From positions 1-64,000 of the forward strand of contig JAGTQM010000003.1 in assembly GCA_018396755.1 (NCBI GenBank): a stretch of 64,000 bases of DNA, given 5' to 3'. Below the pieces are notes generated by a model. That model was not told the origin of the DNA and did not search any database. It saw only the letters and a list, made by a program, of their open reading frames with translations. Below are positions 1 to 64,000 of the stretch, piece after piece (positions within the stretch are counted from its first letter, which is position 1; every line of letters begins with the position of its first letter). The DNA is from Candidatus Bathyarchaeota archaeon. Its GTDB lineage: Archaea > Thermoproteota > CALKCG01 > B24. Both the position numbers and the translations under genes were made by a program.

Positions 1-124
1 AAACGTTGCTGTATTGAAGTCCACCAGGGATGAGAAATTGACACGCGCCTTCATAGATTTTCTGAAGACCGAAGAAAGTAAAAACATTTACGAGAAATTC
101 GGCTGGATCATACCGAAGCACTAA
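1..124 (+). CDS. C-terminal fragment of an ABC-type solute-binding protein
   Basis: Only the last 40 codons lie in the window, ending with TAA at 122-124. The tail reads as a helix of the form FIDFLKTEESKNIYEKFGW, a pattern that closes many periplasmic-binding proteins of the ModA/WtpA (molybdate/tungstate) and related extracellular solute-binding families. The substrate cannot be decided from the tail. An oxyanion binder would fit the tungsten-type aldehyde oxidoreductase further along, but that is inference. The gene starts outside the window. Confidence 0.55.
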   Translation, partial: NVAVLKSTRDEKLTRAFIDFLKTEESKNIYEKFGWIIPKH

Positions 125-591
125 TTGGGTTTTATCCTTAAAATCCTTTAGAATATTGCTTATGAGCCTTAATTTTTATTGCTACTCCCCAGGGCCGAAT
201 GGTGAAGATAGAGAGCTATCTGAAGCTTCAAAAGACAACTTATGAAAAAGGAGCTTCGAGGGAAGAAGCTGTAAAGATCTCAAAAATGCTTCTCTAAGCC
301 TCAAAGACATCTCTCGCATAGTACGACCACTATCTACGGAACTATAGAATTCACTGAGTATAAATTCCCCCATTTTTCTACGGCTTTTCATCGATTAAAA
401 AGGCCATCGTGCTCGTGATGTAGGTAAGACAGATCTTCCTACAAACAGCCTTAACGTATATTCTTAAGGCATCCATGAGAATTACTATGAAAAAGAAGCT
501 GAAGATGGCTAGAATCGATGCCTGGATGTAGGCTACCAGTACTCTCCCATTACAGTCTAATTCTCTGGTACTGTGTTAGAGTTGATAAAGC
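125..591. other. Intergenic stretch with a possible degraded membrane-protein tail
   Basis: No intact gene is evident. On the minus strand, from about 564 to 378, an open stretch without a good start reads as a hydrophobic helix (ASILAIFSFFFIVILMDALR) followed by a basic tail and TAG. It resembles the last membrane segment of a transporter such as CstA, so it could be the remnant of a truncated gene. The match is short and the family is not certain. A 69-codon minus-strand frame at 182-391 has low-complexity Ser/Leu composition and is not supported. Confidence 0.25.
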
Positions 592-1335
592 CTAAGAATG
601 TAGAGAGTCATGACCATAAGGACAGAAAGCTTCCAGCTTTAACAGCTTAGCCAAACCCTTTCCAGTAACTCCATAAATCACAGGCTTAACGCCGTAAAGT
701 TCGCATAGCTCAAGTAGCTCCGGGAGGGTCCCATTAACCGCAGTGCTTCCGGTTATGTAGGCTACATCCACTTTGCCCAGAACTTCACGGTTTAAAGCTC
801 CATCCAGTATCTTAACCCCGAATTTTATCTGACCTACATTCATCGGGTCTAGGTCCGTCACATAAAGCCTCTCGGGGCCTAAGGATCTGGCCAAGGCTTT
901 TACATGGCCGGGCTGGTAGCCTATGTGGACCACTTTAACTCTTCCGAACCTTGACAGGGTATAGGAGACCAACTCTTCACCACAGGATTCGGGTTCGGAT
1001 TCCCTACAGTGGACCGCCCCCCTAATTAGGTTTAACTTATGGAGTACGGCGTTAAGTGTGGCGAAGAATATAGCCCTTTTCCAGTCATCTCCGTAGATAA
1101 ACCCTAGTACATCCTTAACTCTTCCTTCAAACTCCTTAGGGAAGCTTGTGAAGGCTTGTCCAAAACCCCCCTCAACCTCGCAGTGTACTATGACCTCCTT
1201 ACCCCTGGCCGCAAGGTACTCGCCTGAGGGAAGCCTCAAAACTTCACCTCCTGGGACTATACATTTTACCTTGGCTGATAGAAGGTTATTAGTCCTCACG
1301 ATCCTGTAAAACTCTTCATATAGCTCGTCATACAC
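592..1335 (-). CDS. DUF364/DUF4213 putative heavy-metal chelation protein
   Basis: The 247-residue protein carries the hallmarks of the DUF364 family: an IGYQPGHVKAL segment near residue 138, a VTDLDPMNVG segment near 159 and an AYITGSTAVNGTLPELL segment near 192. These form the Rossmann-like domain annotated as a putative heavy-metal chelation domain, preceded by a DUF4213-like N-terminal half. Members often sit beside metal or oxyanion ABC transporters, as here: the gene lies 19 bp downstream of the rejoined end of the ABC ATPase on the same strand. The biochemical role of the family is not settled. The ATG at 1335 is the only good start. Confidence 0.75.
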   Translation of the reverse strand: MYDELYEEFYRIVRTNNLLSAKVKCIVPGGEVLRLPSGEYLAARGKEVIVHCEVEGGFGQAFTSFPKEFEGRVKDVLGFIYGDDWKRAIFFATLNAVLHKLNLIRGAVHCRESEPESCGEELVSYTLSRFGRVKVVHIGYQPGHVKALARSLGPERLYVTDLDPMNVGQIKFGVKILDGALNREVLGKVDVAYITGSTAVNGTLPELLELCELYGVKPVIYGVTGKGLAKLLKLEAFCPYGHDSLHS

Positions 1336-1354
1336 TTCGCTTTCCCCCAGTAGT

Positions 1355-1552
1355 CTAACATGTTCTCCTTATAGCCTTAAGTGGTATTTTTATGAAGACC
1401 TCTTTTCCCTCAACTAAAGCGTGAGAGTCCTCTTTTGGCATCACCGAAGTAATTGACATATCGTTTTTGATTCCTATTCTGGCCTCCATCATCGAATTTG
1501 ATATTTCTGAGATTTTTGTGATAGTTCCTTTAAAGACGTTAATATGGGGGGT
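1355..1552 (-). pseudogene. Out-of-frame C-terminal (TOBE-like) part of the ABC ATPase
   Basis: Downstream of a C6 tract (G6 on the plus strand at 1546-1551), the minus-1 frame reads HINVFKGTITKISEISNS, continues through MMEARIGIKND and VEGKEVFIKIPLKA, and ends with TAG at 1355-1357. This is the pattern of a ModC/WtpC-type TOBE regulatory domain. The ATPase frame itself instead runs into a short unrelated tail and stops at 1489. One extra C in the tract would join the two and give a protein of about 354 residues ending 19 bp before the DUF364 gene. The break is either a sequencing/assembly error, a real frameshift or, less likely, programmed slippage. Confidence 0.7.
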
Positions 1553-2418
1553 GGAATGTCTGCGTGTTCAGCCACGACGAATATTTCTTTAGGATCTATT
1601 GCGATTCTCCTTATAAACCCGCCCTCGAAAGGAACAAGGATCGGAATGCCTTGGCAGTCGCATATAGCCAGACCACCTAAAGTCCCCTTATACTCGCATG
1701 TTAGAATGTTCAGAGTTCCGATAAAGTTAGAGACGTTTGAATTTCTTGGTGAGAAAATCAACTCATCGAATGTTGAGACTTGTTGAAGCTCTCCTTGATA
1801 AAGGACCACCACTCTATCGCTCATCTCTTCAGCTTCATGCATATCATGCGTAACAAATATTGTTGTTATGCCTAGCTTCCTTTGAAGCCGACGTAGCTTA
1901 ATCCTAAGGTAACTCGCGGTATTAGGGTCTAGGTTGTTAAAAGGTTCATCTAGAAGTAAGACCTTAGGGGCGCTCGCAAGCGCACGAGCAATCGCTACGC
2001 GTTGCTTCTCCCCTCCGCTTAGGTTCTTGATATAACGATGTTTTAGATGTAATATACCCATCATCCTTAGTAGCTCATCCACTCTTTCCTCGATATAGGT
2101 TTTCGGCTTTTTCCTCAGCCTCAGGCTATAGCCGACGTTCGATGCCACATCTAGATGAGGGAATAGGACTAGGTCTTGTGGTACGTAGCCTACCCCCCTA
2201 TCTTCAGGTGGGATCATGTCTATGGGTTTATCATCGAAGAAAACGTTTCCTTTGTACTCGACTAGTCCCGCTATGACATTTAACAAAGTCGTTTTCCCGG
2301 AGCCTGTCGGACCTAGTAAGACGAACAACTCACCATCCATTATTTCCAAATTTACGTTCCGCAGGATGAAGTTTGATACGCTTCTAAGTTTGATGCTTGG
2401 CAAGGGGATCATCTCCAC
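1489..2418 (-). CDS. ABC transporter ATP-binding protein (nitrate/sulfonate or oxyanion type), frameshifted
   Basis: The nucleotide-binding domain is complete: Walker A GPTGSGKT near residue 36, Q-loop VPQDLVLFPH near 80, signature LSGGEKQR near 134, Walker B VLLLDEPF near 153 and the switch histidine in VTHDMHEAEE near 188. The protein would energise import with the permease encoded just upstream, with which it overlaps by 10 bp. After about residue 285 the reading frame leaves the TOBE-like domain at a C6 homopolymer (see the entry at 1355-1552). The ATPase resembles ModC/WtpC while the permease resembles SsuC/TauC, so the substrate is open. Confidence 0.8.
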   Translation of the reverse strand: MEMIPLPSIKLRSVSNFILRNVNLEIMDGELFVLLGPTGSGKTTLLNVIAGLVEYKGNVFFDDKPIDMIPPEDRGVGYVPQDLVLFPHLDVASNVGYSLRLRKKPKTYIEERVDELLRMMGILHLKHRYIKNLSGGEKQRVAIARALASAPKVLLLDEPFNNLDPNTASYLRIKLRRLQRKLGITTIFVTHDMHEAEEMSDRVVVLYQGELQQVSTFDELIFSPRNSNVSNFIGTLNILTCEYKGTLGGLAICDCQGIPILVPFEGGFIRRIAIDPKEIFVVAEHADIPPPILTSLKELSQKSQKYQIR

Positions 2419-3155
2419 TTGGTGTATCTTCGCTCTAGAAGGAGAAATACTTTCTCAAAGAGAAAACACATCACGGCTAAAACCATTAAGCATACCATAA
2501 TGATGTCGACCCTCAAGAGGCTTTCAGAGGCCATAAGTAGGGCACCTATTCCGATGGGAATGGCTATCATTTCCGCGGCTATGATTACCCTCCAAGCCAT
2601 TCCAGCCTCCAGCCTCAGCCCTGTAAGGATGCTCGGCAGAGCAAGAGGTAGTAAGATTGTTTTCAGGACTTCTTCTCTCGATGCCCCCAGTGTCCTCGCC
2701 ACTCTGATGTACTCTTTGGGTACTCCTCTAATACCTGTCGCGGTGTTATATAGCACAGGAAAGAATGAGCATATGAATATTATGGTTATCGGCAAGGCTT
2801 CGCCTATGCCAATCCACAACATGAGGAGCGGGAGCCAGTCTAAGGCTGGAATAGGCATTAAGAGGCTGAGAATCGGCTGCAATGCTTCATTTAAAGCATC
2901 ATGGCAACCCATAAGAATGCCTACTGTGATGCCTGTCAAGGACCCCAGGAAAAAGCCTACCAAAACCCTGATTAAGCTACTGAGGAAATGAGTCAATAAG
3001 ACACCATTAGCTATCAAGAGATATGCTGTGACAATCACCCGTGAGAAGGGTGGGAAGAGGTAGCTAGGCATCACATTAGTTCTCGCCACCGTCTCCCAGA
3101 CAACTAGGAGCAACAGTATGGGTATCATCAATGTCCATTTCCTAAACTTTCCCAT
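2409..3155 (-). CDS. ABC transporter permease, SsuC/TauC (NitT/TauT) type
   Basis: The 248-residue integral membrane protein has about six hydrophobic segments: one at residues 8-25, several through the middle, and one at 213-236. The EAA loop that docks the ATPase is clear near residues 150-170 (EYIRVARTLGASREEVLKT followed by LPLALPSIL). This loop and the size fit the BPD_transp_1 permeases of nitrate, sulfonate, taurine or thiamine-precursor importers. It sits between the ATPase gene, which overlaps its end, and a binding-protein pseudogene 48 bp upstream. Unlike its two partners it shows no frame disruption. Confidence 0.85.
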   Translation of the reverse strand: MGKFRKWTLMIPILLLLVVWETVARTNVMPSYLFPPFSRVIVTAYLLIANGVLLTHFLSSLIRVLVGFFLGSLTGITVGILMGCHDALNEALQPILSLLMPIPALDWLPLLMLWIGIGEALPITIIFICSFFPVLYNTATGIRGVPKEYIRVARTLGASREEVLKTILLPLALPSILTGLRLEAGMAWRVIIAAEMIAIPIGIGALLMASESLLRVDIIMVCLMVLAVMCFLFEKVFLLLERRYTKWR

Positions 3156-3203
3156 TAACCTCCCTCTTCTTCAAGAAATCTTAAGTCCAAAACGTCTTTA
3201 GCA

Positions 3204-4077
3204 TCAAACCGCTCGATATAACCTAACCATAAGATCTATACAGTCTTGAACAGCCTTTATGTCAATCTCACAGGTGTAGTTCAGGTTTTCCATGGACTTC
3301 TTGATGATATCAGTCGTTACAAGCTCCATCTCTCCGCTTAAGACTTCTAGAACTTCCGGATTTATACCTAAGACGGGTGCCCTTTTCAACTCATTTGTAA
3401 GGATTTCTGCCGCCAAATCGGGGTGCTCATTTATGTATTTTGTTGCTTTCATTGTGACTTTGACCAGCTTTCTTACGACTTCTGGATGATCCTTTATCAA
3501 GTCTTCCTTAACGACTAGGACGCTACCTTGCATATTTGGCCATAAATCTTGACTCATCGCAACAATATGAAATCCTTGGACCTCAGCTAACGTGGCGAAA
3601 AACTCGGGAACAAATGCCGCATCAATTTTTCCGGCGATTAAACTGATTACAGCCATCGGAGGATTCATGCGCCGTACATCTAAATTCTTTAGGTTATATC
3701 GTTCGATCACGAGGTTTAGTAGTAGGTCCGCTTGTGAGCCCTCTGCGACGCATCCTACTATTTTGCCCTCTAGGTCTGCTAGGCTCTTTATCTCAGGCTT
3801 CGCCACTATTGCATAACCATAAAGATGCGTTCCCGCAACGATTTTTATAGGAACGCCGCGCGAATACAATAACAGAGCTGGCCCAAGGCATATATAGGCA
3901 GCCTGAATATCCCCCCCTCGCCACTGCAGATGCTAGCGCCACACCGGTCACATAAGCCTCAAAACAGGTGAGGTTGAGCCCCTCATCTTTAAACCCCCTG
4001 TTTAAGTTTTTTAAAAGTTTAAAAACTTTTCGGTGAAGTCTAGCAAAATTCTTAGGCTTCCCCTTCATATGAGACAT
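3204..4077 (-). pseudogene. NitT/TauT-type (NMT1/THI5-like) solute-binding protein, frameshifted and lacking its N-terminus
   Basis: Two overlapping minus-strand frames form one protein. The first (4077-3793) contains FKDEGLNLTCFEAYVTGVALASAVARG. At a G7 tract (C7 on the plus strand, 3911-3917) the sense continues in the other frame as GDIQAAYICLGPALLLYSRG and runs on to 3204 with typical NMT1-like features (GYAIVAKPEIKSLADLEGK, then KLVKVTMKATKYINEHPD). Removing one G restores the frame. No signal peptide or lipobox precedes the first part; it starts with a basic stretch that does not look like the usual first strand, so the 5' end also seems lost. It lies directly upstream of the permease and was presumably its binding protein. 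Confidence 0.72.
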
Positions 4078-4506
4078 GACTCAAACAAAGATAGATATTG
4101 CGATGTCTCATTTCATGAAAAATCATATTCAGAGCTCAGATGCTTGGCGATTCGTACTTCTGCACACATTCTAAGATTTCTTTGAATATCATTCCTCAGT
4201 CTTCAGATCTCCCTTGTCATCGTATAGATTTCAAAATTGAGGACTGGTTTGACATTAGGGTTGTCAGGACTGATAGTGAAACCACACAACCCCCTGTTTA
4301 AGTGTGACTCATCAAAACCTTTCCTAGCTTCTTTACGCAGAATCCGCAGCGTCAAACCAGTGATCTACGAGGTATGCCAGCGGTTAGTGGAGACAGCTTA
4401 GTTGAACTGTCAAATTTAGAGTTTCCTATCCCTATGGACGTAATTCTTTTCAAAACCTCAACGTTGTAACAAGATGGAGTATCATAATTCTCTAACTGAG
4501 AAAGGC
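4078..4506. other. AT-rich intergenic region with a 16-bp direct repeat
   Basis: No gene is apparent on either strand. The 16-mer aaccccctgtttaagt at 4288-4303 also occurs at 3992-4007, inside the damaged N-terminal part of the binding-protein pseudogene. The copies are 296 bp apart, which fits a local rearrangement that removed the 5' end of that gene, but a 16-bp match alone is weak evidence. The tRNA promoter follows immediately. Confidence 0.35.
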
Positions 4507-4518
4507 TAATATATTTAA
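4507..4518 (+). promoter_or_regulatory. TATA box for tRNA-Arg
   Basis: The sequence taatatatttaa ends about 26 bp before the first base of the tRNA, the usual archaeal distance from TATA to transcription start. No other candidate lies closer. Confidence 0.6.
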
Positions 4519-4543
4519 GGAGTACAGACTATTTAGAGAATAT

Positions 4544-4659
4544 GGGCCCGTGGCGCAGAACCTCACCTATGTTTCATCTAGTATAGGTGGGGTGTGCAAG
4601 CAGGACAGCGCATCGGCCCTCTAAGCCGGGGGTCGTGGGTTCAAATCCCACCGGGCCCG
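4544..4659 (+). tRNA. tRNA-Arg (anticodon UCU) with a D-loop intron
   Basis: The acceptor stem is GGGCCCG (4544-4550) paired with CGGGCCC (4652-4658), followed by discriminator G. The T-arm is gtggg-ttcaaat-cccac. The anticodon stem tcggc/gccgg (4613-4617, 4625-4629) encloses the loop cctctaa with anticodon TCT at 4620-4622. The D-stem halves gcgc are separated by about 40 extra bases. The extra segment folds as a bulge-helix-bulge: GCGCA (4553-4557) pairs with TGTGC (4593-4597), flanked by 3-nt bulges GAA (4558-4560) and AAG (4598-4600), and CCTCACCTAT pairs with ATAGGTGGGG. Loop position 33 reads C rather than the near-universal U. No CCA is encoded. Confidence 0.9.
4560..4599 (+). other. 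Bulge-helix-bulge intron inside tRNA-Arg (D-loop)
   Basis: The limits are estimated by cutting each 3-nt bulge after its second base, as the archaeal splicing endonuclease does; they may be off by one or two bases. Removal leaves a D-loop of ordinary length with the conserved GG. The inner intron hairpin has a 10-bp stem (one G-U pair) and a 12-nt loop. Confidence 0.75.
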
Positions 4660-5053
4660 CTTCCTAGATTTTTGGTCGGAGAAATTTGACTAATCAATTT
4701 TTGTAGCTATATTCACTCCGATTTCTCTATTTGACATAGGATAGTAGAGGCCGTATATCAGCCTCTTGTTCCTGCAATTAACTTCTATAAGAATATTAAG
4801 CAAAGTCTTACACATATGAAGATCCATTTTTCAAACGTTAGAGAGTAGGAAAATTTATATCTATAGTCACGGAAAATACGTGGGGAGATAAACTTTGAAC
4901 TCATTGCAAAACCCTCAAGTACATTATGATACATGCTACTTGTATTAAGCTAGGTCTACCAGTCCTAGCCCTAAGTGGAAGTAGAGGCCTAATGAGCTTC
5001 CACTCACCATCACCAAGCCATGGAGCTCCATATCAAACCCTTCGCTCGGAAAA
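4660..5053. other. Intergenic region with TATA-like box and stem-loop; possible small RNA
   Basis: A TATA-like run aaatttatatctata at 4850-4864 is followed by no convincing gene. Downstream lie an 8-bp perfect stem, AGTGGAAG (4974-4981) with CTTCCACT (4997-5004), and a 12-bp perfect palindrome atggagctccat (5020-5031). These could be part of a small non-coding transcript, but no known RNA family is recognised. An 18-codon frame starting with TTG near 4895 is too short to support. Confidence 0.25.
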
Positions 5054-5063
5054 GCTTAAATAG
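5054..5063 (+). promoter_or_regulatory. TATA box of the 5097 gene
   Basis: The sequence gcttaaatag lies 34 bp before the ATG at 5097, which places the transcription start about 10 bases upstream of the start codon and gives a very short leader. Confidence 0.45.
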
Positions 5064-5096
5064 TTTTTGCTTTAAGTACAAGTTTAGTATGTAGAC

Positions 5097-5879
5097 ATGG
5101 GCGATAAAATGGGTGGGTTTTTTCTCCAGTTTCATCTTGAAGATGCCCGTAGGTCTATGGTTTCTCCATACTTTGGCAGAGTTATTATAACGAGAGAGGA
5201 TATGCGTAGAATTCTTAACTTAGAAGACTACGATAAAAGGCTTTCCGAAATATGGCGTGAGGCCTATAAGATTGTGGGGTTTAAGGGCTTTCAAACTAGG
5301 ATAAATTTAGTTAAGAAAAGGGAGGAGGCTAAAAGATTGTATGGAGAATTCCTGGGATCTCTAAAATCTGAAGATAGGAGAATAGTACTAGAGGCTTCTG
5401 AAGCACAGGACATGTTGGAACAGAAAGTGGTTAATGCCGTTAAACCTTGGGATTTATGGCTCATAAGCCTTGAGCTCTCGCTTAAAATTTCTTGGCAGAA
5501 CAGGCTATTCATATGTAGATGTTCGAGGGAGGAGGTTGCAGAGGAGAAGTCTATCTGGAGCCCTGAGAAATGGCGAATCACATATAGAGTAGGAGGAAAA
5601 GAGTATAGGAAGGATTCAGATGAATACGGGTTCCTCACAATCTGGTACAAGTGGGTGGAAGCACCCATTGAAATAGTAGAATTTCAGATACTTGGGCTAA
5701 GCTCCCCTAAGTCTCAAACCGCTCTATCTAGGGAAGAAGCCTTCAAAAACGAACTATCCAACCTAGGATACACCATAACATACAATAGTAACGCACACTA
5801 CAGCAACTGCAACTACCATGTCGAAGTAGTAGGAAGATGCGGAGAGCAGATGGAAAGTAGAAACTACTGGGGACCATAA
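5097..5879 (+). CDS. Hypothetical protein of 260 residues
   Basis: I do not recognise this protein. It is soluble in appearance, rich in Glu, Arg and aromatic residues, and has a central helical segment (about residues 60-120, including LVKKREEAKRLYGEF and LEASEAQDMLEQKV). Cysteines occur as CRC near 145 and as single residues near the C-terminus, without a clear metal motif. The C-terminal 70 residues (LSREEAFKNELSNLGY, then Asn/Tyr/His-rich strands) look like a small separate domain. It stands alone between the tRNA-Arg region and the convergent peptidase gene, with its own TATA-like box. An intact frame and promoter argue that it is real; the function is unknown. Confidence 0.6.
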   Translation: MGDKMGGFFLQFHLEDARRSMVSPYFGRVIITREDMRRILNLEDYDKRLSEIWREAYKIVGFKGFQTRINLVKKREEAKRLYGEFLGSLKSEDRRIVLEASEAQDMLEQKVVNAVKPWDLWLISLELSLKISWQNRLFICRCSREEVAEEKSIWSPEKWRITYRVGGKEYRKDSDEYGFLTIWYKWVEAPIEIVEFQILGLSSPKSQTALSREEAFKNELSNLGYTITYNSNAHYSNCNYHVEVVGRCGEQMESRNYWGP

Positions 5880-6084
5880 AAATGCGTGTTAAAGATGCCG
5901 TAAATTCATTTTACTTCTAGAGAAAATGAGCTTCATCTGATAAAATAGTGAATACCACTAGTAGAATAACTGTAGCGTTCTTTCTAAAATCTAAAGGCTG
6001 TTCAATAGCTGGCTCAACAATTTCCACAGTCTTCTCACAAGATGGGCGTCATAATGTCTTATACTATACGCCACCTACGTAGAG

Positions 6085-6873
6085 TCACCAACAGTATATC
6101 TCTCTAGGGTTTTCAATCATCTTACGTACAGTTCGTGCGTCTAAACGTTGTACCCCCGGTCTTGTAGCATATTCATCAGCGTAATCGCTTCTGCAAAGTT
6201 CCAATTTCATTTCAATCGGTGGTTTAAGAATAAAAGGCTTAAACGCTCCAGTTTTAATGTGTTGAACAGCCTTCATAGCTGCATCATGTATCATCTTATG
6301 GGCGAGCTTAGGAGAAATACACTTAGCTCTATTCCTGCCAAGCCCCTCTTTAACAGAAACTAATTCGATATTTCCGAAGAAGCTACGGGCTTCTTCGCAT
6401 GCAGCTTTATCCCCCGTAATCATAATGACCGGTACACCGAAAACACCGGCATACGCTCCCGCTTGACCGATTTCACCGAACTTTCTCCCGTTAACGTAAA
6501 AGTTAAACCATGAAGTCGATGATTGGGTATGATCTAGAAATCCATTTAATGTCCCAGCCATCGCATGGCAACCAACCTGCATTAACCCGTTGAAAGATCC
6601 GTCGAGACTCGGCATAACTTCCAGCGAGTTTTTCACAGTTTCATACGTCGCCCGTTCATCCAACATTTCCAGTATAAAGTTATCGCCACCACCATGCCCA
6701 TCTAATACAACAATATCTGTAGCTCCCCCGTCAAAAGCTCCAGCAATAGCAGAATTAACATCCTCGCAAAGTAGCCTACGAGCCTTTTCATACTCTGGAT
6801 GCCCCTTTTGCACCTGCTCAGGACGCCAAATACCGCTAATCCCCTCCATGTCTGTTATGATGTAAATCTTCAT
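6085..6873 (-). CDS. M55 family D-aminopeptidase, DppA-like
   Basis: The 262-residue length and motifs match the M55 zinc peptidases typified by Bacillus DppA. These are the N-terminal metal motif DMEGISG (residues 8-14), the VLDGHGGGDN segment near 57-66, VGCHAMAGT near 101 and the GEIGQAGAYAGVFGVPV segment near 133-150. DppA releases N-terminal D-amino acids from short peptides in the cytoplasm and forms a decamer; archaeal members are often linked to peptide uptake. No peptide transporter is adjacent here. It is monocistronic, divergent from the methyltransferase gene across a 220-bp AT-rich spacer, and convergent with the unknown gene before it. Confidence 0.9.
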   Translation of the reverse strand: MKIYIITDMEGISGIWRPEQVQKGHPEYEKARRLLCEDVNSAIAGAFDGGATDIVVLDGHGGGDNFILEMLDERATYETVKNSLEVMPSLDGSFNGLMQVGCHAMAGTLNGFLDHTQSSTSWFNFYVNGRKFGEIGQAGAYAGVFGVPVIMITGDKAACEEARSFFGNIELVSVKEGLGRNRAKCISPKLAHKMIHDAAMKAVQHIKTGAFKPFILKPPIEMKLELCRSDYADEYATRPGVQRLDARTVRKMIENPREIYCW

Positions 6874-7093
6874 TAATTACCACTCTTATTCTATTAAATG
6901 GTTTATATTTTTCAGATTTATGGTCTAGTTTAAATTAAACTTGAGCATTTATTTTTTATCTTCTGAGCTTCTCCTTCCCTAGATATTTTCTCTAAAGTAT
7001 TCTATGTTTTAATTTAACCTAACTTCATTCGCCGTTTAGAGGTGTGGCTTCCTAAAATTAAATTATTTAACTCTATATAATTATATTGAAAGA

Positions 7094-7972
7094 GTGTTGC
7101 TCCAGTCTTTCAAAATATTCAAGTACCATTTTAAGAATGTCCCAATTTTAACACCTTGGATAGTTGAAGAAATTTTTCACTCTGCTCAAGCTGGAGAAAT
7201 CTATACTTCCCTAGATATGGGTTTTTCAAAAGAGAAGGTTTACGTAGGCAAAGATTACGTTATAATACGTAACTCGAAAATCGACATTGAAGAGTTTAAA
7301 AGAGTGTTGGAGGAAGAGGCTGTCTATGCTATTTTAGACGACTCTCTCGTTAAAATTGCTAAAACATGTGGAGAACATTACTATAAGCTTAAACCAGTAG
7401 CTCCGAACACGGCTCCTACAATAGAAATAAACGGTGTCCATATGCACCGCATCTCAAATATTACTCCTTGGGAAGACTCAAAGATCAAAGTTAAATTATT
7501 ATCTATTAGAAGGGGCTGTAGAGTTCTAGACACCTGTACTGGACTAGGCTATACAGCTATATGGGCTTTAAAAATGGGGGCTGGTGAAGTATTGAGTGTA
7601 GAGAAGGACGTTAACGTACTCGAGATTGCTTGTTTCAACCCGTGGAGTAGATGGCTTGAAGATAATAGAATTACTATAATAGTTGAAGATTCTTTAAAAG
7701 TTGTTAAACATTTGGTAGATGAATCCTTTGATAGGATCATGCACGATCCCCCTAGGCTTTCATTAGCCGGAGAATTGTATGGATTAGAGTTCTATCGTGA
7801 GCTCTATAGAGTTCTTAAACCTAAAGGCATACTCGTACACTATACTGGTCAGCCCGGTCATAAAAGTGGAAAAAATATAATGGCTGGCGTTAAGAATAGG
7901 CTTGAGAAAGCTGGCTTTACGGTTAAGAAGGCCCCGGAGGCGTTGGCTGTAATCGCCTATAAGATCGATTAA
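7094..7972 (+). CDS. Predicted archaeal SAM-dependent methyltransferase (COG2521-like)
   Basis: Residues 130-290 form a class I methyltransferase fold. They show motif I VLDTCTGLGYTAIWAL, the acidic end of strand 2 (SVEKD), the motif IV region HDPPRLSLAGELY and a GILVHYTGQPG strand-loop. The DPPR sequence resembles the catalytic loops of base-modifying methyltransferases, so an RNA or amino-acid-side-chain substrate is possible. The N-terminal 120 residues form a separate domain without a motif I recognise, which agrees with the COG2521 archaeal group. The start is GTG. The gene is followed 46 bp later by a sugar-metabolism operon but is probably unrelated to it. Confidence 0.78.
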   Translation: MLLQSFKIFKYHFKNVPILTPWIVEEIFHSAQAGEIYTSLDMGFSKEKVYVGKDYVIIRNSKIDIEEFKRVLEEEAVYAILDDSLVKIAKTCGEHYYKLKPVAPNTAPTIEINGVHMHRISNITPWEDSKIKVKLLSIRRGCRVLDTCTGLGYTAIWALKMGAGEVLSVEKDVNVLEIACFNPWSRWLEDNRITIIVEDSLKVVKHLVDESFDRIMHDPPRLSLAGELYGLEFYRELYRVLKPKGILVHYTGQPGHKSGKNIMAGVKNRLEKAGFTVKKAPEALAVIAYKID

Positions 7973-8018
7973 ACTTAAACATTACTAGAAATCTATTCTC
8001 AATTGAGGGGTTGAGGTT

Positions 8019-8954
8019 TTGAAGCTCTCCTTACATAGTGTAAGTCTATCCGGTTTCTTCTACAGAGGAAAACCTGTACATCTTGAGGAGCTTATACCGA
8101 AGGTTAAACAATATGGCTTTGATGGAGTTGAGCTGATGGGCAAGAGACCTCATGCAAACCCTGTAGATCTATCTGCGGAATCTAGAAGAAACCTTAGAGA
8201 ATTGGCCTCATCAAGTGGACTCGACATAGCTGCCATAGCTGGCTACAACGATTTTTCAGGTTCTGATGCTTTTAAGAGGGAGCTCAACATCCTATATGTT
8301 AAAGAGCTCATAAAACTTGCAAGAGACCTTGAAACTGATATTGTACGTGTTTTCGCAGCTGGTATGACTGATGTAGACCCCTCCATCCCATACCATGAAC
8401 ATTGGCGTTTATGCGTTGAAGTCCTCAAAGAAGTTTCAAGGTTTGCTGAAGATTATGGTGTAACTTTAGCTTTACAAAACCACCCTCCGATTATAGAAAG
8501 TTACGAAGACGTATTAGATATGGTGGAGGAGGTCGGCTCGGAGGCGTTGAAGACATGTATAGACCCCGAGCTTTTAATCTGGGTTAGAGATGTAGACCCC
8601 TACGGTGAAGACGCCTTGGAGAGGTTTAAAACAATTTATGGGAGAGTTGGAAAGCTGCTGGTCCATGTGCATGTTGGAGATTCGATTGAAAGGGCTGGTA
8701 AATTTATAATTGCCCCTGGTGGAGGCGGCTCTATACTGAGGGCTTTGAGAATTGAGAGGGTTCCCATGGGGACTGGCGTGTTTAAACGTATAGTTAAGCC
8801 ATTCGCAGAGACTTTAAAAAGCATCGGCTACAACAGGTACGTCTCATATGAGGTCTGTTCGCCAAGATACATAAAGCATAAGCTTATAGACTTCCTCGCA
8901 CTAGAATATGAAATAGTGAATGGTGTCCGTTTCTTGAAAGAGTTTTTAAGTTAA
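8019..8954 (+). CDS. Sugar phosphate isomerase/epimerase (xylose-isomerase-like TIM barrel)
   Basis: The 311-residue protein has the AP_endonuc_2/xylose-isomerase-like TIM-barrel pattern: GFDGVELMG near residue 35, DIVRVFAAG near 107, VTLALQNHPP near 147, a metal-site-like TCIDPELL near 184, LVHVHVGD near 209 and YVSYEVCSP near 276. Such enzymes bind a divalent metal and isomerise or epimerise small sugars, inositols or keto-sugar acids. It opens a three-gene operon with a fucose-isomerase-like protein (13 bp gap) and a Gfo/Idh/MocA dehydrogenase, a set typical of uncommon sugar or cyclitol breakdown. The start is TTG. The exact substrate cannot be read from the sequence. Confidence 0.85.
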   Translation: MKLSLHSVSLSGFFYRGKPVHLEELIPKVKQYGFDGVELMGKRPHANPVDLSAESRRNLRELASSSGLDIAAIAGYNDFSGSDAFKRELNILYVKELIKLARDLETDIVRVFAAGMTDVDPSIPYHEHWRLCVEVLKEVSRFAEDYGVTLALQNHPPIIESYEDVLDMVEEVGSEALKTCIDPELLIWVRDVDPYGEDALERFKTIYGRVGKLLVHVHVGDSIERAGKFIIAPGGGGSILRALRIERVPMGTGVFKRIVKPFAETLKSIGYNRYVSYEVCSPRYIKHKLIDFLALEYEIVNGVRFLKEFLS

Positions 8955-8967
8955 AACCGGGGGTGGT

Positions 8968-10368
8968 GTGTTGAGAAAGGTTAAAATAGGGTTCGTTCCT
9001 CTGCATAGAGAGCCCTTCGACGAAGATTGGGCAGTAGAGCTTAGAAAACGTTTCATCAAAACCTTATCCGAAGTTGAGAGTATAACGCTCGTATATCCAT
9101 CTGAGAATTTAACTAAAAACGGTCTTGTCAGAAACGATGAGGATGCTGATAAAGTCATACGGCTTTTTAAAGCTGAAAACGTTGAAGGTTTGCTCCTGGG
9201 CACTATGACTTTTGGAGATGAAGTGGCAGGCGCTAGAATAGCAGATAGTTTAAGGGTTCCAGTGATGGTTTTCGCAACCAAAGAACCCACTATAAGCCCC
9301 GAAGGTTTCAGAAAATCCGACAGCTTCTGCGGCACTTTATCTCTAACATCAGCCCTATACCGTAGAGAATTACCGTTTAAGTTTCTAGGGATAGTCTTCC
9401 CGGAGGATGAAGTATTCCTTAAAAGCATCGATGCATTTGTAAGAACATGTGCCATAGTAAGCGGGTTTAAATGGGCAAACATAGGTCTCATCGGTCCTAG
9501 ACCTGAACGTTTTGAAACATGTACGTTTAACGAAGCTGAAATGTTAAGACACTTCAGTCAGAAAGTTGTACCCGTAGACTTATCTCAAATAGTCTTAGCG
9601 GTTAATGCTCTTAGTGACGATGACCCTGATGTTGTGAAGATAGTGAAAGAGGTCAATAAATACGTTACTACTTCGGAAGTTCCACCTGAAAAGCTTAAGC
9701 TCATAGCTAAAGTTGAAACTGTCTTAAGAAGGCTATTCAGGGATAAACAGCTCTTTGCTGCAGGTGTTAGATGTTGGATTGAATTTCAACACATATATGG
9801 TATAGCTGTCTGCCACATCTTGGGAAGATTAACAGACTCAGGGATGCTATGCGCCTGCGAGTCTGACGTATACGGCTCTTTAACAATGTTGATCCAGTAC
9901 TTGGCATCGCTTGAAACGACTCCGCCACATTTCGTAGATTGGACTATAAGGCATCCGGAGAAAGACAACCTTGTTCTAATGTGGCATTGCGGTAATGCGC
10001 CTGTATCTCTCGCATGTCCCGAGTGCCCAATTAACCTTAGATACCATAGTATTCTCTTTAGAAGTGTAGGCGTAGAGAAATCTTATGGGACTGCTGAGTT
10101 CAAGCTTAAGCCAGGCGTCGTAACCATAAACAGACTTACGGAGCATAAGGGAGAATTTAAGATGCTTATAACGCGAGGTAAGATCGTAGAAACGTCGCTC
10201 TATACAAGAGGCGCCTACAGCTGGGTTGAAGTTGAAGACTTAGATAGACTCTATAGAGTTCTCGTAGAAGAAGGATTTGTACATCACGCCAGCATGATTC
10301 ATGGAGATTATACGAATGAAATAAAAGACGCATGTAAGTTCCTAGGGATCAAACCAATAGTCGTTTAA
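8968..10368 (+). CDS. L-fucose/L-arabinose isomerase family protein
   Basis: The 466-residue protein follows the layout of the L-fucose isomerase superfamily: an N-terminal Rossmann-like domain (KIGFVPLHREPFDEDW, then NVEGLLLGTMTFGDE), a middle domain (FLGIVFPEDEVFLKS, IGLIGPRPERFETC) and a C-terminal half with candidate metal ligands in CACESDVYGSL and VLMWHCGNAP. The Glu and Asp in CESDVYG and the His in WHCGN match the usual Mn-binding pattern. Archaeal homologues are often annotated only as fucose isomerase related. Its position between an epimerase and a dehydrogenase supports sugar isomerisation. The start is GTG. Substrate unknown. Confidence 0.82.
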   Translation: MLRKVKIGFVPLHREPFDEDWAVELRKRFIKTLSEVESITLVYPSENLTKNGLVRNDEDADKVIRLFKAENVEGLLLGTMTFGDEVAGARIADSLRVPVMVFATKEPTISPEGFRKSDSFCGTLSLTSALYRRELPFKFLGIVFPEDEVFLKSIDAFVRTCAIVSGFKWANIGLIGPRPERFETCTFNEAEMLRHFSQKVVPVDLSQIVLAVNALSDDDPDVVKIVKEVNKYVTTSEVPPEKLKLIAKVETVLRRLFRDKQLFAAGVRCWIEFQHIYGIAVCHILGRLTDSGMLCACESDVYGSLTMLIQYLASLETTPPHFVDWTIRHPEKDNLVLMWHCGNAPVSLACPECPINLRYHSILFRSVGVEKSYGTAEFKLKPGVVTINRLTEHKGEFKMLITRGKIVETSLYTRGAYSWVEVEDLDRLYRVLVEEGFVHHASMIHGDYTNEIKDACKFLGIKPIVV

Positions 10369-10410
10369 CGAATATAGTCATATACGCCAATCTTAACGTG
10401 GTGATTAGTC

Positions 10411-11412
10411 ATGGGCATGACAGACCTCAAAATAGGCTTCATAGGATGTGGAGGCATAGCTGCCCATCACTTAAACCAGCTTATAAGCCTCAGCGTTAAA
10501 CCGATAGCTTTCTGCGATATAGATAGGTCTAGAGCATCATCATTCGCTCAAAGAGTTGGAGCAGGCTCTGTTTACACAGATTACCATGATATGTTTGAAA
10601 AAGAACGTTTGGATGCCGTTTGGATATGTATCCCACCTTTTGCTCATAAAGATGAAGTGGTCATAGCTGCCGAGAAAAACGTTAACGTTTTCATAGAAAA
10701 GCCCATAGCGCTTGATATAGCTACCGGTAAATCTATGGTTAATGCCATTCGTAAATATAAAGTTAAAAGTTGGGTTGGCTATCATTGGAGACAATATGAT
10801 GGTGTTCAGAGAGCACGTACGGCTCTCATGAGAGAAGGCGGTAGAATAGGTTTAATTGAAGGGTACTGGTGGGGTTGGATACCATCGACAATCGGAGGAT
10901 GGTGGATTAAAAGAGACATGAGCGGTGGTCAAGTTGTAGAACAAACTACCCATATATTCGACTTAGCCAGGTTCTTATGCGGTGAAATTGGAACAGTCTA
11001 CACAGAAATGGATACGATTCTACACGTAGACATACCTGGTTTTACTATAGAGGATGTTGGAGTTTTCACGCTCAGATTTGTCAATGGTGCTGTAGGAGTA
11101 ATATCGAATACGTCTGCGGCTCAGCCCATAGGTGGAACCGTAGGATTGAAGGTTGTTACTAAGAACCTTCAATTGGAAATAAGCTCTCAATCTGCAAAAA
11201 TATATAAAGGTATGGAATCTACTGAAATCAGACACTCTGTAAATCCATACTTTGAAGAGGATAAAAAGTTTCTCAAAAGTATAGTTGAAAATACTGACAC
11301 AGAAATCCCAATAGAAGAAGGTTTGAGAACTTTGGCCGTAACTTTAACTGCTGTAGAGTCTTGGCGAAGAAAAACACCAGTCAAAGTTGAAGAAGTACTT
11401 AGCCAAACCTAG
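10411..11412 (+). CDS. Gfo/Idh/MocA family NAD(P)-dependent oxidoreductase
   Basis: The N-terminal Rossmann fold begins with IGFIGCGGIAAHHL (residues 8-21), followed by the family signature FIEKPIALD near 95, in which EKP contacts the cofactor. The second domain has GYHWRQYDGVQRA near 125, and GWWIKRDMSGGQVVEQTTHIFDLAR near 165, where the histidine-containing segment carries the usual catalytic Asp/His pair. Members oxidise or reduce sugars, inositols or sugar acids. It is the third gene of the sugar operon and its last 4 bp overlap the convergent lhr gene. The start is the ATG at 10411; an internal ATG six bases later is also possible. Confidence 0.9.
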   Translation: MGMTDLKIGFIGCGGIAAHHLNQLISLSVKPIAFCDIDRSRASSFAQRVGAGSVYTDYHDMFEKERLDAVWICIPPFAHKDEVVIAAEKNVNVFIEKPIALDIATGKSMVNAIRKYKVKSWVGYHWRQYDGVQRARTALMREGGRIGLIEGYWWGWIPSTIGGWWIKRDMSGGQVVEQTTHIFDLARFLCGEIGTVYTEMDTILHVDIPGFTIEDVGVFTLRFVNGAVGVISNTSAAQPIGGTVGLKVVTKNLQLEISSQSAKIYKGMESTEIRHSVNPYFEEDKKFLKSIVENTDTEIPIEEGLRTLAVTLTAVESWRRKTPVKVEEVLSQT

Positions 11413-14237
11413 TCCCAGAATGGACGCGTTCTAATATACTCTATTTCGGCTTTATGAATCTCCTTGAGAAGCTGTTCTTCATTTATGAAGGGTTTACTTA
11501 ATATTCTCGAAGCTGTAGTAGGTCCTATTCCTCTTCCAGCCATAACCATGACTGCAAGTCTACCTAAGCTTTGAACTAGACTAGCGCTTTGCCACAACCT
11601 CATCCACATATTCTTCGTATCCTCACCCATCTTTCTCTGTTCAAGCCAGTTTTTAATAATCTTCCTAGAATCTTGCTCTCCCGGCTTAGTGACAGCTATT
11701 AGCGTCGATTTACATCGTGGGCATCTAATCTTCTCAGGTACATCTGCAACTTTACGTATAGTTTCCCAATCATTGTTGTAGATGCATATGAGCTTCACAC
11801 GAGTATTCATAAGTCTAAGTTTAAGCAATTTCAAAGTATCACTGTCTGAGCATACTGGTCTAAGGACATCTTGCGGTAAAGCTCTTTCAAGTATGGGCAT
11901 AGCAATGGGTGATGGATTTAAACCGGAAGGTAAAACATCTACGCTTATCTCCCCTCTAGCAATACCGTCTAAAACGTCCATCGTTCCTTTTAAATCCAGC
12001 TTATCTGTCAATATTTCTCTAAAAGTTTCATGGAAAACCGGGGTTCCCCTATAAGCCTCGATAAGCGCTTTAATTTTCAAGGAATTATAATCAGCATCCC
12101 TGCTGACCACACCAATTCTCTTCGCTACATGCCAGAATCTCCACTTGAAAAGACTTGTCTCCGGTAAAATTGCCTCAAGCAGTTGGACAAGCTCTTCCGG
12201 TTTAAGCCTTTTAATTTCTTCAACGACATTTTGAATCGATAAATTCAATAAACCTAGAAGACAAATCCTGTACGGATCTACCTGGAAACCAATTGAATAG
12301 CCTGACCTATTACTGAGCACGGCTGTTAACGTTAATGCTAGTGTTCTGTTTATCAAATCTCCAAAAGGTATATGTATGACTGCTGTTTCTCTGAAACCCT
12401 CAACCAATATTCTTCTAGGGCTAGAGATCAGGGTGCATGCTTTACTCTGTTCTTCTACGTACTCTACAATTTTAGACTTAGCCGATTTTGTCAACTTATA
12501 GTTTTGTAGAGGTTTAAAAGGGTCACCGCTACGTTTGATTTCATCGTAAATTTTACTGATGATTTCATAAACTTCAGATGCCACCTCCCTCGATACTGGG
12601 ATAAGCTCCCCCTCCCATGAAGGTACGGCACCTATAATCTCTCTTGTAGGTTCAACGTTAACTATCTTCTTCTCGTGATCAATACTTAAAATTCTCCAAG
12701 TCTGCCCCCTCATTATAAAAATAAGCCCCGCCTCCCCCCTCTCTCCTACGAACTCTTGATCTAAAACGCCGATTATTCCCCCATCTAAAGCATTTTTAAC
12801 AGCGTACTGTTCAACGTCTGGAATTGTTGAAAGATTTTCAAAGTAGTAACTGTAGGTTTTACGGGTAGACCGTAGCTCGCCATTTAAATATCTCACTATT
12901 CCAATGCTGTTCAAGAGATTGAGAATTTCGATGAAATCATCCAGTGTAAGTCTTCTATAGGGATACGCACGTTTAATGATTTCATAAGCCGCATCTGCTT
13001 TTATGCGTTTAAAATCAAGCGTTAAGCCAGCTATTTGATGAGCTAAAACGTCAAGTGCCAACTCATGCACTCTACTCTTCTCAAGAAGTCTTGAGGACAT
13101 TCTCCTAACTATTACTGCTGCTTCAAGAGAGTCTTCAGGAGATACCGTTATGACTAATCCCCTACTTACTTTGCCCACGCCGTGCCCACTTCTACCAATT
13201 CTATGTACGAATCTAATGACTTGCCTAGGAGACATATACTGGATAATCATGTCGAGTCTTCCAATATCTATACCAAGCTCCATACTACTTGTGCAGATCA
13301 AAGCATTAAGTTCACCCTCTCTAATCCCCTCTTCAGCTTCCCGTCTAACATCTTTAGATAATGAGCCGTGGTGCACTCCAACTTTAACTTCTGGTGCTAA
13401 AGCCTTTAACCTTGAAGCTAAAACCTCAGAATGTTCCCTCGTATTTGTAAATACGAGGGAATAGTTACCTTTTACATACTCCTTTAAAGCCTTAATCCTT
13501 GCTACGGCATCTGCTGGTAAAGCAAGTTCTGTAGATTTTTCAAAGTCAACGTCTGAATGCTGAGGGTTATCAACGATTACTTCAGCGTTTTTAAGCTCCT
13601 CGGTAATTGCTAAACTCATCGGTTTTGATCCGCTTATAAATTCTGCTGCAAGTTTCGGCTCAGCTAAAGTGGCAGATATTCCAATTAATTGGAAATCCCC
13701 ATTTTTAATAGCTTTAAGCCTCTCTAATGCTACAGCCAGCTGCACTCCACGTTTACTGCTGAGTAATTCATGGACTTCGTCGACAATAACCCATTTTAAG
13801 CCCTTAAAATGTCCCCTCATAATTCTACCCGGGAGAATAGCTTGAAGTGTTTCAGGCGTTGTTATCAGCATTTTAGGGGGTTTCAACGCTTGCCTTCTCC
13901 TAGTTCTATCATCCGTATCGCCGTGTCTAACATCCACCTCCAGACCTAATTTTTCACATAATACCTTAATTCTCCTTAAAAGGTCTCTGTTTAAAGCTCT
14001 TAAAGGAGTTACATAGAGTATGACTGTACCTTTAGGCTTATCTTTAAGTCTAAGGTATGCTTCAAATACTGGTATTAGGGCTGCTTCAGTTTTACCGTAG
14101 CCAGTGGGTGCAACTATGAGCGTATTCCTACCTGAGAGGATAAGTGGTATTGCTTTCTTCTGTATCGATGTAGGCTCTTCTAAACCTATGTCTTTGAGAG
14201 CCTCTAATAATCGCTTTGATAATTCTTCAAATGGCAT
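11409..14237 (-). CDS. lhr: Lhr-type superfamily 2 DNA helicase
   Basis: The 942-residue protein has all SF2 core motifs: Q-motif PTSIQKKAIP, motif I APTGYGKT near residue 43, motif Ia TPLRALNRDL, motif II DEVH near 152, motif III GISATL near 186, motif V CTSSMELGIDIG near 315 and motif VI VHRIGRSGHG near 342. The length beyond the core fits the Lhr-core winged-helix and beta-barrel modules. A single CPRC pair occurs near residue 848, without a second pair to complete a zinc site. Lhr proteins unwind DNA and RNA:DNA hybrids 3' to 5' and are linked to archaeal repair. It overlaps the convergent dehydrogenase by 4 bp. Confidence 0.95.
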   Translation of the reverse strand: MPFEELSKRLLEALKDIGLEEPTSIQKKAIPLILSGRNTLIVAPTGYGKTEAALIPVFEAYLRLKDKPKGTVILYVTPLRALNRDLLRRIKVLCEKLGLEVDVRHGDTDDRTRRRQALKPPKMLITTPETLQAILPGRIMRGHFKGLKWVIVDEVHELLSSKRGVQLAVALERLKAIKNGDFQLIGISATLAEPKLAAEFISGSKPMSLAITEELKNAEVIVDNPQHSDVDFEKSTELALPADAVARIKALKEYVKGNYSLVFTNTREHSEVLASRLKALAPEVKVGVHHGSLSKDVRREAEEGIREGELNALICTSSMELGIDIGRLDMIIQYMSPRQVIRFVHRIGRSGHGVGKVSRGLVITVSPEDSLEAAVIVRRMSSRLLEKSRVHELALDVLAHQIAGLTLDFKRIKADAAYEIIKRAYPYRRLTLDDFIEILNLLNSIGIVRYLNGELRSTRKTYSYYFENLSTIPDVEQYAVKNALDGGIIGVLDQEFVGERGEAGLIFIMRGQTWRILSIDHEKKIVNVEPTREIIGAVPSWEGELIPVSREVASEVYEIISKIYDEIKRSGDPFKPLQNYKLTKSAKSKIVEYVEEQSKACTLISSPRRILVEGFRETAVIHIPFGDLINRTLALTLTAVLSNRSGYSIGFQVDPYRICLLGLLNLSIQNVVEEIKRLKPEELVQLLEAILPETSLFKWRFWHVAKRIGVVSRDADYNSLKIKALIEAYRGTPVFHETFREILTDKLDLKGTMDVLDGIARGEISVDVLPSGLNPSPIAMPILERALPQDVLRPVCSDSDTLKLLKLRLMNTRVKLICIYNNDWETIRKVADVPEKIRCPRCKSTLIAVTKPGEQDSRKIIKNWLEQRKMGEDTKNMWMRLWQSASLVQSLGRLAVMVMAGRGIGPTTASRILSKPFINEEQLLKEIHKAEIEYIRTRPFWD

Positions 14238-14244
14238 TCAGCTA

Positions 14245-14352
14245 CTAATCCTCCTCTCCGAATGTAAAGACAACCACTAGGTATATTATCGCAACTAAGG
14301 TTACAAGTATCCAAGTGATCGTAGGCATATTCGTCAGAAGCGTCTCCATCAT
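14245..14352 (-). CDS. Small single-pass membrane protein (35 residues)
   Basis: A short frame starts with two consecutive ATG codons at 14352 and ends with TAG at 14245-14247, 7 bp before the lhr start on the same strand. It reads METLLTNMP, then a continuous hydrophobic stretch TWILVTLVAIIYLVVVFTF, and ends GEED. That is a clean single transmembrane helix with a short polar N-terminus and an acidic C-terminus. No family is recognised. The position between lhr and a divergently transcribed ABC permease gene, and the compact layout, support a genuine microprotein, but chance cannot be excluded at this length. Confidence 0.45.
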   Translation of the reverse strand: MMETLLTNMPTITWILVTLVAIIYLVVVFTFGEED

Positions 14353-14447
14353 TTTTATCTTCGTCTCTTACCTGCTTTTTAATGTTACTACAACCTTTTT
14401 TTCATAAAATTTAAAAACAACAATTGCTTATAATTCTTGATCCTGTC

Positions 14448-15053
14448 ATGAGCAAAAGTACTGTAGAATCGAGGGAGGTTAAATTTCCGCCAAGTGAAGC
14501 CTTCAGATTTAGTATTGAAAGTATAAAGAGACGCTTTGTAAGAGCTCTGATAACTGCTGTGTCAATAATTCTAGGGATAGCCTTCTACGTAGGTCTTAGA
14601 ACAATGTCAGACATAATGCTCTCTATATACGGGACTTCTGAGGCAGCCAGAAGCTACCAGCTCTGGATGGCTATAATATCTCTAATCGTCTGTGCAGTTG
14701 GAATATTAAACTCTATGTTGATGGCTGTTACAGAGAGGACTAAAGAGATAGGTACTATGAAGTGTCTTGGAGCTATGGATGGACACATACTAATGATATT
14801 TATGTTTGAAGCTATACTGGTAGGTGTTATTGGAGGATTTATAGGAGCTGTAGTCGGATGGCTTGCCGGCGTCCTCATATATATTGGAGAATACATGAAC
14901 GTAATATTCTCCTCCGCGCTAATGACGAGTTACATTATGAGGATGGGTGAAGGCATCCTAATAGCTATGATTTTAAGCGTTGGAGCCACGATATATCCAG
15001 CATACCATGCCGCCAGTATGGATCCTGCAGACGCATTAAGATTTGAACTTTAA
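14448..15053 (+). CDS. FtsX-like ABC transporter permease, short form
   Basis: The protein of about 201 residues has a first membrane helix (about 30-47), then only about 25 residues outside, then the FtsX-domain core: ILNSMLMAVTERTKEIGTMKCLGA near 90-113, followed by three further helices and the closing AYHAASMDPADALRFEL. This is the C-terminal MacB/LolE pattern, including the ERTKEIG coupling motif. MacB and LolE carry about 200 extracytoplasmic residues between helices 1 and 2, which are missing here. It pairs with the LolD-like ATPase 64 bp downstream. I prefer the ATG at 14448 over a CTT/ATT-rich TTG-like extension from 14424, because a TATA-like aatttaaaaac lies 33 bp upstream. Confidence 0.82.
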   Translation: MSKSTVESREVKFPPSEAFRFSIESIKRRFVRALITAVSIILGIAFYVGLRTMSDIMLSIYGTSEAARSYQLWMAIISLIVCAVGILNSMLMAVTERTKEIGTMKCLGAMDGHILMIFMFEAILVGVIGGFIGAVVGWLAGVLIYIGEYMNVIFSSALMTSYIMRMGEGILIAMILSVGATIYPAYHAASMDPADALRFEL

Positions 15054-15117
15054 ACTTCAGAGAGAAAGGAAAACCTTTTATTAACATTTTTAGTGATAAG
15101 AATAAGGTGGAAAAAAC

Positions 15118-15840
15118 TTGCGGTATGAGTATACAGTTGAAACAGAAGATCTAGCCAAGTATTACCAGTTAGGCGAAGTAGTTGTTAAAGCTTTAGACGG
15201 TATCGATTTAAGAATTAGACGTGGCGAGTATCTATCTATTATGGGTCCTTCGGGAAGCGGTAAAACTACGCTTTTCAATATGATTGGTGGTCTAGATAGG
15301 CCTACAAGGGGGAGAGTCTACATAGATGAAGTTGATATATCTAAGCTTGATGCTTATGAGCTCGCCTGGCTTAGATGCCGTAAAATAGGCTACATATTCC
15401 AAACCTTCAACTTAATCCCAGTTTTGACAGCGCTTGAAAACGTTACACTTCCAATGATATTTGCAGGTGTTCCTAGAGAAGAAAGAATGAGAAGAGCTGT
15501 AGAAATCCTCAATAGGGTTGGATTAGGGGATCGATTACACCATAAGCCGGCTGAATTATCTGGAGGACAGCAGCAGAGGGTTGCAATTGCAAGAGCATTA
15601 GCTAATGACCCGGTCATAGTGTTAGCAGATGAGCCGACTGGAAACCTCGATCTTCACACTGGACTAGAAATTATAAACATGCTTAGACAGCTCAATGTTG
15701 AGAAAGGTGTAACGATTTTTACAGCTACCCACGACTTAAAGATGATAGACGTCTCTGACAGAATTGTTTGGATACGTGACGGTAAAGTAGATAGAATTGA
15801 GAAGAGGGTTGACGTAGTAGTAGGTATGGAAGAAATTTAA
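15118..15840 (+). CDS. ABC transporter ATP-binding protein, LolD/MacB type
   Basis: The 240-residue ATPase has Walker A GPSGSGKT near residue 43, Q-loop FQTFNLIPVLTALENV near 98, signature LSGGQQQR near 148, Walker B VLADEPTGNLD near 170 and H-loop ATHDLKM near 201. The TFNL and GNLD sequences are characteristic of the LolD/MacB/FtsE-like class, which powers mechanotransmission or export with FtsX-fold permeases rather than import. It follows the short FtsX-like permease gene and has its own purine-rich leader before a TTG start. The substrate is unknown; roles include lipid, peptide or drug export. Confidence 0.9.
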   Translation: MRYEYTVETEDLAKYYQLGEVVVKALDGIDLRIRRGEYLSIMGPSGSGKTTLFNMIGGLDRPTRGRVYIDEVDISKLDAYELAWLRCRKIGYIFQTFNLIPVLTALENVTLPMIFAGVPREERMRRAVEILNRVGLGDRLHHKPAELSGGQQQRVAIARALANDPVIVLADEPTGNLDLHTGLEIINMLRQLNVEKGVTIFTATHDLKMIDVSDRIVWIRDGKVDRIEKRVDVVVGMEEI

Positions 15841-15911
15841 CAGGTTATATTTTTATCCATTTTACCTTCTACAATCTCTAGAGTAAATTCTATATCCGAG
15901 GCATTAGTAAA

Positions 15912-15923
15912 TATAATATTTAA
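15912..15923 (+). promoter_or_regulatory. TATA box of thrS
   Basis: The run tataatatttaa lies 47 bp before the TTG start of thrS and 32 bp before the Shine-Dalgarno sequence gggagg at 15955-15960. That sequence is 9 bp from the TTG and supports it over the out-of-frame ATG at 15962. Confidence 0.5.
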
Positions 15924-15969
15924 GTTGAGAGTGTGATATGTTGCTACATCGCTAGGGAGGAATGCGTAT

Positions 15970-17910
15970 TTGAAACTTCTCCTAGTGCATGCCGACAATT
16001 TTAAGTATAGAGTTACCAGTAAAGCAATAGATATGGCTGAGCCAATATCGGAACAAATGAAACAAGGCTCTTTCAAAGAGCTTCTGGTAGTCTTTACGGC
16101 GGTTGAGAATGGTGATAGTGCCTCTCAAATTATAAAGACAGCTGTTTCAAGTGTGAGGGATATAGCTGGTAAAATAGGTGCTAAATCGATTTTAATATAC
16201 CCCTATGCACACTTAAGTAGCAACTTGGCAGACCCGAGAGAAGCTTTAACAGTTCTCAAATCGTTTGAAGAATCCCTGAGGGAGGAAGGCTTCGCCGTTT
16301 ACAGAAGTCCCTTTGGATGGTATAAGAGTTTTTCACTTAGTTGTAAAGGCCATCCCTTAGCTGAGCTTTCAAGGACGATAACAGCTACAGTGGAAGCTGG
16401 GGAATCTGAGAAAGTTGAAGGCCCTCTGTCCAAGTTGAAGGAATTTCATAGGTTTATAATAATAGACGTCGACGGATCTGTATATGAGGTTACAGCTGAT
16501 GATTGGAAAAACTGCCCTATATTTAAAAAAGAAGGGAAAATCTACAATCTCTTAGAGATTTTCATCAGGAATGAAATTGAAGGAAACCCGCCTAAGAAGA
16601 AACCCAAACATATAGAGTATATGCGCCGTTTAGAACTAGTAGACTACTGTCCCGAAAGCGACGTTGGGAACATGAAATTCTACTCTAATGGGATTTTAAT
16701 AGCCGACCTCATAAAAGACTATGCGCTTTTTAAGGTGGCTCTTCCATGGGGTGCTATGAAGATACAGAATCCCCTAATATACCGTGAAAGTGTTAAGGAA
16801 ATCCGTGAGCTTATGGGAGAATTCCATGAAAGGGATTACAGGATGAACTATGGTGGAGAGAACTTTGTTTTAAGATTTGCTTCAGACCCGGGAGCCTTCC
16901 CATTTATGCAGAAAACAATCTTCAGCTATAAACACCTACCTGTTAAGATATATGAGGAGGTTCAATGTTTTCGTCGGGAAAAGAGCGGTGAAGTTGTTGG
17001 TTTACGTAGGCTTAGGAGTTTTACAATGACGGATCAACATTGTTTTTGCCGCGATGAAGCACAGGCTAAGGATGAGTTTAGAAAATTGTGTATACTGTTT
17101 AAAGAGCTTATGAATATGATAGCTCCAGATTCGTGGATCATGGGATGGGAAGGCGTAGAATGGTTCTACGAGAAAAATAAAGAGTGGCTTAGAGATTTAA
17201 CAGTTGAAATAGGTGTACCTGCACTCTTCAAACTTAGCTCCGAGATGAGCCACTATTACGCCATTAAAAACGAATATCAAGTTATCGGAGCTGATGAGGC
17301 TAATGTGCAAATAGCGACGGTCCAGTACGATATTAAAAATGGTGAAAGATTTCAGATAATGTATACGGGTGAAGACAGCGAGAGACATCCATGCATAATT
17401 ATCCACGCATCGTCATTCGGAAGCATAGAGCGTACTCTCTACGCTCTTCTCGAAGTTGCCGCTAAAATGGAAGAAGAAGGTAAACCTCCAATGCTACCGG
17501 TATGGCTTTCACCTGAACAAGTTAGACTTATCCCTGTCGCTGAGAGGCATATAGTGAAATGCAACGAAATGGCCGATATGCTGGAGAAGGCGAATATACG
17601 GGTTGGCGTTGATGAGAGAGAGCTATCGGTAGCTAGGAAAGTTAGAGATGCGAAAACTAGATGGGTTCCGTTTATAGTGGTTGTAGGCGATAAGGAGCTT
17701 AAGACAGGTAAGCTTCCCGTTGTCATGAGATATAAATCTACCTTAAAGGAAGACCATATTGAGGAGATGTCTTTAGAAGACCTCATTAGAGAAGTTACCT
17801 CCAAATGTGCTGGTATGCCTTTTAGAAGAATGTATGTTCCAAGAGAACTCAGTAGAAGAGTGACGTTCGTAGCCTGGGGTGGCGTTGCTGAGCGAAAACA
17901 GTATTTTTAA
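15970..17910 (+). CDS. thrS: Threonyl-tRNA synthetase, archaeal type
   Basis: The 646-residue enzyme charges tRNA-Thr. The N-terminal 140 residues form the archaeal editing domain related to D-aminoacyl-tRNA deacylase (HADNFKY at 6-12, YPYAHLSSNLADP near 76), not the bacterial TGS-type domain. The class II catalytic core shows motif 2 in CFRREKSGEVVGLRRLRSFTM near 331 and motif 3 near 485 (SFGSIERTLYALLE), with Cys 331 and His residues as zinc ligands. The C-terminal 110 residues (LPVWLSPEQVRLIPV onward) form the anticodon-binding domain. Start and Shine-Dalgarno are discussed with the promoter. eS24 follows 54 bp downstream. Confidence 0.96.
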   Translation: MKLLLVHADNFKYRVTSKAIDMAEPISEQMKQGSFKELLVVFTAVENGDSASQIIKTAVSSVRDIAGKIGAKSILIYPYAHLSSNLADPREALTVLKSFEESLREEGFAVYRSPFGWYKSFSLSCKGHPLAELSRTITATVEAGESEKVEGPLSKLKEFHRFIIIDVDGSVYEVTADDWKNCPIFKKEGKIYNLLEIFIRNEIEGNPPKKKPKHIEYMRRLELVDYCPESDVGNMKFYSNGILIADLIKDYALFKVALPWGAMKIQNPLIYRESVKEIRELMGEFHERDYRMNYGGENFVLRFASDPGAFPFMQKTIFSYKHLPVKIYEEVQCFRREKSGEVVGLRRLRSFTMTDQHCFCRDEAQAKDEFRKLCILFKELMNMIAPDSWIMGWEGVEWFYEKNKEWLRDLTVEIGVPALFKLSSEMSHYYAIKNEYQVIGADEANVQIATVQYDIKNGERFQIMYTGEDSERHPCIIIHASSFGSIERTLYALLEVAAKMEEEGKPPMLPVWLSPEQVRLIPVAERHIVKCNEMADMLEKANIRVGVDERELSVARKVRDAKTRWVPFIVVVGDKELKTGKLPVVMRYKSTLKEDHIEEMSLEDLIREVTSKCAGMPFRRMYVPRELSRRVTFVAWGGVAERKQYF

Positions 17911-17964
17911 TGAATAAGGTAAAAGTTAAAATACTTGCTCTCGCTTTTTCTTTAAAGCTTGGGG

Positions 17965-18276
17965 ATGGATATAGAGATTATAGGAGATTTTTACAATCCT
18001 TTATTAGAGCGGCGGGAGGTCAAATTTCTTGTGAAACATCCTAGAGAAGCCACTCCTGAAAGATTTAGAGTTAGGCAGGCTCTTAAAGAGAAATTTAACG
18101 TAGACCTGGATAGGCTCATAGTTGTTCGACTATCTTCTAAAACTGGATTAAACACGTCAGAAGGAATATGTCACATATATGACAACCTGGAAAACATTAA
18201 ATATCTTGTTCCTAAACATATTCTTCTAAAGAATCTTCCGCCTGAGGAGAGAGCAAAACTTAGGGAGGAAAAGTAG
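17965..18276 (+). CDS. rps24e: 30S ribosomal protein eS24
   Basis: The protein of about 103 residues matches eS24 (S24e): an N-terminal strand pattern ending NPLLERREVKFLV, then TPERFRVRQALKEKFNVD and the conserved VRLSSKTGLNTSEGICHIYD. This small-subunit protein exists only in archaea and eukaryotes. An upstream TTG at 17959 adds two residues, but the ATG at 17965 agrees with the usual eS24 start and lies about 30 bp from a TATA-like gttaaaatac. The next gene, eS27ae, starts 3 bp after its stop, the common archaeal pairing. Confidence 0.95.
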   Translation: MDIEIIGDFYNPLLERREVKFLVKHPREATPERFRVRQALKEKFNVDLDRLIVVRLSSKTGLNTSEGICHIYDNLENIKYLVPKHILLKNLPPEERAKLREEK

Positions 18277-18278
18277 AC

Positions 18279-18458
18279 ATGGGTAAAAATGCTAAAGAAC
18301 TCTGGAAACTTTACGAAGCTGATTATAAAAATATGCGTGTAACTTTCAAAGGCAGGAGATGCCTACGCTGCGGGAAATTTATGGCGCATCATTCAACTCC
18401 CGTAAGTAGATGGTCCTGTGGGGGATGTGGATATACCGATTACGAAATAAAACATTAA
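18279..18458 (+). CDS. rps27ae: 30S ribosomal protein eS31 (S27ae)
   Basis: The 59-residue frame from ATG at 18279 to TAA at 18456-18458 reads LWKLYEADYKNMRVTFKGRR near its start. It then shows a four-cysteine zinc ribbon, CLRCGKF and CGGCGYTDYEIKH. This is the archaeal S27ae protein without the ubiquitin fusion of eukaryotes. It begins 3 bp after the eS24 stop and is surely cotranscribed. The AHHSTPVSRWSC segment between the two Cys pairs matches the family consensus. Confidence 0.95.
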   Translation: MGKNAKELWKLYEADYKNMRVTFKGRRCLRCGKFMAHHSTPVSRWSCGGCGYTDYEIKH

Positions 18459-18495
18459 TTATAAAAAAGCGCAATCATTTAGAGGGGTTGAAGAT

Positions 18496-19767
18496 CTAGA
18501 GCTGATATATCGTAACCGGGTTTTTATATAGAAGGTCTTCAGCAATTTCTAACGAAAAAGCTTTATCGTAATATCCATGTTCAACCATGTCTGCTAATGC
18601 ATAAGCTAACTGCTCTTTCAGAAGACAGACCTTCCCATAGATCCACTCAACCACGTATGCGTCGCTGAAGAACGCATTAACCTTATTCCTAGGAAGTATT
18701 TGAATTCTTTCGAGAAGGCCTCTTCTCATAATATAGGGATAGAAACTATACCACCAGAACCCGGAAAAGTATACGTTGGAATAGTTTTTAGCTACGATAG
18801 CGACTTCATGGGACTGAATACTATTGGCTAAAATCAAATCAAATTTAACGTCCTTAAACCTGCTGAATAAAACCTTACAATAGTTTGTTAGAGCGTTTGG
18901 ATTAAAAGCCACTATTGCATAGTCTGGTGGTGATGCACCTGGTACAGGGCGTCTTACACCGAGCATTATTTGAAATACAATATTATGCTCTTGGCATAAG
19001 CTTGCAACTTTATAAATCACATATGATGAAAGTCTTCTAAATTGTTGCTCTCGCAGTGGAAGCCCTTCAACCATCCGTTTTAGAGAATCCCCCGCCTCCT
19101 CATTATTCACAGGTTTAAATTCATCCTCAGGTTGTAGACTAACCGTTACAGTTTTAACGTGTTTACTAAAGACTTTGAAAATTTTATTTAAACTCTCATC
19201 TAAATCTCTAAGCGTAGTTATTTGAATACCTACTGCTTTTCCAAGTTTATCCAGATTCTCCTTTGACAATCGGCTTATAAGTGGATCTATTCTAAGGCCC
19301 CCTACGAATAACGTTGAGTCGTAATTAGGTATTGGCGATGCATAGTCTAAAGTTATGAAAACCTTTTTTGTTTTAACTTTTCCGTACATGATTCTCTCAA
19401 CCCATCCCTGGCTCTTAGAAGTCGACTCAATAATTCTCCTAACCTCGCTCCACTCTTCTGATTTAAGCTTCTCCTCACTTAATCCGTATAGATCATTCAT
19501 GATTTTAAGTAGACACCAATATGTTGACGTATTTTTAATAAGCCACATTCTTTTAAGAACTTCGATCATATCTGCTTTTTCTAAAATGTCTCTTGAAACT
19601 CCGGCCGTGGCAAGTTCTGTCGCGATGTAATGGTAGAGAATGACGTCTTCTGGCTTCCCGGCATGTGGTTTTTCAGGGTTTATGTGCGTGTGAATGTCAA
19701 CTACAGGTATCTCAGCCAATTTCTCTCTAATGCCATAGAATAAACTAGACATGGATACCGACTTCAA
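18496..19767 (-). CDS. Uronate isomerase (UxaC)-like amidohydrolase-fold protein
   Basis: The 423-residue protein begins its barrel with VVDIHTHINPEKPHA near residue 22, the metal-binding HxH of the amidohydrolase superfamily. The next segments (LYHYIATELATAGV, NTSTYWCLLKIMNDLYG) match the glucuronate/galacturonate isomerase-like subgroup (COG1904) more than hydrolases. Later landmarks are FQIMLGVRRPVPG near 266, the SIQSHEVAIVAKNY strand and SDAYVVEWIYGK near 365, which supplies the usual Asp. UxaC interconverts hexuronates and ketohexuronates. The gene is convergent with the ribosomal genes and divergent from the B12 operon. A UxaE-like gene elsewhere in the window supports the call. Substrate remains inference. 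Confidence 0.7.
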   Translation of the reverse strand: MKSVSMSSLFYGIREKLAEIPVVDIHTHINPEKPHAGKPEDVILYHYIATELATAGVSRDILEKADMIEVLKRMWLIKNTSTYWCLLKIMNDLYGLSEEKLKSEEWSEVRRIIESTSKSQGWVERIMYGKVKTKKVFITLDYASPIPNYDSTLFVGGLRIDPLISRLSKENLDKLGKAVGIQITTLRDLDESLNKIFKVFSKHVKTVTVSLQPEDEFKPVNNEEAGDSLKRMVEGLPLREQQFRRLSSYVIYKVASLCQEHNIVFQIMLGVRRPVPGASPPDYAIVAFNPNALTNYCKVLFSRFKDVKFDLILANSIQSHEVAIVAKNYSNVYFSGFWWYSFYPYIMRRGLLERIQILPRNKVNAFFSDAYVVEWIYGKVCLLKEQLAYALADMVEHGYYDKAFSLEIAEDLLYKNPVTIYQL

Positions 19768-19855
19768 AATATGTTATTCTCCGATTAAAAATTTTAGCTG
19801 AAGAGCTTTAATTTCTATTTCCCTCTCTAAACAACATCCCTTATTTGAGGCTAAA

Positions 19856-19865
19856 GATTTATAAG
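19856..19865 (+). promoter_or_regulatory. TATA box of the cobalamin operon
   Basis: The sequence gatttataag lies 56 bp before the btuF start codon. A start of transcription 25 bp downstream would fall near 19890, at the edge of the inverted repeat described next. Confidence 0.45.
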
Positions 19866-19891
19866 TTAGTTTTGGTAAAACTTTAAGTTGG

Positions 19892-19908
19892 TTGGATAAT
19901 CCATCCAA
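19892..19908 (+). promoter_or_regulatory. Inverted repeat in the leader of the cobalamin operon, possible operator
   Basis: TTGGAT (19892-19897) and ATCCAA (19903-19908) form a 6-bp inverted repeat with a 5-nt spacer, placed at the predicted transcription start. The position would suit a repressor. Nothing resembling a cobalamin riboswitch is seen. Confidence 0.3.
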
Positions 19909-19920
19909 AGAGGTTAACGA

Positions 19921-21354
19921 ATGAAGAACGTAATTATGATTGGTCTACTAATTCTGATAGTTACCGTGGGAATGGTAAATGTTACCGACGCTCTTCCTTC
20001 AATAACTGTTGTAGATGACCTTGGTAGAGTCGTAGCAATAACGAGTTCGGAGAGAATTGTATCAATTGGCCCGTCTTGCACTGAAATTCTATATGCTTTA
20101 GGTTTAAGTGACAGAGTGATAGCTGTCGATAAGTATTCTGACTATCCACCGGAGGCTGTCGCTAAGCAGAGGATTAGTAAGGCTTGTATGCCTGATCCCG
20201 AGGAGGTTGCAGCGTTAAATCCAGATTTAGTAGTGTACTATCACTGGGGACCTTGGGATCCTACTGTAGAGACGCTTTCAGATTTAGGCTTAACGATTAT
20301 AGCACTCGCTCCAAAAACTTTGGACGATATCCTCAGAGATATTAGGGTAATAGGGAGTGCAACTAGTAAGTCTCAAGAAGCGGAGGTTTTAGCATCCGCT
20401 TTGAGTCGAAGAATCAGTGGAATTAGGGATAAGACCAGCATAGTTACTATGAGGCCAAAAGTTTACATTGAATATTGGTATCCTCCACCTTGGACTTTCG
20501 GTCCTAATACCTGGGTACATCAGTTAATTGAGTTAGCTGGAGGCACAAACAGTTTTGGTGATGCCGCAGTAGAATGGGTTCAAACGACTGATGAGGAGGT
20601 TATAACTAGAAACCCAGACGTCATCATTAGCCTTTGTGGCACTATGCACTACGCCTCACTTGAAGATGTGAAACGTCGCCCTGGATGGGATAGAATATCG
20701 GCCGTCGTTAATGGTGCTGTTTATTTAGTTGACGAGAATCTATTCGTTAGACCAGGCCCACGAATAGTTGACGGCTTGGAGACATTAGCTAGGATTCTAC
20801 ATCCCGAGCTTTTCGGTGAAGCAAATGTGTTCACATTCCTAGTGAACGCAACTGTATTAAGATTGAGCACTCAAACCTTTAGCGTTTCTGGACTAATGAC
20901 AGTTGACATCCTCACTATTAAGGCCGCGGCCAATTGCATTTTAACAGCAACCTTATTAAAGGTTGGACCAGAAGTGCCAGCCAGCAAAAAATTAGTTGGA
21001 ATTTTCCTCGACGTCGACTGCAGCATTCCAATGGGCCTGGCAGTTACCTTAAGGATACATTATACCGAAGATCAGCTTAAAACGTTGGATGTAAGCGAAA
21101 GTTCACTTAAAATCTACACGTGGGACGAAGAAGAAGCGAAGTGGATGGCACTGAACAGCGCCGTAAATGAAGGGGAGAATTACGTTGAGGCAACTGTTAC
21201 ACGTCTGGGATACTTCGCACTGATGGGAGAACCTACACCCTCACTTTGGGAGCACCCTATCCCGTTTTGGCTCTTTATAACTTCATTGATATTTGTAGCA
21301 GCGATAGCCAGTATAGGGGTTCATGTAGCCCGTAAAAGGAGTGAGCGTGCCTAA
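19921..21354 (+). CDS. btuF: Cobalamin-type ABC transporter substrate-binding protein with stalk and C-terminal anchor
   Basis: Residues 1-25 are a signal peptide (hydrophobic, ending near TDALP). Residues 30-300 form a BtuF/FepB-type binding domain, with RIVSIGPSCTEILYALGL near 43 and PGPRIVDGLETLARILHP near 280. Residues 305-435 are an extra beta-rich domain with LKIYTWDEEEAKWMAL and TRLGYFALMG, resembling the stalk module seen before membrane anchors in archaeal surface proteins. A final helix (about 447-468) and an RKRSE tail anchor it instead of a lipobox. It heads btuC, btuD and the nucleotide-loop genes, so corrinoid is the likely ligand. Confidence 0.85.
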   Translation: MKNVIMIGLLILIVTVGMVNVTDALPSITVVDDLGRVVAITSSERIVSIGPSCTEILYALGLSDRVIAVDKYSDYPPEAVAKQRISKACMPDPEEVAALNPDLVVYYHWGPWDPTVETLSDLGLTIIALAPKTLDDILRDIRVIGSATSKSQEAEVLASALSRRISGIRDKTSIVTMRPKVYIEYWYPPPWTFGPNTWVHQLIELAGGTNSFGDAAVEWVQTTDEEVITRNPDVIISLCGTMHYASLEDVKRRPGWDRISAVVNGAVYLVDENLFVRPGPRIVDGLETLARILHPELFGEANVFTFLVNATVLRLSTQTFSVSGLMTVDILTIKAAANCILTATLLKVGPEVPASKKLVGIFLDVDCSIPMGLAVTLRIHYTEDQLKTLDVSESSLKIYTWDEEEAKWMALNSAVNEGENYVEATVTRLGYFALMGEPTPSLWEHPIPFWLFITSLIFVAAIASIGVHVARKRSERA

Positions 21355-21356
21355 TA

Positions 21357-22436
21357 ATGTACAGCCAAAAAAGCGATGTTGAAACCAGGTATTTCAAGCG
21401 ATTTGTTAAATGGGCATCCATTATTTTTTTCCTATCCGTTTGTTTGCTATTTTCCATGACTTTAGCCTCCGCAGTCGGCCCAATGCCAGTAAGCGTGGAA
21501 AATGCCTTGGGCATTATAGTGCATCAAGTTCCAATTTTGGGCAACTTGGTTAGTGGACAATGGACTCCATTAGAAGAAAATGTTATTGTGCAGCTGAGAT
21601 TTCCAAGAGTCCTTTCAGCCGCCCTAGCGGGTGTTGCATTATCTACTGCTGGTGTTGTTTTCCAAGGTATATTTAGAAATCCGATGGCTGATCCCTATGT
21701 ACTTGGTGTTGCGTCAGGGGCAGGATTTGGCGCCTTGCTGGTAATACTTTTCGGCGTCGGCTTTTCATCCTTAGGCTTATTTTATGCTATACCGTTTATG
21801 GCATTTATAGGCGCTATATTCACGTTGCTCCTTGTTTATACCATAGCGAGGACTAATTCTGGCATTCCTATTTTGAGGTTGTTGTTGGCTGGAATAGCTG
21901 TAAGCAGCTTCTTTTCATCCATAATCTCCCTCATGATAGCTATGGCTGGAGAGGGCATGCACGTTGCGTTTAATTGGCTCTTCGGAGGGTTTCCGGTGAA
22001 CAGATGGGAATATGTTAATGTGGCAGCGCCAATAATTCTTTTATGCTTAGTAGCAATATACGCGTTTGCTAGAGACTTAAACGTCATGTTGCTCGGCGAG
22101 GAACAGGCTGAACAGCTTGGCGTTGAAGTTGAAACCATGAAGAAACGCTTGTTAATATTAAGTTCGTTAATAACGGCTGTTGCAGTTTCAATGAGCGGCA
22201 TCGTCGGCTTCGTAGGATTAATAGTACCTCATATGATGAGGATTCTCATAGGACCTGATCACCGCATACTAATTCCCTCCTCTGCTTTGGCTGGGGCATC
22301 TCTTCTAGTGCTCTGCGACGCTGCCGCTAGGACGATTTTGAGGCCAATAGTGCTTCCGACGGGGATAGTGACTGCCATGCTAGGCGCCCCCTTCTTCATT
22401 TACTTGTTAATGAAGAGTAGAAAGATCACGGTGTAG
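21357..22436 (+). CDS. btuC: Cobalamin/iron-siderophore family ABC permease (FecCD type)
   Basis: The 359-residue protein has the ten-helix FecCD pattern. It shows LRFPRVLSAALAGVALSTAGVVFQGIFRNPMADPYVLGVASGAG near residues 80-125, GIPILRLLLAGIAVSSFFSS near 165, QLGVEVE near 252 before the ATPase-coupling turn, and GFVGLIVPHMMRILIGPDHR near 285. It forms the membrane channel for BtuF-delivered corrinoid and starts 2 bp after the btuF stop. The BtuC assignment over an iron-siderophore permease rests on the operon, which contains only cobalamin genes. Confidence 0.9.
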   Translation: MYSQKSDVETRYFKRFVKWASIIFFLSVCLLFSMTLASAVGPMPVSVENALGIIVHQVPILGNLVSGQWTPLEENVIVQLRFPRVLSAALAGVALSTAGVVFQGIFRNPMADPYVLGVASGAGFGALLVILFGVGFSSLGLFYAIPFMAFIGAIFTLLLVYTIARTNSGIPILRLLLAGIAVSSFFSSIISLMIAMAGEGMHVAFNWLFGGFPVNRWEYVNVAAPIILLCLVAIYAFARDLNVMLLGEEQAEQLGVEVETMKKRLLILSSLITAVAVSMSGIVGFVGLIVPHMMRILIGPDHRILIPSSALAGASLLVLCDAAARTILRPIVLPTGIVTAMLGAPFFIYLLMKSRKITV

Positions 22437-22447
22437 AGGCGAATAGA

Positions 22448-23746
22448 ATGGTAACTTTGAGGATTTATGGGGTTGAATGCTACTACGGGTCCGTTAAAGT
22501 ATTGGAAAATGTTAGTTTTTCAATTGGCTCAGGCGAGCTTGTGGGTTTATTGGGACCAAATGGCTCCGGTAAGACCACCCTACTGAAAACCATCAGTGGA
22601 ACTCTAAAGCCAAAAGTTGGAGCTGTGTATCTAGATGAGGCAGAGATTTATGGCATGAAAAGCCGAGAAGTTGCCAAAAATATAGCGGTTGTGCCCCAAA
22701 ATACGGGCACGGATTTTGACTTTACAGCTTTGGATGTCGTCCTCATGGGACGGCATCCCCACATAAGCCGATTCAAATTTGAAAGCGAAAAAGACTTAGC
22801 CATAGCTAGAAGTGCAATGGAGCTAACAAATACGTGGCATCTAGCTGAAAGGCATATAAACGAGCTGAGCGGTGGAGAGAGGCAGCGTGTCATAATTGCC
22901 CGAGCGTTAGCCCAGCAGCCAAAAGTCTTATTGTTGGATGAGCCAACTACGCACTTAGACATTAACAATCAATTGGAAATAATGGATATGTTAAAAGGAT
23001 TATGTTCGGAAAAGGGGCTGATAGTACTAGCTGTTTTTCACGACTTCAATTTAGCATCACGTTACTGTGACTCTGTAATCCTACTAAATAATGGGAAAAT
23101 AGTCTCTGTTGGGAATTTAGATGAGGTATTAACGAGTGAGAATATCAGAAAGGTTTTTCATGTTGATGCGGTTGTGAAGAAACATACACTCACAGGCTCT
23201 CTTTATGTTATCCCCATCTCACAGAAACGGGCAGAGACCTCAATAAACAAAAAGTTTCGTGTTCACGTAATATGCGGAGCTGGAACAGGAACACAATTGA
23301 TGAAGACTTTAATTGAAGAAGGATACGATGTTACAGCGGGCGTCATTCATGTTTTAGACACAGATTATGAAACAGCCCAACTATTGAAGCTACCTGTCAT
23401 AAGTGAGGCCCCATTCTCCCCAATTACAGAGGAAAACTATAGGGCCAACTTGGAGATGATAAGCAAGGCGAGAGCTGTTGTATTAACTGCTGTTCCCTTT
23501 GGTTACAGTAACCTGCGGAACTTAGAAGCAGCAAAGGAGGCTTTAGAGCTTGGAATTCCAACATTTATCATAGATGATGTACCTATTAAGCAAAGGGATT
23601 TTACGATGGGTAAGGCGGAAAAATTCTTATCAGAATTAGAGGGCAAAGGCGCAGTCTATGTCCGAAGTCAAAGCCAATTACTATCCTTACTTTGTAAGCT
23701 GAGGGAAAAATTAAAACAAAAAGAGGCAAGCGTGCGAGTGCACTAG
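22448..23746 (+). CDS. btuD: Cobalamin ABC transporter ATP-binding protein with C-terminal extension
   Basis: Residues 1-255 are a FecE/BtuD ATPase with Walker A GPNGSGKT near 36, TALDVVLMGRHPHISRF near 92, signature LSGGERQR near 139, Walker B VLLLDEPTTHLD near 158 and H-loop AVFHDFNLA near 195. Residues 265-432 form a second domain starting FRVHVICGAGTGTQLMKTLIEEGYDVTAG, with an AVVLTAVPFGYSNLRNLEAA segment, a Rossmann-like alpha/beta pattern. This extension recurs in archaeal BtuD-like proteins and its role is not known to me. A nucleotide- or ligand-sensing role is inference. It follows btuC by 11 bp. Confidence 0.88.
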   Translation: MVTLRIYGVECYYGSVKVLENVSFSIGSGELVGLLGPNGSGKTTLLKTISGTLKPKVGAVYLDEAEIYGMKSREVAKNIAVVPQNTGTDFDFTALDVVLMGRHPHISRFKFESEKDLAIARSAMELTNTWHLAERHINELSGGERQRVIIARALAQQPKVLLLDEPTTHLDINNQLEIMDMLKGLCSEKGLIVLAVFHDFNLASRYCDSVILLNNGKIVSVGNLDEVLTSENIRKVFHVDAVVKKHTLTGSLYVIPISQKRAETSINKKFRVHVICGAGTGTQLMKTLIEEGYDVTAGVIHVLDTDYETAQLLKLPVISEAPFSPITEENYRANLEMISKARAVVLTAVPFGYSNLRNLEAAKEALELGIPTFIIDDVPIKQRDFTMGKAEKFLSELEGKGAVYVRSQSQLLSLLCKLREKLKQKEASVRVH

Positions 23747-23765
23747 TTTATTGTGGTGATACATT

Positions 23766-24731
23766 ATGTCAGATCTCACAGATGAAATATGTTTTAAGTT
23801 ACGTCGTCTATTGGAAGATTCCGTAAAAAGAAACTTGGCCGATGGTATTCTGCTTTCCGGGGGCTTAGACACGAGTATTCTGGCGCTAATAGCTTCAAGG
23901 TTTATTTCTTTAAGGGCTTTTACAGCTGCCTTTAAAGGTGTTCCAGCACCTGATGTTGGATATGCGTTGTTATTGGCTAAAAACCTAGGGCTTAAACATC
24001 TTATTTGCTACTTTGATGAGGGCGAATTATATGACGTCATTTGCGCGGTCGTGAAAACTGTAAAATCCTTTGACCCAATGGAAATACGTAACAGCGTGGC
24101 GATATATGTAGCTTTAAGAATGGCTAAGGAGGAGGGCTTAACTACGGTCATGACAGGTGATGGATGCGATGAACTGTTCGCCGGATATGATTTCTTGTTC
24201 AATTTGAAGGGAGAAAAACTGAAGCTTGAGCTTGAGAAGTTATGGACTGTGATGTCATTCTCCTCCATCCGATTAGCGGAAGCCATTAATATTCAAGTGA
24301 AGCTTCCATACCTTGACTCACCTCTGAAAAACTTTGCAATGAAGCTTGGCACTCAATACAAGGTTCGGAGCGAAAAGGGACAGATGTGGGGAAAGTGGAT
24401 TCTACGTAAGGCTTTTGAGGGAATTTTGCCTAGTGAAATCGTGTGGAGGGTTAAGACACCTATTGAGCAAGGCTCTGGAACTACCATCTTGCCAAGCCTG
24501 TTTAATCGGAATATCCCTGACGGAGAATTTGAGGAAAAAAGAAAGAGGTATCTTGACGAGGACAAGGTGACAATTCGGGACAAAGAGCAGCTATTCTACT
24601 ACGAAGTCTATAGATCGATCATAGGCGTTCCCCACCCTCTTAATCCACGGGGAAGACTATGCCCCCAGTGTAATTCAAACGTAGATGAAAAGGCAACATA
24701 CTGCCGAACCTGCGGTGCCTATCCCATTTAG
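23766..24731 (+). CDS. Asparagine-synthetase-like ATP-PPase with C-terminal zinc ribbon
   Basis: The protein has the PP-loop ILLSGGLDTSILAL near residue 28 and the second ATP-site segment VMTGDGCDELFAGYD near 131, both typical of the asparagine synthase C-terminal domain. The N-terminal class II glutaminase domain is absent; the protein starts with only about 25 residues before the PP-loop. Residues 298-321 form a zinc ribbon of two CxxC pairs (CPQCNSN and CRTCGAY). It would adenylate a carboxylate, with ammonia from elsewhere. It sits 19 bp after btuD and 13 bp before the DUF71 gene, so a corrinoid side-chain carboxylate is a plausible target, though this is inference. Confidence 0.78.
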   Translation: MSDLTDEICFKLRRLLEDSVKRNLADGILLSGGLDTSILALIASRFISLRAFTAAFKGVPAPDVGYALLLAKNLGLKHLICYFDEGELYDVICAVVKTVKSFDPMEIRNSVAIYVALRMAKEEGLTTVMTGDGCDELFAGYDFLFNLKGEKLKLELEKLWTVMSFSSIRLAEAINIQVKLPYLDSPLKNFAMKLGTQYKVRSEKGQMWGKWILRKAFEGILPSEIVWRVKTPIEQGSGTTILPSLFNRNIPDGEFEEKRKRYLDEDKVTIRDKEQLFYYEVYRSIIGVPHPLNPRGRLCPQCNSNVDEKATYCRTCGAYPI

Positions 24732-24744
24732 CCGGGCGGTCATC

Positions 24745-25446
24745 ATGCCAAGAGTTGCTGTATCATGGAGTGGTGGGAAAGATAGCTGCCTTGCATGTTA
24801 TAAGGCCATCTTAAAGGGTTTCAAGATTTCATATCTTCTGAATATCGTATCCAAAGAGAATAGGGTTATGTCCCATGGATTGAACCCTAAGTTAATGGTT
24901 GCACAATCGGAGGTCATCGGAATACCCATAATTCAAAGGGAGGCGACGTGGGAAACCTATGAAGAGGTTTTTAAAGAAACTTTAATGGAATTAAAAAGGG
25001 AGGACATAAAAGGAGCCGTTTTCGGTGACATCGATGTACAGGAACACAAGGACTGGGTGGATCGCATATGCAGTAGCGTAGGCATCATACCCATAGAACC
25101 TCTTTGGGGCATTGACCCTGAGCAAGTAATAACCGATTTCATAAATGCGGGTTTTAAGGCAATCGTAGTTAACGTCAAAGCCGATCTGTTTGGAGAAGAA
25201 TGGTTAAGGAGGAGGGTTGACAAGTGTTTTCTAGAGGATTTACGGAAGCTTCAGAGCAAGCGCAACATTCATATTTGCGGCGAATTAGGCGAGTACCATA
25301 CGTTCGTCGTAGATGGTCCTATATTCAAGGGTCACATAAAGATTTTAGGTAGCAGAAAGGTGTTGAGGGAGGGATATTGGAAATACCGACTCCTAGACGT
25401 CTTCGAGTATGAGATTGAGTGGAAGCGACCAACTATCGTAAGGTGA
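24745..25446 (+). CDS. DUF71/Dph6-family ATP pyrophosphatase, probable B12-salvage type
   Basis: The 233-residue protein starts at ATG 24745 with the PP-loop VAVSWSGGKDSCLACYKA. It has the family landmarks VFGDIDVQEHKDWVDRIC near 98 and GELGEYHTFVVDGPIF near 182, the latter being the EYHTFV motif of diphthine-ammonia ligase (Dph6, COG2102). Published comparative genomics of DUF71 split the family into a diphthamide group and a group clustered with B12 genes, predicted to act in B12 salvage. Placement between an Asn-synthetase-like gene and cobT puts this copy in the latter group. A role in diphthamide synthesis cannot be excluded from sequence alone. Confidence 0.8.
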   Translation: MPRVAVSWSGGKDSCLACYKAILKGFKISYLLNIVSKENRVMSHGLNPKLMVAQSEVIGIPIIQREATWETYEEVFKETLMELKREDIKGAVFGDIDVQEHKDWVDRICSSVGIIPIEPLWGIDPEQVITDFINAGFKAIVVNVKADLFGEEWLRRRVDKCFLEDLRKLQSKRNIHICGELGEYHTFVVDGPIFKGHIKILGSRKVLREGYWKYRLLDVFEYEIEWKRPTIVR

Positions 25447-25452
25447 GGGAGC

Positions 25453-26553
25453 ATGAGGAAAATCTATGACATAATACTGTTCCACGAAGAAGCTAAAGGT
25501 GAAGCGTTCCTAACGCGGTTAGAAGGGAAGAAACCGCTATTCATCTGTGTAATAGGAACCACGGAAACAGCGAAAATCCCAAGGATATCTGCTGCTGGAA
25601 AATACCCGGAGCTGACTGATTACACTCCGCCAGCAGATGTTGAACTCCTTCTGCTAGGAAAGTGCAAATGTATCCGAGAGGTCCCAGTGACACCTGAAGG
25701 AATACCGACGCCTGCCCTAATTACCATGTCGGCCCTTAGGCTGACGGATACGCCAGCCCTAGTGGTCAGCGGTGGTCTGAAGATAAACCCTCATGTTCCA
25801 TTTTTAGACTTGGGAGGAGGCCCTGGAAGAGACATAAGAACAGGTAAGGCTGTAGACCATGTTAAAGAAGTCATGGAGAGGGCAAGGATTGCGGGAGAAA
25901 ACTTGGCTAAAACAACGGGCTATCTTGTAATCGGCGAGAGCATTCCGGGTGGCACAACAACGGCCCTCGGGATTCTCCTAGCCATGGGAATAGATGCGAG
26001 AGGAAAGGTTAGTAGTAGCATGCCGAGCAATCCCCATGAGCTTAAAATCAAAACCGTTGAAGCAGGGTTAAAGGCATCAGGTGTAGAGTTTGGTGCTTTG
26101 GCGGATGATCCCGTAAAGGCGGTTTCATGCGTTGGAGACCCTATGGTACCTGCCTTCGCAGGGCTAGTCTTGGGTGCTGCCAGCAAGGTTCCAGTTTTGA
26201 TGGCTGGTGGAACACAGATGGGCGCCGTGTTAGCCGTCATTAAAGCATTAAATCAAGATGTTTTAACTAATGTGGCCATTGGAACCACTCGATGGATTAT
26301 AGCTGATAAAACGGCTGACTTGAAAGGGATAATCACTCAAATCGCAGATGTCCCGATATTAGCTGCCGATCTTGATTTCAGTCAATCTAGATTCGATGGA
26401 TTAAAGGCGTATGATTCGGGCATCGTTAAAGAGGGAGTTGGCGCTGGTGGATCAGCCATAGCTGCTATGGTAAAGTCGAAGGGCTTAATATCAAAAACTA
26501 CTCTGCTTAAGGAAATAGAGAGAAATTATGAGCAATTGTTAGCTTTAAGGTGA
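25453..26553 (+). CDS. cobT: Nicotinate-nucleotide:dimethylbenzimidazole phosphoribosyltransferase, archaeal CobT type
   Basis: The 366-residue protein matches the archaeal CobT family (formerly UPF0284). It shows VIGTTETAKIPRISAAGKYPELTDYTPPADVE near residues 33-65, a GESIPGGTTTALGILLAMG segment near 161 and VLMAGGTQMGAVLAVI near 246. It makes the alpha-ribazole phosphate (or analogous base nucleotide) that CobS attaches to adenosylcobinamide-GDP. It lies 6 bp after the DUF71 gene and 4 bp before cobS, which fixes the pathway. The base actually used cannot be told from sequence. Confidence 0.93.
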   Translation: MRKIYDIILFHEEAKGEAFLTRLEGKKPLFICVIGTTETAKIPRISAAGKYPELTDYTPPADVELLLLGKCKCIREVPVTPEGIPTPALITMSALRLTDTPALVVSGGLKINPHVPFLDLGGGPGRDIRTGKAVDHVKEVMERARIAGENLAKTTGYLVIGESIPGGTTTALGILLAMGIDARGKVSSSMPSNPHELKIKTVEAGLKASGVEFGALADDPVKAVSCVGDPMVPAFAGLVLGAASKVPVLMAGGTQMGAVLAVIKALNQDVLTNVAIGTTRWIIADKTADLKGIITQIADVPILAADLDFSQSRFDGLKAYDSGIVKEGVGAGGSAIAAMVKSKGLISKTTLLKEIERNYEQLLALR

Positions 26554-26557
26554 TGAT

Positions 26558-27310
26558 GTGTTCAAGGAAATTAGGAATGTGATCGCCTTCCTCACAGCGA
26601 TTCCAGTCGGCATGAGCCAAGACTACCTAACCGACGCAGCCAACTGCATGTACCTATTTCCTTTGATAGGCGCATTGATGGGGCTATTAGCAGGCACACT
26701 CGCCTGGTTACTTCTCAATTTTCTTGATGTTTTAATAGTCGGAATTTTAACCGTAGGCTTCATTTCACTAATTACTGGTCTTCATCATGCAGATGGGCTA
26801 CTGGACTTTGGGGACGGTTTAATGTATCAGGGGCCTCCTGAGGAAAAAATCAAAATAATGCATGACCAACAGACCGGTGTAGGCGGTTTTGCGCTTGGCT
26901 TAGTCACGTTTTTAGCAACAGCTTTCTGCATAGCAAAACTTAATCAAAACTCTGTTGTTCAAAGCTTAGTTGTGTGCGAGACTTCTGCTAAACTTGCCAT
27001 GGTGGTTATGGCTTGGCTCGGAAAATCTGCACATGAAGGAATGAACATGTATTTTGTAAACGCCATGCATGGTCGGTATCGAAACATTCGCCTAATGGCC
27101 GCATTATCCATTACGTTTGGCGTAGCATGGCCCCTTCTGGAAATATTAGGCTGCGTCGTCGTGATCTCAAGCATAGTTTCGACTTTAGTACTCATTGGAA
27201 TTTCAAACAGGCATTTCAAAGGAGTAACAGGCGACGTTTTCGGAGCTGGAAATGAGCTTGCCAGACTATTTTCCCTCCTGACAATATTGGTGGCGAGCAG
27301 ATGGGTGTAA
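26558..27310 (+). CDS. cobS: Adenosylcobinamide-GDP ribazoletransferase (cobalamin synthase)
   Basis: The 250-residue membrane protein shows the CobS pattern: IRNVIAFLTAIPVG at the start, the HHADGLLDFGDGLM catalytic motif near residue 76 with its acidic Mg-binding cluster, and IKIMHDQQTGVGGFAL near 104. Several hydrophobic helices follow, and FKGVTGDVFGAGNELARL near 223 is the conserved C-terminal GDxxGA motif. It joins AdoCbi-GDP to alpha-ribazole (phosphate) at the membrane, the penultimate step. The start is GTG, and its last 10 bp overlap cobY. Confidence 0.95.
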   Translation: MFKEIRNVIAFLTAIPVGMSQDYLTDAANCMYLFPLIGALMGLLAGTLAWLLLNFLDVLIVGILTVGFISLITGLHHADGLLDFGDGLMYQGPPEEKIKIMHDQQTGVGGFALGLVTFLATAFCIAKLNQNSVVQSLVVCETSAKLAMVVMAWLGKSAHEGMNMYFVNAMHGRYRNIRLMAALSITFGVAWPLLEILGCVVVISSIVSTLVLIGISNRHFKGVTGDVFGAGNELARLFSLLTILVASRWV

Positions 27311-28041
27311 CTGCTTTATTAATGGCTGGTGGTAGAGGCTCAAGGCTTAAGGCTCTAGGAGAAAAGCCTTTGATAAAAGTAGGCGGCAAACCCATGATTG
27401 AACGGGTCCTAGAGGCTTTAAAAAGCTCTAGAAAACTGGATAGCATAATTGTAGCTGTAAGCAAGCATACTCCAAAAACAGCTATATTTGCGAGAAAACA
27501 CTCTCTAAAGGTCTTGCAAACTCCTGGAAGGGGCTTCTGCTTAGATGCAAAATACGCCATTGAAAAATTAAAGCTAGGAACCACTTTAACAATATGTGCA
27601 GACCTCCCCCTAATCACAAGCGAATTCATAGACAAAGCTATAACACATTACGAACAATGCAAAAAACCTGCATTAACAGTCATGGCTCCATTAGAAATTT
27701 ATAGGAAGTTCGGACTAAGTGCGGACTATATTTTCAATGTTAGGGGGAAAGCCCTGGTTCCAATAGGCGTAAATGTAGTTGATGGAAAAAGTATAAGAGA
27801 AAAAGAGTTAGATGAGGAAATCCTCGTTATAGATGATGTAAAAGTCGCTGTAAACGTCAACACCATCCAAGATATAAGAATAGCTGAACTTATGTTACAA
27901 ACCCCTCCTAAGGCTCAAGCCGGAGAGGTAAGGATACAACGTGTAAGCCACGACAGGCAATGGAGTCCTATCCTTCGCAAGAAAGCCAAGGCCGACAGCC
28001 AGTCTAATGTAGAGGTAGACTCTAACAAAACCTTAAGTTGA
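27301..28041 (+). CDS. cobY: GTP:adenosylcobinamide-phosphate guanylyltransferase, archaeal CobY
   Basis: The nucleotidyltransferase signature LLMAGGRGSRLKALGEKPLIKVGGKPMI occupies residues 6-33, followed by LTICADLPLITSEFID near 98 with the metal-binding Asp. Archaea use CobY, a stand-alone guanylyltransferase, in place of the bacterial kinase/transferase CobU, and the operon position between cobS and cobZ confirms the role. The last 40 residues after about 205 (KAQAGEVRIQRV onward) are polar and probably disordered, longer than most CobY tails. The start overlaps the cobS end. Confidence 0.92.
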   Translation: MGVTALLMAGGRGSRLKALGEKPLIKVGGKPMIERVLEALKSSRKLDSIIVAVSKHTPKTAIFARKHSLKVLQTPGRGFCLDAKYAIEKLKLGTTLTICADLPLITSEFIDKAITHYEQCKKPALTVMAPLEIYRKFGLSADYIFNVRGKALVPIGVNVVDGKSIREKELDEEILVIDDVKVAVNVNTIQDIRIAELMLQTPPKAQAGEVRIQRVSHDRQWSPILRKKAKADSQSNVEVDSNKTLS

Positions 28042-28096
28042 CGACATCCAAATAAATATGTAGATGGAGTGTGTTCAGTAAGCGGAGGTTAACAAA

Positions 28097-28579
28097 GTGT
28101 CCTTATTGGAATATCTAAAAGAAAGGGGGGTGTCCTTAGAGGACCTCATAAATACGGCTCTAGAGCTCTTTGTCCCCCATCCTGGTGTGGAAACTAAAGA
28201 GAGAGCCGCCGAAATCCTTGAAGAAGAGCTCATCGATGCATTATCGGATGTAAATGTTTCCTGTCTGATCGTTGCATGTTTTCGCGCGGAAGAAGATGCA
28301 AAAGCAGGTTTGGTTCCAGGTTTAACAAAGGAAAGATTTATGGGGCGCCCGGGTCTAGTAGCTGACGAACTATTAGGAATGGCTATCGCATGCTACATCG
28401 CTGGAGTAAAAGGAATTTTTGAGTTTATAAGATTCGATCAAGCCAAGCCTGGAATTTTGAAGAAGCTTGGACCAATTTCCAACGATGCTATTGGAGGACT
28501 AATTGCTGGTGCGTCGTCAAACATGTATACACGCGCTCTAAGAGAAGCAAAACCTGCAAGGGTGAGAGGGAATAAATAA
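28097..28579 (+). CDS. cobZ: Alpha-ribazole phosphatase, archaeal CobZ (PgpA-like fold)
   Basis: The 160-residue protein resembles phosphatidylglycerophosphatase A, as does the characterised Methanosarcina CobZ that replaces bacterial CobC. Landmarks are LVPGLTKERFMGRPGLVADELLGMAIACYIAG near residues 74-105 and FIRFDQAKPGILKKLGPISNDAIGGLIAG near 114-142, where the D-x-x-K-P region carries acidic metal ligands. It removes the 5' phosphate from adenosylcobalamin phosphate or ribazole phosphate. The start is GTG, and its stop overlaps the next ATG in a TAATG junction. A lipid phosphatase role is less likely given the operon. Confidence 0.88.
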   Translation: MSLLEYLKERGVSLEDLINTALELFVPHPGVETKERAAEILEEELIDALSDVNVSCLIVACFRAEEDAKAGLVPGLTKERFMGRPGLVADELLGMAIACYIAGVKGIFEFIRFDQAKPGILKKLGPISNDAIGGLIAGASSNMYTRALREAKPARVRGNK

Positions 28580-29220
28580 TGGAAGCCTTAAGAGTTATAG
28601 GAAAAGTCGCAAGTAAGATCGCGCCAGGACCCCCTCCATTTTTCACCGAAGTCCACATAATTAAAGCTCTGGAGATTATAAGCGTAGAAAAAGGTGTTGG
28701 CAGAAAGAGGTTGTCAGAGGCTCTAGGTCTTGGTGAAGGCACAACCCGAACCTTTGTCAAACGTCTGAAAAATGAAGGGCTTGTTGAAATTTCAAAAGCG
28801 GGGATCACTCTCTCCAATTTTGGACAGAAGATATTCGTCAACCTGAGCTCTAGAATAAGTGGAAGAATAGAAATTCCTAAAAGCCCCCTCACAGTAGGCC
28901 CCATTAACGTAGCAGTCCTCGTTCGCAATGCAGCCACCTCCATAAGATATGGAGTCGAACAACGTGACGCCGCAATTAAAGCCGGCGCCTTGGGAGCGAC
29001 AACGCTTATCTTTACTAAAAACAGGCTGATTGTGCCGGGAGTCAACGAGGATGTTCTCCAGAATGTCCAGCCAATATATGACACGTTAATCTCTACGCTC
29101 AAGCCATCGGAAAATGACGTAATAATAATAGGAACTGCTAGAGAAAAGCGAGCAGCAGAACTCGGCGCATTAACTGCAGCCCTTGAACTATTAAAATCCA
29201 TAATAAGAAACGCAAAATAA
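28579..29220 (+). CDS. DUF4443-type winged-helix protein, likely regulator or accessory of the B12 operon
   Basis: Residues 25-85 form a winged helix-turn-helix: ALEIISVEKGVGRKRLSEALGLGEGTTRTFVKRLKNEGLVEISKAGITLS. Residues 100-205 form a second alpha/beta domain (VAVLVRNAATSIRYGVEQRDAAIKAGALGATTLIF, then ENDVIIIGTAREKRAAELGALTAALELL), the layout of archaeal DUF4443 proteins and resembling DUF2111. It overlaps cobZ by one base and closes the operon. A ligand-binding autoregulator is a reasonable inference, and the inverted repeat before btuF would be a candidate target. No direct evidence exists in the sequence. Confidence 0.72.
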   Translation: MEALRVIGKVASKIAPGPPPFFTEVHIIKALEIISVEKGVGRKRLSEALGLGEGTTRTFVKRLKNEGLVEISKAGITLSNFGQKIFVNLSSRISGRIEIPKSPLTVGPINVAVLVRNAATSIRYGVEQRDAAIKAGALGATTLIFTKNRLIVPGVNEDVLQNVQPIYDTLISTLKPSENDVIIIGTAREKRAAELGALTAALELLKSIIRNAK

Positions 29221-29575
29221 AAATGGATTTTACAAAGCTAGTTTATTATTAAAAGCGAGTACTAGTTTGTCCTAAAATTAACAAAAATCTAACTCAATTT
29301 TTTAAAGGTCATAGCATTAGGTATCTCAAAGAGACGTTAAGGGCTTGTCCTTCATCAGAAAGTTCATTTCCTGGAGTGCGATTAAGCTTACGCACATGTT
29401 ACCCCTCCAAATAAAAAGCATCTTCGACCATAAGATCTCTAAGTAGAGGCGTTTTTACGCGAATAAAAGCCCTTTGACAGTTTTAGCGGCGCCCCCCTCA
29501 AACTTCAAAATATAAAGACGAGCCCACAAGCAAAAAGAGGAGGGTTTGCGTGAGGTGCTGCCACATTATAACAAT
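29221..29575. other. Gap between convergent operons with a possible 23-codon ORF
   Basis: This stretch lies between two 3' ends. On the minus strand a 23-codon frame (29397-29326) reads MCVSLIALQEMNFLMKD and onward, and is preceded by a strong Shine-Dalgarno GGAGGGG (29402-29408). A TATA-like box stands further upstream at 29506-29515. A GCGT-TTT-ACGC hairpin sits at 29449-29460. The pieces are in a workable order but the peptide resembles nothing I know. Nothing else is evident. Confidence 0.25.
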
Positions 29576-30595
29576 CTAGCTGTTTTTCATCATCCAAACT
29601 ATTTGGGTGTCTTCTATTCTCCATTTGGGTTTAACTAAGCTGTTTTCTACATTCAATTTTAATCCACTCTGATACGCTAGAATACCTGTCCAAGCGATCA
29701 TGACTCCATTATCGGTAGCATACTCAGATGGAACTACGTGGAAAGTAGCGTTGTGAAGTTTAACCATTTCACGAATCATATCTCTAATACGTTGGTTCCT
29801 CGCAAATCCACCTGTTAAAAGAACCTCTTTCTTGCCTGTTTGAGCTAAAGCCCTCTCAACAACTTCAACTACCATAGATAGGGCGGTCTCTTGAAGACTG
29901 AAGCAGAGGTCTTCTAAAGATGCGCTCTTCTCTCTAAACATTTTAAGAGCTGCTGTTAGAAGTCCAGAGAACTGAAGATCCATCCCTTTAACCGTGTAGG
30001 GTAGAGGTATATAGCTTCTCCCCTCGCTAGCGATTTTATCAAAGGCTGGACCTGGCCAAGGATTCCCAGCATCAACTATCCCGGTTTCTCTAGCAAAAGT
30101 ATCTATGCAATTCGCCAAAGTTATGTCTAAAGTTTCACCGAAAACCCTGTACCTGCCATCTTCATAACCCAATAATTGCGTGGTCCCCCCGCTCAGGATG
30201 AGTATTAAAGGGTCTCTAGTCTTACTCGTAAGCTTTCCAATTTCTATATGAGCCACTAAATGATTTACTCCTACAAGTGGTTTATTCAGATAAACTGATA
30301 GTGCTCTTGCTATTGTAGCAGTGTTTCTTAAGCATGGTCCAAGTCCAGGCCCTTGAGAAAAGGCTATTAAATCTATTTCCCTCGGTCTTACACCGCTTTT
30401 ATTAAATGCTTCCCTTAAAACTTCATCTGCAACCCTACTATGGTGTTGCGATGCCTCCCTAGGGTGGATCCCTCTACCTGATGGTGGTATATACGATGAT
30501 TTAGACTCGGCAATTATTTCTCCATCTGAGGAGACTATACCTGCCCCAAACGTATGGGCAGTACCTTCTATGCCGAGACATAGTAAACGTTTCAT
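29576..30595 (-). CDS. kae1: KEOPS tRNA N6-threonylcarbamoyladenosine transferase Kae1
   Basis: The 339-residue protein is the archaeal Kae1 (TsaD/OSGEP) ATPase. It begins CLGIEGTAHTFGAGIV and shows GIHPREASQHHSRVADEVL near residue 42, where the HxxxH-type histidines bind the metal. It also has VNHLVAHIEIGKL near 108, LSGGTTQLLGY near 136, DLQFSGLLTAALKM near 205 and TGGFARNQRIRDMI near 260. It transfers the threonylcarbamoyl group to A37 of ANN-decoding tRNAs. Bud32 is not fused at the C-terminus. The Sua5-family gene that makes its substrate lies 49 bp upstream on the same strand. Confidence 0.96.
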   Translation of the reverse strand: MKRLLCLGIEGTAHTFGAGIVSSDGEIIAESKSSYIPPSGRGIHPREASQHHSRVADEVLREAFNKSGVRPREIDLIAFSQGPGLGPCLRNTATIARALSVYLNKPLVGVNHLVAHIEIGKLTSKTRDPLILILSGGTTQLLGYEDGRYRVFGETLDITLANCIDTFARETGIVDAGNPWPGPAFDKIASEGRSYIPLPYTVKGMDLQFSGLLTAALKMFREKSASLEDLCFSLQETALSMVVEVVERALAQTGKKEVLLTGGFARNQRIRDMIREMVKLHNATFHVVPSEYATDNGVMIAWTGILAYQSGLKLNVENSLVKPKWRIEDTQIVWMMKNS

Positions 30596-30644
30596 TTAAC
30601 CTTGTAGAAATTTAAGTTTTTCAGGATTTAAACATTCGTTGAAT

Positions 30645-31265
30645 TTAGTCTTCTGTAATCGCCTTCAATATCTCTTCTTCCGTAAACGGACCGTTAGGAT
30701 ACGTCCTCTGAATAACAGGTGGTTCAACTGTTAAATCAACTATGGTTGAAGGTGGGTGTTTGGGTAGTTCACCAAAATCCAGAATCAGATCAACATCTCT
30801 AACAACATCGTTAGCGTTATAAGGCTCCTTATCGCCATGAATGTTTGCACTGGTAGCTGTTATGGGTTTTTCAAGTCTTTCAACTATAGCTTGAGCCAAT
30901 GTATGACTTGAGATTCTAGCTCCAATCCGCATCGGATTTACAACATCTGGCACTGTTGCTTTTTTCCAGAGAACTATTGTTAAAGGTCCAGGTAGAAACC
31001 GCTTTATAAGCTTCATAGCTTCATAGGATAAATAGGCGTATTCACGCCACATGTCAACACTGGCCACCAGTATTGTGAGTGGTCTATTGAAGGGTCTACG
31101 TTTAACTAAATATATTCTTCTAACGGCTTCAATGTCGTCGATCGCCGCTGCTAATCCGTAGCAGGTTTCTGTCGGATAAACTACAATTCCCCCGTCTATA
31201 AGTGTCCTCACAGCTTCTTCAACAGCTTTCGTAAATCCAATTTCTGAAACTTTAACGATTTTCAT
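30645..31265 (-). CDS. L-threonylcarbamoyladenylate synthase (Sua5/YrdC family)
   Basis: The 206-residue protein is a single YrdC domain: GGIVVYPTETCYGLAAAIDD near residues 26-44, KRRPFNRPLTILVASVD near 54, FLPGPLTIVLWKK near 89, PITATSANIHGDKEP near 134 and PSTIVDLT near 175. It makes threonylcarbamoyl-AMP from threonine, bicarbonate and ATP for Kae1. It lacks the C-terminal Sua5 domain, so it is the short YrdC form. It lies next to kae1 and overlaps the dehydrogenase gene upstream by 4 bp, which puts the three in one transcript. Confidence 0.93.
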   Translation of the reverse strand: MKIVKVSEIGFTKAVEEAVRTLIDGGIVVYPTETCYGLAAAIDDIEAVRRIYLVKRRPFNRPLTILVASVDMWREYAYLSYEAMKLIKRFLPGPLTIVLWKKATVPDVVNPMRIGARISSHTLAQAIVERLEKPITATSANIHGDKEPYNANDVVRDVDLILDFGELPKHPPSTIVDLTVEPPVIQRTYPNGPFTEEEILKAITED

Positions 31266-32353
31266 ACAGCGTTACTCCAAAGTTCAGTTCCAGGTGGAGC
31301 TAAGATGACTTTCACGGCGTTTTCTAAAGATCTCTCAGAATACTCCATGGCTGTCTTAAAGTTTTCAAGTTTAAAGACATGTGTAACTATGCTTTCTGCG
31401 TTAATTTTATTTGTTCTAATATACTCTATTGCCAGTGGATAGCAGTAGGGGCCTAAATGAGACCCGTAGATTGTAAGCTCTTTTCCATCTCCTATATCAC
31501 TCCAATCGACTGTAACGGGGTCTTTAAATACACCGAATTCAACAAATCTACCCAATCTTCTAATCATATGTAGGCCTTGAATCACTGAACTCGGATGGCC
31601 AGCAGCCTCTATATACACATCACAGCCATATCCTCCAGTTTCACGTTTAATATGCTCAACTGCGTCGGTTTTAGCTGGGTTTAAAGCTTCATCTGCTCCA
31701 AGCTTAAGGGCTTTCTCAACTCTACTGTCCCTTACATCTAAAGCTACGAGTTTACTTGGGCCTTTAAGTCTCGCCACTTGAAGCATACATAGTCCGAGTG
31801 GACCCATTCCAGATATGACTACGTAGTCTCCAAGCTTTATATCGGCTCTTTCAACGGCATGTATTGCACATGCAAGAGGCTCTATAAGAACAGCCCATTT
31901 ATCTGGGATTTGCTCTGGAACTTTATGTATTATTGAACCCTTTGGATAGAGCATGTATTCAGCCCAAGCGCCGTCATCTATACCGCCATGAAAGCCGAAA
32001 ACCATCTGCTGCTCACACATCCAATACTCTCCTCTAAGACAGAACCTACACTTCCGGCAGGGTATTATCTGCTCGGCAATAGTCTTATCTCCTATTTTAA
32101 ATCCATACTTCTCTGCAACTTCAGGGTCTGCATCGATGACTCTACTTATAAACTCATGACCAGGTATTACAGGGGTTTTAACGTAGGGCTTTGGAGGACC
32201 CCAATATCTAGGAGACCCCCTATAACATTTAATGTCGCTTGCACATATTCCCGCGGCTAGAATTTTAACTAAAACCTCCCCTTTCCTGGGCTCAGGCTTG
32301 GGCACTTTCTCAAGTCTATAGTCTTCGGGACCGTGACAGACAACGGCTAACAT
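31262..32353 (-). CDS. Zinc-dependent medium-chain alcohol/polyol dehydrogenase
   Basis: The protein has the catalytic zinc site in AAGICASDIKCYRG near residue 33 and PGHEF near 60. The structural zinc Cys cluster is CRKCRFCLRGEYWMC near 90-104. The NAD-binding Rossmann segment is VVISGMGPLGLCMLQVARLKG near 172. The overall pattern is closest to threonine, sorbitol or tetritol dehydrogenases; the substrate is undetermined. I place the start at the ATG at 32353, 4 bp after GGAGGA; in-frame upstream codons at 32365 (ATG) and 32377 (TTG) would add four or eight residues. It overlaps the Sua5-family gene by 4 bp. Confidence 0.88.
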   Translation of the reverse strand: MLAVVCHGPEDYRLEKVPKPEPRKGEVLVKILAAGICASDIKCYRGSPRYWGPPKPYVKTPVIPGHEFISRVIDADPEVAEKYGFKIGDKTIAEQIIPCRKCRFCLRGEYWMCEQQMVFGFHGGIDDGAWAEYMLYPKGSIIHKVPEQIPDKWAVLIEPLACAIHAVERADIKLGDYVVISGMGPLGLCMLQVARLKGPSKLVALDVRDSRVEKALKLGADEALNPAKTDAVEHIKRETGGYGCDVYIEAAGHPSSVIQGLHMIRRLGRFVEFGVFKDPVTVDWSDIGDGKELTIYGSHLGPYCYPLAIEYIRTNKINAESIVTHVFKLENFKTAMEYSERSLENAVKVILAPPGTELWSNAV

Positions 32354-32441
32354 ATATTCCTCCATGATAAATCCCAAAAACTTAATCTTAATAGGTTTAA
32401 TTTAACGATTGTCCTTCAAGGTTTGGGATAAAATATATTGG

Positions 32442-33431
32442 TTAAAATACTGGTATTATCTTTTCTCCTATCATTCTTATGGATTTGATGACGTCTAAAC
32501 CTATTGGTGAACCAACTACAAACTGGGTTACACCCGTCTCTAACACTTGCTCTATCTTATCTATGCATTGTTTTGGAGTACCCGCTATTGAGAAAGCCTC
32601 GATCATGTCACTTGTAACGTTCTTAAATGCTCTACCGAACTTACCCTGTACCAACGCATCTTTTATAGCTTGAGCTTTCTCAATATCTATCCCATGCTTC
32701 TCTAAAACCACGTTTGGGCTTCCTCCTACTATGAAAGCCACAACTGGTATAGCCGCTTCAATAGCTTTAGCCTCCTCCTCCGCTATGGAGAAGCTTGTAT
32801 ACGCAGCTATGTCTAGATCTTCAACTCTTCTATTCGCCTTAGAAACACCCTCTCTTATTCTAGCAACTGCTTCCTTCAAATCTTTAGGATGGGATGCGTT
32901 AATTAAAACGCCATCGCCTATTTCTCCCGCAAGTCTAAGCATTGCTGGGCCTTGAGCACCTATGTACACAGGGATTTTAGACGGAGATTTATAATTTAAT
33001 CTAGCGCCTCTAATTTTAAATACATCTCCATCTAAATTTACAGTTTCGCCAGATGTTAAAGTTCTGATTATTTCCACAGCTTCTTTAACATATGCTAATG
33101 GCTTCTCAAACTTTAAACCAATGGCTGATAGAGTTACATAATCCCCAGCTCCTATACCGCATACAACCCTATTGGGGGCTACTTCAGCTAGACTGGCGAT
33201 AGCAGTCGCCGTGAAGACCGGATTACATACATATGGGTTTGTTACACCAGTTCCAAGCTTTATACTGTTAGTGTAATTCGATATCAATGTTAACATTACG
33301 TAGACATTCCTATTGTTATAGTGGTCGGTTATCCAAACGTGGTCAAATCCGGATTTCTCAGATTCTATCGTATAGTATACAATTCTCCAATATGCGTCTC
33401 TCGGTACAAACTCTATTCCAAATTTAACCAT
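32442..33431 (-). CDS. mer: F420-dependent methylenetetrahydromethanopterin reductase
   Basis: The 329-residue protein is a luciferase-like barrel with the Mer pattern. It starts FGIEFVPRD, then FDHVWITDHYNNRNVYVMLTLI near residues 30-50, LGTGVTNPYVCNPVFTATAIASLAE near 59-84, VVCGIGAGDYVTLSAIGL near 89 and SKIPVYIGAQGPAMLRLAGEIGDGVLINA near 151-180. Mer converts methylene-H4MPT and reduced F420 to methyl-H4MPT, the methyl donor for the corrinoid protein of CODH/ACS about 8 kb away. This links the two parts of the Wood-Ljungdahl pathway; other carbon-branch genes are not in the window. A 92-codon gene precedes it by 13 bp. Confidence 0.93.
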   Translation of the reverse strand: MVKFGIEFVPRDAYWRIVYYTIESEKSGFDHVWITDHYNNRNVYVMLTLISNYTNSIKLGTGVTNPYVCNPVFTATAIASLAEVAPNRVVCGIGAGDYVTLSAIGLKFEKPLAYVKEAVEIIRTLTSGETVNLDGDVFKIRGARLNYKSPSKIPVYIGAQGPAMLRLAGEIGDGVLINASHPKDLKEAVARIREGVSKANRRVEDLDIAAYTSFSIAEEEAKAIEAAIPVVAFIVGGSPNVVLEKHGIDIEKAQAIKDALVQGKFGRAFKNVTSDMIEAFSIAGTPKQCIDKIEQVLETGVTQFVVGSPIGLDVIKSIRMIGEKIIPVF

Positions 33432-33444
33432 ATACGATCACCTC

Positions 33445-33723
33445 CTAACTCAATATGGCGTCATGTAATCTACTGAACTCTGCTTTTTCCGATAGGATGC
33501 TTAGTGTTTCCTCTTTTTCCATACTTACAGCGATGTATAGCATAGTCTTCAGACATTCACTGCTCTTCAGAAACCCCTCTTTAGCCAAATGGAGAAACTT
33601 CGTGATATGCGTCGGGTCGGCTTTATCTACGTTTTTAGATTTAAACAGTATTTCCAGAAGCCTTTCGAAAAGCTGGCTCTTCACATCTTCTGAAAGACCG
33701 TCTAGAATACTATTAAAACTCAT
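33445..33723 (-). CDS. Small hypothetical protein upstream of mer
   Basis: The 92-residue protein is predicted to be all-helical and soluble: LSEDVKSQLFERLLEILFKSKN near the start, ADPTHITKFLHLAKEGFLKSSECLKTMLYIAVSMEKEETLSIL in the middle. It has no signal, membrane or metal motif and I do not recognise the family. It starts with ATG and stops 13 bp before mer on the same strand, so it is probably cotranscribed. An antisense frame of similar length (33455-33727) looks like a shadow because it has Ser/Leu-rich low-complexity sequence. Confidence 0.5.
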   Translation of the reverse strand: MSFNSILDGLSEDVKSQLFERLLEILFKSKNVDKADPTHITKFLHLAKEGFLKSSECLKTMLYIAVSMEKEETLSILSEKAEFSRLHDAILS

Positions 33724-33980
33724 GTGAACACCTATTACATATAACCTCTAATAGTTTTTAAAGAATTTCCCCCTTTAGCTCTCTGGACTCTATGAACAAT
33801 TTTTTAACATACTCCTTGATAAACATCCGTATACCCTTCCTAGTATTAGTTAAATCACTCTAACCGTGTCATGAACCTCGTTGTTACAAATCAAATCTAA
33901 GCCTTACTGTTTTTTAGTTATTTCTAAAAACGTTCTAGCTTCTCCTAAACAACACCTTTAGTTGAATCATACGCTATATA

Positions 33981-34364
33981 TTGGTGAGTGGGAGATTGAG
34001 CTTAATAGAGCTCACCGTTGAATACTTTAAAGCTGTAGGCTATGACGTTAGGAGAGATGTAGAGCTTCAAGGTAGATGGAACATAAGATGGAAGTTTGAC
34101 CTACTGCTTGAAGATGACTTTGGTTTATTAAGAGGGGTTTGGATTAGAAACTGGAAGAGAACGGTAGGTGTAAACGTCGTACTAATGCTTGATAGAGCTT
34201 CTGAAGACGTAGGGCTTGGAAAACCCCTCCTCATAGCCAACGGTTTCAGCATATCGGCGTATGCATACGCTACAAGAAGAGGAATTGAATTGTTGACTTT
34301 TGAAGAAATCCTAGGCTTCCTAAGGAAATCTGCCATGATGCCTCATAGATATATCCCTGAGTGA
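33981..34364 (+). CDS. Hypothetical protein resembling PD-(D/E)XK nuclease-fold (Mrr-like) domains
   Basis: The 127-residue protein starts with a helix (LIELTVEYFKAVGYDVRRDVEL) and a strand-rich segment RWKFDLLLEDDFGLLRGVWIRNWKR. This order is that of archaeal restriction-endonuclease-like domains, in which a GY-V--D----G---FDL pattern supplies the active-site Asp. The second motif should read E/Q-x-K, but here it reads as VWIRNWK, so the nuclease centre looks incomplete and the protein may only bind DNA. It is isolated. A TATA-like ctatata at 33973-33979 lies so close that the start may be the GTG at 33984 or TTG at 33996. Confidence 0.45.
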   Translation: MVSGRLSLIELTVEYFKAVGYDVRRDVELQGRWNIRWKFDLLLEDDFGLLRGVWIRNWKRTVGVNVVLMLDRASEDVGLGKPLLIANGFSISAYAYATRRGIELLTFEEILGFLRKSAMMPHRYIPE

Positions 34365-34382
34365 TTTTAATAACGTATGTGT

Positions 34383-34988
34383 TCAGGCTCTAAGTTTCCA
34401 TAATCCTTTTTCACAGATAAACCTTCCCTTCGGGTCGTTTGCTAAGAAATTAGCTAGGCTCTTAGGATTTGGTATTTCAAAACCAGCGGTTAATATTTCA
34501 CGGTATATTTCTCTGATACGCATAGGCCTACTTGCAATTATGGATTCTACAAAGTTTCTAACATCTTCCCTATACTTCACATAGATCCTGGGCTTTCCAA
34601 GCCTTCTAGACCTTCTGAAAATGCTTATAAATTCATCGTAATCACTATCGTCTCTTTCTACAGTCAGATATCTATCTGTTGCTTCAGCTAAACCCTGTGC
34701 TATAAGATGATAACATAGCTGCGTTTTCCCATTTAAAACTCTAAAGTAGAAATCGTCGCAGCTACAATATGGCGCTTCTGGTAAAACCTCATAAATGCCT
34801 TCCTTTCCTTCAACGATCCACACAGTTTTCCCACTTGGTTTGAACAGATACTTTCTAACCTTATCTTGTTGGACGATCTTAAGAGCCTCATCCAATCTTA
34901 AACCTAAAGTCTTCCTAAGAACTCTAATTTTCTCATCTACGTTGAGACCGGCTGTAGAAGCGAAGATGTCTTTAAATTCCTTAGCCAA
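34383..34988 (-). CDS. SWIM zinc-finger domain protein
   Basis: The 201-residue protein contains a SWIM-type zinc finger, CSCDDFYFRVLNGKTQLCYH, at about residues 74-93, matching the CxC-xn-CxH pattern that binds DNA or protein. The N-terminal part (KIRVLRKTLGLRLDEALKIV) is helical, and the C-terminal 80 residues include RIREIYREILTAGFEIPNPKSLANFLANDPKGRFICEKGLWKL, which resembles a winged helix ending in a wing-like hairpin. The function is unknown; archaeal SWIM proteins are proposed to act in DNA repair or regulation. The start is TTG. It lies between the nuclease-like gene and the DUF89 gene without clear coupling. Confidence 0.78.
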   Translation of the reverse strand: MAKEFKDIFASTAGLNVDEKIRVLRKTLGLRLDEALKIVQQDKVRKYLFKPSGKTVWIVEGKEGIYEVLPEAPYCSCDDFYFRVLNGKTQLCYHLIAQGLAEATDRYLTVERDDSDYDEFISIFRRSRRLGKPRIYVKYREDVRNFVESIIASRPMRIREIYREILTAGFEIPNPKSLANFLANDPKGRFICEKGLWKLRA

Positions 34989-35039
34989 GCTGAAAAATAA
35001 TACGTTTCTAAACCATTTAAAGTATTCTGTCTTCTAAAG

Positions 35040-35912
35040 CTACACTAACTTAGCCACATATCCTCCCTTGTCGACTTTAAGGCTTTTAGCTATAGGGTTG
35101 CACTTCGCTCTTAGAAGGAGGAAATATCCTTTTTCCCTTATCCTCTGCAGGTTCTCTAAATTCTCATAGTTTGCCATACCCTTCAATACGATGAGCTCCG
35201 TATTTTTAAACATCTCTATAGTCTCTTTTGATAAGACCTCTGGATCTATGTAAGTACAATCTCCAACAGCTATTACTTCATCAGCATCATTCGTTATCCC
35301 TGATTCTTCAGCCTCCTCCATAGTTGCATCATTCTGATATGGTTCGCTTCTAACCGCTACTGTAACCTTAGCCCCTAGTTTTTTAAACTCTCTAATCAAA
35401 AGTCTATCTAAAACTATTTCCCCAGCATTGTCGCACATGTAAAGTACGGTTGATGCTTCTTTAACAAGCTCATACGCAGTAGCAACGTTATCTATATCGA
35501 GCTTAATACTCTGAAAAGCGCTGTTTAATCCGCTTAAGTTAAATGTGTACCCTGAAACCCCTAAGTCTATAGCATTACCGATCAAACTGAGTCTTACAGC
35601 GATATTAAATCTTTCAAAAGGATCACTAGATTTATTGATCACTTCCAAAGCTTTAGATAGTATTTCTAAAGCCCATTTATTCGCCTCCTTCTTTTCGCCT
35701 CTGTATGGATCTACGCCTAGTCTTCTACGTACAAGCCTATAGAGTTCTGTAGCTATTTTAGTCGTATGCCTTGTCTCCTTAATAAGTTCGGAAAACCTTT
35801 GAATGACCTCTATACATACCTTGCATGCTTCAGAACTATCATTCAACACCTTCATAACTTCACGACATCTAACGTCTACGAGACACGGTATACACTCGGC
35901 TTTAACTTCCAA
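35040..35912 (-). CDS. DUF89/ARMT1-type damage-control phosphatase
   Basis: The 290-residue protein begins with two cysteine pairs (CIPCLVD at 8 and CKVCIEV near 30) as in archaeal DUF89 proteins. The metal-binding and catalytic region is VLYMCDNAGEIVLDRLLIREFKKLGAKVTVAVRSEP near residues 156-191, with the DN and GE residues characteristic of the family, followed by ADEVIAVGDC and LIVLKGMANYENL. DUF89 enzymes are metal-dependent phosphatases for sugar phosphates or other damaged metabolites. The natural substrate here is unknown. It is divergent from cooC across 118 bp. Confidence 0.85.
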   Translation of the reverse strand: MEVKAECIPCLVDVRCREVMKVLNDSSEACKVCIEVIQRFSELIKETRHTTKIATELYRLVRRRLGVDPYRGEKKEANKWALEILSKALEVINKSSDPFERFNIAVRLSLIGNAIDLGVSGYTFNLSGLNSAFQSIKLDIDNVATAYELVKEASTVLYMCDNAGEIVLDRLLIREFKKLGAKVTVAVRSEPYQNDATMEEAEESGITNDADEVIAVGDCTYIDPEVLSKETIEMFKNTELIVLKGMANYENLENLQRIREKGYFLLLRAKCNPIAKSLKVDKGGYVAKLV

Positions 35913-36030
35913 CCTCCATTAAACACCTCCATGCAATCGAACTTACTTCAATGAGCCTTCTCTCTCCAACTTAAAAACTCATACATAAAGTTAAATGTTG
36001 GTTTTTCGTCTAGCTTGTTGAGGAATGTCC

Positions 36031-36813
36031 ATGAAGATTTGCGTAGCTGGTAAAGGAGGCGTAGGTAAAACGTTGGTCGCAGGTACGCTTGCTAGGCTTT
36101 ATGCTAGAGATGGTTTTGAGGTTTTAGCTGTTGATGCAGATCCAAATCCAAACTTGGCGGTGTCAATAGGGATACCGGCTTCAGATGCTTTTAAGATAAC
36201 TCCCCTGCTGCGCGACTCAAGATTGATAGAGGAGCGGACGGGCACAGCCCCAGGGTCTGGATGGGGTGTGATATTTAATATTGCCCCCGACGTTAGAGAC
36301 ATAGTTGATAGATTTTCGATAAAAGGTCCAGACGGTGTTAAACTTCTCGTAGTCGGCTCCATCGACTACGGCGGTGCTGGATGCTTCTGCCCTGAAACCG
36401 CTTTCCTGAAAACACTCCTAGCCTACATAGTGGCTAGGAGGCGGGAAGTTGTTCTAGTAGACTTGCAAGCCGGTCCGGAACCTTTTGGAAGAGGCGTTGC
36501 AAAACACGTAGATGTCGTAGTAGTCGTTACAGACCAATCTCTCAAATCTATAAATACCGCTGAGCGGGTCTTCCGCCTTTCCAAGGATTTAAACGTTAAA
36601 GGAATAACAGCCATCATAAACAAGGTTACCAATCCCTCAGAAGCCCCCATAGCTACACTAGAAGAGATTGGCTTTGAAGTATTAGGCATTATACCCTTCG
36701 ACGAGTTGATAGTAGAAGCGGATGAAAAGGGGTGGGCTCTGATAGATTATAGAGCGGAATCCAAAGCCCTTGAGGCGCTTAGGAAAATCTATAGTAGGCT
36801 TTCAGCCATTTGA
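36031..36813 (+). CDS. cooC: CooC-type CODH nickel-insertion ATPase (copy 1)
   Basis: The MinD/ParA-like ATPase has the deviant Walker A KGGVGKT near residue 7, the VLAVDADPNPNLA motif near 33 and the GGAGCFCPETAFLKTLL segment near 113. The CxC there is the nickel-binding pair at the dimer interface in CooC. VVLVDLQAGPEPFGRG near 143 is the Walker B region. CooC loads nickel into the C-cluster of carbon monoxide dehydrogenase. The gene is convergent with cdhB and so lies next to its client, although on the opposite strand. The ATG at 36031 is 7 bp from GAGG and is preferred to the ATG at 36025. Confidence 0.88.
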   Translation: MKICVAGKGGVGKTLVAGTLARLYARDGFEVLAVDADPNPNLAVSIGIPASDAFKITPLLRDSRLIEERTGTAPGSGWGVIFNIAPDVRDIVDRFSIKGPDGVKLLVVGSIDYGGAGCFCPETAFLKTLLAYIVARRREVVLVDLQAGPEPFGRGVAKHVDVVVVVTDQSLKSINTAERVFRLSKDLNVKGITAIINKVTNPSEAPIATLEEIGFEVLGIIPFDELIVEADEKGWALIDYRAESKALEALRKIYSRLSAI

Positions 36814-36827
36814 AGGAGTAATTGGAC

Positions 36828-37361
36828 TTAGGCTTTAAGCTTATTTACCAGGGCTTCTAGGAACTGCTCCCACTCGCCAATATTCATATTTCTGAGGCTC
36901 CAAGAAGCATTTGGCTGGTAGAACCTGTCTAGGCTTATAGTTTTAACGGATTGAGCGAAGTTTTTAAGCCCTGTCAAGATCAGCCACGTCATATAATACG
37001 GGAGACCTATAAATACCATTGTTTTATAGGCACCTTTTCCGTCTAAACCCATCCACTCCGGGTCTGGTACTCTATGCGCTACCTCCATCGGCGAAATCCA
37101 AGTGGCATTTGTCAGTCTACTCTTAATTTTAGCGTAAGCCATAGAAGAAGTAGCGATATGTGCATCTACAGCTTCAGCCACGTCTACTATGTAGTCTAGA
37201 AGCGAACGTTTAGAAAGGACTGTTGAAACGCCATTGCCACATACTACTAGTATTCTCCCACCCTGTTTGAGGAGCTCTGCGGCGAGCTCAGGCTTCTCAA
37301 TTATTGTTGCTCTCCTAGTGCCTGGGACTTCCGCTTTCATCCAAGGCTCGCTACGCCACAA
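36828..37361 (-). CDS. cdhB: CODH/ACS epsilon subunit
   Basis: The 177-residue protein matches the archaeal CdhB epsilon subunit: an N-terminal PELAAELLKQGGRILVVCGNG, then ATSSMAYAKIKSRLTNATWISPMEVAHRVPDPEWMGLDGKGAYKTMVFIGLPYYMTWLILTGLKNFA. The DHS-like Rossmann fold binds beside the alpha subunit and may hold a flavin or channel electrons. The gene starts with TTG 2 bp after the cdhA stop, with AGGAGGAGGG placed about 6 bp ahead. That placement favours the TTG over the ATG at 37340. It ends 14 bp from the convergent cooC. Confidence 0.92.
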   Translation of the reverse strand: MWRSEPWMKAEVPGTRRATIIEKPELAAELLKQGGRILVVCGNGVSTVLSKRSLLDYIVDVAEAVDAHIATSSMAYAKIKSRLTNATWISPMEVAHRVPDPEWMGLDGKGAYKTMVFIGLPYYMTWLILTGLKNFAQSVKTISLDRFYQPNASWSLRNMNIGEWEQFLEALVNKLKA

Positions 37362-37363
37362 GA

Positions 37364-39706
37364 CTATTCCCTCCTCCTTATAAGCCTAGGTAGTAAAGTC
37401 GGGTCTGGTATCGTCTTCTCTTTCCAATCTTTCTCCTTTAGAAGGGCTAGTATTTCATCTTTCATTGTTATGGGTATGTCGGCGGGTGTTCTAACGAAGA
37501 GGTGTATGTCTTCTGGGAGGGCGTTGTAAAACTTCTTGTATAAGTCTGCGTAGTGTGAAAGCTTTATGGCTCTACCTTTAGTAGTGTCGTTCGGCCTCAT
37601 ACATAGCTTCGCTATCATAACAATGGCCTCTTCCTTCGTCTCAGCCATGTAGAATAGGTGTTCAGGAGCTGGTTCACAGTAGACTTTCTCACCTGTTCTA
37701 GCGTTGTAGATAACCCAGTCTTCTTCTCTATCGCTACGACCTAACAGTGCTCTCCTATACTTAGAACCGTGCGGTCCAACTATGACTGGAACTCCAAGCC
37801 TCCAAAATCCTGAGGCTATTGATGCTGCCTTCTGGCTCATAGCACCCCAAGCGACACCGACAGCTCCAACCCTATTCAACACGTAATCTGCTATTTCCTC
37901 GTAATTAGCCCTCAAGGGTCTCCTCGCAAATATATTCGCTATTTTGATGGCGGCGCCCGCTATATGCGCATTTGATACACATGAGCCTACGTTTACAACC
38001 CCTCCGGCGTCAAAGCTCCCTGGAAATCTCTCGTAAAGTGTCTTCCCCTCTTCGTCCTTATACATGCCTAGTGTCATAGCGGCGCATCCAGATGCGAGTA
38101 TTATGTAGCGTCTCTTGGCGAACTCTTCAGACATCTCGTAAACGTCTCTTCCACCATATGCGTAATTTGAACACCCTACGAAAGCTATGACACCCGGTAT
38201 TTCACCGAAAACTATCGGTCCGCCTACAGCTCTTATCTCAGTGTCTTTTATAGCTCCTCTTCCAGCTCTTACTTTAAACGTCTCCTTCTCGAACACATCG
38301 TCAGCCCAGACTATCATACTGTGTATTGGAAGCTTCGCCCTACACACGCCTTCACACTTCACGCATCCAATACACTGTTCATACAGGCCGCTCAATATTG
38401 ATAGGTCTCCTTTAGCCGCGGCACCCATAGCATCCATTATGGGGAGGTTGTTGGGACACGTCCTCACACACTCCATACATTTGATGCATCGTTTAGCGTA
38501 CTCTATTATGGCTTCTCTGGAAATAGGCTTCTCCTTATACTGCCTTCTCTTCGGAGCTAAAGCAATAGCAGCTTTAACAGCCACTTCTCCAACCTTCTCT
38601 GCGTCGAAAATTAAAACTCCATCTTCTCTCCTTTCAACCAAGTCTTTCACGACTTCATCTACAGGGTCTTCTGTACGGTCTCTCAGACCTTGACAATTCT
38701 TCTCACTCGTAGCTATGAAGACGGCGTCCACTTTCCTAGCTTCATCTATTAAATTCGTCTTTATACACTGTTCATCGACAACGACAACGTCCGGCAGTCC
38801 CGACCTTATATAGCGAACCTGCCATGAGATGGGTCCGATTATCTTCGTTCTAGGATTGTATCTTGCAGCATCATGGGCAGTGCAACATAAACCTGTAACT
38901 TCAACTTGACCTAGTAAACCGTTTTCAATAAGATAGTCGATTATACCAGCTGCAGATGGAACATTATGTCCCACAACCATTATAACTGGTTTAGATTTAT
39001 CAACGATGCCAAATCCTGAGTCGATTAATGGGGCATCGGGGTCGGACTTCGGAAAACCCATAACAGATATTTGCGCTATATCGGCTACTTCCATGGCTAA
39101 ATGGTCCATCATACCGACGTGAAGTACTTTAGATTCAAAGTCTAAAGCATCGCCCTCTTGACCAGTATGCGTAGAGGCAAGTAAATGTATTAGCTGATTA
39201 TCCACGTAGCTTAACACGTCTTCAAGATCCCTCAGAGTTCTAGGCTTTATACCTGTAACAAGCCTAACTATGGGTGCTTCAACACCGACCCCCTCACCCA
39301 AGTCTAACGGAATATCTCTTCCATACCTCTCGATGAGATATTCAACTAGATGTTTAGCATGGCTTGTATGGGTTGCTGCTCCTATACAGCAGGCTAGTAG
39401 CACTATTCTGGATTGTTGGGCAGCCATATCTAAGCCGCATGCTCCACGCTTGCCCATGGATAAGTCGCACTTTCCAAATGTGCATAGACAACATAATTCG
39501 CAAAAAGGCATATAAAACGGTCTATAGCGTTTGAGGAGAGTGTAATCCCAACTTCTGAGGTCTTTTATTGAAGGCATGGGGGTTGGACCTATGGGTTCTT
39601 CAAATTCTTCATAGATTATACGGTCGATGGATATTTCAACATCTCGAAGCACTCCAAGCGTAGTAGTAGCTTCTTTTAATTTAATGTAGAGGTCTTTCTT
39701 ACTCAC
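37364..39706 (-). CDS. cdhA: CODH/ACS alpha subunit (Ni-Fe carbon monoxide dehydrogenase)
   Basis: The protein has the Cys array for the B and D clusters (CELCCLCTFGKCDLSMGKRGACG, near residue 68). Two ferredoxin motifs are specific to archaeal CdhA (CIKCMECVRTCPNNLP near 407 and CIGCVKCEGVC near 444). C-cluster ligands lie in ASGCAAMTLG, VVNVGSCVSNAHIAGAA and HVGMMDH. It oxidises CO or reduces CO2 and feeds CO to CdhC. GTG at 39706 follows GGTGAG by 4 bp and gives a usual N-terminus; a TTG at 39739 would add 11 residues. It is divergent from cdhC over about 100 bp and followed by cdhB. Confidence 0.95.
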   Translation of the reverse strand: MSKKDLYIKLKEATTTLGVLRDVEISIDRIIYEEFEEPIGPTPMPSIKDLRSWDYTLLKRYRPFYMPFCELCCLCTFGKCDLSMGKRGACGLDMAAQQSRIVLLACCIGAATHTSHAKHLVEYLIERYGRDIPLDLGEGVGVEAPIVRLVTGIKPRTLRDLEDVLSYVDNQLIHLLASTHTGQEGDALDFESKVLHVGMMDHLAMEVADIAQISVMGFPKSDPDAPLIDSGFGIVDKSKPVIMVVGHNVPSAAGIIDYLIENGLLGQVEVTGLCCTAHDAARYNPRTKIIGPISWQVRYIRSGLPDVVVVDEQCIKTNLIDEARKVDAVFIATSEKNCQGLRDRTEDPVDEVVKDLVERREDGVLIFDAEKVGEVAVKAAIALAPKRRQYKEKPISREAIIEYAKRCIKCMECVRTCPNNLPIMDAMGAAAKGDLSILSGLYEQCIGCVKCEGVCRAKLPIHSMIVWADDVFEKETFKVRAGRGAIKDTEIRAVGGPIVFGEIPGVIAFVGCSNYAYGGRDVYEMSEEFAKRRYIILASGCAAMTLGMYKDEEGKTLYERFPGSFDAGGVVNVGSCVSNAHIAGAAIKIANIFARRPLRANYEEIADYVLNRVGAVGVAWGAMSQKAASIASGFWRLGVPVIVGPHGSKYRRALLGRSDREEDWVIYNARTGEKVYCEPAPEHLFYMAETKEEAIVMIAKLCMRPNDTTKGRAIKLSHYADLYKKFYNALPEDIHLFVRTPADIPITMKDEILALLKEKDWKEKTIPDPTLLPRLIRRRE

Positions 39707-39739
39707 TAAACTCACCTTTTTTATCGAGAAACACTTCAA

Positions 39740-39796
39740 GTATTTTCAATCTTCAATAAAACTTTATCTTCTTCTAAATATCACTTATCCTCACGT
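39740..39796. promoter_or_regulatory. Shared promoter region between cdhA and cdhC
   Basis: The divergent CODH/ACS operons are separated by this AT-rich stretch. On the plus strand ttctaaatatc at 39772-39782 is a candidate TATA element for cdhC; on the minus strand a candidate lies within the complement of caataaaactttatc. The Shine-Dalgarno AGGAGGT at 39797-39803 is 8 bp before the TTG at 39812. Common regulation of both halves is likely. Confidence 0.4.
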
Positions 39797-39811
39797 AGGA
39801 GGTTAGAAGAA

Positions 39812-41236
39812 TTGTCTATGTTTCAAGATATACCAGTTGACGTAGGTATTGCCTACGAGGGGGAGCGGATTAGAAGAGCTGAAATGTATGTTGAGTTCGG
39901 TGGACCAGACATCAAATTTAAATTTGAACTTGCGAGAGTTAGAAGACCTGAAGAGGTTAAAGATGGCGGGATAATAATTATTGGTCCAGATATTAAAGAT
40001 ATTCCAGAGGGCAGTAGTGTACCGTTAGGTATGCTTGTTGAAGTTGCAGGTAGCCAACTTGAAGAAGAGCTTGAAGGCATTATAGAGCGTCATATTCACG
40101 AGTTCACCAATTATGTGCATGGGTTTATGCATTTAAATCAACGTTACGACATATGGTGTAGGCTTAGTAAGGAGGCTTTTAAGAAAGGATTTAACAGCCT
40201 CATCCACCTGGGGAAAGTCTTGATTAGACTCTACAAGGCGGATTTCCCAATAATTGAGAAAATTCAGGTAACTTTCATAACGGACCCTAAGGAAGTTGAA
40301 CGAATGTATTATGAAGCTCTTAAAATATATGAGGCTAGGGATGCGAAAGCTAGAGGTCTTAAAGACGAAGGCGTCGACGAGTTTTACGGGTGTACTCTCT
40401 GTCAATCTTTCGCTCCAACACACGTATGTGTAATTACCCCCCAACGGTATTCAAACTGTGGAGCCATAAGTTGGTTTGACGGCAGGGCTGCGTCGAAAGT
40501 AGACCCCAAGGGTCCAATATTTAGAATACCTAAAGGTGAATGTGTAGATCCAATGAGAGGAGAGTACTCTGGGGTCAATAAGGTTGTACAAGAGAAATCC
40601 CTTGGAGCAATTAAACGCGTTCATCTATACACTGCTTTCGGCTATCCACATACCAGCTGCGGATGTTTTGAAGCTATAGTCTTCTACATACCGGAAGTTG
40701 ATGGGTTCGGGGTAGTACATAGAGATTTTAAGGGCGTGGCGGTAAATGGGTTGAAGTTTTCAACGATGGCTGATACGACTGGTGGAGGTAGACAGGTAGA
40801 CGGCTTCCACGGAATATCCATAGAATATATGCGTTCCCCTAAGTTTCTGATGGCGGATGGCGGATGGGAGCGGGTCGTCTGGACTCCAAAAGCAGTATAT
40901 GAAAGAGTTAAAGACTTCATACCTGAAAAATTCAGAGATAAGGTAGCTACAGATGAAGATGTTAAAACCGTAGATGAACTTAGGGAATTTTTGAAGGCTA
41001 AGGGGCATCCAGTAGTCGATCGGTGGAAGCCAGTAGAGGCTGAAGTTAAACCAATTGAAGTTAAGGCTGAAGGGGCTACTGGAGTAGCATTGCCTCAGCA
41101 GGCGCAAGCTGCAGTTTTGGAGGGCGTATCTGTTTCTGGCGTTCCTACAACATCTGTGGGATTTAAGATAACTTTGAAAGGTGCTAAGATAAACATCGAC
41201 AAGGTTATAATTAGACGTAGCGGTTCAACAAGCTAG
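39812..41236 (+). CDS. cdhC: Acetyl-CoA synthase, CODH/ACS beta subunit
   Basis: The 474-residue protein carries the A-cluster ligands: CTLCQSFAPTHVC near residue 193 and TSCGCFE near 281, the spacing known for archaeal CdhC. It assembles acetyl-CoA from CO, CoA and the methyl group of the corrinoid protein. After about residue 395 a flexible tail appears, with Lys/Glu/Val repeats (VEAEVKPIEVKAEG), an Ala/Gln patch and a final strand-rich segment GFKITLKGAKINIDKVIIRR. That tail may dock partners. TTG at 39812 is fixed by AGGAGGT 8 bp upstream; the ATG at 39818 is too far. cdhD follows by 11 bp. Confidence 0.95.
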   Translation: MSMFQDIPVDVGIAYEGERIRRAEMYVEFGGPDIKFKFELARVRRPEEVKDGGIIIIGPDIKDIPEGSSVPLGMLVEVAGSQLEEELEGIIERHIHEFTNYVHGFMHLNQRYDIWCRLSKEAFKKGFNSLIHLGKVLIRLYKADFPIIEKIQVTFITDPKEVERMYYEALKIYEARDAKARGLKDEGVDEFYGCTLCQSFAPTHVCVITPQRYSNCGAISWFDGRAASKVDPKGPIFRIPKGECVDPMRGEYSGVNKVVQEKSLGAIKRVHLYTAFGYPHTSCGCFEAIVFYIPEVDGFGVVHRDFKGVAVNGLKFSTMADTTGGGRQVDGFHGISIEYMRSPKFLMADGGWERVVWTPKAVYERVKDFIPEKFRDKVATDEDVKTVDELREFLKAKGHPVVDRWKPVEAEVKPIEVKAEGATGVALPQQAQAAVLEGVSVSGVPTTSVGFKITLKGAKINIDKVIIRRSGSTS

Positions 41237-41247
41237 GGGGTGTAGTT

Positions 41248-42480
41248 ATGGACTCTACTAAAGCTCCTAAGAAGATGTTTGAGACGGTGGTGTTTGAAGC
41301 TCTATCTCAGCTTTTTCAGAATCTTAAAGATGCAGAAATAGAGCTTCAGAACATTAGCATTGAGGCGGATGAAATAGAATTAGAGCCTGTGGTTAGAGCG
41401 GTTTTAGCACAAATACCCGCGGCTAAAATAGCTGAAAAACCCGCTGTTAAGCGTCTTCCAGAGAAGCTTTTAGAAGCTGAATTCACTCCTCCCACGAGCG
41501 AATACCCGGGCCATGTGGTGGAGGTTAAAATAGGAGCTACTAAGAGTGAAGGTGGTACTAGAAGCAAAAGTGTTATCCTCGGCGGTGAAGTCACTCCGGC
41601 TTTATACGTATTTGACGGTTTAAACCCCCACCCTCCTGTTGTATCGATCGACATATTTGATACTAGAATACCTCTGGCTAAAGCCGTTAAAACAGAAGTT
41701 GAAGACGTTTTAAACGACCCGGTTGAATGGGCTAAGAAGGCAGTTCATAAGTTTGAAGCAGAAATTGTCAATTTACACTTAGTAAGTATAGATCCTCTCC
41801 TCAACGATACTTCGCCGGCTGAAGCGGCTAAGACCGTTGAAAACGTCTTACAGGTTGTTGACGTTCCAATATGCGTCGGTGGTTGTGGTGATCCTTTGAA
41901 AGACTTGAAGGTTTTTGAGAAAGTGTGTGAAGTTGCAGAGGGTGAACGTATACTGATAAACTCTGTGACTTTAGACATGGATTATAAAAGACTTGCAGAA
42001 GCTGTTAAGAAGCATGGTCATGCCATCATAGCGTTCACATCTATGGATATGGATATGGCTAGAGAACTCAATAGGAAACTGTATGAAGTGCTTCCTAGGG
42101 AAAGCATAGTTATCGATACTACGACTGCAGCCTTAGGCTACGGGTTAGACTATGCTTTCACAGTTATGGAGAGGACGAGGTTGGCTGCTTTAATGGGCGA
42201 CGTTGAACTTCAACATCCACTATCTTCAGGTACGACTAATGCTTGGGCTGCCAGAGAAGCTTGGATAAAGCTCGATGAATCTAAATGGGGACCTAGAGAG
42301 CTGAGGGGGCCAATCTGGGAGGTTGTAACAGCTCTTACGCTTTTACTAGCTGGTGTAGACTACTTCATGATGATGCATCCTTTGGCTGTTAAAACGACAA
42401 AGCGGGTGATTGAGAGGTTTACCTATGGAGGGGTGTTCAATTCACCTAGATATTTGAGCTGGGCGTCGTTGGACATTTAA
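41248..42480 (+). CDS. cdhD: Corrinoid iron-sulfur protein small subunit, CODH/ACS delta
   Basis: The 410-residue protein has the TIM-barrel delta subunit: VVEVKIGATKSEGGTRSKSVILGG near residue 90, LYVFDGLNPHPPVVSIDIFD near 118, IVNLHLVSIDPLLND near 172, VPICVGGCGDPLKD near 208 and IVIDTTTAALGYGLDYAFTVMERTRLAALMGD near 290. An N-terminal 80-residue helical extension precedes the barrel. With the gamma subunit it forms the corrinoid protein that carries the methyl group to CdhC. The gene sits between cdhC (11 bp) and cdhE (2 bp). A shorter paralogue occurs further down the operon. Confidence 0.94.
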   Translation: MDSTKAPKKMFETVVFEALSQLFQNLKDAEIELQNISIEADEIELEPVVRAVLAQIPAAKIAEKPAVKRLPEKLLEAEFTPPTSEYPGHVVEVKIGATKSEGGTRSKSVILGGEVTPALYVFDGLNPHPPVVSIDIFDTRIPLAKAVKTEVEDVLNDPVEWAKKAVHKFEAEIVNLHLVSIDPLLNDTSPAEAAKTVENVLQVVDVPICVGGCGDPLKDLKVFEKVCEVAEGERILINSVTLDMDYKRLAEAVKKHGHAIIAFTSMDMDMARELNRKLYEVLPRESIVIDTTTAALGYGLDYAFTVMERTRLAALMGDVELQHPLSSGTTNAWAAREAWIKLDESKWGPRELRGPIWEVVTALTLLLAGVDYFMMMHPLAVKTTKRVIERFTYGGVFNSPRYLSWASLDI

Positions 42481-42497
42481 AAGTGGAGGTGTATAAG

Positions 42498-43922
42498 TTG
42501 GCTAGAAGTTTAAGCCCATTGGAGGTTTACAATCTCCTACCTAAGACAAACTGCGGGAAATGTGGTGAAGCTAACTGTCTGAGTTTTGCAACGAGGCTTG
42601 TAAACCTCGAAGTTGAAATTGAAAAATGTCCTCCCTTGGTTGAAGAGGTGAAATATCGGGAGAACTACTTTAAACTCAAAGACCTCTTGAAGCCTCTAAT
42701 CAGAGAAGTGTTGATAACCAGAGGAGGGAAAGCCGTTAGAATAGGTGGAGAATACGTCCTCTATCGGCATGAGTTCACCTATAGGCGTCCAACAGCCATA
42801 GCCATAGACGTATCTGACAATATGACGCCCGAGTCTATAATCGACCGCGTTAAGCAGATAGAATCGCTATCCTACCCGTATATCGGTAAAGAGCTTAAGC
42901 TAGACTTAATAGCCGTCAGGTCTGTTACTGGTGATCCTGAGAGTTTCCGTAAAGCTGTTAGAGTAGTATTGGGCAGTTCAAGCCTCCCCATTGTGCTCTG
43001 CTCGTTAAACCCAGACGTTTTAAAGGCTGGTCTTTCTGAAATGCCAGGTGATAAGCCACTCATATATGCTGCTACTGTAGACAACTGGAGTCAGATGGTT
43101 GAATTAGCCTTAGCATACGATTGTCCGCTTGTCGTCTCGGCTCCAAATAATCCCGTTACACTTAAAAGTCTAGTTAAAACTTTGCTCGAATGCGGTTTAG
43201 AAGACTTGGTTTTAGATCCTGGTTGTATGGGTGGGGAAGGCCTCTACGATACGATTGTTAACTTCACTATGCTCCGTAAGGCTGTCTTCAGGGCGAACGA
43301 TTCCCTCTTGGGTTTCCCTCTTCTGGGGGCTCCAATATCAGTCTGGCTTGAGAATGGTAGGGCTTTAGATAGGAAGTGGGAAGAGTGCTACTTGGCGGGT
43401 ATGCTTATAGTTAGGTTTGCGGATGTCCTCATCATACATAGTTTAGATGGTTGGGTTATCCTGCCATTGCTGATACTTAGAGACAACATATATACAGACC
43501 CTAGGAAGCCTGTTTCGGTTAAACCTGGGCTTTACAAGATAGGTACACCGAATGAAAGTAGCCCTGTTATGTTCACATCGAACTTCGCATTGACGTACTA
43601 TACGGTCTCTTCAGATATACAGGCGGCTAAAGTAGATGCATACCTCATAGTTGTCGATACTGAGGGGCTTTCAGTAACCTCAGCTGTAGCCGGGAGAAAA
43701 CTCACGGCTGATAAAGTTGCTGATGCTGTTAAAGAGTCGGGTATTGAAAACCTAGTTAAACACAGGTATCTTATAATTCCAGGTAGAGCTTCAAAACTAA
43801 GCGGTGAAATCGAAGAGGCTACTAATTGGAAGGTTCTAGTAGGACCACTAGACTCTTCGGAAATCTCTAAATTCTTAAGTGAAAACTGGTATGGGAAGAA
43901 GCTTTGGGAGGCTGGAAGATAG
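42498..43922 (+). CDS. cdhE: Corrinoid iron-sulfur protein large subunit, CODH/ACS gamma
   Basis: The protein of about 474 residues begins with the iron-sulfur domain (LPKTNCGKCGEANCLSFATRL, then EKCPPL) at residues 13-46, which holds a low-potential 4Fe-4S cluster that reactivates cobalt. The barrel follows, and the C-terminal corrinoid-binding domain shows NFALTYYTVSSDIQ and VVDTEGLSVTSAVAGRKLTADK. I place the start at TTG 42498, 6 bp after GGAGGTG; the GTG at 42483 overlaps that ribosome site. The stop at 42920-equivalent position 43922 is 1 bp before the next start. It pairs with CdhD. Confidence 0.93.
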   Translation: MARSLSPLEVYNLLPKTNCGKCGEANCLSFATRLVNLEVEIEKCPPLVEEVKYRENYFKLKDLLKPLIREVLITRGGKAVRIGGEYVLYRHEFTYRRPTAIAIDVSDNMTPESIIDRVKQIESLSYPYIGKELKLDLIAVRSVTGDPESFRKAVRVVLGSSSLPIVLCSLNPDVLKAGLSEMPGDKPLIYAATVDNWSQMVELALAYDCPLVVSAPNNPVTLKSLVKTLLECGLEDLVLDPGCMGGEGLYDTIVNFTMLRKAVFRANDSLLGFPLLGAPISVWLENGRALDRKWEECYLAGMLIVRFADVLIIHSLDGWVILPLLILRDNIYTDPRKPVSVKPGLYKIGTPNESSPVMFTSNFALTYYTVSSDIQAAKVDAYLIVVDTEGLSVTSAVAGRKLTADKVADAVKESGIENLVKHRYLIIPGRASKLSGEIEEATNWKVLVGPLDSSEISKFLSENWYGKKLWEAGR

Positions 43923-43923
43923 A

Positions 43924-44679
43924 GTGATAATTTCAGTAGCGGGTAAAGGTGGGACAGGTAAAACCACTATAGCAGTTTTAATCTTAAAAACTCTGATCGA
44001 GGAGACGAGTAAGACAATCCTCTTCGTAGACGCAGATCCGTCTACGAATGCTCCAGTTGTTCTAAACATACCGATTAAGAAGACGGTTGGCGAAGTAGTA
44101 GAGGAGTTCAGAAAAACGGTCTTAGATACTACGGAGCTTGGCGTCGACAAGAGTAGGATAGTTGAGAAATGGGTTATGGAAGTTCTGATGGAATCTCCTA
44201 GATTCGACTTGTTAGCCATGGGTCGAGGTGAAGGAGAAGGATGCTACTGCTACGTCAACTCTGTTTTAACGTCAATATTAGACAAGCTGGCTAGTAACTA
44301 TGATGTAGTTATAATGGATATGGAGGCTGGTTTAGAGCATATAAGCCGTAGGACAGAGAGAGACGTAGACATTATGTTTGTTGTAACAGACCCCTCTAGG
44401 ATGAGCCTTGAAACGGCTAAGAGGATTAAAGAGCTAATACCGGAAGTACATGTTGAAATAAGGAGACTCTACATCATCGGCAATAAGATCCCACATGGAG
44501 AATTTGAGAGCTACGCTAGTAAAGTCGGAGAATTCGATCTACAGCTTATTGGAATAGTCCCTCCAGATCCAGAAATACTAAATTTCAGCGTGAAGGGTTT
44601 GTCTCTTCTAAACATACCTGATAATTCACCCTCCTATGAAGCCGTTAAAAACATATGCCGCAAGGTCAGGTTAATTTAA
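43924..44679 (+). CDS. CooC-type ATPase (copy 2) inside the cdh operon
   Basis: From GTG at 43924 the protein opens MIISVAGKGGTGKTTIAVLIL, a deviant Walker A, followed by ILFVDADPSTNAPVVLNIP. A CxC pair lies in GRGEGEGCYCYVNSVLTSIL near residue 102, with VVIMDMEAGLEHISRR as Walker B. It is a second CooC-like paralogue, closer to the group found inside archaeal cdh operons next to cdhE. It may serve the ACS A-cluster (AcsF-like nickel loading) or corrinoid protein reactivation rather than the C-cluster; this is inference. A frame extension back to 43879 overlaps cdhE and is not favoured. Confidence 0.85.
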   Translation: MIISVAGKGGTGKTTIAVLILKTLIEETSKTILFVDADPSTNAPVVLNIPIKKTVGEVVEEFRKTVLDTTELGVDKSRIVEKWVMEVLMESPRFDLLAMGRGEGEGCYCYVNSVLTSILDKLASNYDVVIMDMEAGLEHISRRTERDVDIMFVVTDPSRMSLETAKRIKELIPEVHVEIRRLYIIGNKIPHGEFESYASKVGEFDLQLIGIVPPDPEILNFSVKGLSLLNIPDNSPSYEAVKNICRKVRLI

Positions 44680-45644
44680 TTAGGAGGCTTTTTACACTGT
44701 CCCTCCCTCTTCCAATAGAATCCTATAGAGGTGTTATTGCAAAAGTAAAAATAGGCGCTACAAAATCCGAAGGGGGTTCAAGAAGCTACTCTACTACAGT
44801 CGGCGGAGCTAGGACACTACCCTTCTACACATTTGAGGGTTTAAACCCTCCACCTGTACTGGCACTTGAAGTTTACGACCATTTAGTCAGTCCTCCAGTC
44901 GGCGTTATGGAGGCTTTCGGCGACGTAATAATGGATCCAGTCGAGTGGATTAGGGTTGTGGATAGGTTCAACCCGGACATTATAAATTTAAATGTAAGAT
45001 CCATTTCTCCCTTGACTCTAAATAGGAGCGTTAAAGATGCTATGCATCTATTGGAGGAAGTTTTACAGGCAACTGGCCGTCCTCTGATGATTACGGGTAT
45101 AATGGACCCAATTCACACGGAAGACATATCTAGAAACACTGAGTTTTTAAAGCAGGCCGCTGAATGTTTTAAAGGCGAAAGGCTTCTCATAGGTCCTGTA
45201 ACAGTTGAAGCTTATGAGACTGTTGCTGAAGCTGCTTTAACAAATGGTCACAATCTACTGGCCAAGTCAAATATGGATGTTAACCAGGCCATTAGGCTAA
45301 ACGAGCTTCTCTCGGCTAAAGGCGTTTCAACCGACCGTATCGTCGTAGATGTTACGACTGGGGCATTAGGCTATGGGATTGAATATACACTCTCCACGAT
45401 GGAGAGGCTTAGACTTAGGGCTTTACAAGGGGATAGAATGGCTGGAAGCCCCATGATATTCTTCGTTTCTGAAAACGTCTTCATATCGGAGTTTAGAGAA
45501 CCTCCTCTAAATCTCTCAATCTATGAGACTGCGGCTGCCGTTGCAGGTTTAATGTCTGGAGCAGACTTGGTGTCGCTATTCTACGTAGAAAGTTTACACA
45601 TGGTTAGATCGCTTTTAAGTGAATTTCCTTGGGGAGGCGGTTGA
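44655..45644 (+). CDS. Second CFeSP delta-subunit paralogue, short form
   Basis: The 329-residue protein aligns with CdhD over the barrel: KVKIGATKSEGGSRSYSTTVGG near residue 30, YTFEGLNPPPVLALEVYDH, IINLNVRSISPLTLNRS, and IVVDVTTGALGYGIEYTLSTMERLRLRALQGD near 232. It lacks the 80-residue N-terminal extension of CdhD. The ATG at 44655 overlaps cooC2 by 25 bp; a Shine-Dalgarno AGGAGG at 44682-44687 sits inside the frame, 9 bp before a CTG, so translation may start there. The binding determinants appear conserved, so a functional corrinoid protein subunit is likely. Which methyl donor or acceptor it serves is unknown. Confidence 0.85.
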   Translation: MPQGQVNLIRRLFTLSLPLPIESYRGVIAKVKIGATKSEGGSRSYSTTVGGARTLPFYTFEGLNPPPVLALEVYDHLVSPPVGVMEAFGDVIMDPVEWIRVVDRFNPDIINLNVRSISPLTLNRSVKDAMHLLEEVLQATGRPLMITGIMDPIHTEDISRNTEFLKQAAECFKGERLLIGPVTVEAYETVAEAALTNGHNLLAKSNMDVNQAIRLNELLSAKGVSTDRIVVDVTTGALGYGIEYTLSTMERLRLRALQGDRMAGSPMIFFVSENVFISEFREPPLNLSIYETAAAVAGLMSGADLVSLFYVESLHMVRSLLSEFPWGGG

Positions 45645-47001
45645 AATCTCAGAGAAAAAGCTTAGCCCAATGGATCTATATAAGCTCCTGCCTAAGACAA
45701 ACTGTGGAAAATGTGGATCGCCGACATGTATGGCTTTTGCTTTTAAACTGGCCCAAGGAGCTGTAGCAGTCGATAAATGCCCATTCCTTACAGATGAAGC
45801 TAAACGTGCTCTAATAGGTTTAACAGCTCCCCCTATAGCTGTAGTTGCTATAGGTCGTAGAAGTAGAGAGGTTAAAGTAGGTGGAGAGCGTGTATCCTTC
45901 AGACATGAGGATAAATTTTACAATGAGCCGGCTATAGCTGTGGAATTAAACGACCTTACAGATGCAGACGCCGTTAAGACAACTCTGAAGACACTGAGAA
46001 GGTATGAAGTTGAAAGAATGGGTCAAACTTTAAAGATAAACATGTTGGCACTTAGAAACCTCTCAAGTGAGAATGATGCTTTCATAAGGCTGGTGGAGAC
46101 CGTTAGAGGCGTGGAGTATCCGTTAATAATCTCCACTGAAAACCCCACGTTGGCTGGTAGGGCTTTAGACATCATCAGGGATGAACATCCTCTCTTACAT
46201 GGTGCATCTCTGAGAAATATCACTATGATGGCTATGCTGGCTAAGAGGTTCAACTGTCCCATTTCTATAAAAGCGTCTGACTGGGGGGAGTTTTTATCCT
46301 GTGTTGATAGGCTTAAGGGGTTAGGCTTCTCGGAAATAGTCTTACAACCTCCCGGCGATACACTTAAACAGCTCATGGAGAATTTGACGATTATACGTAG
46401 ACTTGCCGTCGACAAGAAATTCACTAAACTCGGATATCCCACTATAGTCTTCTCGAGCGATGTTAAATCCAATGTTCCAGAACATTTGACGGTCTCAGCA
46501 TTACTGGTTCGATATGCGAGTATAATCGTAGTTAAACCTGAAGTCTTGCCGCTTATACGTCCAGTGATGCTTCTCAGACAGTCGATAATGATGGATCCGA
46601 GGGCTCCGATATCCATTAAGCCAGGCCTGTATACGATAGGTGAGCCTAGTGAAAACAGTCCAGTACTATTGACAACCAATTACGCTTTAACATTCCACAT
46701 ATTGAGAAGTGACTTGAAAAATCAAAATGTGAACTGTTATCTCTTAGTCGTAGATACGGGGGGTCTCTCAGTAGCCTGTTCTATAGCTGGCAATAAGCTC
46801 AAACCAGACTCTGTTAAGCAAATGGTTGAAGAGACGGGCTTAGAAGCTAAGGTAGGCCATAAAATGCTTGTGATCCCAGGTAGAGCGGCTAAACTTGCTG
46901 GAGAAATTGAAGATATAACCGGCTGGAGGGTTTTAATAGGCCCATTTAACTCGAAGGATATAGCAGACTTTCTCAGAAAACATAATCTTATTGAGCAGTA
47001 G
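45619..47001 (+). CDS. Second CFeSP gamma-subunit paralogue
   Basis: The 460-residue protein keeps the full gamma architecture: a 4Fe-4S domain (LPKTNCGKCGSPTCMAF, then DKCPFL) at residues 23-55, the barrel and the corrinoid domain with NYALTFHILRSDLK and VVDTGGLSVACSIAGNKL. It differs from CdhE across most of its length, so the copies are old rather than recent duplicates. It starts with GTG, overlaps the delta paralogue by 26 bp and ends 14 bp inside the convergent AOR gene. With that paralogue it could form a complete second corrinoid protein. Confidence 0.88.
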   Translation: MNFLGEAVEISEKKLSPMDLYKLLPKTNCGKCGSPTCMAFAFKLAQGAVAVDKCPFLTDEAKRALIGLTAPPIAVVAIGRRSREVKVGGERVSFRHEDKFYNEPAIAVELNDLTDADAVKTTLKTLRRYEVERMGQTLKINMLALRNLSSENDAFIRLVETVRGVEYPLIISTENPTLAGRALDIIRDEHPLLHGASLRNITMMAMLAKRFNCPISIKASDWGEFLSCVDRLKGLGFSEIVLQPPGDTLKQLMENLTIIRRLAVDKKFTKLGYPTIVFSSDVKSNVPEHLTVSALLVRYASIIVVKPEVLPLIRPVMLLRQSIMMDPRAPISIKPGLYTIGEPSENSPVLLTTNYALTFHILRSDLKNQNVNCYLLVVDTGGLSVACSIAGNKLKPDSVKQMVEETGLEAKVGHKMLVIPGRAAKLAGEIEDITGWRVLIGPFNSKDIADFLRKHNLIEQ

Positions 47002-48733
47002 CCTCTTTAACGATTTCTTTTATCTTTGCTTCCGCGACCGTTAAAGCCTTTTTAACGTCTTCAGGGCTTATTATACCGTTTGCAGTGGCCGTTTCGAAGA
47101 TTCTCTTTGGGATTTTAAGGTTTTGAAATTTAAAACCCTCTTTGAACTTAAACTTATACTTCAAACCATAAGCTACCCTTCCAATTTTTTCAAGACTTTC
47201 GCCGTCGTAGTTAAAACCTATCGTATTCAAAGCTTCTAATACCATATGCTTATCGTATACATCTCTTGCGAATAGGCATACGCCGCAGCATTCCAATACG
47301 CATCTCCACGTCTCTTCCTTTAAGAGTGCTTCCACCGCGTTAACAGGGTTTATGGTCGACCCTAGCAGTTTCTGATCTAAACTGTATCCGGCGTTACTTA
47401 AATGGCTGTGTCTCGCTCCTATAGCCGTACCTATTATGAAAGCCAGTCCAGTATGGTAGCCTGCTAAACCATTCCCTCCAATTGCGACTAAAAACTCTTC
47501 GCCAAGGTTTTTGTATGGTTTCCCTTGGGCCATAGACAAGTAGAACTCGTTCGGCATAGTCATAATATGCTTAATCATTTCAATGTATTTCTCCGCGTTT
47601 CCCCACTTGGGTTCAACCATCGTCTCATCTAAGCCTATTAATCCTTTTTCATATGCTTCAGTAGCCCATGCGAGCATAGTTCCAGTCATCATAGCGTCTA
47701 ACCCGTATCTATCGCAGACGGCTCTAAGTTTAAGTACGTCCATAGGGTTTCCAACGCCTAGGTTTGAGCCCAACGCGTATATCGGCTCATAGTCGTATCC
47801 GACTTCTATAGACTCGACTTCATGCTCATCCGCGAAGAAGCTTCTCAATATGACTACGTGTTTACACCCTATTGGACATAGGGGGCAGGTATTCTTCCTA
47901 GTTAGGAGGTTGTCTGCAAAATATTCTCCTGAAATCTGCTCAGCATAGTCGAAATATCCAAGTTTAAAGTTCATCGTTGGAAGTGCTTTAATCTGGTTTA
48001 GAGTTAGAACGTTCTGAGGTGTTCCAAGGTCGTGGTATTTACGCATCTTACCGCTTTTAACAACCTCCTCATAGATTTTCTCGAATACCCTCTTATACGC
48101 ATCTAGGTTTTTAACAGATATTTCACCGCCTCCTGTGATGCGTACGGCTTTAAGGTTTTTAGCACCCATTACTGCACCCAAGCCCGTCCTTCCGAAGAAG
48201 TTATATCCGTCTACGAGAACGTTAGCATAGTAGACGAAGTTTTCTCCAGCAGGTCCTATAGCTACAATCGACTGTAAGCCACATGAGCTTGACTCACTCA
48301 ATGCCATGATCGTGTTTAAACCGCCCATCTTCTTTAGAGAAGATGCACCGTTGACTTTAACTCCCCCATTATCTCTAATATCAATCCACACCAGTTTTGA
48401 AGAAGCCCCTATGATAACAACGGCTTCGTACCCGGCCAGCCTTATTGCTGCCCCGAGTTTTCCACCGGCATGGCTTTCACCTAGGTTTCCAGTTAACGGC
48501 GATTTGAACATGGCGATTGTCTTTGAACATGCAGGGTAAAGACCTATGAACGACCCCGACGCCAGTATGATTGGATTTTCAGGTGCAAAAGGGTCTACGC
48601 CGTCTGGGCACAGCTCATTCAGCAGGTTTATTGCCAGTCCGGAGCCTCCTATGCACTTATCGACAAGTTCTCGTCTATTTTCAACCCAGCTTAAGCCATC
48701 GGTCAAGTTTATGAAGAGTATATCTCCATTCAT
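46988..48733 (-). CDS. Aldehyde:ferredoxin oxidoreductase, tungsten type
   Basis: The protein of about 581 residues has the AOR N-terminal domain (LVDKCIGGSGLAINLLNEL, PIILASGSFIGLYPACSKT, SPLTGNLGESHAGGKLGAAIRLAGY, GRTGLGAVMGAKNLKAV). It also has the 4Fe-4S cluster ligands CPLCPIGCKH near residue 280 with a distal Cys in CCGVC near 495. The bis-pterin tungsten site lies in the GLDAMMTGTMLAWA region. AOR oxidises aldehydes to acids with ferredoxin. A ferredoxin gene precedes it and overlaps it. ATG at 48733 lies 9 bp after GGTGAGG; upstream in-frame codons reach 48784. It may link acetate or amino-acid metabolism to CODH/ACS. Confidence 0.92.
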   Translation of the reverse strand: MNGDILFINLTDGLSWVENRRELVDKCIGGSGLAINLLNELCPDGVDPFAPENPIILASGSFIGLYPACSKTIAMFKSPLTGNLGESHAGGKLGAAIRLAGYEAVVIIGASSKLVWIDIRDNGGVKVNGASSLKKMGGLNTIMALSESSSCGLQSIVAIGPAGENFVYYANVLVDGYNFFGRTGLGAVMGAKNLKAVRITGGGEISVKNLDAYKRVFEKIYEEVVKSGKMRKYHDLGTPQNVLTLNQIKALPTMNFKLGYFDYAEQISGEYFADNLLTRKNTCPLCPIGCKHVVILRSFFADEHEVESIEVGYDYEPIYALGSNLGVGNPMDVLKLRAVCDRYGLDAMMTGTMLAWATEAYEKGLIGLDETMVEPKWGNAEKYIEMIKHIMTMPNEFYLSMAQGKPYKNLGEEFLVAIGGNGLAGYHTGLAFIIGTAIGARHSHLSNAGYSLDQKLLGSTINPVNAVEALLKEETWRCVLECCGVCLFARDVYDKHMVLEALNTIGFNYDGESLEKIGRVAYGLKYKFKFKEGFKFQNLKIPKRIFETATANGIISPEDVKKALTVAEAKIKEIVKEATAQ

Positions 48734-48734
48734 T

Positions 48735-49142
48735 TTAAACATCCTCACCGTAATATAGGACCTCGTGTGGACAGAACTTTGCACAAACTCCGCACTCTAT
48801 GCATATTATCGGTCTCTTACGCTCGTCGTCCCACTGTAGGGCTTTCAACGAACATGCATTTAAGCACGGTCTGTTTTCACACTTCTCACACTTTTCAGGG
48901 TTTAGAAGCTCTACTCCTCCACCACTCCTCGGCTTTAAAGCCTCATATGGACATGCTGAAGCACAGTCCGGCTCTTCACATCCAGAGCATACTGTTACTT
49001 TAAACCCAACTCCACTCCTTGAAATCCTTATGGCTGAATGCTTAACCGATAAGACACCTCTTAACTCTCTAGAGCATACGAAGACGCATGTGGCGCAGTT
49101 CATACATCGGTCTTGGTTCTTCACTATGAGCTTTATAGGCAT
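48735..49142 (-). CDS. Polyferredoxin-type 4Fe-4S electron-transfer subunit of the AOR
   Basis: The 135-residue protein contains four groups of cysteines in ferredoxin arrangement: CMNCATCVFVC near 13, CSGCEEPDCASACP near 52, CEKCENRPCLNAC near 84 and CIECGVCAKFCP near 113. Together these could hold four 4Fe-4S clusters. Such HycB/AorB-like subunits shuttle electrons from AOR to ferredoxin or to another partner. It starts with ATG and ends 3 bp inside the AOR frame, so the two are translationally coupled and almost certainly one complex. Confidence 0.9.
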   Translation of the reverse strand: MPIKLIVKNQDRCMNCATCVFVCSRELRGVLSVKHSAIRISRSGVGFKVTVCSGCEEPDCASACPYEALKPRSGGGVELLNPEKCEKCENRPCLNACSLKALQWDDERKRPIICIECGVCAKFCPHEVLYYGEDV

Positions 49143-49215
49143 ATTTTTATCAAATAGCTAAGCCTTGAAGCGCTATAAAAACCTCTTGAGTCTATTAAAG
49201 AGCCGACATGTCTAT

Positions 49216-50118
49216 TTACTCTCCACTCTTCCAATGTTTAATCTCAAAACGGTCTACTGGTTTCAGCTGGTAGAGTTCTTTCCTCCTAGCCTCAAGCATA
49301 TTTAACTCTTTCCCAGCGTATTCGGCGGAAGTTAAAATTTTCACACCTCTTCTCTCAGCTTCTACGATGAGTTCAGATATTCTTTCTCTCCACTCTAAAT
49401 CCCGTAGCAAATGGTGGTCTAGAATCATCTGTTCGACACCCGGCTCTAAAATCCTGTGGAGATTGGCTATAGACGCTTTCAAACTATTTACAGAGTATCT
49501 ATAGCCCAGCATGTACGTCATAGGCCCATCAATCATAACTACTTTAGGCTTATTCTCGAGTATAAATGCCACTTGGTCGTTTAAACTCGGTCCTTCGACG
49601 TCGCTTGAGTATAGGAAGCTTTCATCACCTTCATGTACGTAAACTTCAACTACATATCCGAGTTTAGAGTCTGTACCGTGGAATACGGGCTTGGAAAATT
49701 CGAGTCTAGTTTCTCCAACCTTCAATTTAAACCCTTCAGCTATCTCTATTTTCTTTGGTAGGCCTTCTATCTGTTTTAGGAAAAACCGTGCTCTTTCCCT
49801 TTGGCTGTAGTTTATATTGTCTTTAGGGTTTTTAATGATCACCAGCTTCCCCTCGTAAATCTCGAGATTTTCCCAGGGATTATGGTGGTCATAGTGGTAG
49901 TGTGTAACAACGATGATGTCTGCTTTAAGAGCATAGTCGACGATGATCTTCCAATCTTCCTCCAACTTCTTCCACTCTAGGGGGTGTGGCGGCAAGCCGT
50001 ATCTATAAGGTCCGAGGGCAACACCCGGATCTATCAAAATCTTCAAATCTCTAGTTTCCACGAAAGTAGCCATGCTTCTAGCACCCATTGAGTCTGAACT
50101 TAGAGGTAGAATCTTCAT
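49216..50118 (-). CDS. UPF0282-type metallo-beta-lactamase-fold hydrolase
   Basis: The 300-residue protein carries the MBL metal motif THYHYDHHNP near residue 74 and a later VFHGTDSKLG and SSDVEGPS, in the order of the archaeal UPF0282/COG2248 group. An ILDHHLLRD segment near 237 is also typical and adds metal ligands. The ordering LKILIDPGVALGPYRYGLPPHP near 27 matches the family. The biochemical role is unproven, with RNA- or DNA-processing and phosphodiesterase activities possible. The gene stands alone on the minus strand between the ferredoxin and the kinase gene. Confidence 0.88.
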   Translation of the reverse strand: MKILPLSSDSMGARSMATFVETRDLKILIDPGVALGPYRYGLPPHPLEWKKLEEDWKIIVDYALKADIIVVTHYHYDHHNPWENLEIYEGKLVIIKNPKDNINYSQRERARFFLKQIEGLPKKIEIAEGFKLKVGETRLEFSKPVFHGTDSKLGYVVEVYVHEGDESFLYSSDVEGPSLNDQVAFILENKPKVVMIDGPMTYMLGYRYSVNSLKASIANLHRILEPGVEQMILDHHLLRDLEWRERISELIVEAERRGVKILTSAEYAGKELNMLEARRKELYQLKPVDRFEIKHWKSGE

Positions 50119-50260
50119 ACCATCAGATTAAGTCTTCTCATAACAATATAAAAGTGTAGACTAAGCCGTACATGTCTGACAATCTGCTAGACAGCTACGG
50201 TTTAATAGATTTCCCATCAGCGTGAGTATTGAGCTCGTTTAAAGCTGGTATGATTGTCTC

Positions 50261-51814
50261 CTACTGCTCTCTACCCGCCGCCTCTAACACTTGGAAGGCT
50301 TCTCTATAGGTATTCTTAACCGCAGGGTACAGTTTAACGTATACTCTGTAGAATCTATCGTATGTTTTTTTAACGTTTAAATTCGGCTGGTAGACTTTGA
50401 ATTCCCTGTAGAACTTAGATATTGCGTCGTCGACGTCTTTATATAATCCAGCTCCTAATCCAGCCAGCATAGCGGCTCCTGCAGATGAAGCTTCTGTTAT
50501 ATCTGGCAGTACAACACGCTTACCCGTTATATCTGCTTTGAGCTGAAGCCAAAACTTCGACCTTGCACCTCCTCCAACAGTCCTAATCTCTTCTATTTCA
50601 ACGCCGAGCTTCTCCAGCGTTTCAATATTCAGTCTAAGCTCATATGTTATGCCTTCAACGATAGCTCTTATAAGCTCTGGTTTACCGTGTGCTACAGTTA
50701 AACCTATGATCAATCCTCTAGCATACGTATCCCAGTTCGGTGTTCCAGCACCCATGAAATATGGAGCGATTAGGAGACCCTGCGAACCTACTGGTGCTTT
50801 AGACGAATCTTCCATCATAAGATCGTAGACGCTAACCCCCCTCTTTGAAGCCTCTTCAACGTATTTTTCTCCAAACTTATCTCTAAACCATCTTAAGAGT
50901 ATTCCAGCCGTCGGATTTGCTCCGAGTATTAGGTAGCGGTTTGGAGCTACATGGCAGTAGCTTGCAAAACCCATCGGTATCATCTCTCTGCGGAGTAGAG
51001 GCTTATGCAGGGGTGCTACTATGCTTTCAACTGTACCGGTTGCTACGTATGTGGCTCCAGGGTTTATAGCGCCTACGCCTAATGTTCCACACGCCTGGTC
51101 ATGTCCACCTGTAACTACTAGTGTACCTTCGTCGAGCCCAGTTTCATCTGAGGCTTTTCGAGATACTTCCCCCACGACTTTACCAGATGGATGTGGCTCT
51201 GGAAGCTTATCTTCGTCTAAGCCTGAGGGTTCAAGTATTTCACGGCTCCAGTTGAGCCGTCTAATGTCGAAAATCATAGTTCTAGACGCAAGTGAATAGT
51301 CTATGGCTGGTACTCCACAGAGAAGCATGTTTATGAAGTCTTCCCATAGGAGGAACTTCCAAGTCTTCTCGTAGATTTCAGGCTTATTCTCTTTAAACCA
51401 CATGAGTTTAAACAGTGTGTAGACTGGTGAAGAAGGGTGTCCAGTTATTTCGAAGAGCTCGGCTCTATCTATGAGCTTAAGAAATTCGTCATGCTGTTTA
51501 ACGGCCCTATCGTCCCACGTGGTTATACAACGGTATAGCGGATTAAGCTCCCTATCTAAAGGTGTGAAAGCCTCTCCTTGAGCTGAAACACTCAACACTT
51601 CTATTTCATCTACTTTAACCTCGGATTTAGCTACAGCCTCTTTTATGGTTTCAACAACTCCACGCCATACTTCTAGAGGCTCTTCTTCAGACCAACTGGG
51701 CTTTGGATGGTACAGGAGGTACTCTCTATACGATTGAGCAATTAAACGCCCATCCACGTTAAACAAGACGGCTTTACACCCAGTCGTACCGACATCCAAC
51801 CCTAGTATGTACAT
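50261..51814 (-). CDS. FGGY-family carbohydrate kinase, xylulokinase-like
   Basis: The 517-residue kinase has the N-terminal phosphate-binding LGLDVGTTGCKAVLFNVDG at 4-22, CITTWDDRA near 91, VVTGGHDQACGTLGVGAI near 233, then ATGTVESIVAP and the C-terminal FGGY signature region ILVKE-like GGGARSKFWLQLKADITGKRVVLP near 404 followed by EASSAGAAML. These fit the xylulokinase branch better than glycerol kinase. It phosphorylates a pentulose or related ketose. No transporter or isomerase is adjacent, so the true sugar is uncertain. It is divergent from the nucleoside hydrolase gene. Confidence 0.85.
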   Translation of the reverse strand: MYILGLDVGTTGCKAVLFNVDGRLIAQSYREYLLYHPKPSWSEEEPLEVWRGVVETIKEAVAKSEVKVDEIEVLSVSAQGEAFTPLDRELNPLYRCITTWDDRAVKQHDEFLKLIDRAELFEITGHPSSPVYTLFKLMWFKENKPEIYEKTWKFLLWEDFINMLLCGVPAIDYSLASRTMIFDIRRLNWSREILEPSGLDEDKLPEPHPSGKVVGEVSRKASDETGLDEGTLVVTGGHDQACGTLGVGAINPGATYVATGTVESIVAPLHKPLLRREMIPMGFASYCHVAPNRYLILGANPTAGILLRWFRDKFGEKYVEEASKRGVSVYDLMMEDSSKAPVGSQGLLIAPYFMGAGTPNWDTYARGLIIGLTVAHGKPELIRAIVEGITYELRLNIETLEKLGVEIEEIRTVGGGARSKFWLQLKADITGKRVVLPDITEASSAGAAMLAGLGAGLYKDVDDAISKFYREFKVYQPNLNVKKTYDRFYRVYVKLYPAVKNTYREAFQVLEAAGREQ

Positions 51815-51967
51815 CAGAAACAGTTAAGTCGTCTCCATTAAAAATATTTTCCACCACCTACTCTAGCCCTTTCAAAAGTTCGTCGTCAGCCAAGTCTTAA
51901 CTAATTGGCTATTTATAATGGCTAAACAGCTAAAGTTATATTCTTCCAATCTTACTTTTGAAGTAGT

Positions 51968-52849
51968 ATGTTGAATGTTATTTTCGACACGGATATAGGT
52001 GACGATATCGATGATGCATTGGCTCTTCTACTCGCTTTGAAATCTCCAGAGATTAATGTTAAAGCCGTTTCAACGGTCTGTGGAGATGTGGAGACGAGGG
52101 CTATGCTGACTCTCCGGATAATGGAGGAGATGGGTGTGCGAGATATCCCTGTGAAGCCTGGTGTTTCTAAGCCTCTACTTGAGAGTAGACCGACTGATAA
52201 GCCCAATCAGGCTGTTGCACTTGAAGGTTGGGAGAGTAGGCTTTTAGATAGATGGCGGAGTTATGGAATGAGCGTAGCAGATTTCATAACATCATTCATT
52301 GAAGAGTCTAAGGGGGAAACTGTGATTGTAAGCGTAGGTCCTTTAACCAATATAGCTTTAGCTTTAGCCTCAAACCCTTGGATAGTCGATAAGGCTAGAC
52401 TTGTCATGATGGGTGGATGCTTCTCTAGGCAGGTGGCTGAGTACAATATTCGTAGAGATCCTGAAGCAGCTGGAATAGTGTTTGAATCCGGTATTCCATT
52501 GACAATGGTCGGGTTAGACGTGACGCTGAAGTGTATAATGAACGATAAACAGGTTGAAGCGTTTAAGTCTTCGAAGCTTCAAGAAGTACGGTTTGTATCT
52601 AAGATGATGGATGCTTGGATGCACTGCACTAAGTCTAGAAATCCAATACTCCACGACCCTCTAGCGGTAGCCGTGAGTTTTACAGAGAGCTTTGTCACGG
52701 TTAAGCCTATGCGTATATCCATGGAAGTCCGAGGAGAATACACTAGAGGGTTTACAGTCCCAGTAGATGGAGCGCCTAATGCAAACGTATGTGTCGACGT
52801 GAAGGGCGACGCTTTCCTAGACTTCTACATGAAGCGTGTCTTAGAGTAG
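51968..52849 (+). CDS. Nucleoside hydrolase (IUNH family)
   Basis: The N-terminus carries the calcium-binding aspartate cluster DTDIGDDIDDALAL (residues 7-20), the defining motif of inosine-uridine preferring nucleoside hydrolases. Further landmarks are VSVGPLTNIALALASNPWIVDKARLVMMGG near 113-142, YNIRRDPEAAGIVFESGIPLTMVGLDVT near 153-180 and LHDPLAVAV near 230. It splits N-glycosidic bonds of nucleosides to base and ribose for salvage. At 293 residues it is normal length. ThiL follows 16 bp later and may be cotranscribed, although the two have no obvious pathway link. Confidence 0.92.
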   Translation: MLNVIFDTDIGDDIDDALALLLALKSPEINVKAVSTVCGDVETRAMLTLRIMEEMGVRDIPVKPGVSKPLLESRPTDKPNQAVALEGWESRLLDRWRSYGMSVADFITSFIEESKGETVIVSVGPLTNIALALASNPWIVDKARLVMMGGCFSRQVAEYNIRRDPEAAGIVFESGIPLTMVGLDVTLKCIMNDKQVEAFKSSKLQEVRFVSKMMDAWMHCTKSRNPILHDPLAVAVSFTESFVTVKPMRISMEVRGEYTRGFTVPVDGAPNANVCVDVKGDAFLDFYMKRVLE

Positions 52850-52865
52850 CTACTAGGAGGCTGCC

Positions 52866-53858
52866 GTGTTTTTGACGGTTTCCGATTTAGGTGAAAGACT
52901 ACTTATCAAGCAGATATGGGAACTTGTCAGAGTAGACCCTGAGGAGCTTCTAGGTGCAGGTTTAGACGACGCAGTCGCCAAGGAGATCGGCGAAGGCCTT
53001 GTCTTAGTTGCACATACAGACGTTTGGGTTGAAAAGTCAGACCTACTGCCGGGTATGAGCTGGTATTCAGCTGGTAGGAAGGCTGTAGTAGCCAATATTT
53101 CAGATATAGCTTCTAAGGGTGCTAGGCCTTTGGGCGTTTTATTCAGCATAGGTTTGCCATCGGTTTTTCCTCTAGAGTCGTTTAGAGAGCTTGTCAGAGG
53201 TCTTGGAGATGCCATCACGGAATATGGTACTTACCTGCTCGGTGGAGATTTAAGTGAGAGCTGTGAAGTTACCTTGGCGGGTTTCATAGTAGGTTTAACG
53301 CATCGTGGTAAGCTACTTTCCCGAAGAGGGGCTAAACCGGGAGATATGGTCGCTACGACGGGGAATCTAGGTCTTACATCTGTAGGCTTCAAAATACTCT
53401 TGGAGGGGTTTGAAGCTCCAGAGGATATAAAGAGTAAGGCTGTTGAATCGCTGTATAAGCCTGTGGCTAGGCTTAGAGAGGGCTTAGCTTTAGCAGGTTC
53501 TGGAGCCGTAGCAGCCTCTATGGATATAAGCGACGGTTTAGCCCTAAGTCTAAACCAGCTCGCCGAAGTCAACGGTGTAAAGATAGTTGTAGAAGACATT
53601 CCAGTAACGTCTGAAGCTGAAGAGTTTTCGAAGATGCATGGATTAGACGTTGAACAGCTCATCTTATACGGGGGAGGTGAAGAATATGAACTACTCTTAG
53701 CCGTCAAGCCAGATATGTGGGCTGAAGCCGTAAAAACCGTGAAAAACGTAGGTGGCATGCTCTACAAGATAGGCGTCGTAGAAGAGGGTAGTGGGGTCTA
53801 TACTGTTGACGGTGAGAAAATCGAAGCCAAAGGATGGGAGCACTTTATAAAACCATAG
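52866..53858 (+). CDS. thiL: Thiamine-monophosphate kinase
   Basis: The 330-residue AIR-synthase-fold enzyme shows GAGLDDAVAKEI near residue 36, VAHTDVWVEKSDLLPGMSWYSAGRKAVVANISDIASKGARPLG near 55-97, where the aspartates bind Mg-ATP. It also has the GGDLSESCEVTLAGFIVG segment near 120 and SMDISDGLALSLNQLAE near 218, the closing ThiL motif. It phosphorylates thiamine monophosphate to the active diphosphate. The start is GTG. Homologues HypE and SelD are excluded by the ThiL-specific SDGL order and the lack of a Cys-rich tail. Confidence 0.88.
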   Translation: MFLTVSDLGERLLIKQIWELVRVDPEELLGAGLDDAVAKEIGEGLVLVAHTDVWVEKSDLLPGMSWYSAGRKAVVANISDIASKGARPLGVLFSIGLPSVFPLESFRELVRGLGDAITEYGTYLLGGDLSESCEVTLAGFIVGLTHRGKLLSRRGAKPGDMVATTGNLGLTSVGFKILLEGFEAPEDIKSKAVESLYKPVARLREGLALAGSGAVAASMDISDGLALSLNQLAEVNGVKIVVEDIPVTSEAEEFSKMHGLDVEQLILYGGGEEYELLLAVKPDMWAEAVKTVKNVGGMLYKIGVVEEGSGVYTVDGEKIEAKGWEHFIKP

Positions 53859-54167
53859 TGAAGATTTTACCGCTTAAAAGACATAGACTAACTATTATAT
53901 GTCCTATCTCCTATCCTATGCGGTCTTTGATTTTTTCCGTTTTCTCTGTAGATCATGTAAGAGTAGATAAGGCCGATTTACACAGCTTACATTTCATTTA
54001 TCGAATATTTGAAAACCCAGTTCCATGAGAAGACTGCTAACGTCTGATGTCATAGTAAAATAGAAACCAACCTAAAACTTTAATAAACAAAGCATATAGA
54101 AATTTCTCCGTAAACTAAGCCTCAATCCAAATTGAAACAATGAGAAAAATATGATATTAGTAGCCGT
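53859..54167. other. Gap between thiL and tRNA-Ala
   Basis: No gene is supported. A 64-codon frame at 53834-54028 overlaps the thiL end and looks like chance. The last 60 bases are AT-rich and contain aaaaatatgatatta at 54145-54159, which is close to the tRNA for a TATA element but may contribute to its promoter. Confidence 0.3.
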
Positions 54168-54242
54168 GGGCCGGTAGTTCAGCCTGGTATGAATACCCGG
54201 TTTGCACCCGGGTGGTCGCGGGTTCAAATCCCGCCCGGTCCA
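54168..54242 (+). tRNA. tRNA-Ala (anticodon UGC)
   Basis: The acceptor stem GGGCCGG (54168-54174) pairs with CCGGTCC (54235-54241) with one G-T pair, and the discriminator is A. The anticodon stem cccgg/ccggg encloses tttgcac with anticodon TGC. The T-arm is gcggg-ttcaaat-cccgc. The D-stem is gttc/gaat with one G-T pair. No intron and no encoded CCA are seen. Confidence 0.95.
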
Positions 54243-54942
54243 CTCTCACCATACTTCCGCCATTAGGTTGAAAACGTCTTCTTTCTTCTCCAGAAGCGGG
54301 GTATACTCCAAGCCATGCTTCTAAAAGCTGGTTCACCGACTTAAATATCATCTCTTTTAGCAACAAGCTCTAACTTTTTCTTAAGAGTTTCAGAAATGAT
54401 TAAAACATCTGGACTTAGTCATTTTCTCGCTTCTAGGCATCTTCTAATTTCTTCTAGAAAAATGAACAGTCGTACAATTCCCCTTTTTTTCTAGAGATCA
54501 CACCTAACCTTGGAAAGTCCTCGTAGTGCTAGAACCTTCCGTTAGAGCCAACCTTTTTAAATATATGCATTCACCACATCTAAACATTTTCTCCATGTTT
54601 TTCCTATTTTAACCCTTCCATTTTCAATTACGCATTTAGAGTATTTAAAAAGCGAGGTGTTGCAGATATAGCAGCGTTATATATTATGGTAAAAACCGGA
54701 GGGGAGGGGGTAGGTGAAAATACTTAGAAAATATGCTTATTTATTGACTTATTTTAACGGTGATTTTATCGCCTAAGAGGTAGGTCTTTCATTCCGAAGG
54801 CCCCTCATTCTGTTATTACACATATTTGGATGGCATCGATATATAATTTGCAAGTATCCTTCCCTCATAAAACTTGAAAGCAACCAATAAACTGAGACCG
54901 ATATACTTCAATACAATAATCTGTAGATGTTAGATTCCCCCA
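54243..54942. other. 700-bp gap with a possible degraded gene remnant
   Basis: No intact gene is present. On the minus strand from about 54480 to 54270, broken frames read VRLFIFLEEIRRCLEARK, a stop, VLIISETLKKKLELVAKRDDI, and then in another frame SVNQLLEAWLGVYPASGEE, running into the antisense of the tRNA. This looks like a decayed helical protein, and its position against a tRNA 3' end would suit an old integration event, but no family is recognisable. The rest, toward the glycoside hydrolase, is AT-rich and featureless. Confidence 0.3.
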
Positions 54943-56268
54943 TCATCTATACAGTAGAAGCACAGAATCCCCCGCAAATGGTGTTTTTAAAGTTCGCCAT
55001 CGCCCTCCCCATATCGTACCCGTCGATACAGTGTTGCCGTCGACTGGGTGCATCCATTCTACTTTCAATTCTCCGCTTACATTTCGCAAGTCTACTTCAA
55101 CCTCCCCACCTGAAGGTAAGTAGATGACGTAGACTTCGCCGGGCTTTGCTAAGCAGTAGCGGGTCGAAGCTAAGTCTGGCAGGGGGAGCATTCCAGCTAG
55201 GTTGAAACGTTTCGCTATTTTAGCAGTATTCCCCATGGCTCTACGTATCTCCTCAGCATGTGGAATATCATCCGCAGACGTTAAACCTGCCCACGTAACA
55301 ATCCGACCCGTTAAATCGACAATCCGATCCATGAAAAGTAGATTATACCCCCTAATAAAACTCTTCCAAACCCACTGTGCATTTCCTCCCTCACCCCATA
55401 GATGATCCGTATCATTTAAAACAACCTTCCTCCCATCACTTACTGGCGGATCTTCGCGAAATCCTCCCTCCGGATTGGGAGATATCCAATCCGCAGGACT
55501 GTTGAAAAGATTAGCATTGGTTCCACTTCGTTCACCACCATACTGAAAAGTCATCCCTACCGGGTGTTGCTTAGACTTCTCAGCCTCGTAAGATTTGACG
55601 AAGCGTATAAAGTAGTACTGCCATTCCGTCGAATAGTTGCCAGCTTCATTACATATCTCATAGAGGACGTTGTCAAACTCGTCCACAATATCCACCACTT
55701 TACGGACATATTCTTCCTGCAAACTTAAAACACCCCTATTCTTGAGAGTATAATAGTCCAACCGTCCACCATCAACCCCATTCACATTGTTATCCGGATG
55801 AAACGGGTGGAACTCCCAACCTTGAACGGCAAATTGAGCACAATGCCCCTCAAAAAGCATGATCGACACATAGATACCTCTCTCAGCAGCCATCCTCACC
55901 CTACAGCGCAAACGTTGAAAATAAGACTCGTCAAACACATGCAGGTTGAATTTAGGCTTCCCATCCCTCGCAAGCCCAGGCCCAGTACGCCTCCAAGGAT
56001 GCGGCTGACAAAATGAAAAAGGCTTATCAAGACTATAGCGGTATTTCGGCATTTCCCAACGCCATAATCGGATAAAATTATGGCCGTACTTCTGGAGAAA
56101 GTCCAAATAGGCTGAAAAGTCAAACTGAGGAGGCGGGTCTACTGGCCCCATATCCTGTAGATTACTCCACGTATGCGACCCGGTTAAATAGACCGCTCGT
56201 CCACCGTCGTCGGTAAAATACCTCGGATTCTCCGAATGAACATATAGAGGACCCTTTAAATACCCCAT
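54943..56268 (-). CDS. DUF4038/GH140-like glycoside hydrolase
   Basis: The 441-residue protein starts without a signal peptide and reads VHSENPRYFTDDGGRAVYLTGSHTWSNLQD near residue 10, the entry to the DUF4038-type (apiosidase-like, GH140) TIM barrel. Barrel landmarks are GHNFIRLWRWEMPKY near 62, the candidate acid/base VLYEICNEAGNYS near 203 and VLNDTDHLWG near 286. The last 85 residues form a beta-sandwich like the collagen-binding-like module that often follows DUF4038. Such enzymes cleave pectic side chains. The codon choice is richer in C and G than in neighbours, and large gaps flank it, so transfer is possible. Confidence 0.72.
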   Translation of the reverse strand: MGYLKGPLYVHSENPRYFTDDGGRAVYLTGSHTWSNLQDMGPVDPPPQFDFSAYLDFLQKYGHNFIRLWRWEMPKYRYSLDKPFSFCQPHPWRRTGPGLARDGKPKFNLHVFDESYFQRLRCRVRMAAERGIYVSIMLFEGHCAQFAVQGWEFHPFHPDNNVNGVDGGRLDYYTLKNRGVLSLQEEYVRKVVDIVDEFDNVLYEICNEAGNYSTEWQYYFIRFVKSYEAEKSKQHPVGMTFQYGGERSGTNANLFNSPADWISPNPEGGFREDPPVSDGRKVVLNDTDHLWGEGGNAQWVWKSFIRGYNLLFMDRIVDLTGRIVTWAGLTSADDIPHAEEIRRAMGNTAKIAKRFNLAGMLPLPDLASTRYCLAKPGEVYVIYLPSGGEVEVDLRNVSGELKVEWMHPVDGNTVSTGTIWGGRWRTLKTPFAGDSVLLLYR

Positions 56269-56413
56269 TCTCCCCCCATAGATATTACCCGACGATAGGA
56301 TTTAAAAATTGTTCAAAAGCTGAGAAAATAAACTTTAACTAAAAAGCATCATTTTTAACACTTCATCAGAGTTTCCATCTCCAATCTCCCAATCAGTAGA
56401 ATCCACTGAAGAA

Positions 56414-56971
56414 TCAAAACGTCAAAGTTAGAGCCACTTTTTCAGCGACTAGATTTTTAACAGCCTCCCATCTACACTTCGAATACTCGACTTCACTTTC
56501 AACGTTTTCCTCTGAAATTCCATAAATCTCCATGATCCTATCGGATTTATCTTCTTCAATTAGATGCATATCCACATGGTTACGATAGCGTTCCATAAGA
56601 TCGTTCAACGCCTCTTTAACCCTATCCCTCTCCTCACCGATAATTATGAAAACCACATCGCATAAGCCCCTTTTAACGCCTAAAATACCGAGAGCTTCGT
56701 TTATCTGACGTTGAGTAGACGCCCTAACTAAAATCTCCATGGGTAGGCTCTTAGCAAGATTCAGTTTACAGTTGAAAGCCTCTAAAGCCGTTAAAACAGA
56801 GATAAGTACATGTTTAAAGCCGGCTACATTCTCAGCATTCAAAACCTGAACATTCAAACTGCCGAAGTCTTTACGGACTTTTCTAACCAGTAGCTCAGGG
56901 TCTTCCACGTAGACTTCTCTAACCGTTAAAACCCCAAGATAAAATCCATATCCTTTAAGTTCCACCATCAT
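56414..56971 (-). CDS. cgi121: KEOPS complex subunit Cgi121
   Basis: The 185-residue protein matches the small KEOPS subunit Cgi121: QVLNAENVAGFKHVLISVLTALEAF near residue 42, then the conserved LPMEILVRASTQRQINEALGILGVKRG near 75-102, and VVFIIIGEERDRVKEALNDLMER near 105. It recruits tRNA and stimulates Bud32 in the complex that contains Kae1. Kae1 itself is 26 kb away. The gene overlaps the phosphoribosyltransferase end by 17 bp, so the two are translationally coupled. The start may be either of two consecutive ATGs. Confidence 0.85.
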   Translation of the reverse strand: MMVELKGYGFYLGVLTVREVYVEDPELLVRKVRKDFGSLNVQVLNAENVAGFKHVLISVLTALEAFNCKLNLAKSLPMEILVRASTQRQINEALGILGVKRGLCDVVFIIIGEERDRVKEALNDLMERYRNHVDMHLIEEDKSDRIMEIYGISEENVESEVEYSKCRWEAVKNLVAEKVALTLTF

Positions 56972-57548
56972 GGAGAAACTCCTTCACTATCCTATTGACT
57001 ATTTTCCGTTTAACGCCAGCCTCCACTAGAATCCTCTTAACGTCTCTAAAACTCCCCCCTTCAGCCTTAATCCTCAACCAGATTTTTGTAGCAGACTCTC
57101 TAATCTCATGTGGAAATATTATCCAAGCCTCCGTTTCCCTAACGTAATAATCGGGCTTCACAATAGACCAAGGCTTAAAATAAAGACACGCTATCCTAGT
57201 CTCTAAAGCACCCATATCCTTAATGTGGTTTTTAACAAGCATTAAACTTTTACCTGTATCGGCTACATCATCAACCAATAGGACTTTCTTCTCATTTACA
57301 GGAACCTGTATGTCTTGTGTTATAGTAGGCTCGTCTTTCGTCTTTCCAATATCTAAGTAAAACTCAACCTTTATACTCGTAATATTTGGATTGTTTAGGA
57401 AATCTGATAAAAGTCTGGCTGGAATCCATCCTCCTCTAGCTATGCCCACGATTAAATCGGGTTTAAAACCTGAAGCTTTAATCATCGACGCTAAGTCTAA
57501 GCACATCTCATAGATCTCATCCCAACTTGGGGCTTCGTAAGTCACCAA
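56955..57548 (-). CDS. Purine/xanthine-type phosphoribosyltransferase
   Basis: The protein of about 197 residues has the PRPP motif VLLVDDVADTGKSLMLV near residue 90 and the upstream DLIVGIARGGWIPARLLSDFL near 31, in the style of archaeal Gpt-like xanthine/hypoxanthine phosphoribosyltransferases (COG2236). The C-terminal 50 residues (WLRIKAEGGSFRDVKRILVEAGVKRKIVNRIVKEFL) are an extra helical domain. Candidate starts are TTG 57548 and GTG 57545, about 5 bp after GGTGG; an upstream TTG at 57590 would add 14 residues. It is coupled to cgi121 and lies 20 bp or more after the UxaE-like gene. Confidence 0.85.
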   Translation of the reverse strand: MVTYEAPSWDEIYEMCLDLASMIKASGFKPDLIVGIARGGWIPARLLSDFLNNPNITSIKVEFYLDIGKTKDEPTITQDIQVPVNEKKVLLVDDVADTGKSLMLVKNHIKDMGALETRIACLYFKPWSIVKPDYYVRETEAWIIFPHEIRESATKIWLRIKAEGGSFRDVKRILVEAGVKRKIVNRIVKEFLHDGGT

Positions 57549-57610
57549 TTCAACCACCTGTTGAGTAGAGGTATTGAAATCCACGTTCAACTAGTATGCG
57601 AAGCATTAGA

Positions 57611-59383
57611 TTATTCTGGGCCTGCTCTAATTAAGTCTAACGCATCGGCAACAGTCTTAGTAGTATTAAAAACCTTTACAGCGTACTTCTCATAAACATC
57701 TTTTTTACGTGAAAGTCTGTAGAGTCTGTCCATGAAGATCCTCCTACCGTTCAAGTCTTTAGCATTAACCACTATGAAGGAGTAGTATCTGAAGAAATCG
57801 TCTTTAGGGTTTTTCGTAAAACCAGTTTTATCCATATATGTAGCAATTTCTCTAAGCTGTTGATCAGCGACTTTATCGCCTTCTAAAGCCCTTCTTCTAG
57901 CATACTCTAAAGTATAATCCCAAATTTCTTCAAAAACCCGTCTTTCTTCGCTTCCCTCGGGAAAATCGGCGAGCACTTCAAAAAACTTAAGCTGATATAT
58001 TGCAGACATTTTAAGCTTTAATCTACCCTTACATGCCTTTGCAATAGTCCGGTATACTTCAACGCTTTTATCACTGCCGGAGTGGAAATCTAGAATAGCG
58101 TTGAAATACCCGGCTACGGCTGATAGAACTTCAACTCTTCTTTTAAGCTCATCCAATGAACCTTTATAGTCCTCCCTCTTACTAAATCCCACATTCGGAG
58201 CTACTAGATCAACAGCCATACCCATTCTCCTACACTCAGAGAGACAGTAGAATAGTTCCTTTGGGTCTGTAAGCTCAGGTGTTTCATCAAGTGAAAGCTC
58301 GTAACTGAAATCCCCGTTAGTCTTACATTTAAAATACTCATACAGTTCTCTAGACTTGAGTAGACATAATCGGTATTTTAAGGCAAACCTCATAATTTCT
58401 TCCTCAGTAAAGGATATTTCAATGCAGTCTAACACATAGCGATGATGGGGTTGAATACTGCGAAGCACTTCTTCCGCCGCCTCGCCGAACTCCATCCAAA
58501 ACTCCACTCTAACGTCTCCGATAGGCCACTTTGACGGATCTGTAAACTCATATCTAATTAAATCTGAAGCGTCTACTGTTATACCTCTTACAAAACCCGT
58601 TTCAACCGCCTCATCTATTATCCTTCTATTGTAATCCATAGACGCCTCCAATCCTTCCAATACGTACTCACCTGTCTGCTCATTGCGTGAAAGTATTCTG
58701 GTTAAAACTTTACCAGGCTGTCTAACAATGATTAAATGGTCGATTTCAGTACCGTAATTATCAAAACCTGTTTTAAAGCACTCCAAAGCTATACTGTTGT
58801 ATAGAGTTTCAGCATCGAGTCCAGAGTGGCCAAGCCACTCTGGATACACCCCCGGCGGCGCATTTACGACGTCTTTAAGAGAAAACTCTCTGCCTGCAGA
58901 TAGCTGAAAATCTGCTGGAATATTCAACTCTTTCAAGGCATTTAAGAGATGGTCGAGGGTAAACAGCATTCTAACGCCTAATCCTAGTCTAGTCGTTTTA
59001 CTTAGGTTTTTTGGGCCGAATTCGGGCCTCTCTCTTAAGAGTCTTCTCAGGTTACCAGCGCTAAGGTCTACCATGGATATCGTATAACTATCAATTTTAC
59101 ATATAATGTTCTCCTTAAAAATAGTAGGAGGTTCCACCTCGTTTTTCGCTACGTAGAACATCTTTTCAGTATTGCATACATCGGCCACGCAATATAATGC
59201 ATTATTTCTAATCCTTATTGAATCAATTATTAGCTTAATTTTTTTAAGCTCACGGTTTTTAGCATCTATTATCTTCCTATCTTCTATAGTTATTCCAGTT
59301 TTGAAAATCCCTAATCCATCAATCATTCTACATAGTTCTTCAAATTCACTTTTAAGGGCGTCTTCTATCAATTGGCAAACCAA
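57611..59383 (-). CDS. UxaE-like (tagaturonate epimerase family) protein
   Basis: The 590-residue protein has a C-terminal barrel region with FSYELSLDETPELTDPKELFYCL near residue 362, GFSKREDYKGSLDELKRRV near 408 and ILDFHSGSDKSVEVY near 440. The order SxDET, Y-K-G-x-L and L/DxHSGSDK matches the UxaE family, which in Thermotoga epimerises tagaturonate to fructuronate. An earlier TRLGLGVRML and GTEIDHLII agree with that family's metal and substrate regions. The first 110 residues are extra. Some residues differ from bacterial UxaE, so the substrate may be another keto-acid. The start is TTG, and a UxaC-like gene exists at 18.5 kb. Confidence 0.6.
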   Translation of the reverse strand: MVCQLIEDALKSEFEELCRMIDGLGIFKTGITIEDRKIIDAKNRELKKIKLIIDSIRIRNNALYCVADVCNTEKMFYVAKNEVEPPTIFKENIICKIDSYTISMVDLSAGNLRRLLRERPEFGPKNLSKTTRLGLGVRMLFTLDHLLNALKELNIPADFQLSAGREFSLKDVVNAPPGVYPEWLGHSGLDAETLYNSIALECFKTGFDNYGTEIDHLIIVRQPGKVLTRILSRNEQTGEYVLEGLEASMDYNRRIIDEAVETGFVRGITVDASDLIRYEFTDPSKWPIGDVRVEFWMEFGEAAEEVLRSIQPHHRYVLDCIEISFTEEEIMRFALKYRLCLLKSRELYEYFKCKTNGDFSYELSLDETPELTDPKELFYCLSECRRMGMAVDLVAPNVGFSKREDYKGSLDELKRRVEVLSAVAGYFNAILDFHSGSDKSVEVYRTIAKACKGRLKLKMSAIYQLKFFEVLADFPEGSEERRVFEEIWDYTLEYARRRALEGDKVADQQLREIATYMDKTGFTKNPKDDFFRYYSFIVVNAKDLNGRRIFMDRLYRLSRKKDVYEKYAVKVFNTTKTVADALDLIRAGPE

Positions 59384-59446
59384 TTTAAAGAAAACACCTA
59401 CAACTACATTTAAATTTAATTTCTCCTACCTTCTCCTATGAAGACA

Positions 59447-59456
59447 ACTTTTTATA
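59447..59456 (+). promoter_or_regulatory. TATA box of tRNA-Pro
   Basis: The sequence actttttata ends 27 bp before the first base of the tRNA, a normal archaeal promoter distance. Confidence 0.5.
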
Positions 59457-59483
59457 GCCCACTTCTAATATCTGAATTGGAAA

Positions 59484-59559
59484 GGGGCCGTCGGCTAGTT
59501 TGGTCTAGGCTACGTGGCTCGGGCCCACGTGATCGCCGGTTCAAATCCGGCCGGCCCCA
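59484..59559 (+). tRNA. tRNA-Pro (anticodon CGG)
   Basis: The acceptor stem GGGGCCG (59484-59490) pairs perfectly with CGGCCCC (59552-59558), discriminator A. The anticodon stem cgtgg/ccacg encloses ctcgggc, giving anticodon CGG at 59520-59522. The T-arm is gccgg-ttcaaat-ccggc. No intron is present and CCA is not encoded. Confidence 0.93.
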
Positions 59560-59645
59560 CTTTCCCGTTAAAGACGTTATAGTAATGACCTAGGTAGATA
59601 ACATTTATATTGTGTTGTAAATTTCTAATTTTCTGGTAGAGTCTG

Positions 59646-60407
59646 TTGGATCGTGGTGCTCCTAGCATATCTGACACCGTCTCCTCAACTATCCGAGAAT
59701 TTAATGAAACTTCCAATATGTTGAGGGACATGCGTATTAAACTTGAAAAGCTTAACCAGTTGATTTCAAGTGGTGAAGTCAGTTCTCAAACAGCCGGGTC
59801 TATTAGAAGAGAATACATGTCTCAGCTCATAGGGCTTCTAGATAGGTTTTTCAAGCTTAGAGCAGAGCTGGAAGACTTAAGAATTAGATGTGTAGTTGAA
59901 ATGGAAAGAGCTAGAGTCGATATTGGTGCAGCAGGCTCTTCAGATATGATATCAAGGCTTGAAGAGCTTACGATACGGATAGATGATGCTTTAGAAGGTC
60001 TAGATATGGATTCTAAACTTTTCATAGCATCTCAATATACTCAATATCTTAAAAGCCCAGATGTAAATCAGAATGCTTTAAAGGAGAAGAAGCTCGTATA
60101 CCGTAGATTTGTCGATTCAATAATTGAAAGTTGGCTTGTAGATAAAGCAGATTTAGAATCGGAGCTATCTGATCTCGAGAAAGAGTCTAATAGTCTTAGA
60201 GAACAGCTTAAAGAACTCTGGGTTAGATTCATGGTTGGTGAGTACGATAGAAGCGAATACGACGTCAAAAGGTCTAGGCTAGAAGAAGAACTATCCTCTA
60301 TGAATACGCGTATTACAGAGCTCAGAAGCAGGTTGGATACAATTGATGAACGGATAATCGAGTTAACAAGTGTAATAGGGGCTGAGGAAGTTGAGGAAAC
60401 TAGTTAG
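59646..60407 (+). CDS. Coiled-coil protein upstream of the giant surface-protein gene
   Basis: The 253-residue protein is almost entirely helical. Heptad-like segments occupy residues 20-90 and 160-245 (ESELSDLEKESNSLREQL, then SRLEEELSSMNTRITELRSRL). Two short matching pieces, SGEVSSQTAGSIRREYMSQL near 38 and GEYDRSEYDVKRSRLEEEL near 201, look like SHOCT-style turn-helix units. No signal or membrane segment occurs, so it is cytoplasmic. I recognise no family; CdvA also combines a coiled coil with small domains but lacks similarity here. It starts with TTG and overlaps the exported protein gene by 17 bp. Confidence 0.6.
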   Translation: MDRGAPSISDTVSSTIREFNETSNMLRDMRIKLEKLNQLISSGEVSSQTAGSIRREYMSQLIGLLDRFFKLRAELEDLRIRCVVEMERARVDIGAAGSSDMISRLEELTIRIDDALEGLDMDSKLFIASQYTQYLKSPDVNQNALKEKKLVYRRFVDSIIESWLVDKADLESELSDLEKESNSLREQLKELWVRFMVGEYDRSEYDVKRSRLEEELSSMNTRITELRSRLDTIDERIIELTSVIGAEEVEETS

Positions 60408-63400
60408 TACTCTAATAGGGATCTTACTGCTATCAGTGCTTTCATCTCTAATTTCTAGTCCTAACTTGGTTGAAGCAGAATCTAAAGTTAATCCAGTACG
60501 AATATACGTAGAGACTCCGTTGAAAATCAAGTATGTTTCTGAGCCTGTTGTTTTCTCCGCTAATTTCTCCTATGGTGAGGCTGCTTTAGGCTCTCTGAGG
60601 CTTTTCGATGAGAGAGATGTGGAAATACCCTATCAAATACTTGAAGCACAGTACTATCCGAACACGCAATATTACAGTTACGCTAAAATCCTAATCTTAA
60701 CAGACGTCTCAAGCAGTATGAATAGAAGCTACACACTCAAATGCTCCCCTAAAACCACCACCCCACCAGACTACACGCAAGCATCCGATTTAATTTTACG
60801 TGAAATCAAATTTAAAAATGGAACAAAAGACATAGTGGTTGAAAACAGCTATTTAAAAGCAGTATTCAGAGTAAATCCAACCCTAGGTCTTTATGCTCTC
60901 TACGATCTCTCCTCAGGTTTAAATGAATCTTTAACCCCATATTCATGGAGCTTCGCATCCCCATGCGTAATGGTAAACAACACATGGCTAGGCATTAAAG
61001 ATATGGAGAACTTAGCCCTATCGATTAAGGTAAATGGGTCTTTAATGGTTGAAATTTCTATGAGTGGCTCTTATCCTGGTGTTTTGGTTGAGAGGATTTT
61101 CAGGTTTTATGCTAATAGCCGATTCTTCGACTTTGAAACAGTATTCACACTCATAGGAGGCTCAGACATTACGGCACTAAGCCCATTCAACACGATGTAC
61201 CGTAAAGGGATTTTCCAGACACTTATCTTATCGAACGGCTCCTCTGTAGACCTCTCCTCGGTGAAGGGATTCTCGTCTTTCAACCCGGGAAATTGGTCTG
61301 CTTTAGCAGGTTTTGATAAGGGTATCTTCGTAACATTGCTTCCGACGGATCTCCTCGGTCGTTTAATTATTGGAACAGAAGTCCCTGGCAATGATATGGT
61401 GATATACCTTGTAGATCCATTTAAGATATCTTCAAGTGTCGGTTTAGCTTTTAAAACAAGGGTCATCATCTTCAAGGGTTCCCCTGATGTAAAAACGCTA
61501 GATGGTGAATATACTAAGTATGCTACGCCACTGATCGTTAAGGTTTTATTACCGAAGGTTCTCTTCAATGTAGAAGGTCCTACGCAAGTCGATATATATG
61601 ATGAGTTTACTATAACGCTCAAAGTCGCGATTCAAACCGAGCTTCAACACATAATTTTAAATGCTTCTTATGGCTCTGGTTTGGAGTGTTTTTCTAAAGC
61701 TGTCTACCGTAGTTCTCTACCAGCTCGTAGTATTTGGACTACTCGCTGGCTATTCCGAGCTAAAGCTGAAGGCACATACAACATAGAATTCACACTATCA
61801 ACATGGAATGAAACGTTCGTCGTCAACTATCCAGTTGGAGTTGTTCTGCCCATTTTAACTCCTCCAGTTAACGTTACGTTTAGAGTCACTGACTTCGACG
61901 GTGAAACAATATTGGGGGATGTCGTCCTTAACATATTTGACAGCGTTAATCGCTCCATTAAAAAACTGTACGTGGACATGTATGGGAATGTAACCACAGC
62001 TCTTCAAATGAGTCGCTATAGAATCCTCCTTTACAAAGCTGAGCGGTTAATAGGATGCAATTATGTGGACGTTTTTCACCCTGAAAACATAACCTTGAAA
62101 ACATGGTTGTACGATTTCAACGTAATAGCGTTAGGTGAAGATGGTGAACCGGCCATAGGGGCTTTAGCCGTTCTGAAACCTTTAAATGGTCTAGATGGTT
62201 CCAAGTATAGAGCTTCCTCAAACTCAAGTGGTATAGCGAGATTCAACGATGTATTTAATGGATCATACGTATTGGAAGTTTTCTGGAGAGATGAATTAGT
62301 TGAAAACACAACTGTGAGCATTCAAAGCGATGAGTATTCGTATAAAACTGTGTTTAACGCATGGCCGATGAAAATAATGGTATCTGCTCCTAAGGATACT
62401 AGGTATGTTTCTGAGCCTGTTGTTTTCTCCGCTAATTTCTCCTATGGTGAGGCTGCTTTAGGCTCTCTGAGGCTTTTCGATGAGAGAGATGTGGAAATAC
62501 CCTATCAAATACTTGAAGCACAGTACTATCCGAACACGCAATATTACAGTTACGCTAAAATCCTAATCTTAACAGACGTCTCAAGCAGTATGAATAGAAG
62601 CTACACACTCAAATGCTCCCCTAAAACCACCACCCCACCAGACTACACGCAAGCATCCGATTTAATTTTACGTGAAATCAAATTTAAAAATGGAACAAAA
62701 GACATAGTGGTTGAAAACAGCTATTTAAAAGCAGTATTCAGAGTAAATCCAACCCTAGGTCTTTATGCTCTCTACGATCTCTCCTCAGGTTTAAATGAAT
62801 CTTTAACCCCATATTCATGGAGCTTCGCATCCCCATGCGTAATGGTAAACAACACATGGCTAGGCATTAAAGATATGGAGAACTTAGCCCTATCGATTAA
62901 GGTAAATGGGTCTTTAATGGTTGAAATTTCTATGAGTGGCTCTTATCCTGGTGTTTTGGTTGAGAGGATTTTCAGGTTTTATGCTAATAGCCGATTCTTC
63001 GACTTTGAAACAGTATTCACACTCATAGGAGGCTCAGACATTACGGCACTAAGCCCATTCAACACGATGTACCGTAAAGGGATTTTCCAGACACTTATCT
63101 TATCGAACGGCTCCTCTGTAGACCTCTCCTCGGTGAAGGGATTCTCGTCTTTCAACCCGGGAAATTGGTCTGCTTTAGCAGGTTTTGATAAGGGTATCTT
63201 CGTAACATTGCTTCCGACGGATCTCCTCGGTCGTTTAATTATTGGAACAGAAGTCCCTGGCAATGATATGGTGATATACCTTGTAGATCCATTTAAGATA
63301 TCTTCAAGTGTCGGTTTAGCTTTTAAAACAAGGGTCATCATCTTCAAGGGTTCCCCTGATGTAAAAACGCTAGATGGTGAATATACTAAGTATGCTACGC

Positions 63401-64000
63401 CACTGATCGTTAAGGTTTTATTACCGAAGGTTCTCTTCAATGTAGAAGGTCCTACGCAAGTCGATATATATGATGAGTTTACTATAACGCTCAAAGTCGC
63501 GATTCAAACCGAGCTTCAACACATAATTTTAAATGCTTCTTATGGCTCTGGTTTGGAGTGTTTTTCTAAAGCTGTCTACCGTAGTTCTCTACCAGCTCGT
63601 AGTATTTGGACTACTCGCTGGCTATTCCGAGCTAAAGCTGAAGGCACATACAACATAGAATTCACACTATCAACATGGAATGAAACGTTCGTCGCAACAT
63701 ATCCTGTGAAAGTGCTATTACCTGTTATAGCGCCGTCTGTTAATATAACGTTCTTTGCCTCAGATTATGATGGTGAAACAGTTATCAGAGATGTCATGCT
63801 TAAACTCGTAAGCCCGGCTGGCATAACTTTGAATCTGCCCATAGGTTCCTCTGGCAACGTGTCCACTAAAATACAAATGGGTCGGTATGAGTGGTATGCA
63901 TATGATGGAAATCAGACGATAGGTAAAGGCATAGTGGAGATTTTCCACCCTGAAAACATCACTTTAAGAACTTGGCTATACGATTTCAACATCATGGTCT
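60391..64000 (+). CDS. Large exported repeat protein, N-terminal part (runs off the window)
   Basis: From TTG at 60391 the frame stays open to the end of the window, more than 1,203 codons, without a stop. Residues 1-30 form a signal peptide (hydrophobic LIGILLLSVLSSLISS, then NLVEAES). The mature protein is built of a repeat of 624 residues. Each repeat has a part of about 430 residues starting YVSEPVVFSANFSYGEAALG, with beta-rich extracellular character, and an Ig-like/carboxypeptidase-regulatory-like part of about 193 residues (DFDGETILGDVVLNIF, HPENITLKTWLYDFNVIAL). Many NxS/T sites suggest glycosylation. I recognise no family; a cell-surface or S-layer-associated role is inference. Confidence 0.75.
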   Translation, partial: MRKLVSTLIGILLLSVLSSLISSPNLVEAESKVNPVRIYVETPLKIKYVSEPVVFSANFSYGEAALGSLRLFDERDVEIPYQILEAQYYPNTQYYSYAKILILTDVSSSMNRSYTLKCSPKTTTPPDYTQASDLILREIKFKNGTKDIVVENSYLKAVFRVNPTLGLYALYDLSSGLNESLTPYSWSFASPCVMVNNTWLGIKDMENLALSIKVNGSLMVEISMSGSYPGVLVERIFRFYANSRFFDFETVFTLIGGSDITALSPFNTMYRKGIFQTLILSNGSSVDLSSVKGFSSFNPGNWSALAGFDKGIFVTLLPTDLLGRLIIGTEVPGNDMVIYLVDPFKISSSVGLAFKTRVIIFKGSPDVKTLDGEYTKYATPLIVKVLLPKVLFNVEGPTQVDIYDEFTITLKVAIQTELQHIILNASYGSGLECFSKAVYRSSLPARSIWTTRWLFRAKAEGTYNIEFTLSTWNETFVVNYPVGVVLPILTPPVNVTFRVTDFDGETILGDVVLNIFDSVNRSIKKLYVDMYGNVTTALQMSRYRILLYKAERLIGCNYVDVFHPENITLKTWLYDFNVIALGEDGEPAIGALAVLKPLNGLDGSKYRASSNSSGIARFNDVFNGSYVLEVFWRDELVENTTVSIQSDEYSYKTVFNAWPMKIMVSAPKDTRYVSEPVVFSANFSYGEAALGSLRLFDERDVEIPYQILEAQYYPNTQYYSYAKILILTDVSSSMNRSYTLKCSPKTTTPPDYTQASDLILREIKFKNGTKDIVVENSYLKAVFRVNPTLGLYALYDLSSGLNESLTPYSWSFASPCVMVNNTWLGIKDMENLALSIKVNGSLMVEISMSGSYPGVLVERIFRFYANSRFFDFETVFTLIGGSDITALSPFNTMYRKGIFQTLILSNGSSVDLSSVKGFSSFNPGNWSALAGFDKGIFVTLLPTDLLGRLIIGTEVPGNDMVIYLVDPFKISSSVGLAFKTRVIIFKGSPDVKTLDGEYTKYATPLIVKVLLPKVLFNVEGPTQVDIYDEFTITLKVAIQTELQHIILNASYGSGLECFSKAVYRSSLPARSIWTTRWLFRAKAEGTYNIEFTLSTWNETFVATYPVKVLLPVIAPSVNITFFASDYDGETVIRDVMLKLVSPAGITLNLPIGSSGNVSTKIQMGRYEWYAYDGNQTIGKGIVEIFHPENITLRTWLYDFNIMV
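60531..61822 (+). repeat. Long direct repeat, copy 1 (1,292 bp)
   Basis: This segment matches 62403-63694 at an offset of 1,872 bp, which is a multiple of three, so both copies are in the same frame. Every row I compared was identical, including synonymous positions. The bases just outside the copies differ. Confidence 0.92.
62403..63694 (+). repeat. Long direct repeat, copy 2 (1,292 bp)
   Basis: The partner of 60531-61822. The copy ends inside codons for ETFV, after which the two repeats continue as clearly homologous but diverged sequence (for example DFDGETILGDVVLNIF against DYDGETVIRDVMLKLV). Confidence 0.92.

Follow-up and report, generated by a model that had tools for sequence, protein, structure and literature searches.

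Archaeal CODH/ACS is usually viewed as a single complex that has a single methyl carrier built in. The locus considered here raises the question of why a normal CODH/ACS operon should encode a second one. In the window, which is the whole 64-kb stretch of DNA that was analysed, the plus-strand ORFs for CooC2, CdhD2 and CdhE2 overlap one another and lie directly behind cdhC-cdhD1-cdhE1. The source genome (G000, 89% complete) has four PF03599 genes, all within the window, and a single ACS (one PF19436 match), which is the CdhC listed below. Together, CdhD2 and CdhE2 make up a second corrinoid iron-sulfur protein (CFeSP), a heterodimer of two TIM-barrel subunits. We suggest, with a probability of roughly 0.45, that this CFeSP2 represents an ancient standalone (undocked) form and would ferry methyl groups as a mobile carrier, alongside CdhDE1 as the docked one. 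The relevant genes are as follows.

32442–33431, minus strand: Mer, methylene-H4MPT reductase (NF002619, 450.6 bits against a cut-off of 276)
36025–36813, plus strand: CooC1, CooC-type ATPase preceding the divergent cdh genes (ORF call and Pfam)
36828–37361, minus strand: CdhB, CODH epsilon (PF02552, 76.8 bits)
37364–39739, minus strand: CdhA, CODH alpha (TIGR00314, 1187 bits)
39812–41236, plus strand: CdhC, ACS beta, archaeal form (TIGR00316, 661 bits)
41248–42480, plus strand: CdhD1, delta of the canonical archaeal type, extended at the N terminus (NF003375, 527 bits, above cut-off)
42483–43922, plus strand: CdhE1, canonical archaeal gamma (NF003195, 572 bits)
43924–44679, plus strand: CooC2, MinD/CooC-type P-loop ATPase (Pfam ParA/CbiA class)
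44655–45644, plus strand: CdhD2, delta (small) subunit of the second CFeSP, in a short form (PF03599)
45619–47001, plus strand: CdhE2, gamma (large) subunit of the second CFeSP, carrying a 4Fe-4S motif and a corrinoid domain (NF003195)
46988–48784, minus strand: AOR-family tungsten aldehyde:ferredoxin oxidoreductase (PF01314/PF02730; PDB 1aor)
48735–49142, minus strand: FdB, ferredoxin-type 4Fe-4S protein, AOR partner (several Fer4 families)

Identity of the second set

CdhE2 matches PF03599 (300 bits) and the FeS family PF04060 (52 bits) above their Pfam cut-offs, and its score of 493.7 bits against the NCBIfam gamma equivalog NF003195 (cut-off 306) identifies it as a large subunit. All four 4Fe-4S cysteines (C29, C32, C37 and C54) are present, as they are in 11 of 11 second copies examined, which bears out the description of a complete gamma paralogue in the initial annotation. 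The protein keeps 43 of 50 universal columns, and its C-terminal corrinoid domain retains most of those that fall within it. Loss of cobalamin-contact residues, which the annotation had named as evidence that would count against it, is therefore not apparent from these conserved positions, and CdhE2 is predicted to carry both a 4Fe-4S cluster and a cobamide. The nearest PDB chain in a sequence search is 4djd_C (E 8.8e-94). An AF2 model (pLDDT 79.2, pTM 0.60) matches 2h9a_A with a VIA Z of 39.9 and 4.8 A over 377 residues, and the match extends to residue 454.

CdhD2 is assigned as a small subunit by the PF03599 TIM barrel (109.3 bits against a Pfam cut-off of 24.8), and it scores under every NCBIfam delta cut-off (219.4 versus 488, 211.9 versus 280, 185.5 versus 252.9, and likewise for the others). 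Its closest PDB chain by sequence is 4djd_D (E 1.4e-49), with which its AF2 model (pLDDT 83.4) aligns at a VIA Z of 39.8 and 2.9 A over 307 residues. Conserved columns are kept at 27 of 33 positions, with changes at those of W290, H310 and P311, and given these alterations some function of the subunit may have been lost. The delta paralogue had been described as lacking the N-terminal 80 residues. It is indeed short, but with the given start about 60 residues are missing, since 28 residues precede the conserved core in CdhD2 compared with 90 in CdhD1.

The third member of the set is less specific. The CooC2 ORF has GTG starts at 43879 and 43924, and the latter, as originally chosen, is the better call because it is preceded by GGGAGG and yields a product of 251 amino acids, exactly as long as its B24 orthologue (L054). 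The translation contains a P-loop (GKGGTGKT) and a CYC motif, the latter an instance of the CxC that we take to mark the CooC nickel-insertase class, and an NCBIfam profile search gave no match to a curated cooC model. CooC2 probably serves in nickel or cofactor insertion for CODH/ACS, as far as its motifs indicate. Genes of the CooC2 type also occur at 13 of the 21 single-pair Thermoproteota loci fetched (six at 245-268 bits), and an Archaeoglobi locus (L041) has one between cdhC and cdhD. The ATPase is thus ordinary cdh equipment, and a role as dedicated partner of the second pair is ruled out. Of the proposed CooC-CdhD-CdhE set, the two CFeSP paralogues are real, but the ATPase does not belong to them in particular.

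Age and ancestry of the second pair

Gamma and delta trees were built from 85-87 proteins (85 delta rows), and AU tests with an accompanying gamma tree used 47 chosen rows. The second pair of the window forms a deep clade of its own with the copies from Bathyarchaeota B24, one congener and two further Thermoproteota MAGs. In the gamma tree of the 47 rows, these five second copies group at 99/96 (bootstrap/SH-aLRT), outside both the canonical archaeal (100/99) and the bacterial-type (100/99) clades. The same five group together in the delta tree at SH-aLRT 96. Because the E1 and the E2 proteins of these five genomes each form a clade, the pair was probably inherited together, and the trees suggest that this has continued for a long time alongside a normal CODH/ACS operon. 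Identity between the copies is low (112/320, or 35.0%, for D1 and D2; 164/455, or 36.0%, for E1 and E2), and recent duplication is rejected (AU p 7.3e-13). The initial annotation was therefore right that the second pair is not a recent copy, and neither tree places it as a recent, lineage-specific one.

A bacterial origin of the gamma subunit is likewise unsupported. In addition to its position outside the bacterial clade, CdhE2 carries the archaeal state at seven of nine sites that separate archaeal from bacterial gamma subunits and the bacterial state at none. At six such sites in delta, CdhD2 is bacterial in state at two and matches neither group at the other four. A phmmer search in which bacterial AcsC appeared closer to E2 than to E1 had pointed to a bacterial-type pair, and this was dropped on mean identities to the bacterial rows (33.9% for E2 and 35.8% for E1).

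Proposed docking, and two possible carriers for one ACS

The CdhC of the window lacks an A1 domain and ends in a 71-residue basic tail with the motif ITLKGAKI, and the N-terminal extension of CdhD1 is acidic with the motif IELQNISI. An extension of approximately 70-130 residues distinguishes the docked archaeal ACDS delta, and with 28 residues before its core CdhD2 falls outside this class. We compared ACS and CdhD architectures for 51 of the 85 delta rows; two were dropped as cut by contig ends, and 32 were left out because their loci had no full-length ACS at all or lacked one within 4.2 kb. Next to a tail-bearing archaeal ACS, the CdhD carries a long N-extension in 37 of 37 neighbourhoods, and next to an A1-type (bacterial-type) ACS it is short in 14 of 14, although this co-occurrence, like the charge pattern, also tracks the archaeal/bacterial split and does not represent independent events. 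The tail motif is found in 34 of the 37 tails (three lack it as searched), and the mean charge of all 37 is +4.7 over the last 35 residues. The extension motif is found in 32 of 45 extensions (13 lack it as searched), with a mean charge of -6.3. From the co-occurrence and the opposite charges, the extension probably anchors CdhDE in the large complex. An apparent natural CdhC-CdhD fusion at one locus (L148) was dropped as support for docking, as the joined ORF crosses a stretch of N.

The second pair has the short delta form although its genome shows only a tail-bearing ACS. We read CFeSP2 as undocked because CdhD2, like the bacterial CFeSP, lacks the extension, and since there is no second ACS in the genome, a free CFeSP2 would need CdhC to accept it. 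Specifically, CdhDE1 would serve the resident CODH/ACS, and CFeSP2 might exchange methyl groups with CdhC and possibly other acceptors. Sequence-level data show the gene identities, antiquity, co-inheritance, cofactor motifs and missing extension, and from this point we infer the docking role of the extension together with the mobility, donor, acceptor and electron source of CFeSP2.

The pair might instead be the surviving half of a bacterial-type module comprising an A1-domain ACS, a short CdhD, CdhE and CooC, whose second ACS was lost in this lineage so that CFeSP2 now serves CdhC or is itself being lost. Such modules exist: an ACS of 690-692 amino acids adjoins short CdhD and CdhE in G005 and G006 (L050, L051), one of 698 amino acids lies near the same operon in G220 (L136), and in G030 and G044 a comparable ACS sits beside the main operon with the second pair elsewhere. 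The AU test does not reject a tree that unites the 11 second copies in one clade (p 0.219), and the source genome has only one ACS. In the free tree, however, the window's clade is separate from the clades of f19/G220 and f3. The search for a second ACS within the five-genome clade covered the source genome only, and the pair has persisted for a long time in the absence of such an enzyme, with gamma well conserved. We consider this origin unlikely.

Possible methyl sources and electron supply, and known systems

Methyl groups for CFeSP2 would come from CH3-H4MPT, either directly or through an MtrH-type transferase. Mer makes CH3-H4MPT, the standard archaeal methyl donor, and with Mer in the window and MtrH in the genome this donor is available. 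Low-potential electrons for cobalt reactivation may be supplied by the neighbouring AOR and FdB. The AOR gene (nearest PDB entry 1aor, E 3.8e-63) is convergent with cdhE2 and overlaps its end. AOR occurs at 8 of 11 second-pair loci and 0 of 21 single-pair loci, which are not phylogenetically independent, and FdB is present at the same eight. The linkage holds in G110, whose second-pair locus (L135) is 56 kb from the main operon. In G005 and G006, AOR adjoins cdhE1 and not the second pair, and the second pairs of G030, G044 and G220 have no AOR neighbour. Elsewhere, a gene for an AcsV/RACo activator lies beside the cdh operon at four loci (L057, L147, L148 and L149).

Extended to some Thermoproteota in general, two methyl carriers might share one ACS, the docked CdhDE being held by charge-complementary tags (the acidic CdhD N-extension and the basic CdhC C-tail) and the untagged, ancient, mobile CFeSP2 carrying a separate methyl flux and kept reduced by AOR and ferredoxin. 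This generalization is doubtful as a whole. If true, the charge tags would assign a role to the C-terminal extension of archaeal ACS, which has lacked an explanation.

The initial annotation had suggested two methyl entry points, one of them for methylated compounds. A substrate methyltransferase and a corrinoid protein would then pass methyl groups to CFeSP2, bypassing H4MPT. This is only hinted at, by a relative (G061, L224) in which genes resembling mtmB (monomethylamine methyltransferase) and mtmC lie tail-to-tail with cdhE2, and the source genome has MtrH-family genes and one MtxC-type (PF02607) corrinoid protein. Among three proteins scanned beside that corrinoid gene, however, there is no evident substrate methyltransferase (MtxB), and MtrH occurs in all 15 genomes searched, whether or not they have the second pair. 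A PF02607 protein is found in 10 of 11 second-pair genomes versus 8 of 14 (Fisher p 0.09), and G110 has the pair but no such protein. To our knowledge, methyl groups in known systems travel via H4MPT or H4F, which also counts against the proposal. Entry of this kind is rather improbable for the second pair.

CFeSP2 could also supply methyl groups for anabolism, for instance to a MesB/MesC-type core methionine synthase, keeping biosynthesis separate from the acetyl-CoA pathway. Price et al. 2021 (PMC7857596) put forward CFeSP as the methyl donor of MesB/MesC and report that some methanogens carry mesB in what look like operons with acsC-acsD. The source genome encodes a PF01717 core protein, but the match is weak (26.9 bits, under the NCBIfam cut-offs) and the gene is unlinked to the pair. 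Among the genomes tested, the family occurs in six of nine that have the second pair and in four of the other six (p 1.0). It is present in G002, a genome without a single PF03599 protein. We regard such a role as quite improbable. Least probable is an isoform that does the job of CdhDE1 in the same complex, either redundantly or under particular conditions of temperature, cobamide or redox state, for although the two pairs share an operon and conserved cofactor motifs, the architecture without the N-extension differs and the deep divergence has been kept for the age of the clade.

An old carrier of the standalone type preferred here, encoded alongside the first in one operon, suggests that Bathyarchaeia can split their methyl delivery. 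A genome with CdhD both with and without the N-extension also offers a natural contrast for how ACS and CFeSP are held together. A search within a library of PMC papers listed no report recognised as describing either a second CdhDE pair in archaea or a motif that docks CdhD to CdhC. The evolution of CODH/ACS was reportedly treated by Adam and colleagues in 2018.

Among known systems, the second pair resembles the archaeal ACDS gamma-delta (CdhE/CdhD) in gene order, gamma motifs, archaeal-state gamma residues and shared operon, but it lacks the delta N-extension and falls outside the canonical clade. It shares with the bacterial CFeSP (AcsC/AcsD; PDB 2h9a, 4djd) the fold, the short small subunit and probably a standalone state. 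Unlike that system, it is excluded from the bacterial-type clade, and its genome has no A1-type ACS and no match to a Pterin_bind methyltransferase (PF00809; AcsE/MeTr class) at E 0.001, one candidate having been scored. The modules of A1-type ACS, short CdhD and CdhE in Halobacteriota and Thermoproteota (L198, L201, L206, L207, L050 and L136) differ in possessing the additional ACS that is missing here and in their separate position in the free tree. They are nevertheless alike in encoding an archaeal short-delta CFeSP, which in some genomes constitutes the second pair, as it does here.

The second CFeSP gene pair and its setting

The cdh cluster comprises divergent cdhA-cdhB genes followed by cdhC-cdhD1-cdhE1-cooC2-cdhD2-cdhE2, and lies in a MAG of 1.98 Mb whose relatives include Bathyarchaeota archaeon B24. 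A tungsten-type AOR gene and a ferredoxin gene are convergent on the end of the cluster.

39812-41236, cdhC (ACS)
41248-42480, cdhD1, first delta subunit
42483-43922, cdhE1, first gamma subunit
43924-44679, forward strand, cooC2
44655-45644, forward strand, cdhD2, second delta subunit
45619-47001, forward strand, cdhE2, second gamma subunit

An ORF check confirmed the positions initially annotated for the last three genes, and profile searches returned strong family matches for each, which excludes chance ORFs. These genes overlap one another (44655 versus 44679, and 45619 versus 45644), as expected of a single transcript. Solved structural relatives exist for both CFeSP subunits. The AlphaFold model of CdhD2 best matches 4djd_D (Z 39.8, 2.9 Å over 307 residues) and that of CdhE2 best matches 2h9a_A (Z 39.9, 4.8 Å over 377 residues), with a pTM of 0.60 that makes the domain arrangement of the CdhE2 model uncertain.

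In the gamma alignment, 50 columns are conserved across 20 bacterial rows as well as 56 further archaeal rows, which include bacterial-type Halobacteriota. CdhE2 retains 43 of these columns, among them all cysteines and the corrinoid-domain stretch TTN..LT, which we take to be part of the corrinoid site. CdhD2 retains 27 of 33 conserved delta columns. Changes at three positions near the delta C-terminus are specific to the window's second-delta family: W290 is altered in all five members of the second-copy clade described below, and H310 and P311 are altered in the window and its G001-B24 relatives. CdhD2-CdhE2 is a real, old second CFeSP of the undocked type and is probably working. The initial annotation had proposed a second CooC-CdhD-CdhE set, of which the CdhD-CdhE pair is real but the CooC part is ordinary.

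Age and distribution of second pairs

Among 300 Thermoproteota genomes, 71 encode CdhE at an E value of 1e-60 or better, and nine of these (G000, the window's own genome, with G001, G003, G005, G006, G030, G044, G110 and G220) encode two. With MAGs L035 and L036 from a named collection, 11 second-pair genomes were studied. The window's gene order recurs in B24 (G003) and L036, in L035 with CooC absent from that place, and in G001 split across two contigs, consistent with the window. In G005, G006 and G220, a bacterial-type ACS of 690-698 aa accompanies the second pair or is found near it. G030 and G044 carry the second pair at a separate locus, with a similar bacterial-type ACS by the main operon, and in G110 it is 56 kb from the main operon, adjoining a same-strand AOR gene. 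For G002, a B24 congener that is 95% complete, no PF03599 protein was found; its relative G003 has four.

In unrooted gamma trees (87 rows, quick; 47 rows, careful), the second copies of the window, G001, G003, L035 and L036 form one clade (bootstrap/SH-aLRT 99/96), which belongs neither to canonical archaeal CdhE (100/99) nor to the bacterial-type clade (100/99). The corresponding first copies from these five genomes likewise form one clade (98/99). Recent duplication, with the ten first and second gammas forced together, is rejected (AU test, p 7.3e-13), which bears out the initial view of the pair's age. A single clade of all 11 second gammas is compatible with the data (p 0.219). The quick, unrooted delta tree (85 rows) recovers the same five-member clade (SH-aLRT 96) and places the second deltas of G110, G220 and f19 (a tree label) nearer canonical archaeal deltas (89), so that delta and gamma placements disagree for those genomes. 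The second copies sit on long branches, and their outward placement may owe something to long-branch effects.

Methyl and electron sources

The operon may provide two methyl entry points, as initially suggested. CH3-H4MPT would be the simplest methyl supply for the second CFeSP, with Mer and MtrH both present: a Mer gene lies approximately 2.6 kb upstream of cooC1, and MtrH genes occur in the same genome. This genome also encodes one ACS, one MtxC-type corrinoid protein and a weak core-methionine-synthase-like gene, and has no match to PF00809. Methylated compounds are suggested as a source by one locus (L224:15981-18015), where MtmC-like and MtmB-like genes adjoin the second pair and are convergent with it. 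The MtmB-like ORF has no in-frame stop and, where PDB 1l2q has pyrrolysine, encodes Leu. A general need for such a source is contradicted by G110.

AOR-FdB is linked to 8 of 11 second-pair loci versus none of 21 single-pair loci (p 1.6e-5, treating related loci as independent), which suggests that it could be an electron source for the second CFeSP. RACo/AcsV-type activator genes adjoin the cdh operon in single-pair Thermoproteota (L057:6684-8540, L147, L148 and L149). Elsewhere, the window carries a cobamide uptake and salvage cluster (19921-28041; periplasmic binding protein, FecCD, ABC ATPase, CobT, CobS and CobY-like), and a second MtrH-family gene of the genome (L220, G000:C16:4742-5601) occupies two frames with an in-frame TGA.

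Proposed docking elements of ACS and the delta subunit

Ahead of the conserved delta core, canonical archaeal proteins have 72-130 residues, bacterial and bacterial-type proteins 11-40 and second copies 0-40, with the L139 and L052 deltas cut by contig ends. Archaeal ACS is without the A1 domain and has a C-tail of 53-115 residues; bacterial-type ACS has A1 and no C-tail. The single exception, L195_14737, has neither, and the L148 ACS ORF runs through N. Within 4.2 kb, ACS and delta types agree in all 51 counted cases (37/37 tail-bearing with long delta, 14/14 A1-type with short delta).

Two further observations concern ACS genes. Three Halobacteriota loci (L208:5244-9377, L209:10164-14297 and L212:2301-6365) encode ACS proteins of 1354-1377 aa with ~940-965 N-terminal residues before the CdhC domain, possibly a CODH-ACS fusion. 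A genome chosen from the same phylum as a Halanaerobiales MAG carries, at L195:3191-19500, a bacterial AcsB/C/D set beside an archaeal-type CdhA-CdhB-CdhC-CdhE(-D) set.

In the window (39812-42480) and its relatives' loci, the CdhC tail and the CdhD extension look like a charge-complementary docking pair: a basic motif ends the tail (e.g. IILKDAKI) and an acidic look-alike occurs in the extension (e.g. IELEDVEI). L210 is an exception to this motif rule. The ACS tails of L202 and L205 are strongly acidic (-17 and -16), and their deltas begin with a lysine-rich stretch. We infer that the archaeal tail and extension would dock CFeSP on ACS. The second CFeSP should then be free, as its delta is without its half of the docking pair, and would act as an undocked carrier lacking the N-extension. 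Biester et al. 2024 (PMC11474084) describe the ACS extension as unresolved and of unknown function, and docking of CFeSP is the role proposed here for the archaeal tail.

Follow-up and report, generated by a model that had tools for sequence, protein, structure and literature searches.

The window analysed here, 64,000 nt at the start of contig JAGTQM010000003.1 of a Candidatus Bathyarchaeota archaeon (GCA_018396755.1; genome G000), ends within a gene that encodes a 1,523-aa exported, membrane-anchored protein built of two tandem units, each consisting of a front module (R) and a tail (D) (Table 1). The repeat gene, which occupies contig positions 60391-64962 (391-4962 of locus L003), has a reading frame that runs uninterrupted across the two copies and past the end of the window to contig position 64962. 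The period of the repeat, measured start to start, is 1,872 nt, i.e. the 624 codons that the initial annotation had proposed. The central feature of the gene is a block of exactly 1,292 nt that is the same in the two fronts letter for letter (0 mismatches), with the bases that flank it on both sides differing immediately. To the right of the block lies a tail of ~190 codons in which the two copies are homologous at 48% protein and 57% DNA identity; to the left, ~10 codons are still homologous although diverged (RIYVETPLKIK and KIMVSAPKDTR). Identical residues of the tail are encoded by the same codon in about half of the cases, compared with 100% in the block, and the longest identical run in codon-wise shuffles of the G000 copies is 185 nt, compared with the 1,292 nt observed. 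The original description of DNA-identical segments embedded in repeats, the remainder of which is homologous and strongly diverged, is thus borne out, with sharp ends. Only two places in the whole genome match the block, without a third, and no other repeats of this kind were found in 90 kb of the contig; the composition of the block equals that of the gene. For comparison, we used, among others, the sister species of the same genus (G001), two sister genomes from another genus of the same family (G002 and G003) and two genomes from a second family of the order (G005 and G006).

Table 1. Features of the repeat locus (contig positions; rows that reach 64000 are cut by the end of the window).
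Feature	Position	Strand	Basis and remarks
Coiled-coil gene, 253 aa; overlaps the beginning of the repeat gene	59646..60407	+	Neighbour and probably partner; similar gene ahead of the repeat gene in G002, G003, G005, G001 and G062
Repeat gene, 1,523-aa exported, membrane-anchored protein	60391..64000, on to contig 64962	+	Open frame; N-terminal hydrophobic stretch visible in the sequence; membrane helix at the C terminus of the model
Front module R, copy 1, DNA-identical block, likely donor	60531..61822	+	1,292-nt identity; groups with the copy-1 fronts of G002/G003 in trees
Tail D of unit 1 and short left flank of copy 2	61823..62402	+	Identity to tail 2 of 48% (protein) and 57% (DNA)
Front module R, copy 2, DNA-identical block, likely recipient	62403..63694	+	1,292-nt identity; forms a phylogenetic mosaic together with its tail
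First part of tail D of unit 2 (on to ~contig 64239)	63695..64000	+	Branches with copy-2 tails of G002/G003 (94/96); beta domains in the model

Sequence searches of Pfam and the PDB with R returned nothing convincing. In the structural model (mean pLDDT 85), the front consists of a string of beta domains and is nearly all beta, and the tail together with the domains that follow it is modelled as small beta domains and then a membrane helix. The best Foldseek matches of the front model are GH38 alpha-mannosidases (e.g. 7uft and 2wyi), with E-values of 5e-8 to 1e-7 but TM-scores by query of 0.42-0.54. Mutarotase-like sandwiches also match this model. Given that the model is all-beta, and from what we know of the family, we take the match to involve the C-terminal, non-catalytic beta part (supersandwich) of GH38. 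Unlike this part of 7uft and 2wyi, its best fold match, the front belongs to an anchored surface protein, shows ~10% identity and no Pfam match, and is accompanied by no visible catalytic domain; across the 1,523 aa, there is no Pfam match to a glycoside hydrolase domain, and the protein is not classed as a GH38 member. To judge by the fold, the protein probably serves at the surface in carbohydrate binding or as a structural element, with no catalytic function. Downstream of the repeat gene lies a gene for an FtsX-like permease (L003 4966-8577), as it does in G005 and G006; its counterparts in G002 and G003 sit on a different contig. By eye, the coiled-coil, repeat and permease proteins encoded by this row of three genes all contain or end in similar short helical hairpins, SHOCT-like, which suggests a single membrane complex. 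When fold and neighbours are taken together, a glycan-binding or glycan-displaying surface part with a membrane partner appears most likely.

The protein is carried by six of the seven genomes of the class that were compared, and the architecture with two units is found in G002 (1,538 aa), G005 (1,561 aa) and G006 (1,560 aa), as well as in G003, where the gene has a frame break. Outside the order, the best profile matches are single-unit proteins of ~893-938 aa; the window protein minus one 624-aa unit would be 899 aa long. Because two-unit orthologues are present in another genus and in a second family, with single-unit versions outside the order, the unit was duplicated long ago, either a single time in the order or independently in each of the two families. 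Single-unit relatives from other families of the phylum (L111-L114, from G062, G211, G287 and G378, respectively) in some cases have a longer front.

Comparison of the same locus in sibling genomes, advised at the outset, revealed smaller identical tracts in the same module of the two-unit orthologues of G002 and G003. The G002 fronts are 58% identical in DNA apart from two tracts, 111 and 94 nt long, that match without a single difference, compared with a longest identical run of 39 nt in codon-wise shuffles of these copies. In G003, the copies are identical over 92 nt (gap columns left aside) and over 47 nt; the first stretch coincides in place with the 94-nt run of G002, and the second lies just downstream of the 111-nt run. 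Within the 94-nt patch, copies 1 and 2 differ by 0 (G002) or 1 (G003) bases, compared with 23-24 differences between the genomes; sites that group the copies by genome are concentrated in two patches of R, whereas elsewhere, including all of D, the grouping is by orthology. The tracts of both genomes are traces of gene conversion, and an assembler would not be expected to create them out of sequences that are 58% alike. The 47-nt tract of G003 is nearer to the second copies (6 versus 14 differences to G002), so that here copy 2 was probably copied onto copy 1. Directly after the 92-nt tract, the G003 gene (L018, contig C16, ~3950-4060) carries its frame break, where, relative to G002, copy 1 is without 4 nt and copy 2 without 12 nt, either a repair scar or an assembly error. 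In G006 (L020), a 25-nt run at the start of the front (residues ~57-65 and 693-701) is identical between the copies and lies close to the left edge seen elsewhere, at a length too short to call.

In phylogenetic trees, the second tail of G000 branches with the copy-2 tails of G002 and G003 (94/96), and a clade uniting both G000 tails is rejected (AU test, p 0.024); the copy-1 tails are not resolved as one clade. The shared front of G000, with the concerted patches removed, branches with the copy-1 fronts (95/97), and the alternative that places it outside them is borderline (AU p 0.0502). Since the histories of front and tail conflict, unit 2 of G000 is probably a mosaic that combines a copy-1 front with a copy-2 tail. 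Accepting the borderline test, copy 1 probably overwrote the front of copy 2; the contrast in divergence that bears on the direction is low (57.8% versus 54.9% DNA identity). The G000 block and the G002 and G003 tracts alike show greater likeness within a genome than between orthologues, with sharp edges, and the flanks have kept their orthologous histories, as seen in the grouping of tail 2 with the copy-2 tails. The absence of differences over 1,292 sites bounds the divergence within the block at <0.23%, compared with 8.3% over 5.5 kb between G000 and the sister species, which makes the conversion recent.

We therefore favour, as a good deal more probable than not, an old tandem duplication followed by recent intragenic gene conversion of R, unit 1 over unit 2. 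The old duplication gave the surface-anchored protein its pair of tandem units, each made of a front and a tail, and homologous recombination would recently have copied R of unit 1 onto R of unit 2, leaving 1,292 nt identical and the tails still different. The agent would presumably be RadA-type homologous recombination between nearby repeats. Before the event, the sequences may have been only ~58% alike, which would make conversion across them difficult for homologous recombination, unless the fronts had been kept alike by earlier conversion. In the alignment, the left edges of the block and of the 111-nt tract of G002 are 8 columns apart, whereas the right edge sits within the final hairpin of the front, at the turn leading into the last strand of its third domain, rather than on a domain boundary. 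A single repair event via shared islands would fit these edges, and so would recurrent conversion by which the front stayed whole. Of the initial proposal that gene conversion maintains one part of the repeat, the conversion stands, given the independent tracts in relatives and the conflicting trees of front and tail; upkeep by selection is not supported.

The alternatives that survive best concern the assembly. The G000 genome comes in 74 contigs; among those sampled, lengths of 3-5 kb are frequent and some ends have repeats in common, which suggests an assembly from short reads; contigs under ~3 kb are absent. The relatives bear out the arrangement front, tail 1, front, tail 2; an error could lie in the sequence of the second front. 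Short-read assemblers merge near-identical branches, and fronts that were near-identical after a somewhat older conversion could have been collapsed into one sequence that was then used twice. The short contigs and the repeats shared by their ends are compatible with this possibility, which we consider unlikely; nothing specific speaks against it, but conversion would remain the cause and only its date would shift. Less likely again, the real second front could be different, with the assembler having passed through copy 1 twice via short identical islands. Such islands of ~100 nt exist in the relatives, and the resemblance of the shared front to copy 1 is also what this artefact would produce; however, an identical island would be required at both edges, and G002 has a left and a middle one but none at the right. 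Moreover, no orphan second front is present in the genome, a point weakened by the absence of contigs under ~3 kb. The word length of the assembler, estimated from contig ends, has no clean answer for G000, and one exact 123-nt overlap in G001 suggests ~124. Contig C122 of the sister species ends 140 nt into the block, as is possible at an exact repeat, an end that is suggestive only; identical blocks of this kind may break short-read genomes.

Returning to gene conversion, the occurrence of tracts at overlapping places in two genera, with a nearly common left edge, might reflect a recombination hotspot or selection for identical fronts, a reading to which we give a slim chance, slightly below that of the assembler having passed through copy 1 twice; if true, a surface module would be kept uniform or reshuffled regularly. 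The initial suggestion that one part of the surface is held uniform by selection and another diversifies finds no support, because front and tail copies diverge equally where conversion has not acted: outside the tracts, the G002 fronts are 58.2% and the tails 57.1% identical in DNA. Between the orthologues of G002 and G003, fronts are 81% and tails 81-86% identical. With equal divergence outside the tracts and orthologous tails as conserved as the fronts or more so, selection on the tail is not needed, and diversifying selection on it is not supported; the mosaic appears to mark where conversion acted, not a faster tail. An identical stretch within diverged repeats hence need not imply selection on the diverged part. 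Domain cassette exchange, also raised initially, fares no better: a cassette from elsewhere is not supported, given the absence of a third genomic copy, a right edge that lies within a hairpin, off the domain border, and the composition of the block, which is that of the gene. The pattern of identical fronts and different tails, taken alone, would agree with a recent duplication of the entire unit and subsequent fast divergence of the tail under selection, but this reading is hardly credible given the two-unit orthologues in other genera, the rejected clade of both G000 tails, the strong divergence of silent positions in the tail as well, and orthologous tails that evolve no faster than the fronts.

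Intragenic conversion in G000 is a clean, recent instance of an ordinary, known process, here acting between tandem modules of an archaeal surface protein, with smaller tracts at overlapping sites in relatives. A literature search for gene conversion in Bathyarchaeota returned nothing relevant. Between the genes for the bacterial release factors RF1 and RF2, as in the repeat gene, conversion transfers a domain from one ancient paralogue to the other, the remaining parts retain separate histories, and the direction of this domain-wide conversion is opposite in different lineages (PMC4530459); unlike RF1/RF2, the G000 paralogues are tandem units within one archaeal gene, and the copy is too recent to have accumulated differences. 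In the CEACAM family (PMC7042247), too, a part of the gene is homogenised within the genome while other parts escape, but these are separate mammalian genes for which selection on the mature protein has been inferred, whereas front and tail of the repeat gene diverge equally where conversion is absent. In Haloferax volcanii, gene conversion is efficient and involves many recombination proteins (PMC11276520); there it takes place between chromosome copies, in contrast to the repeats of a single gene in G000.
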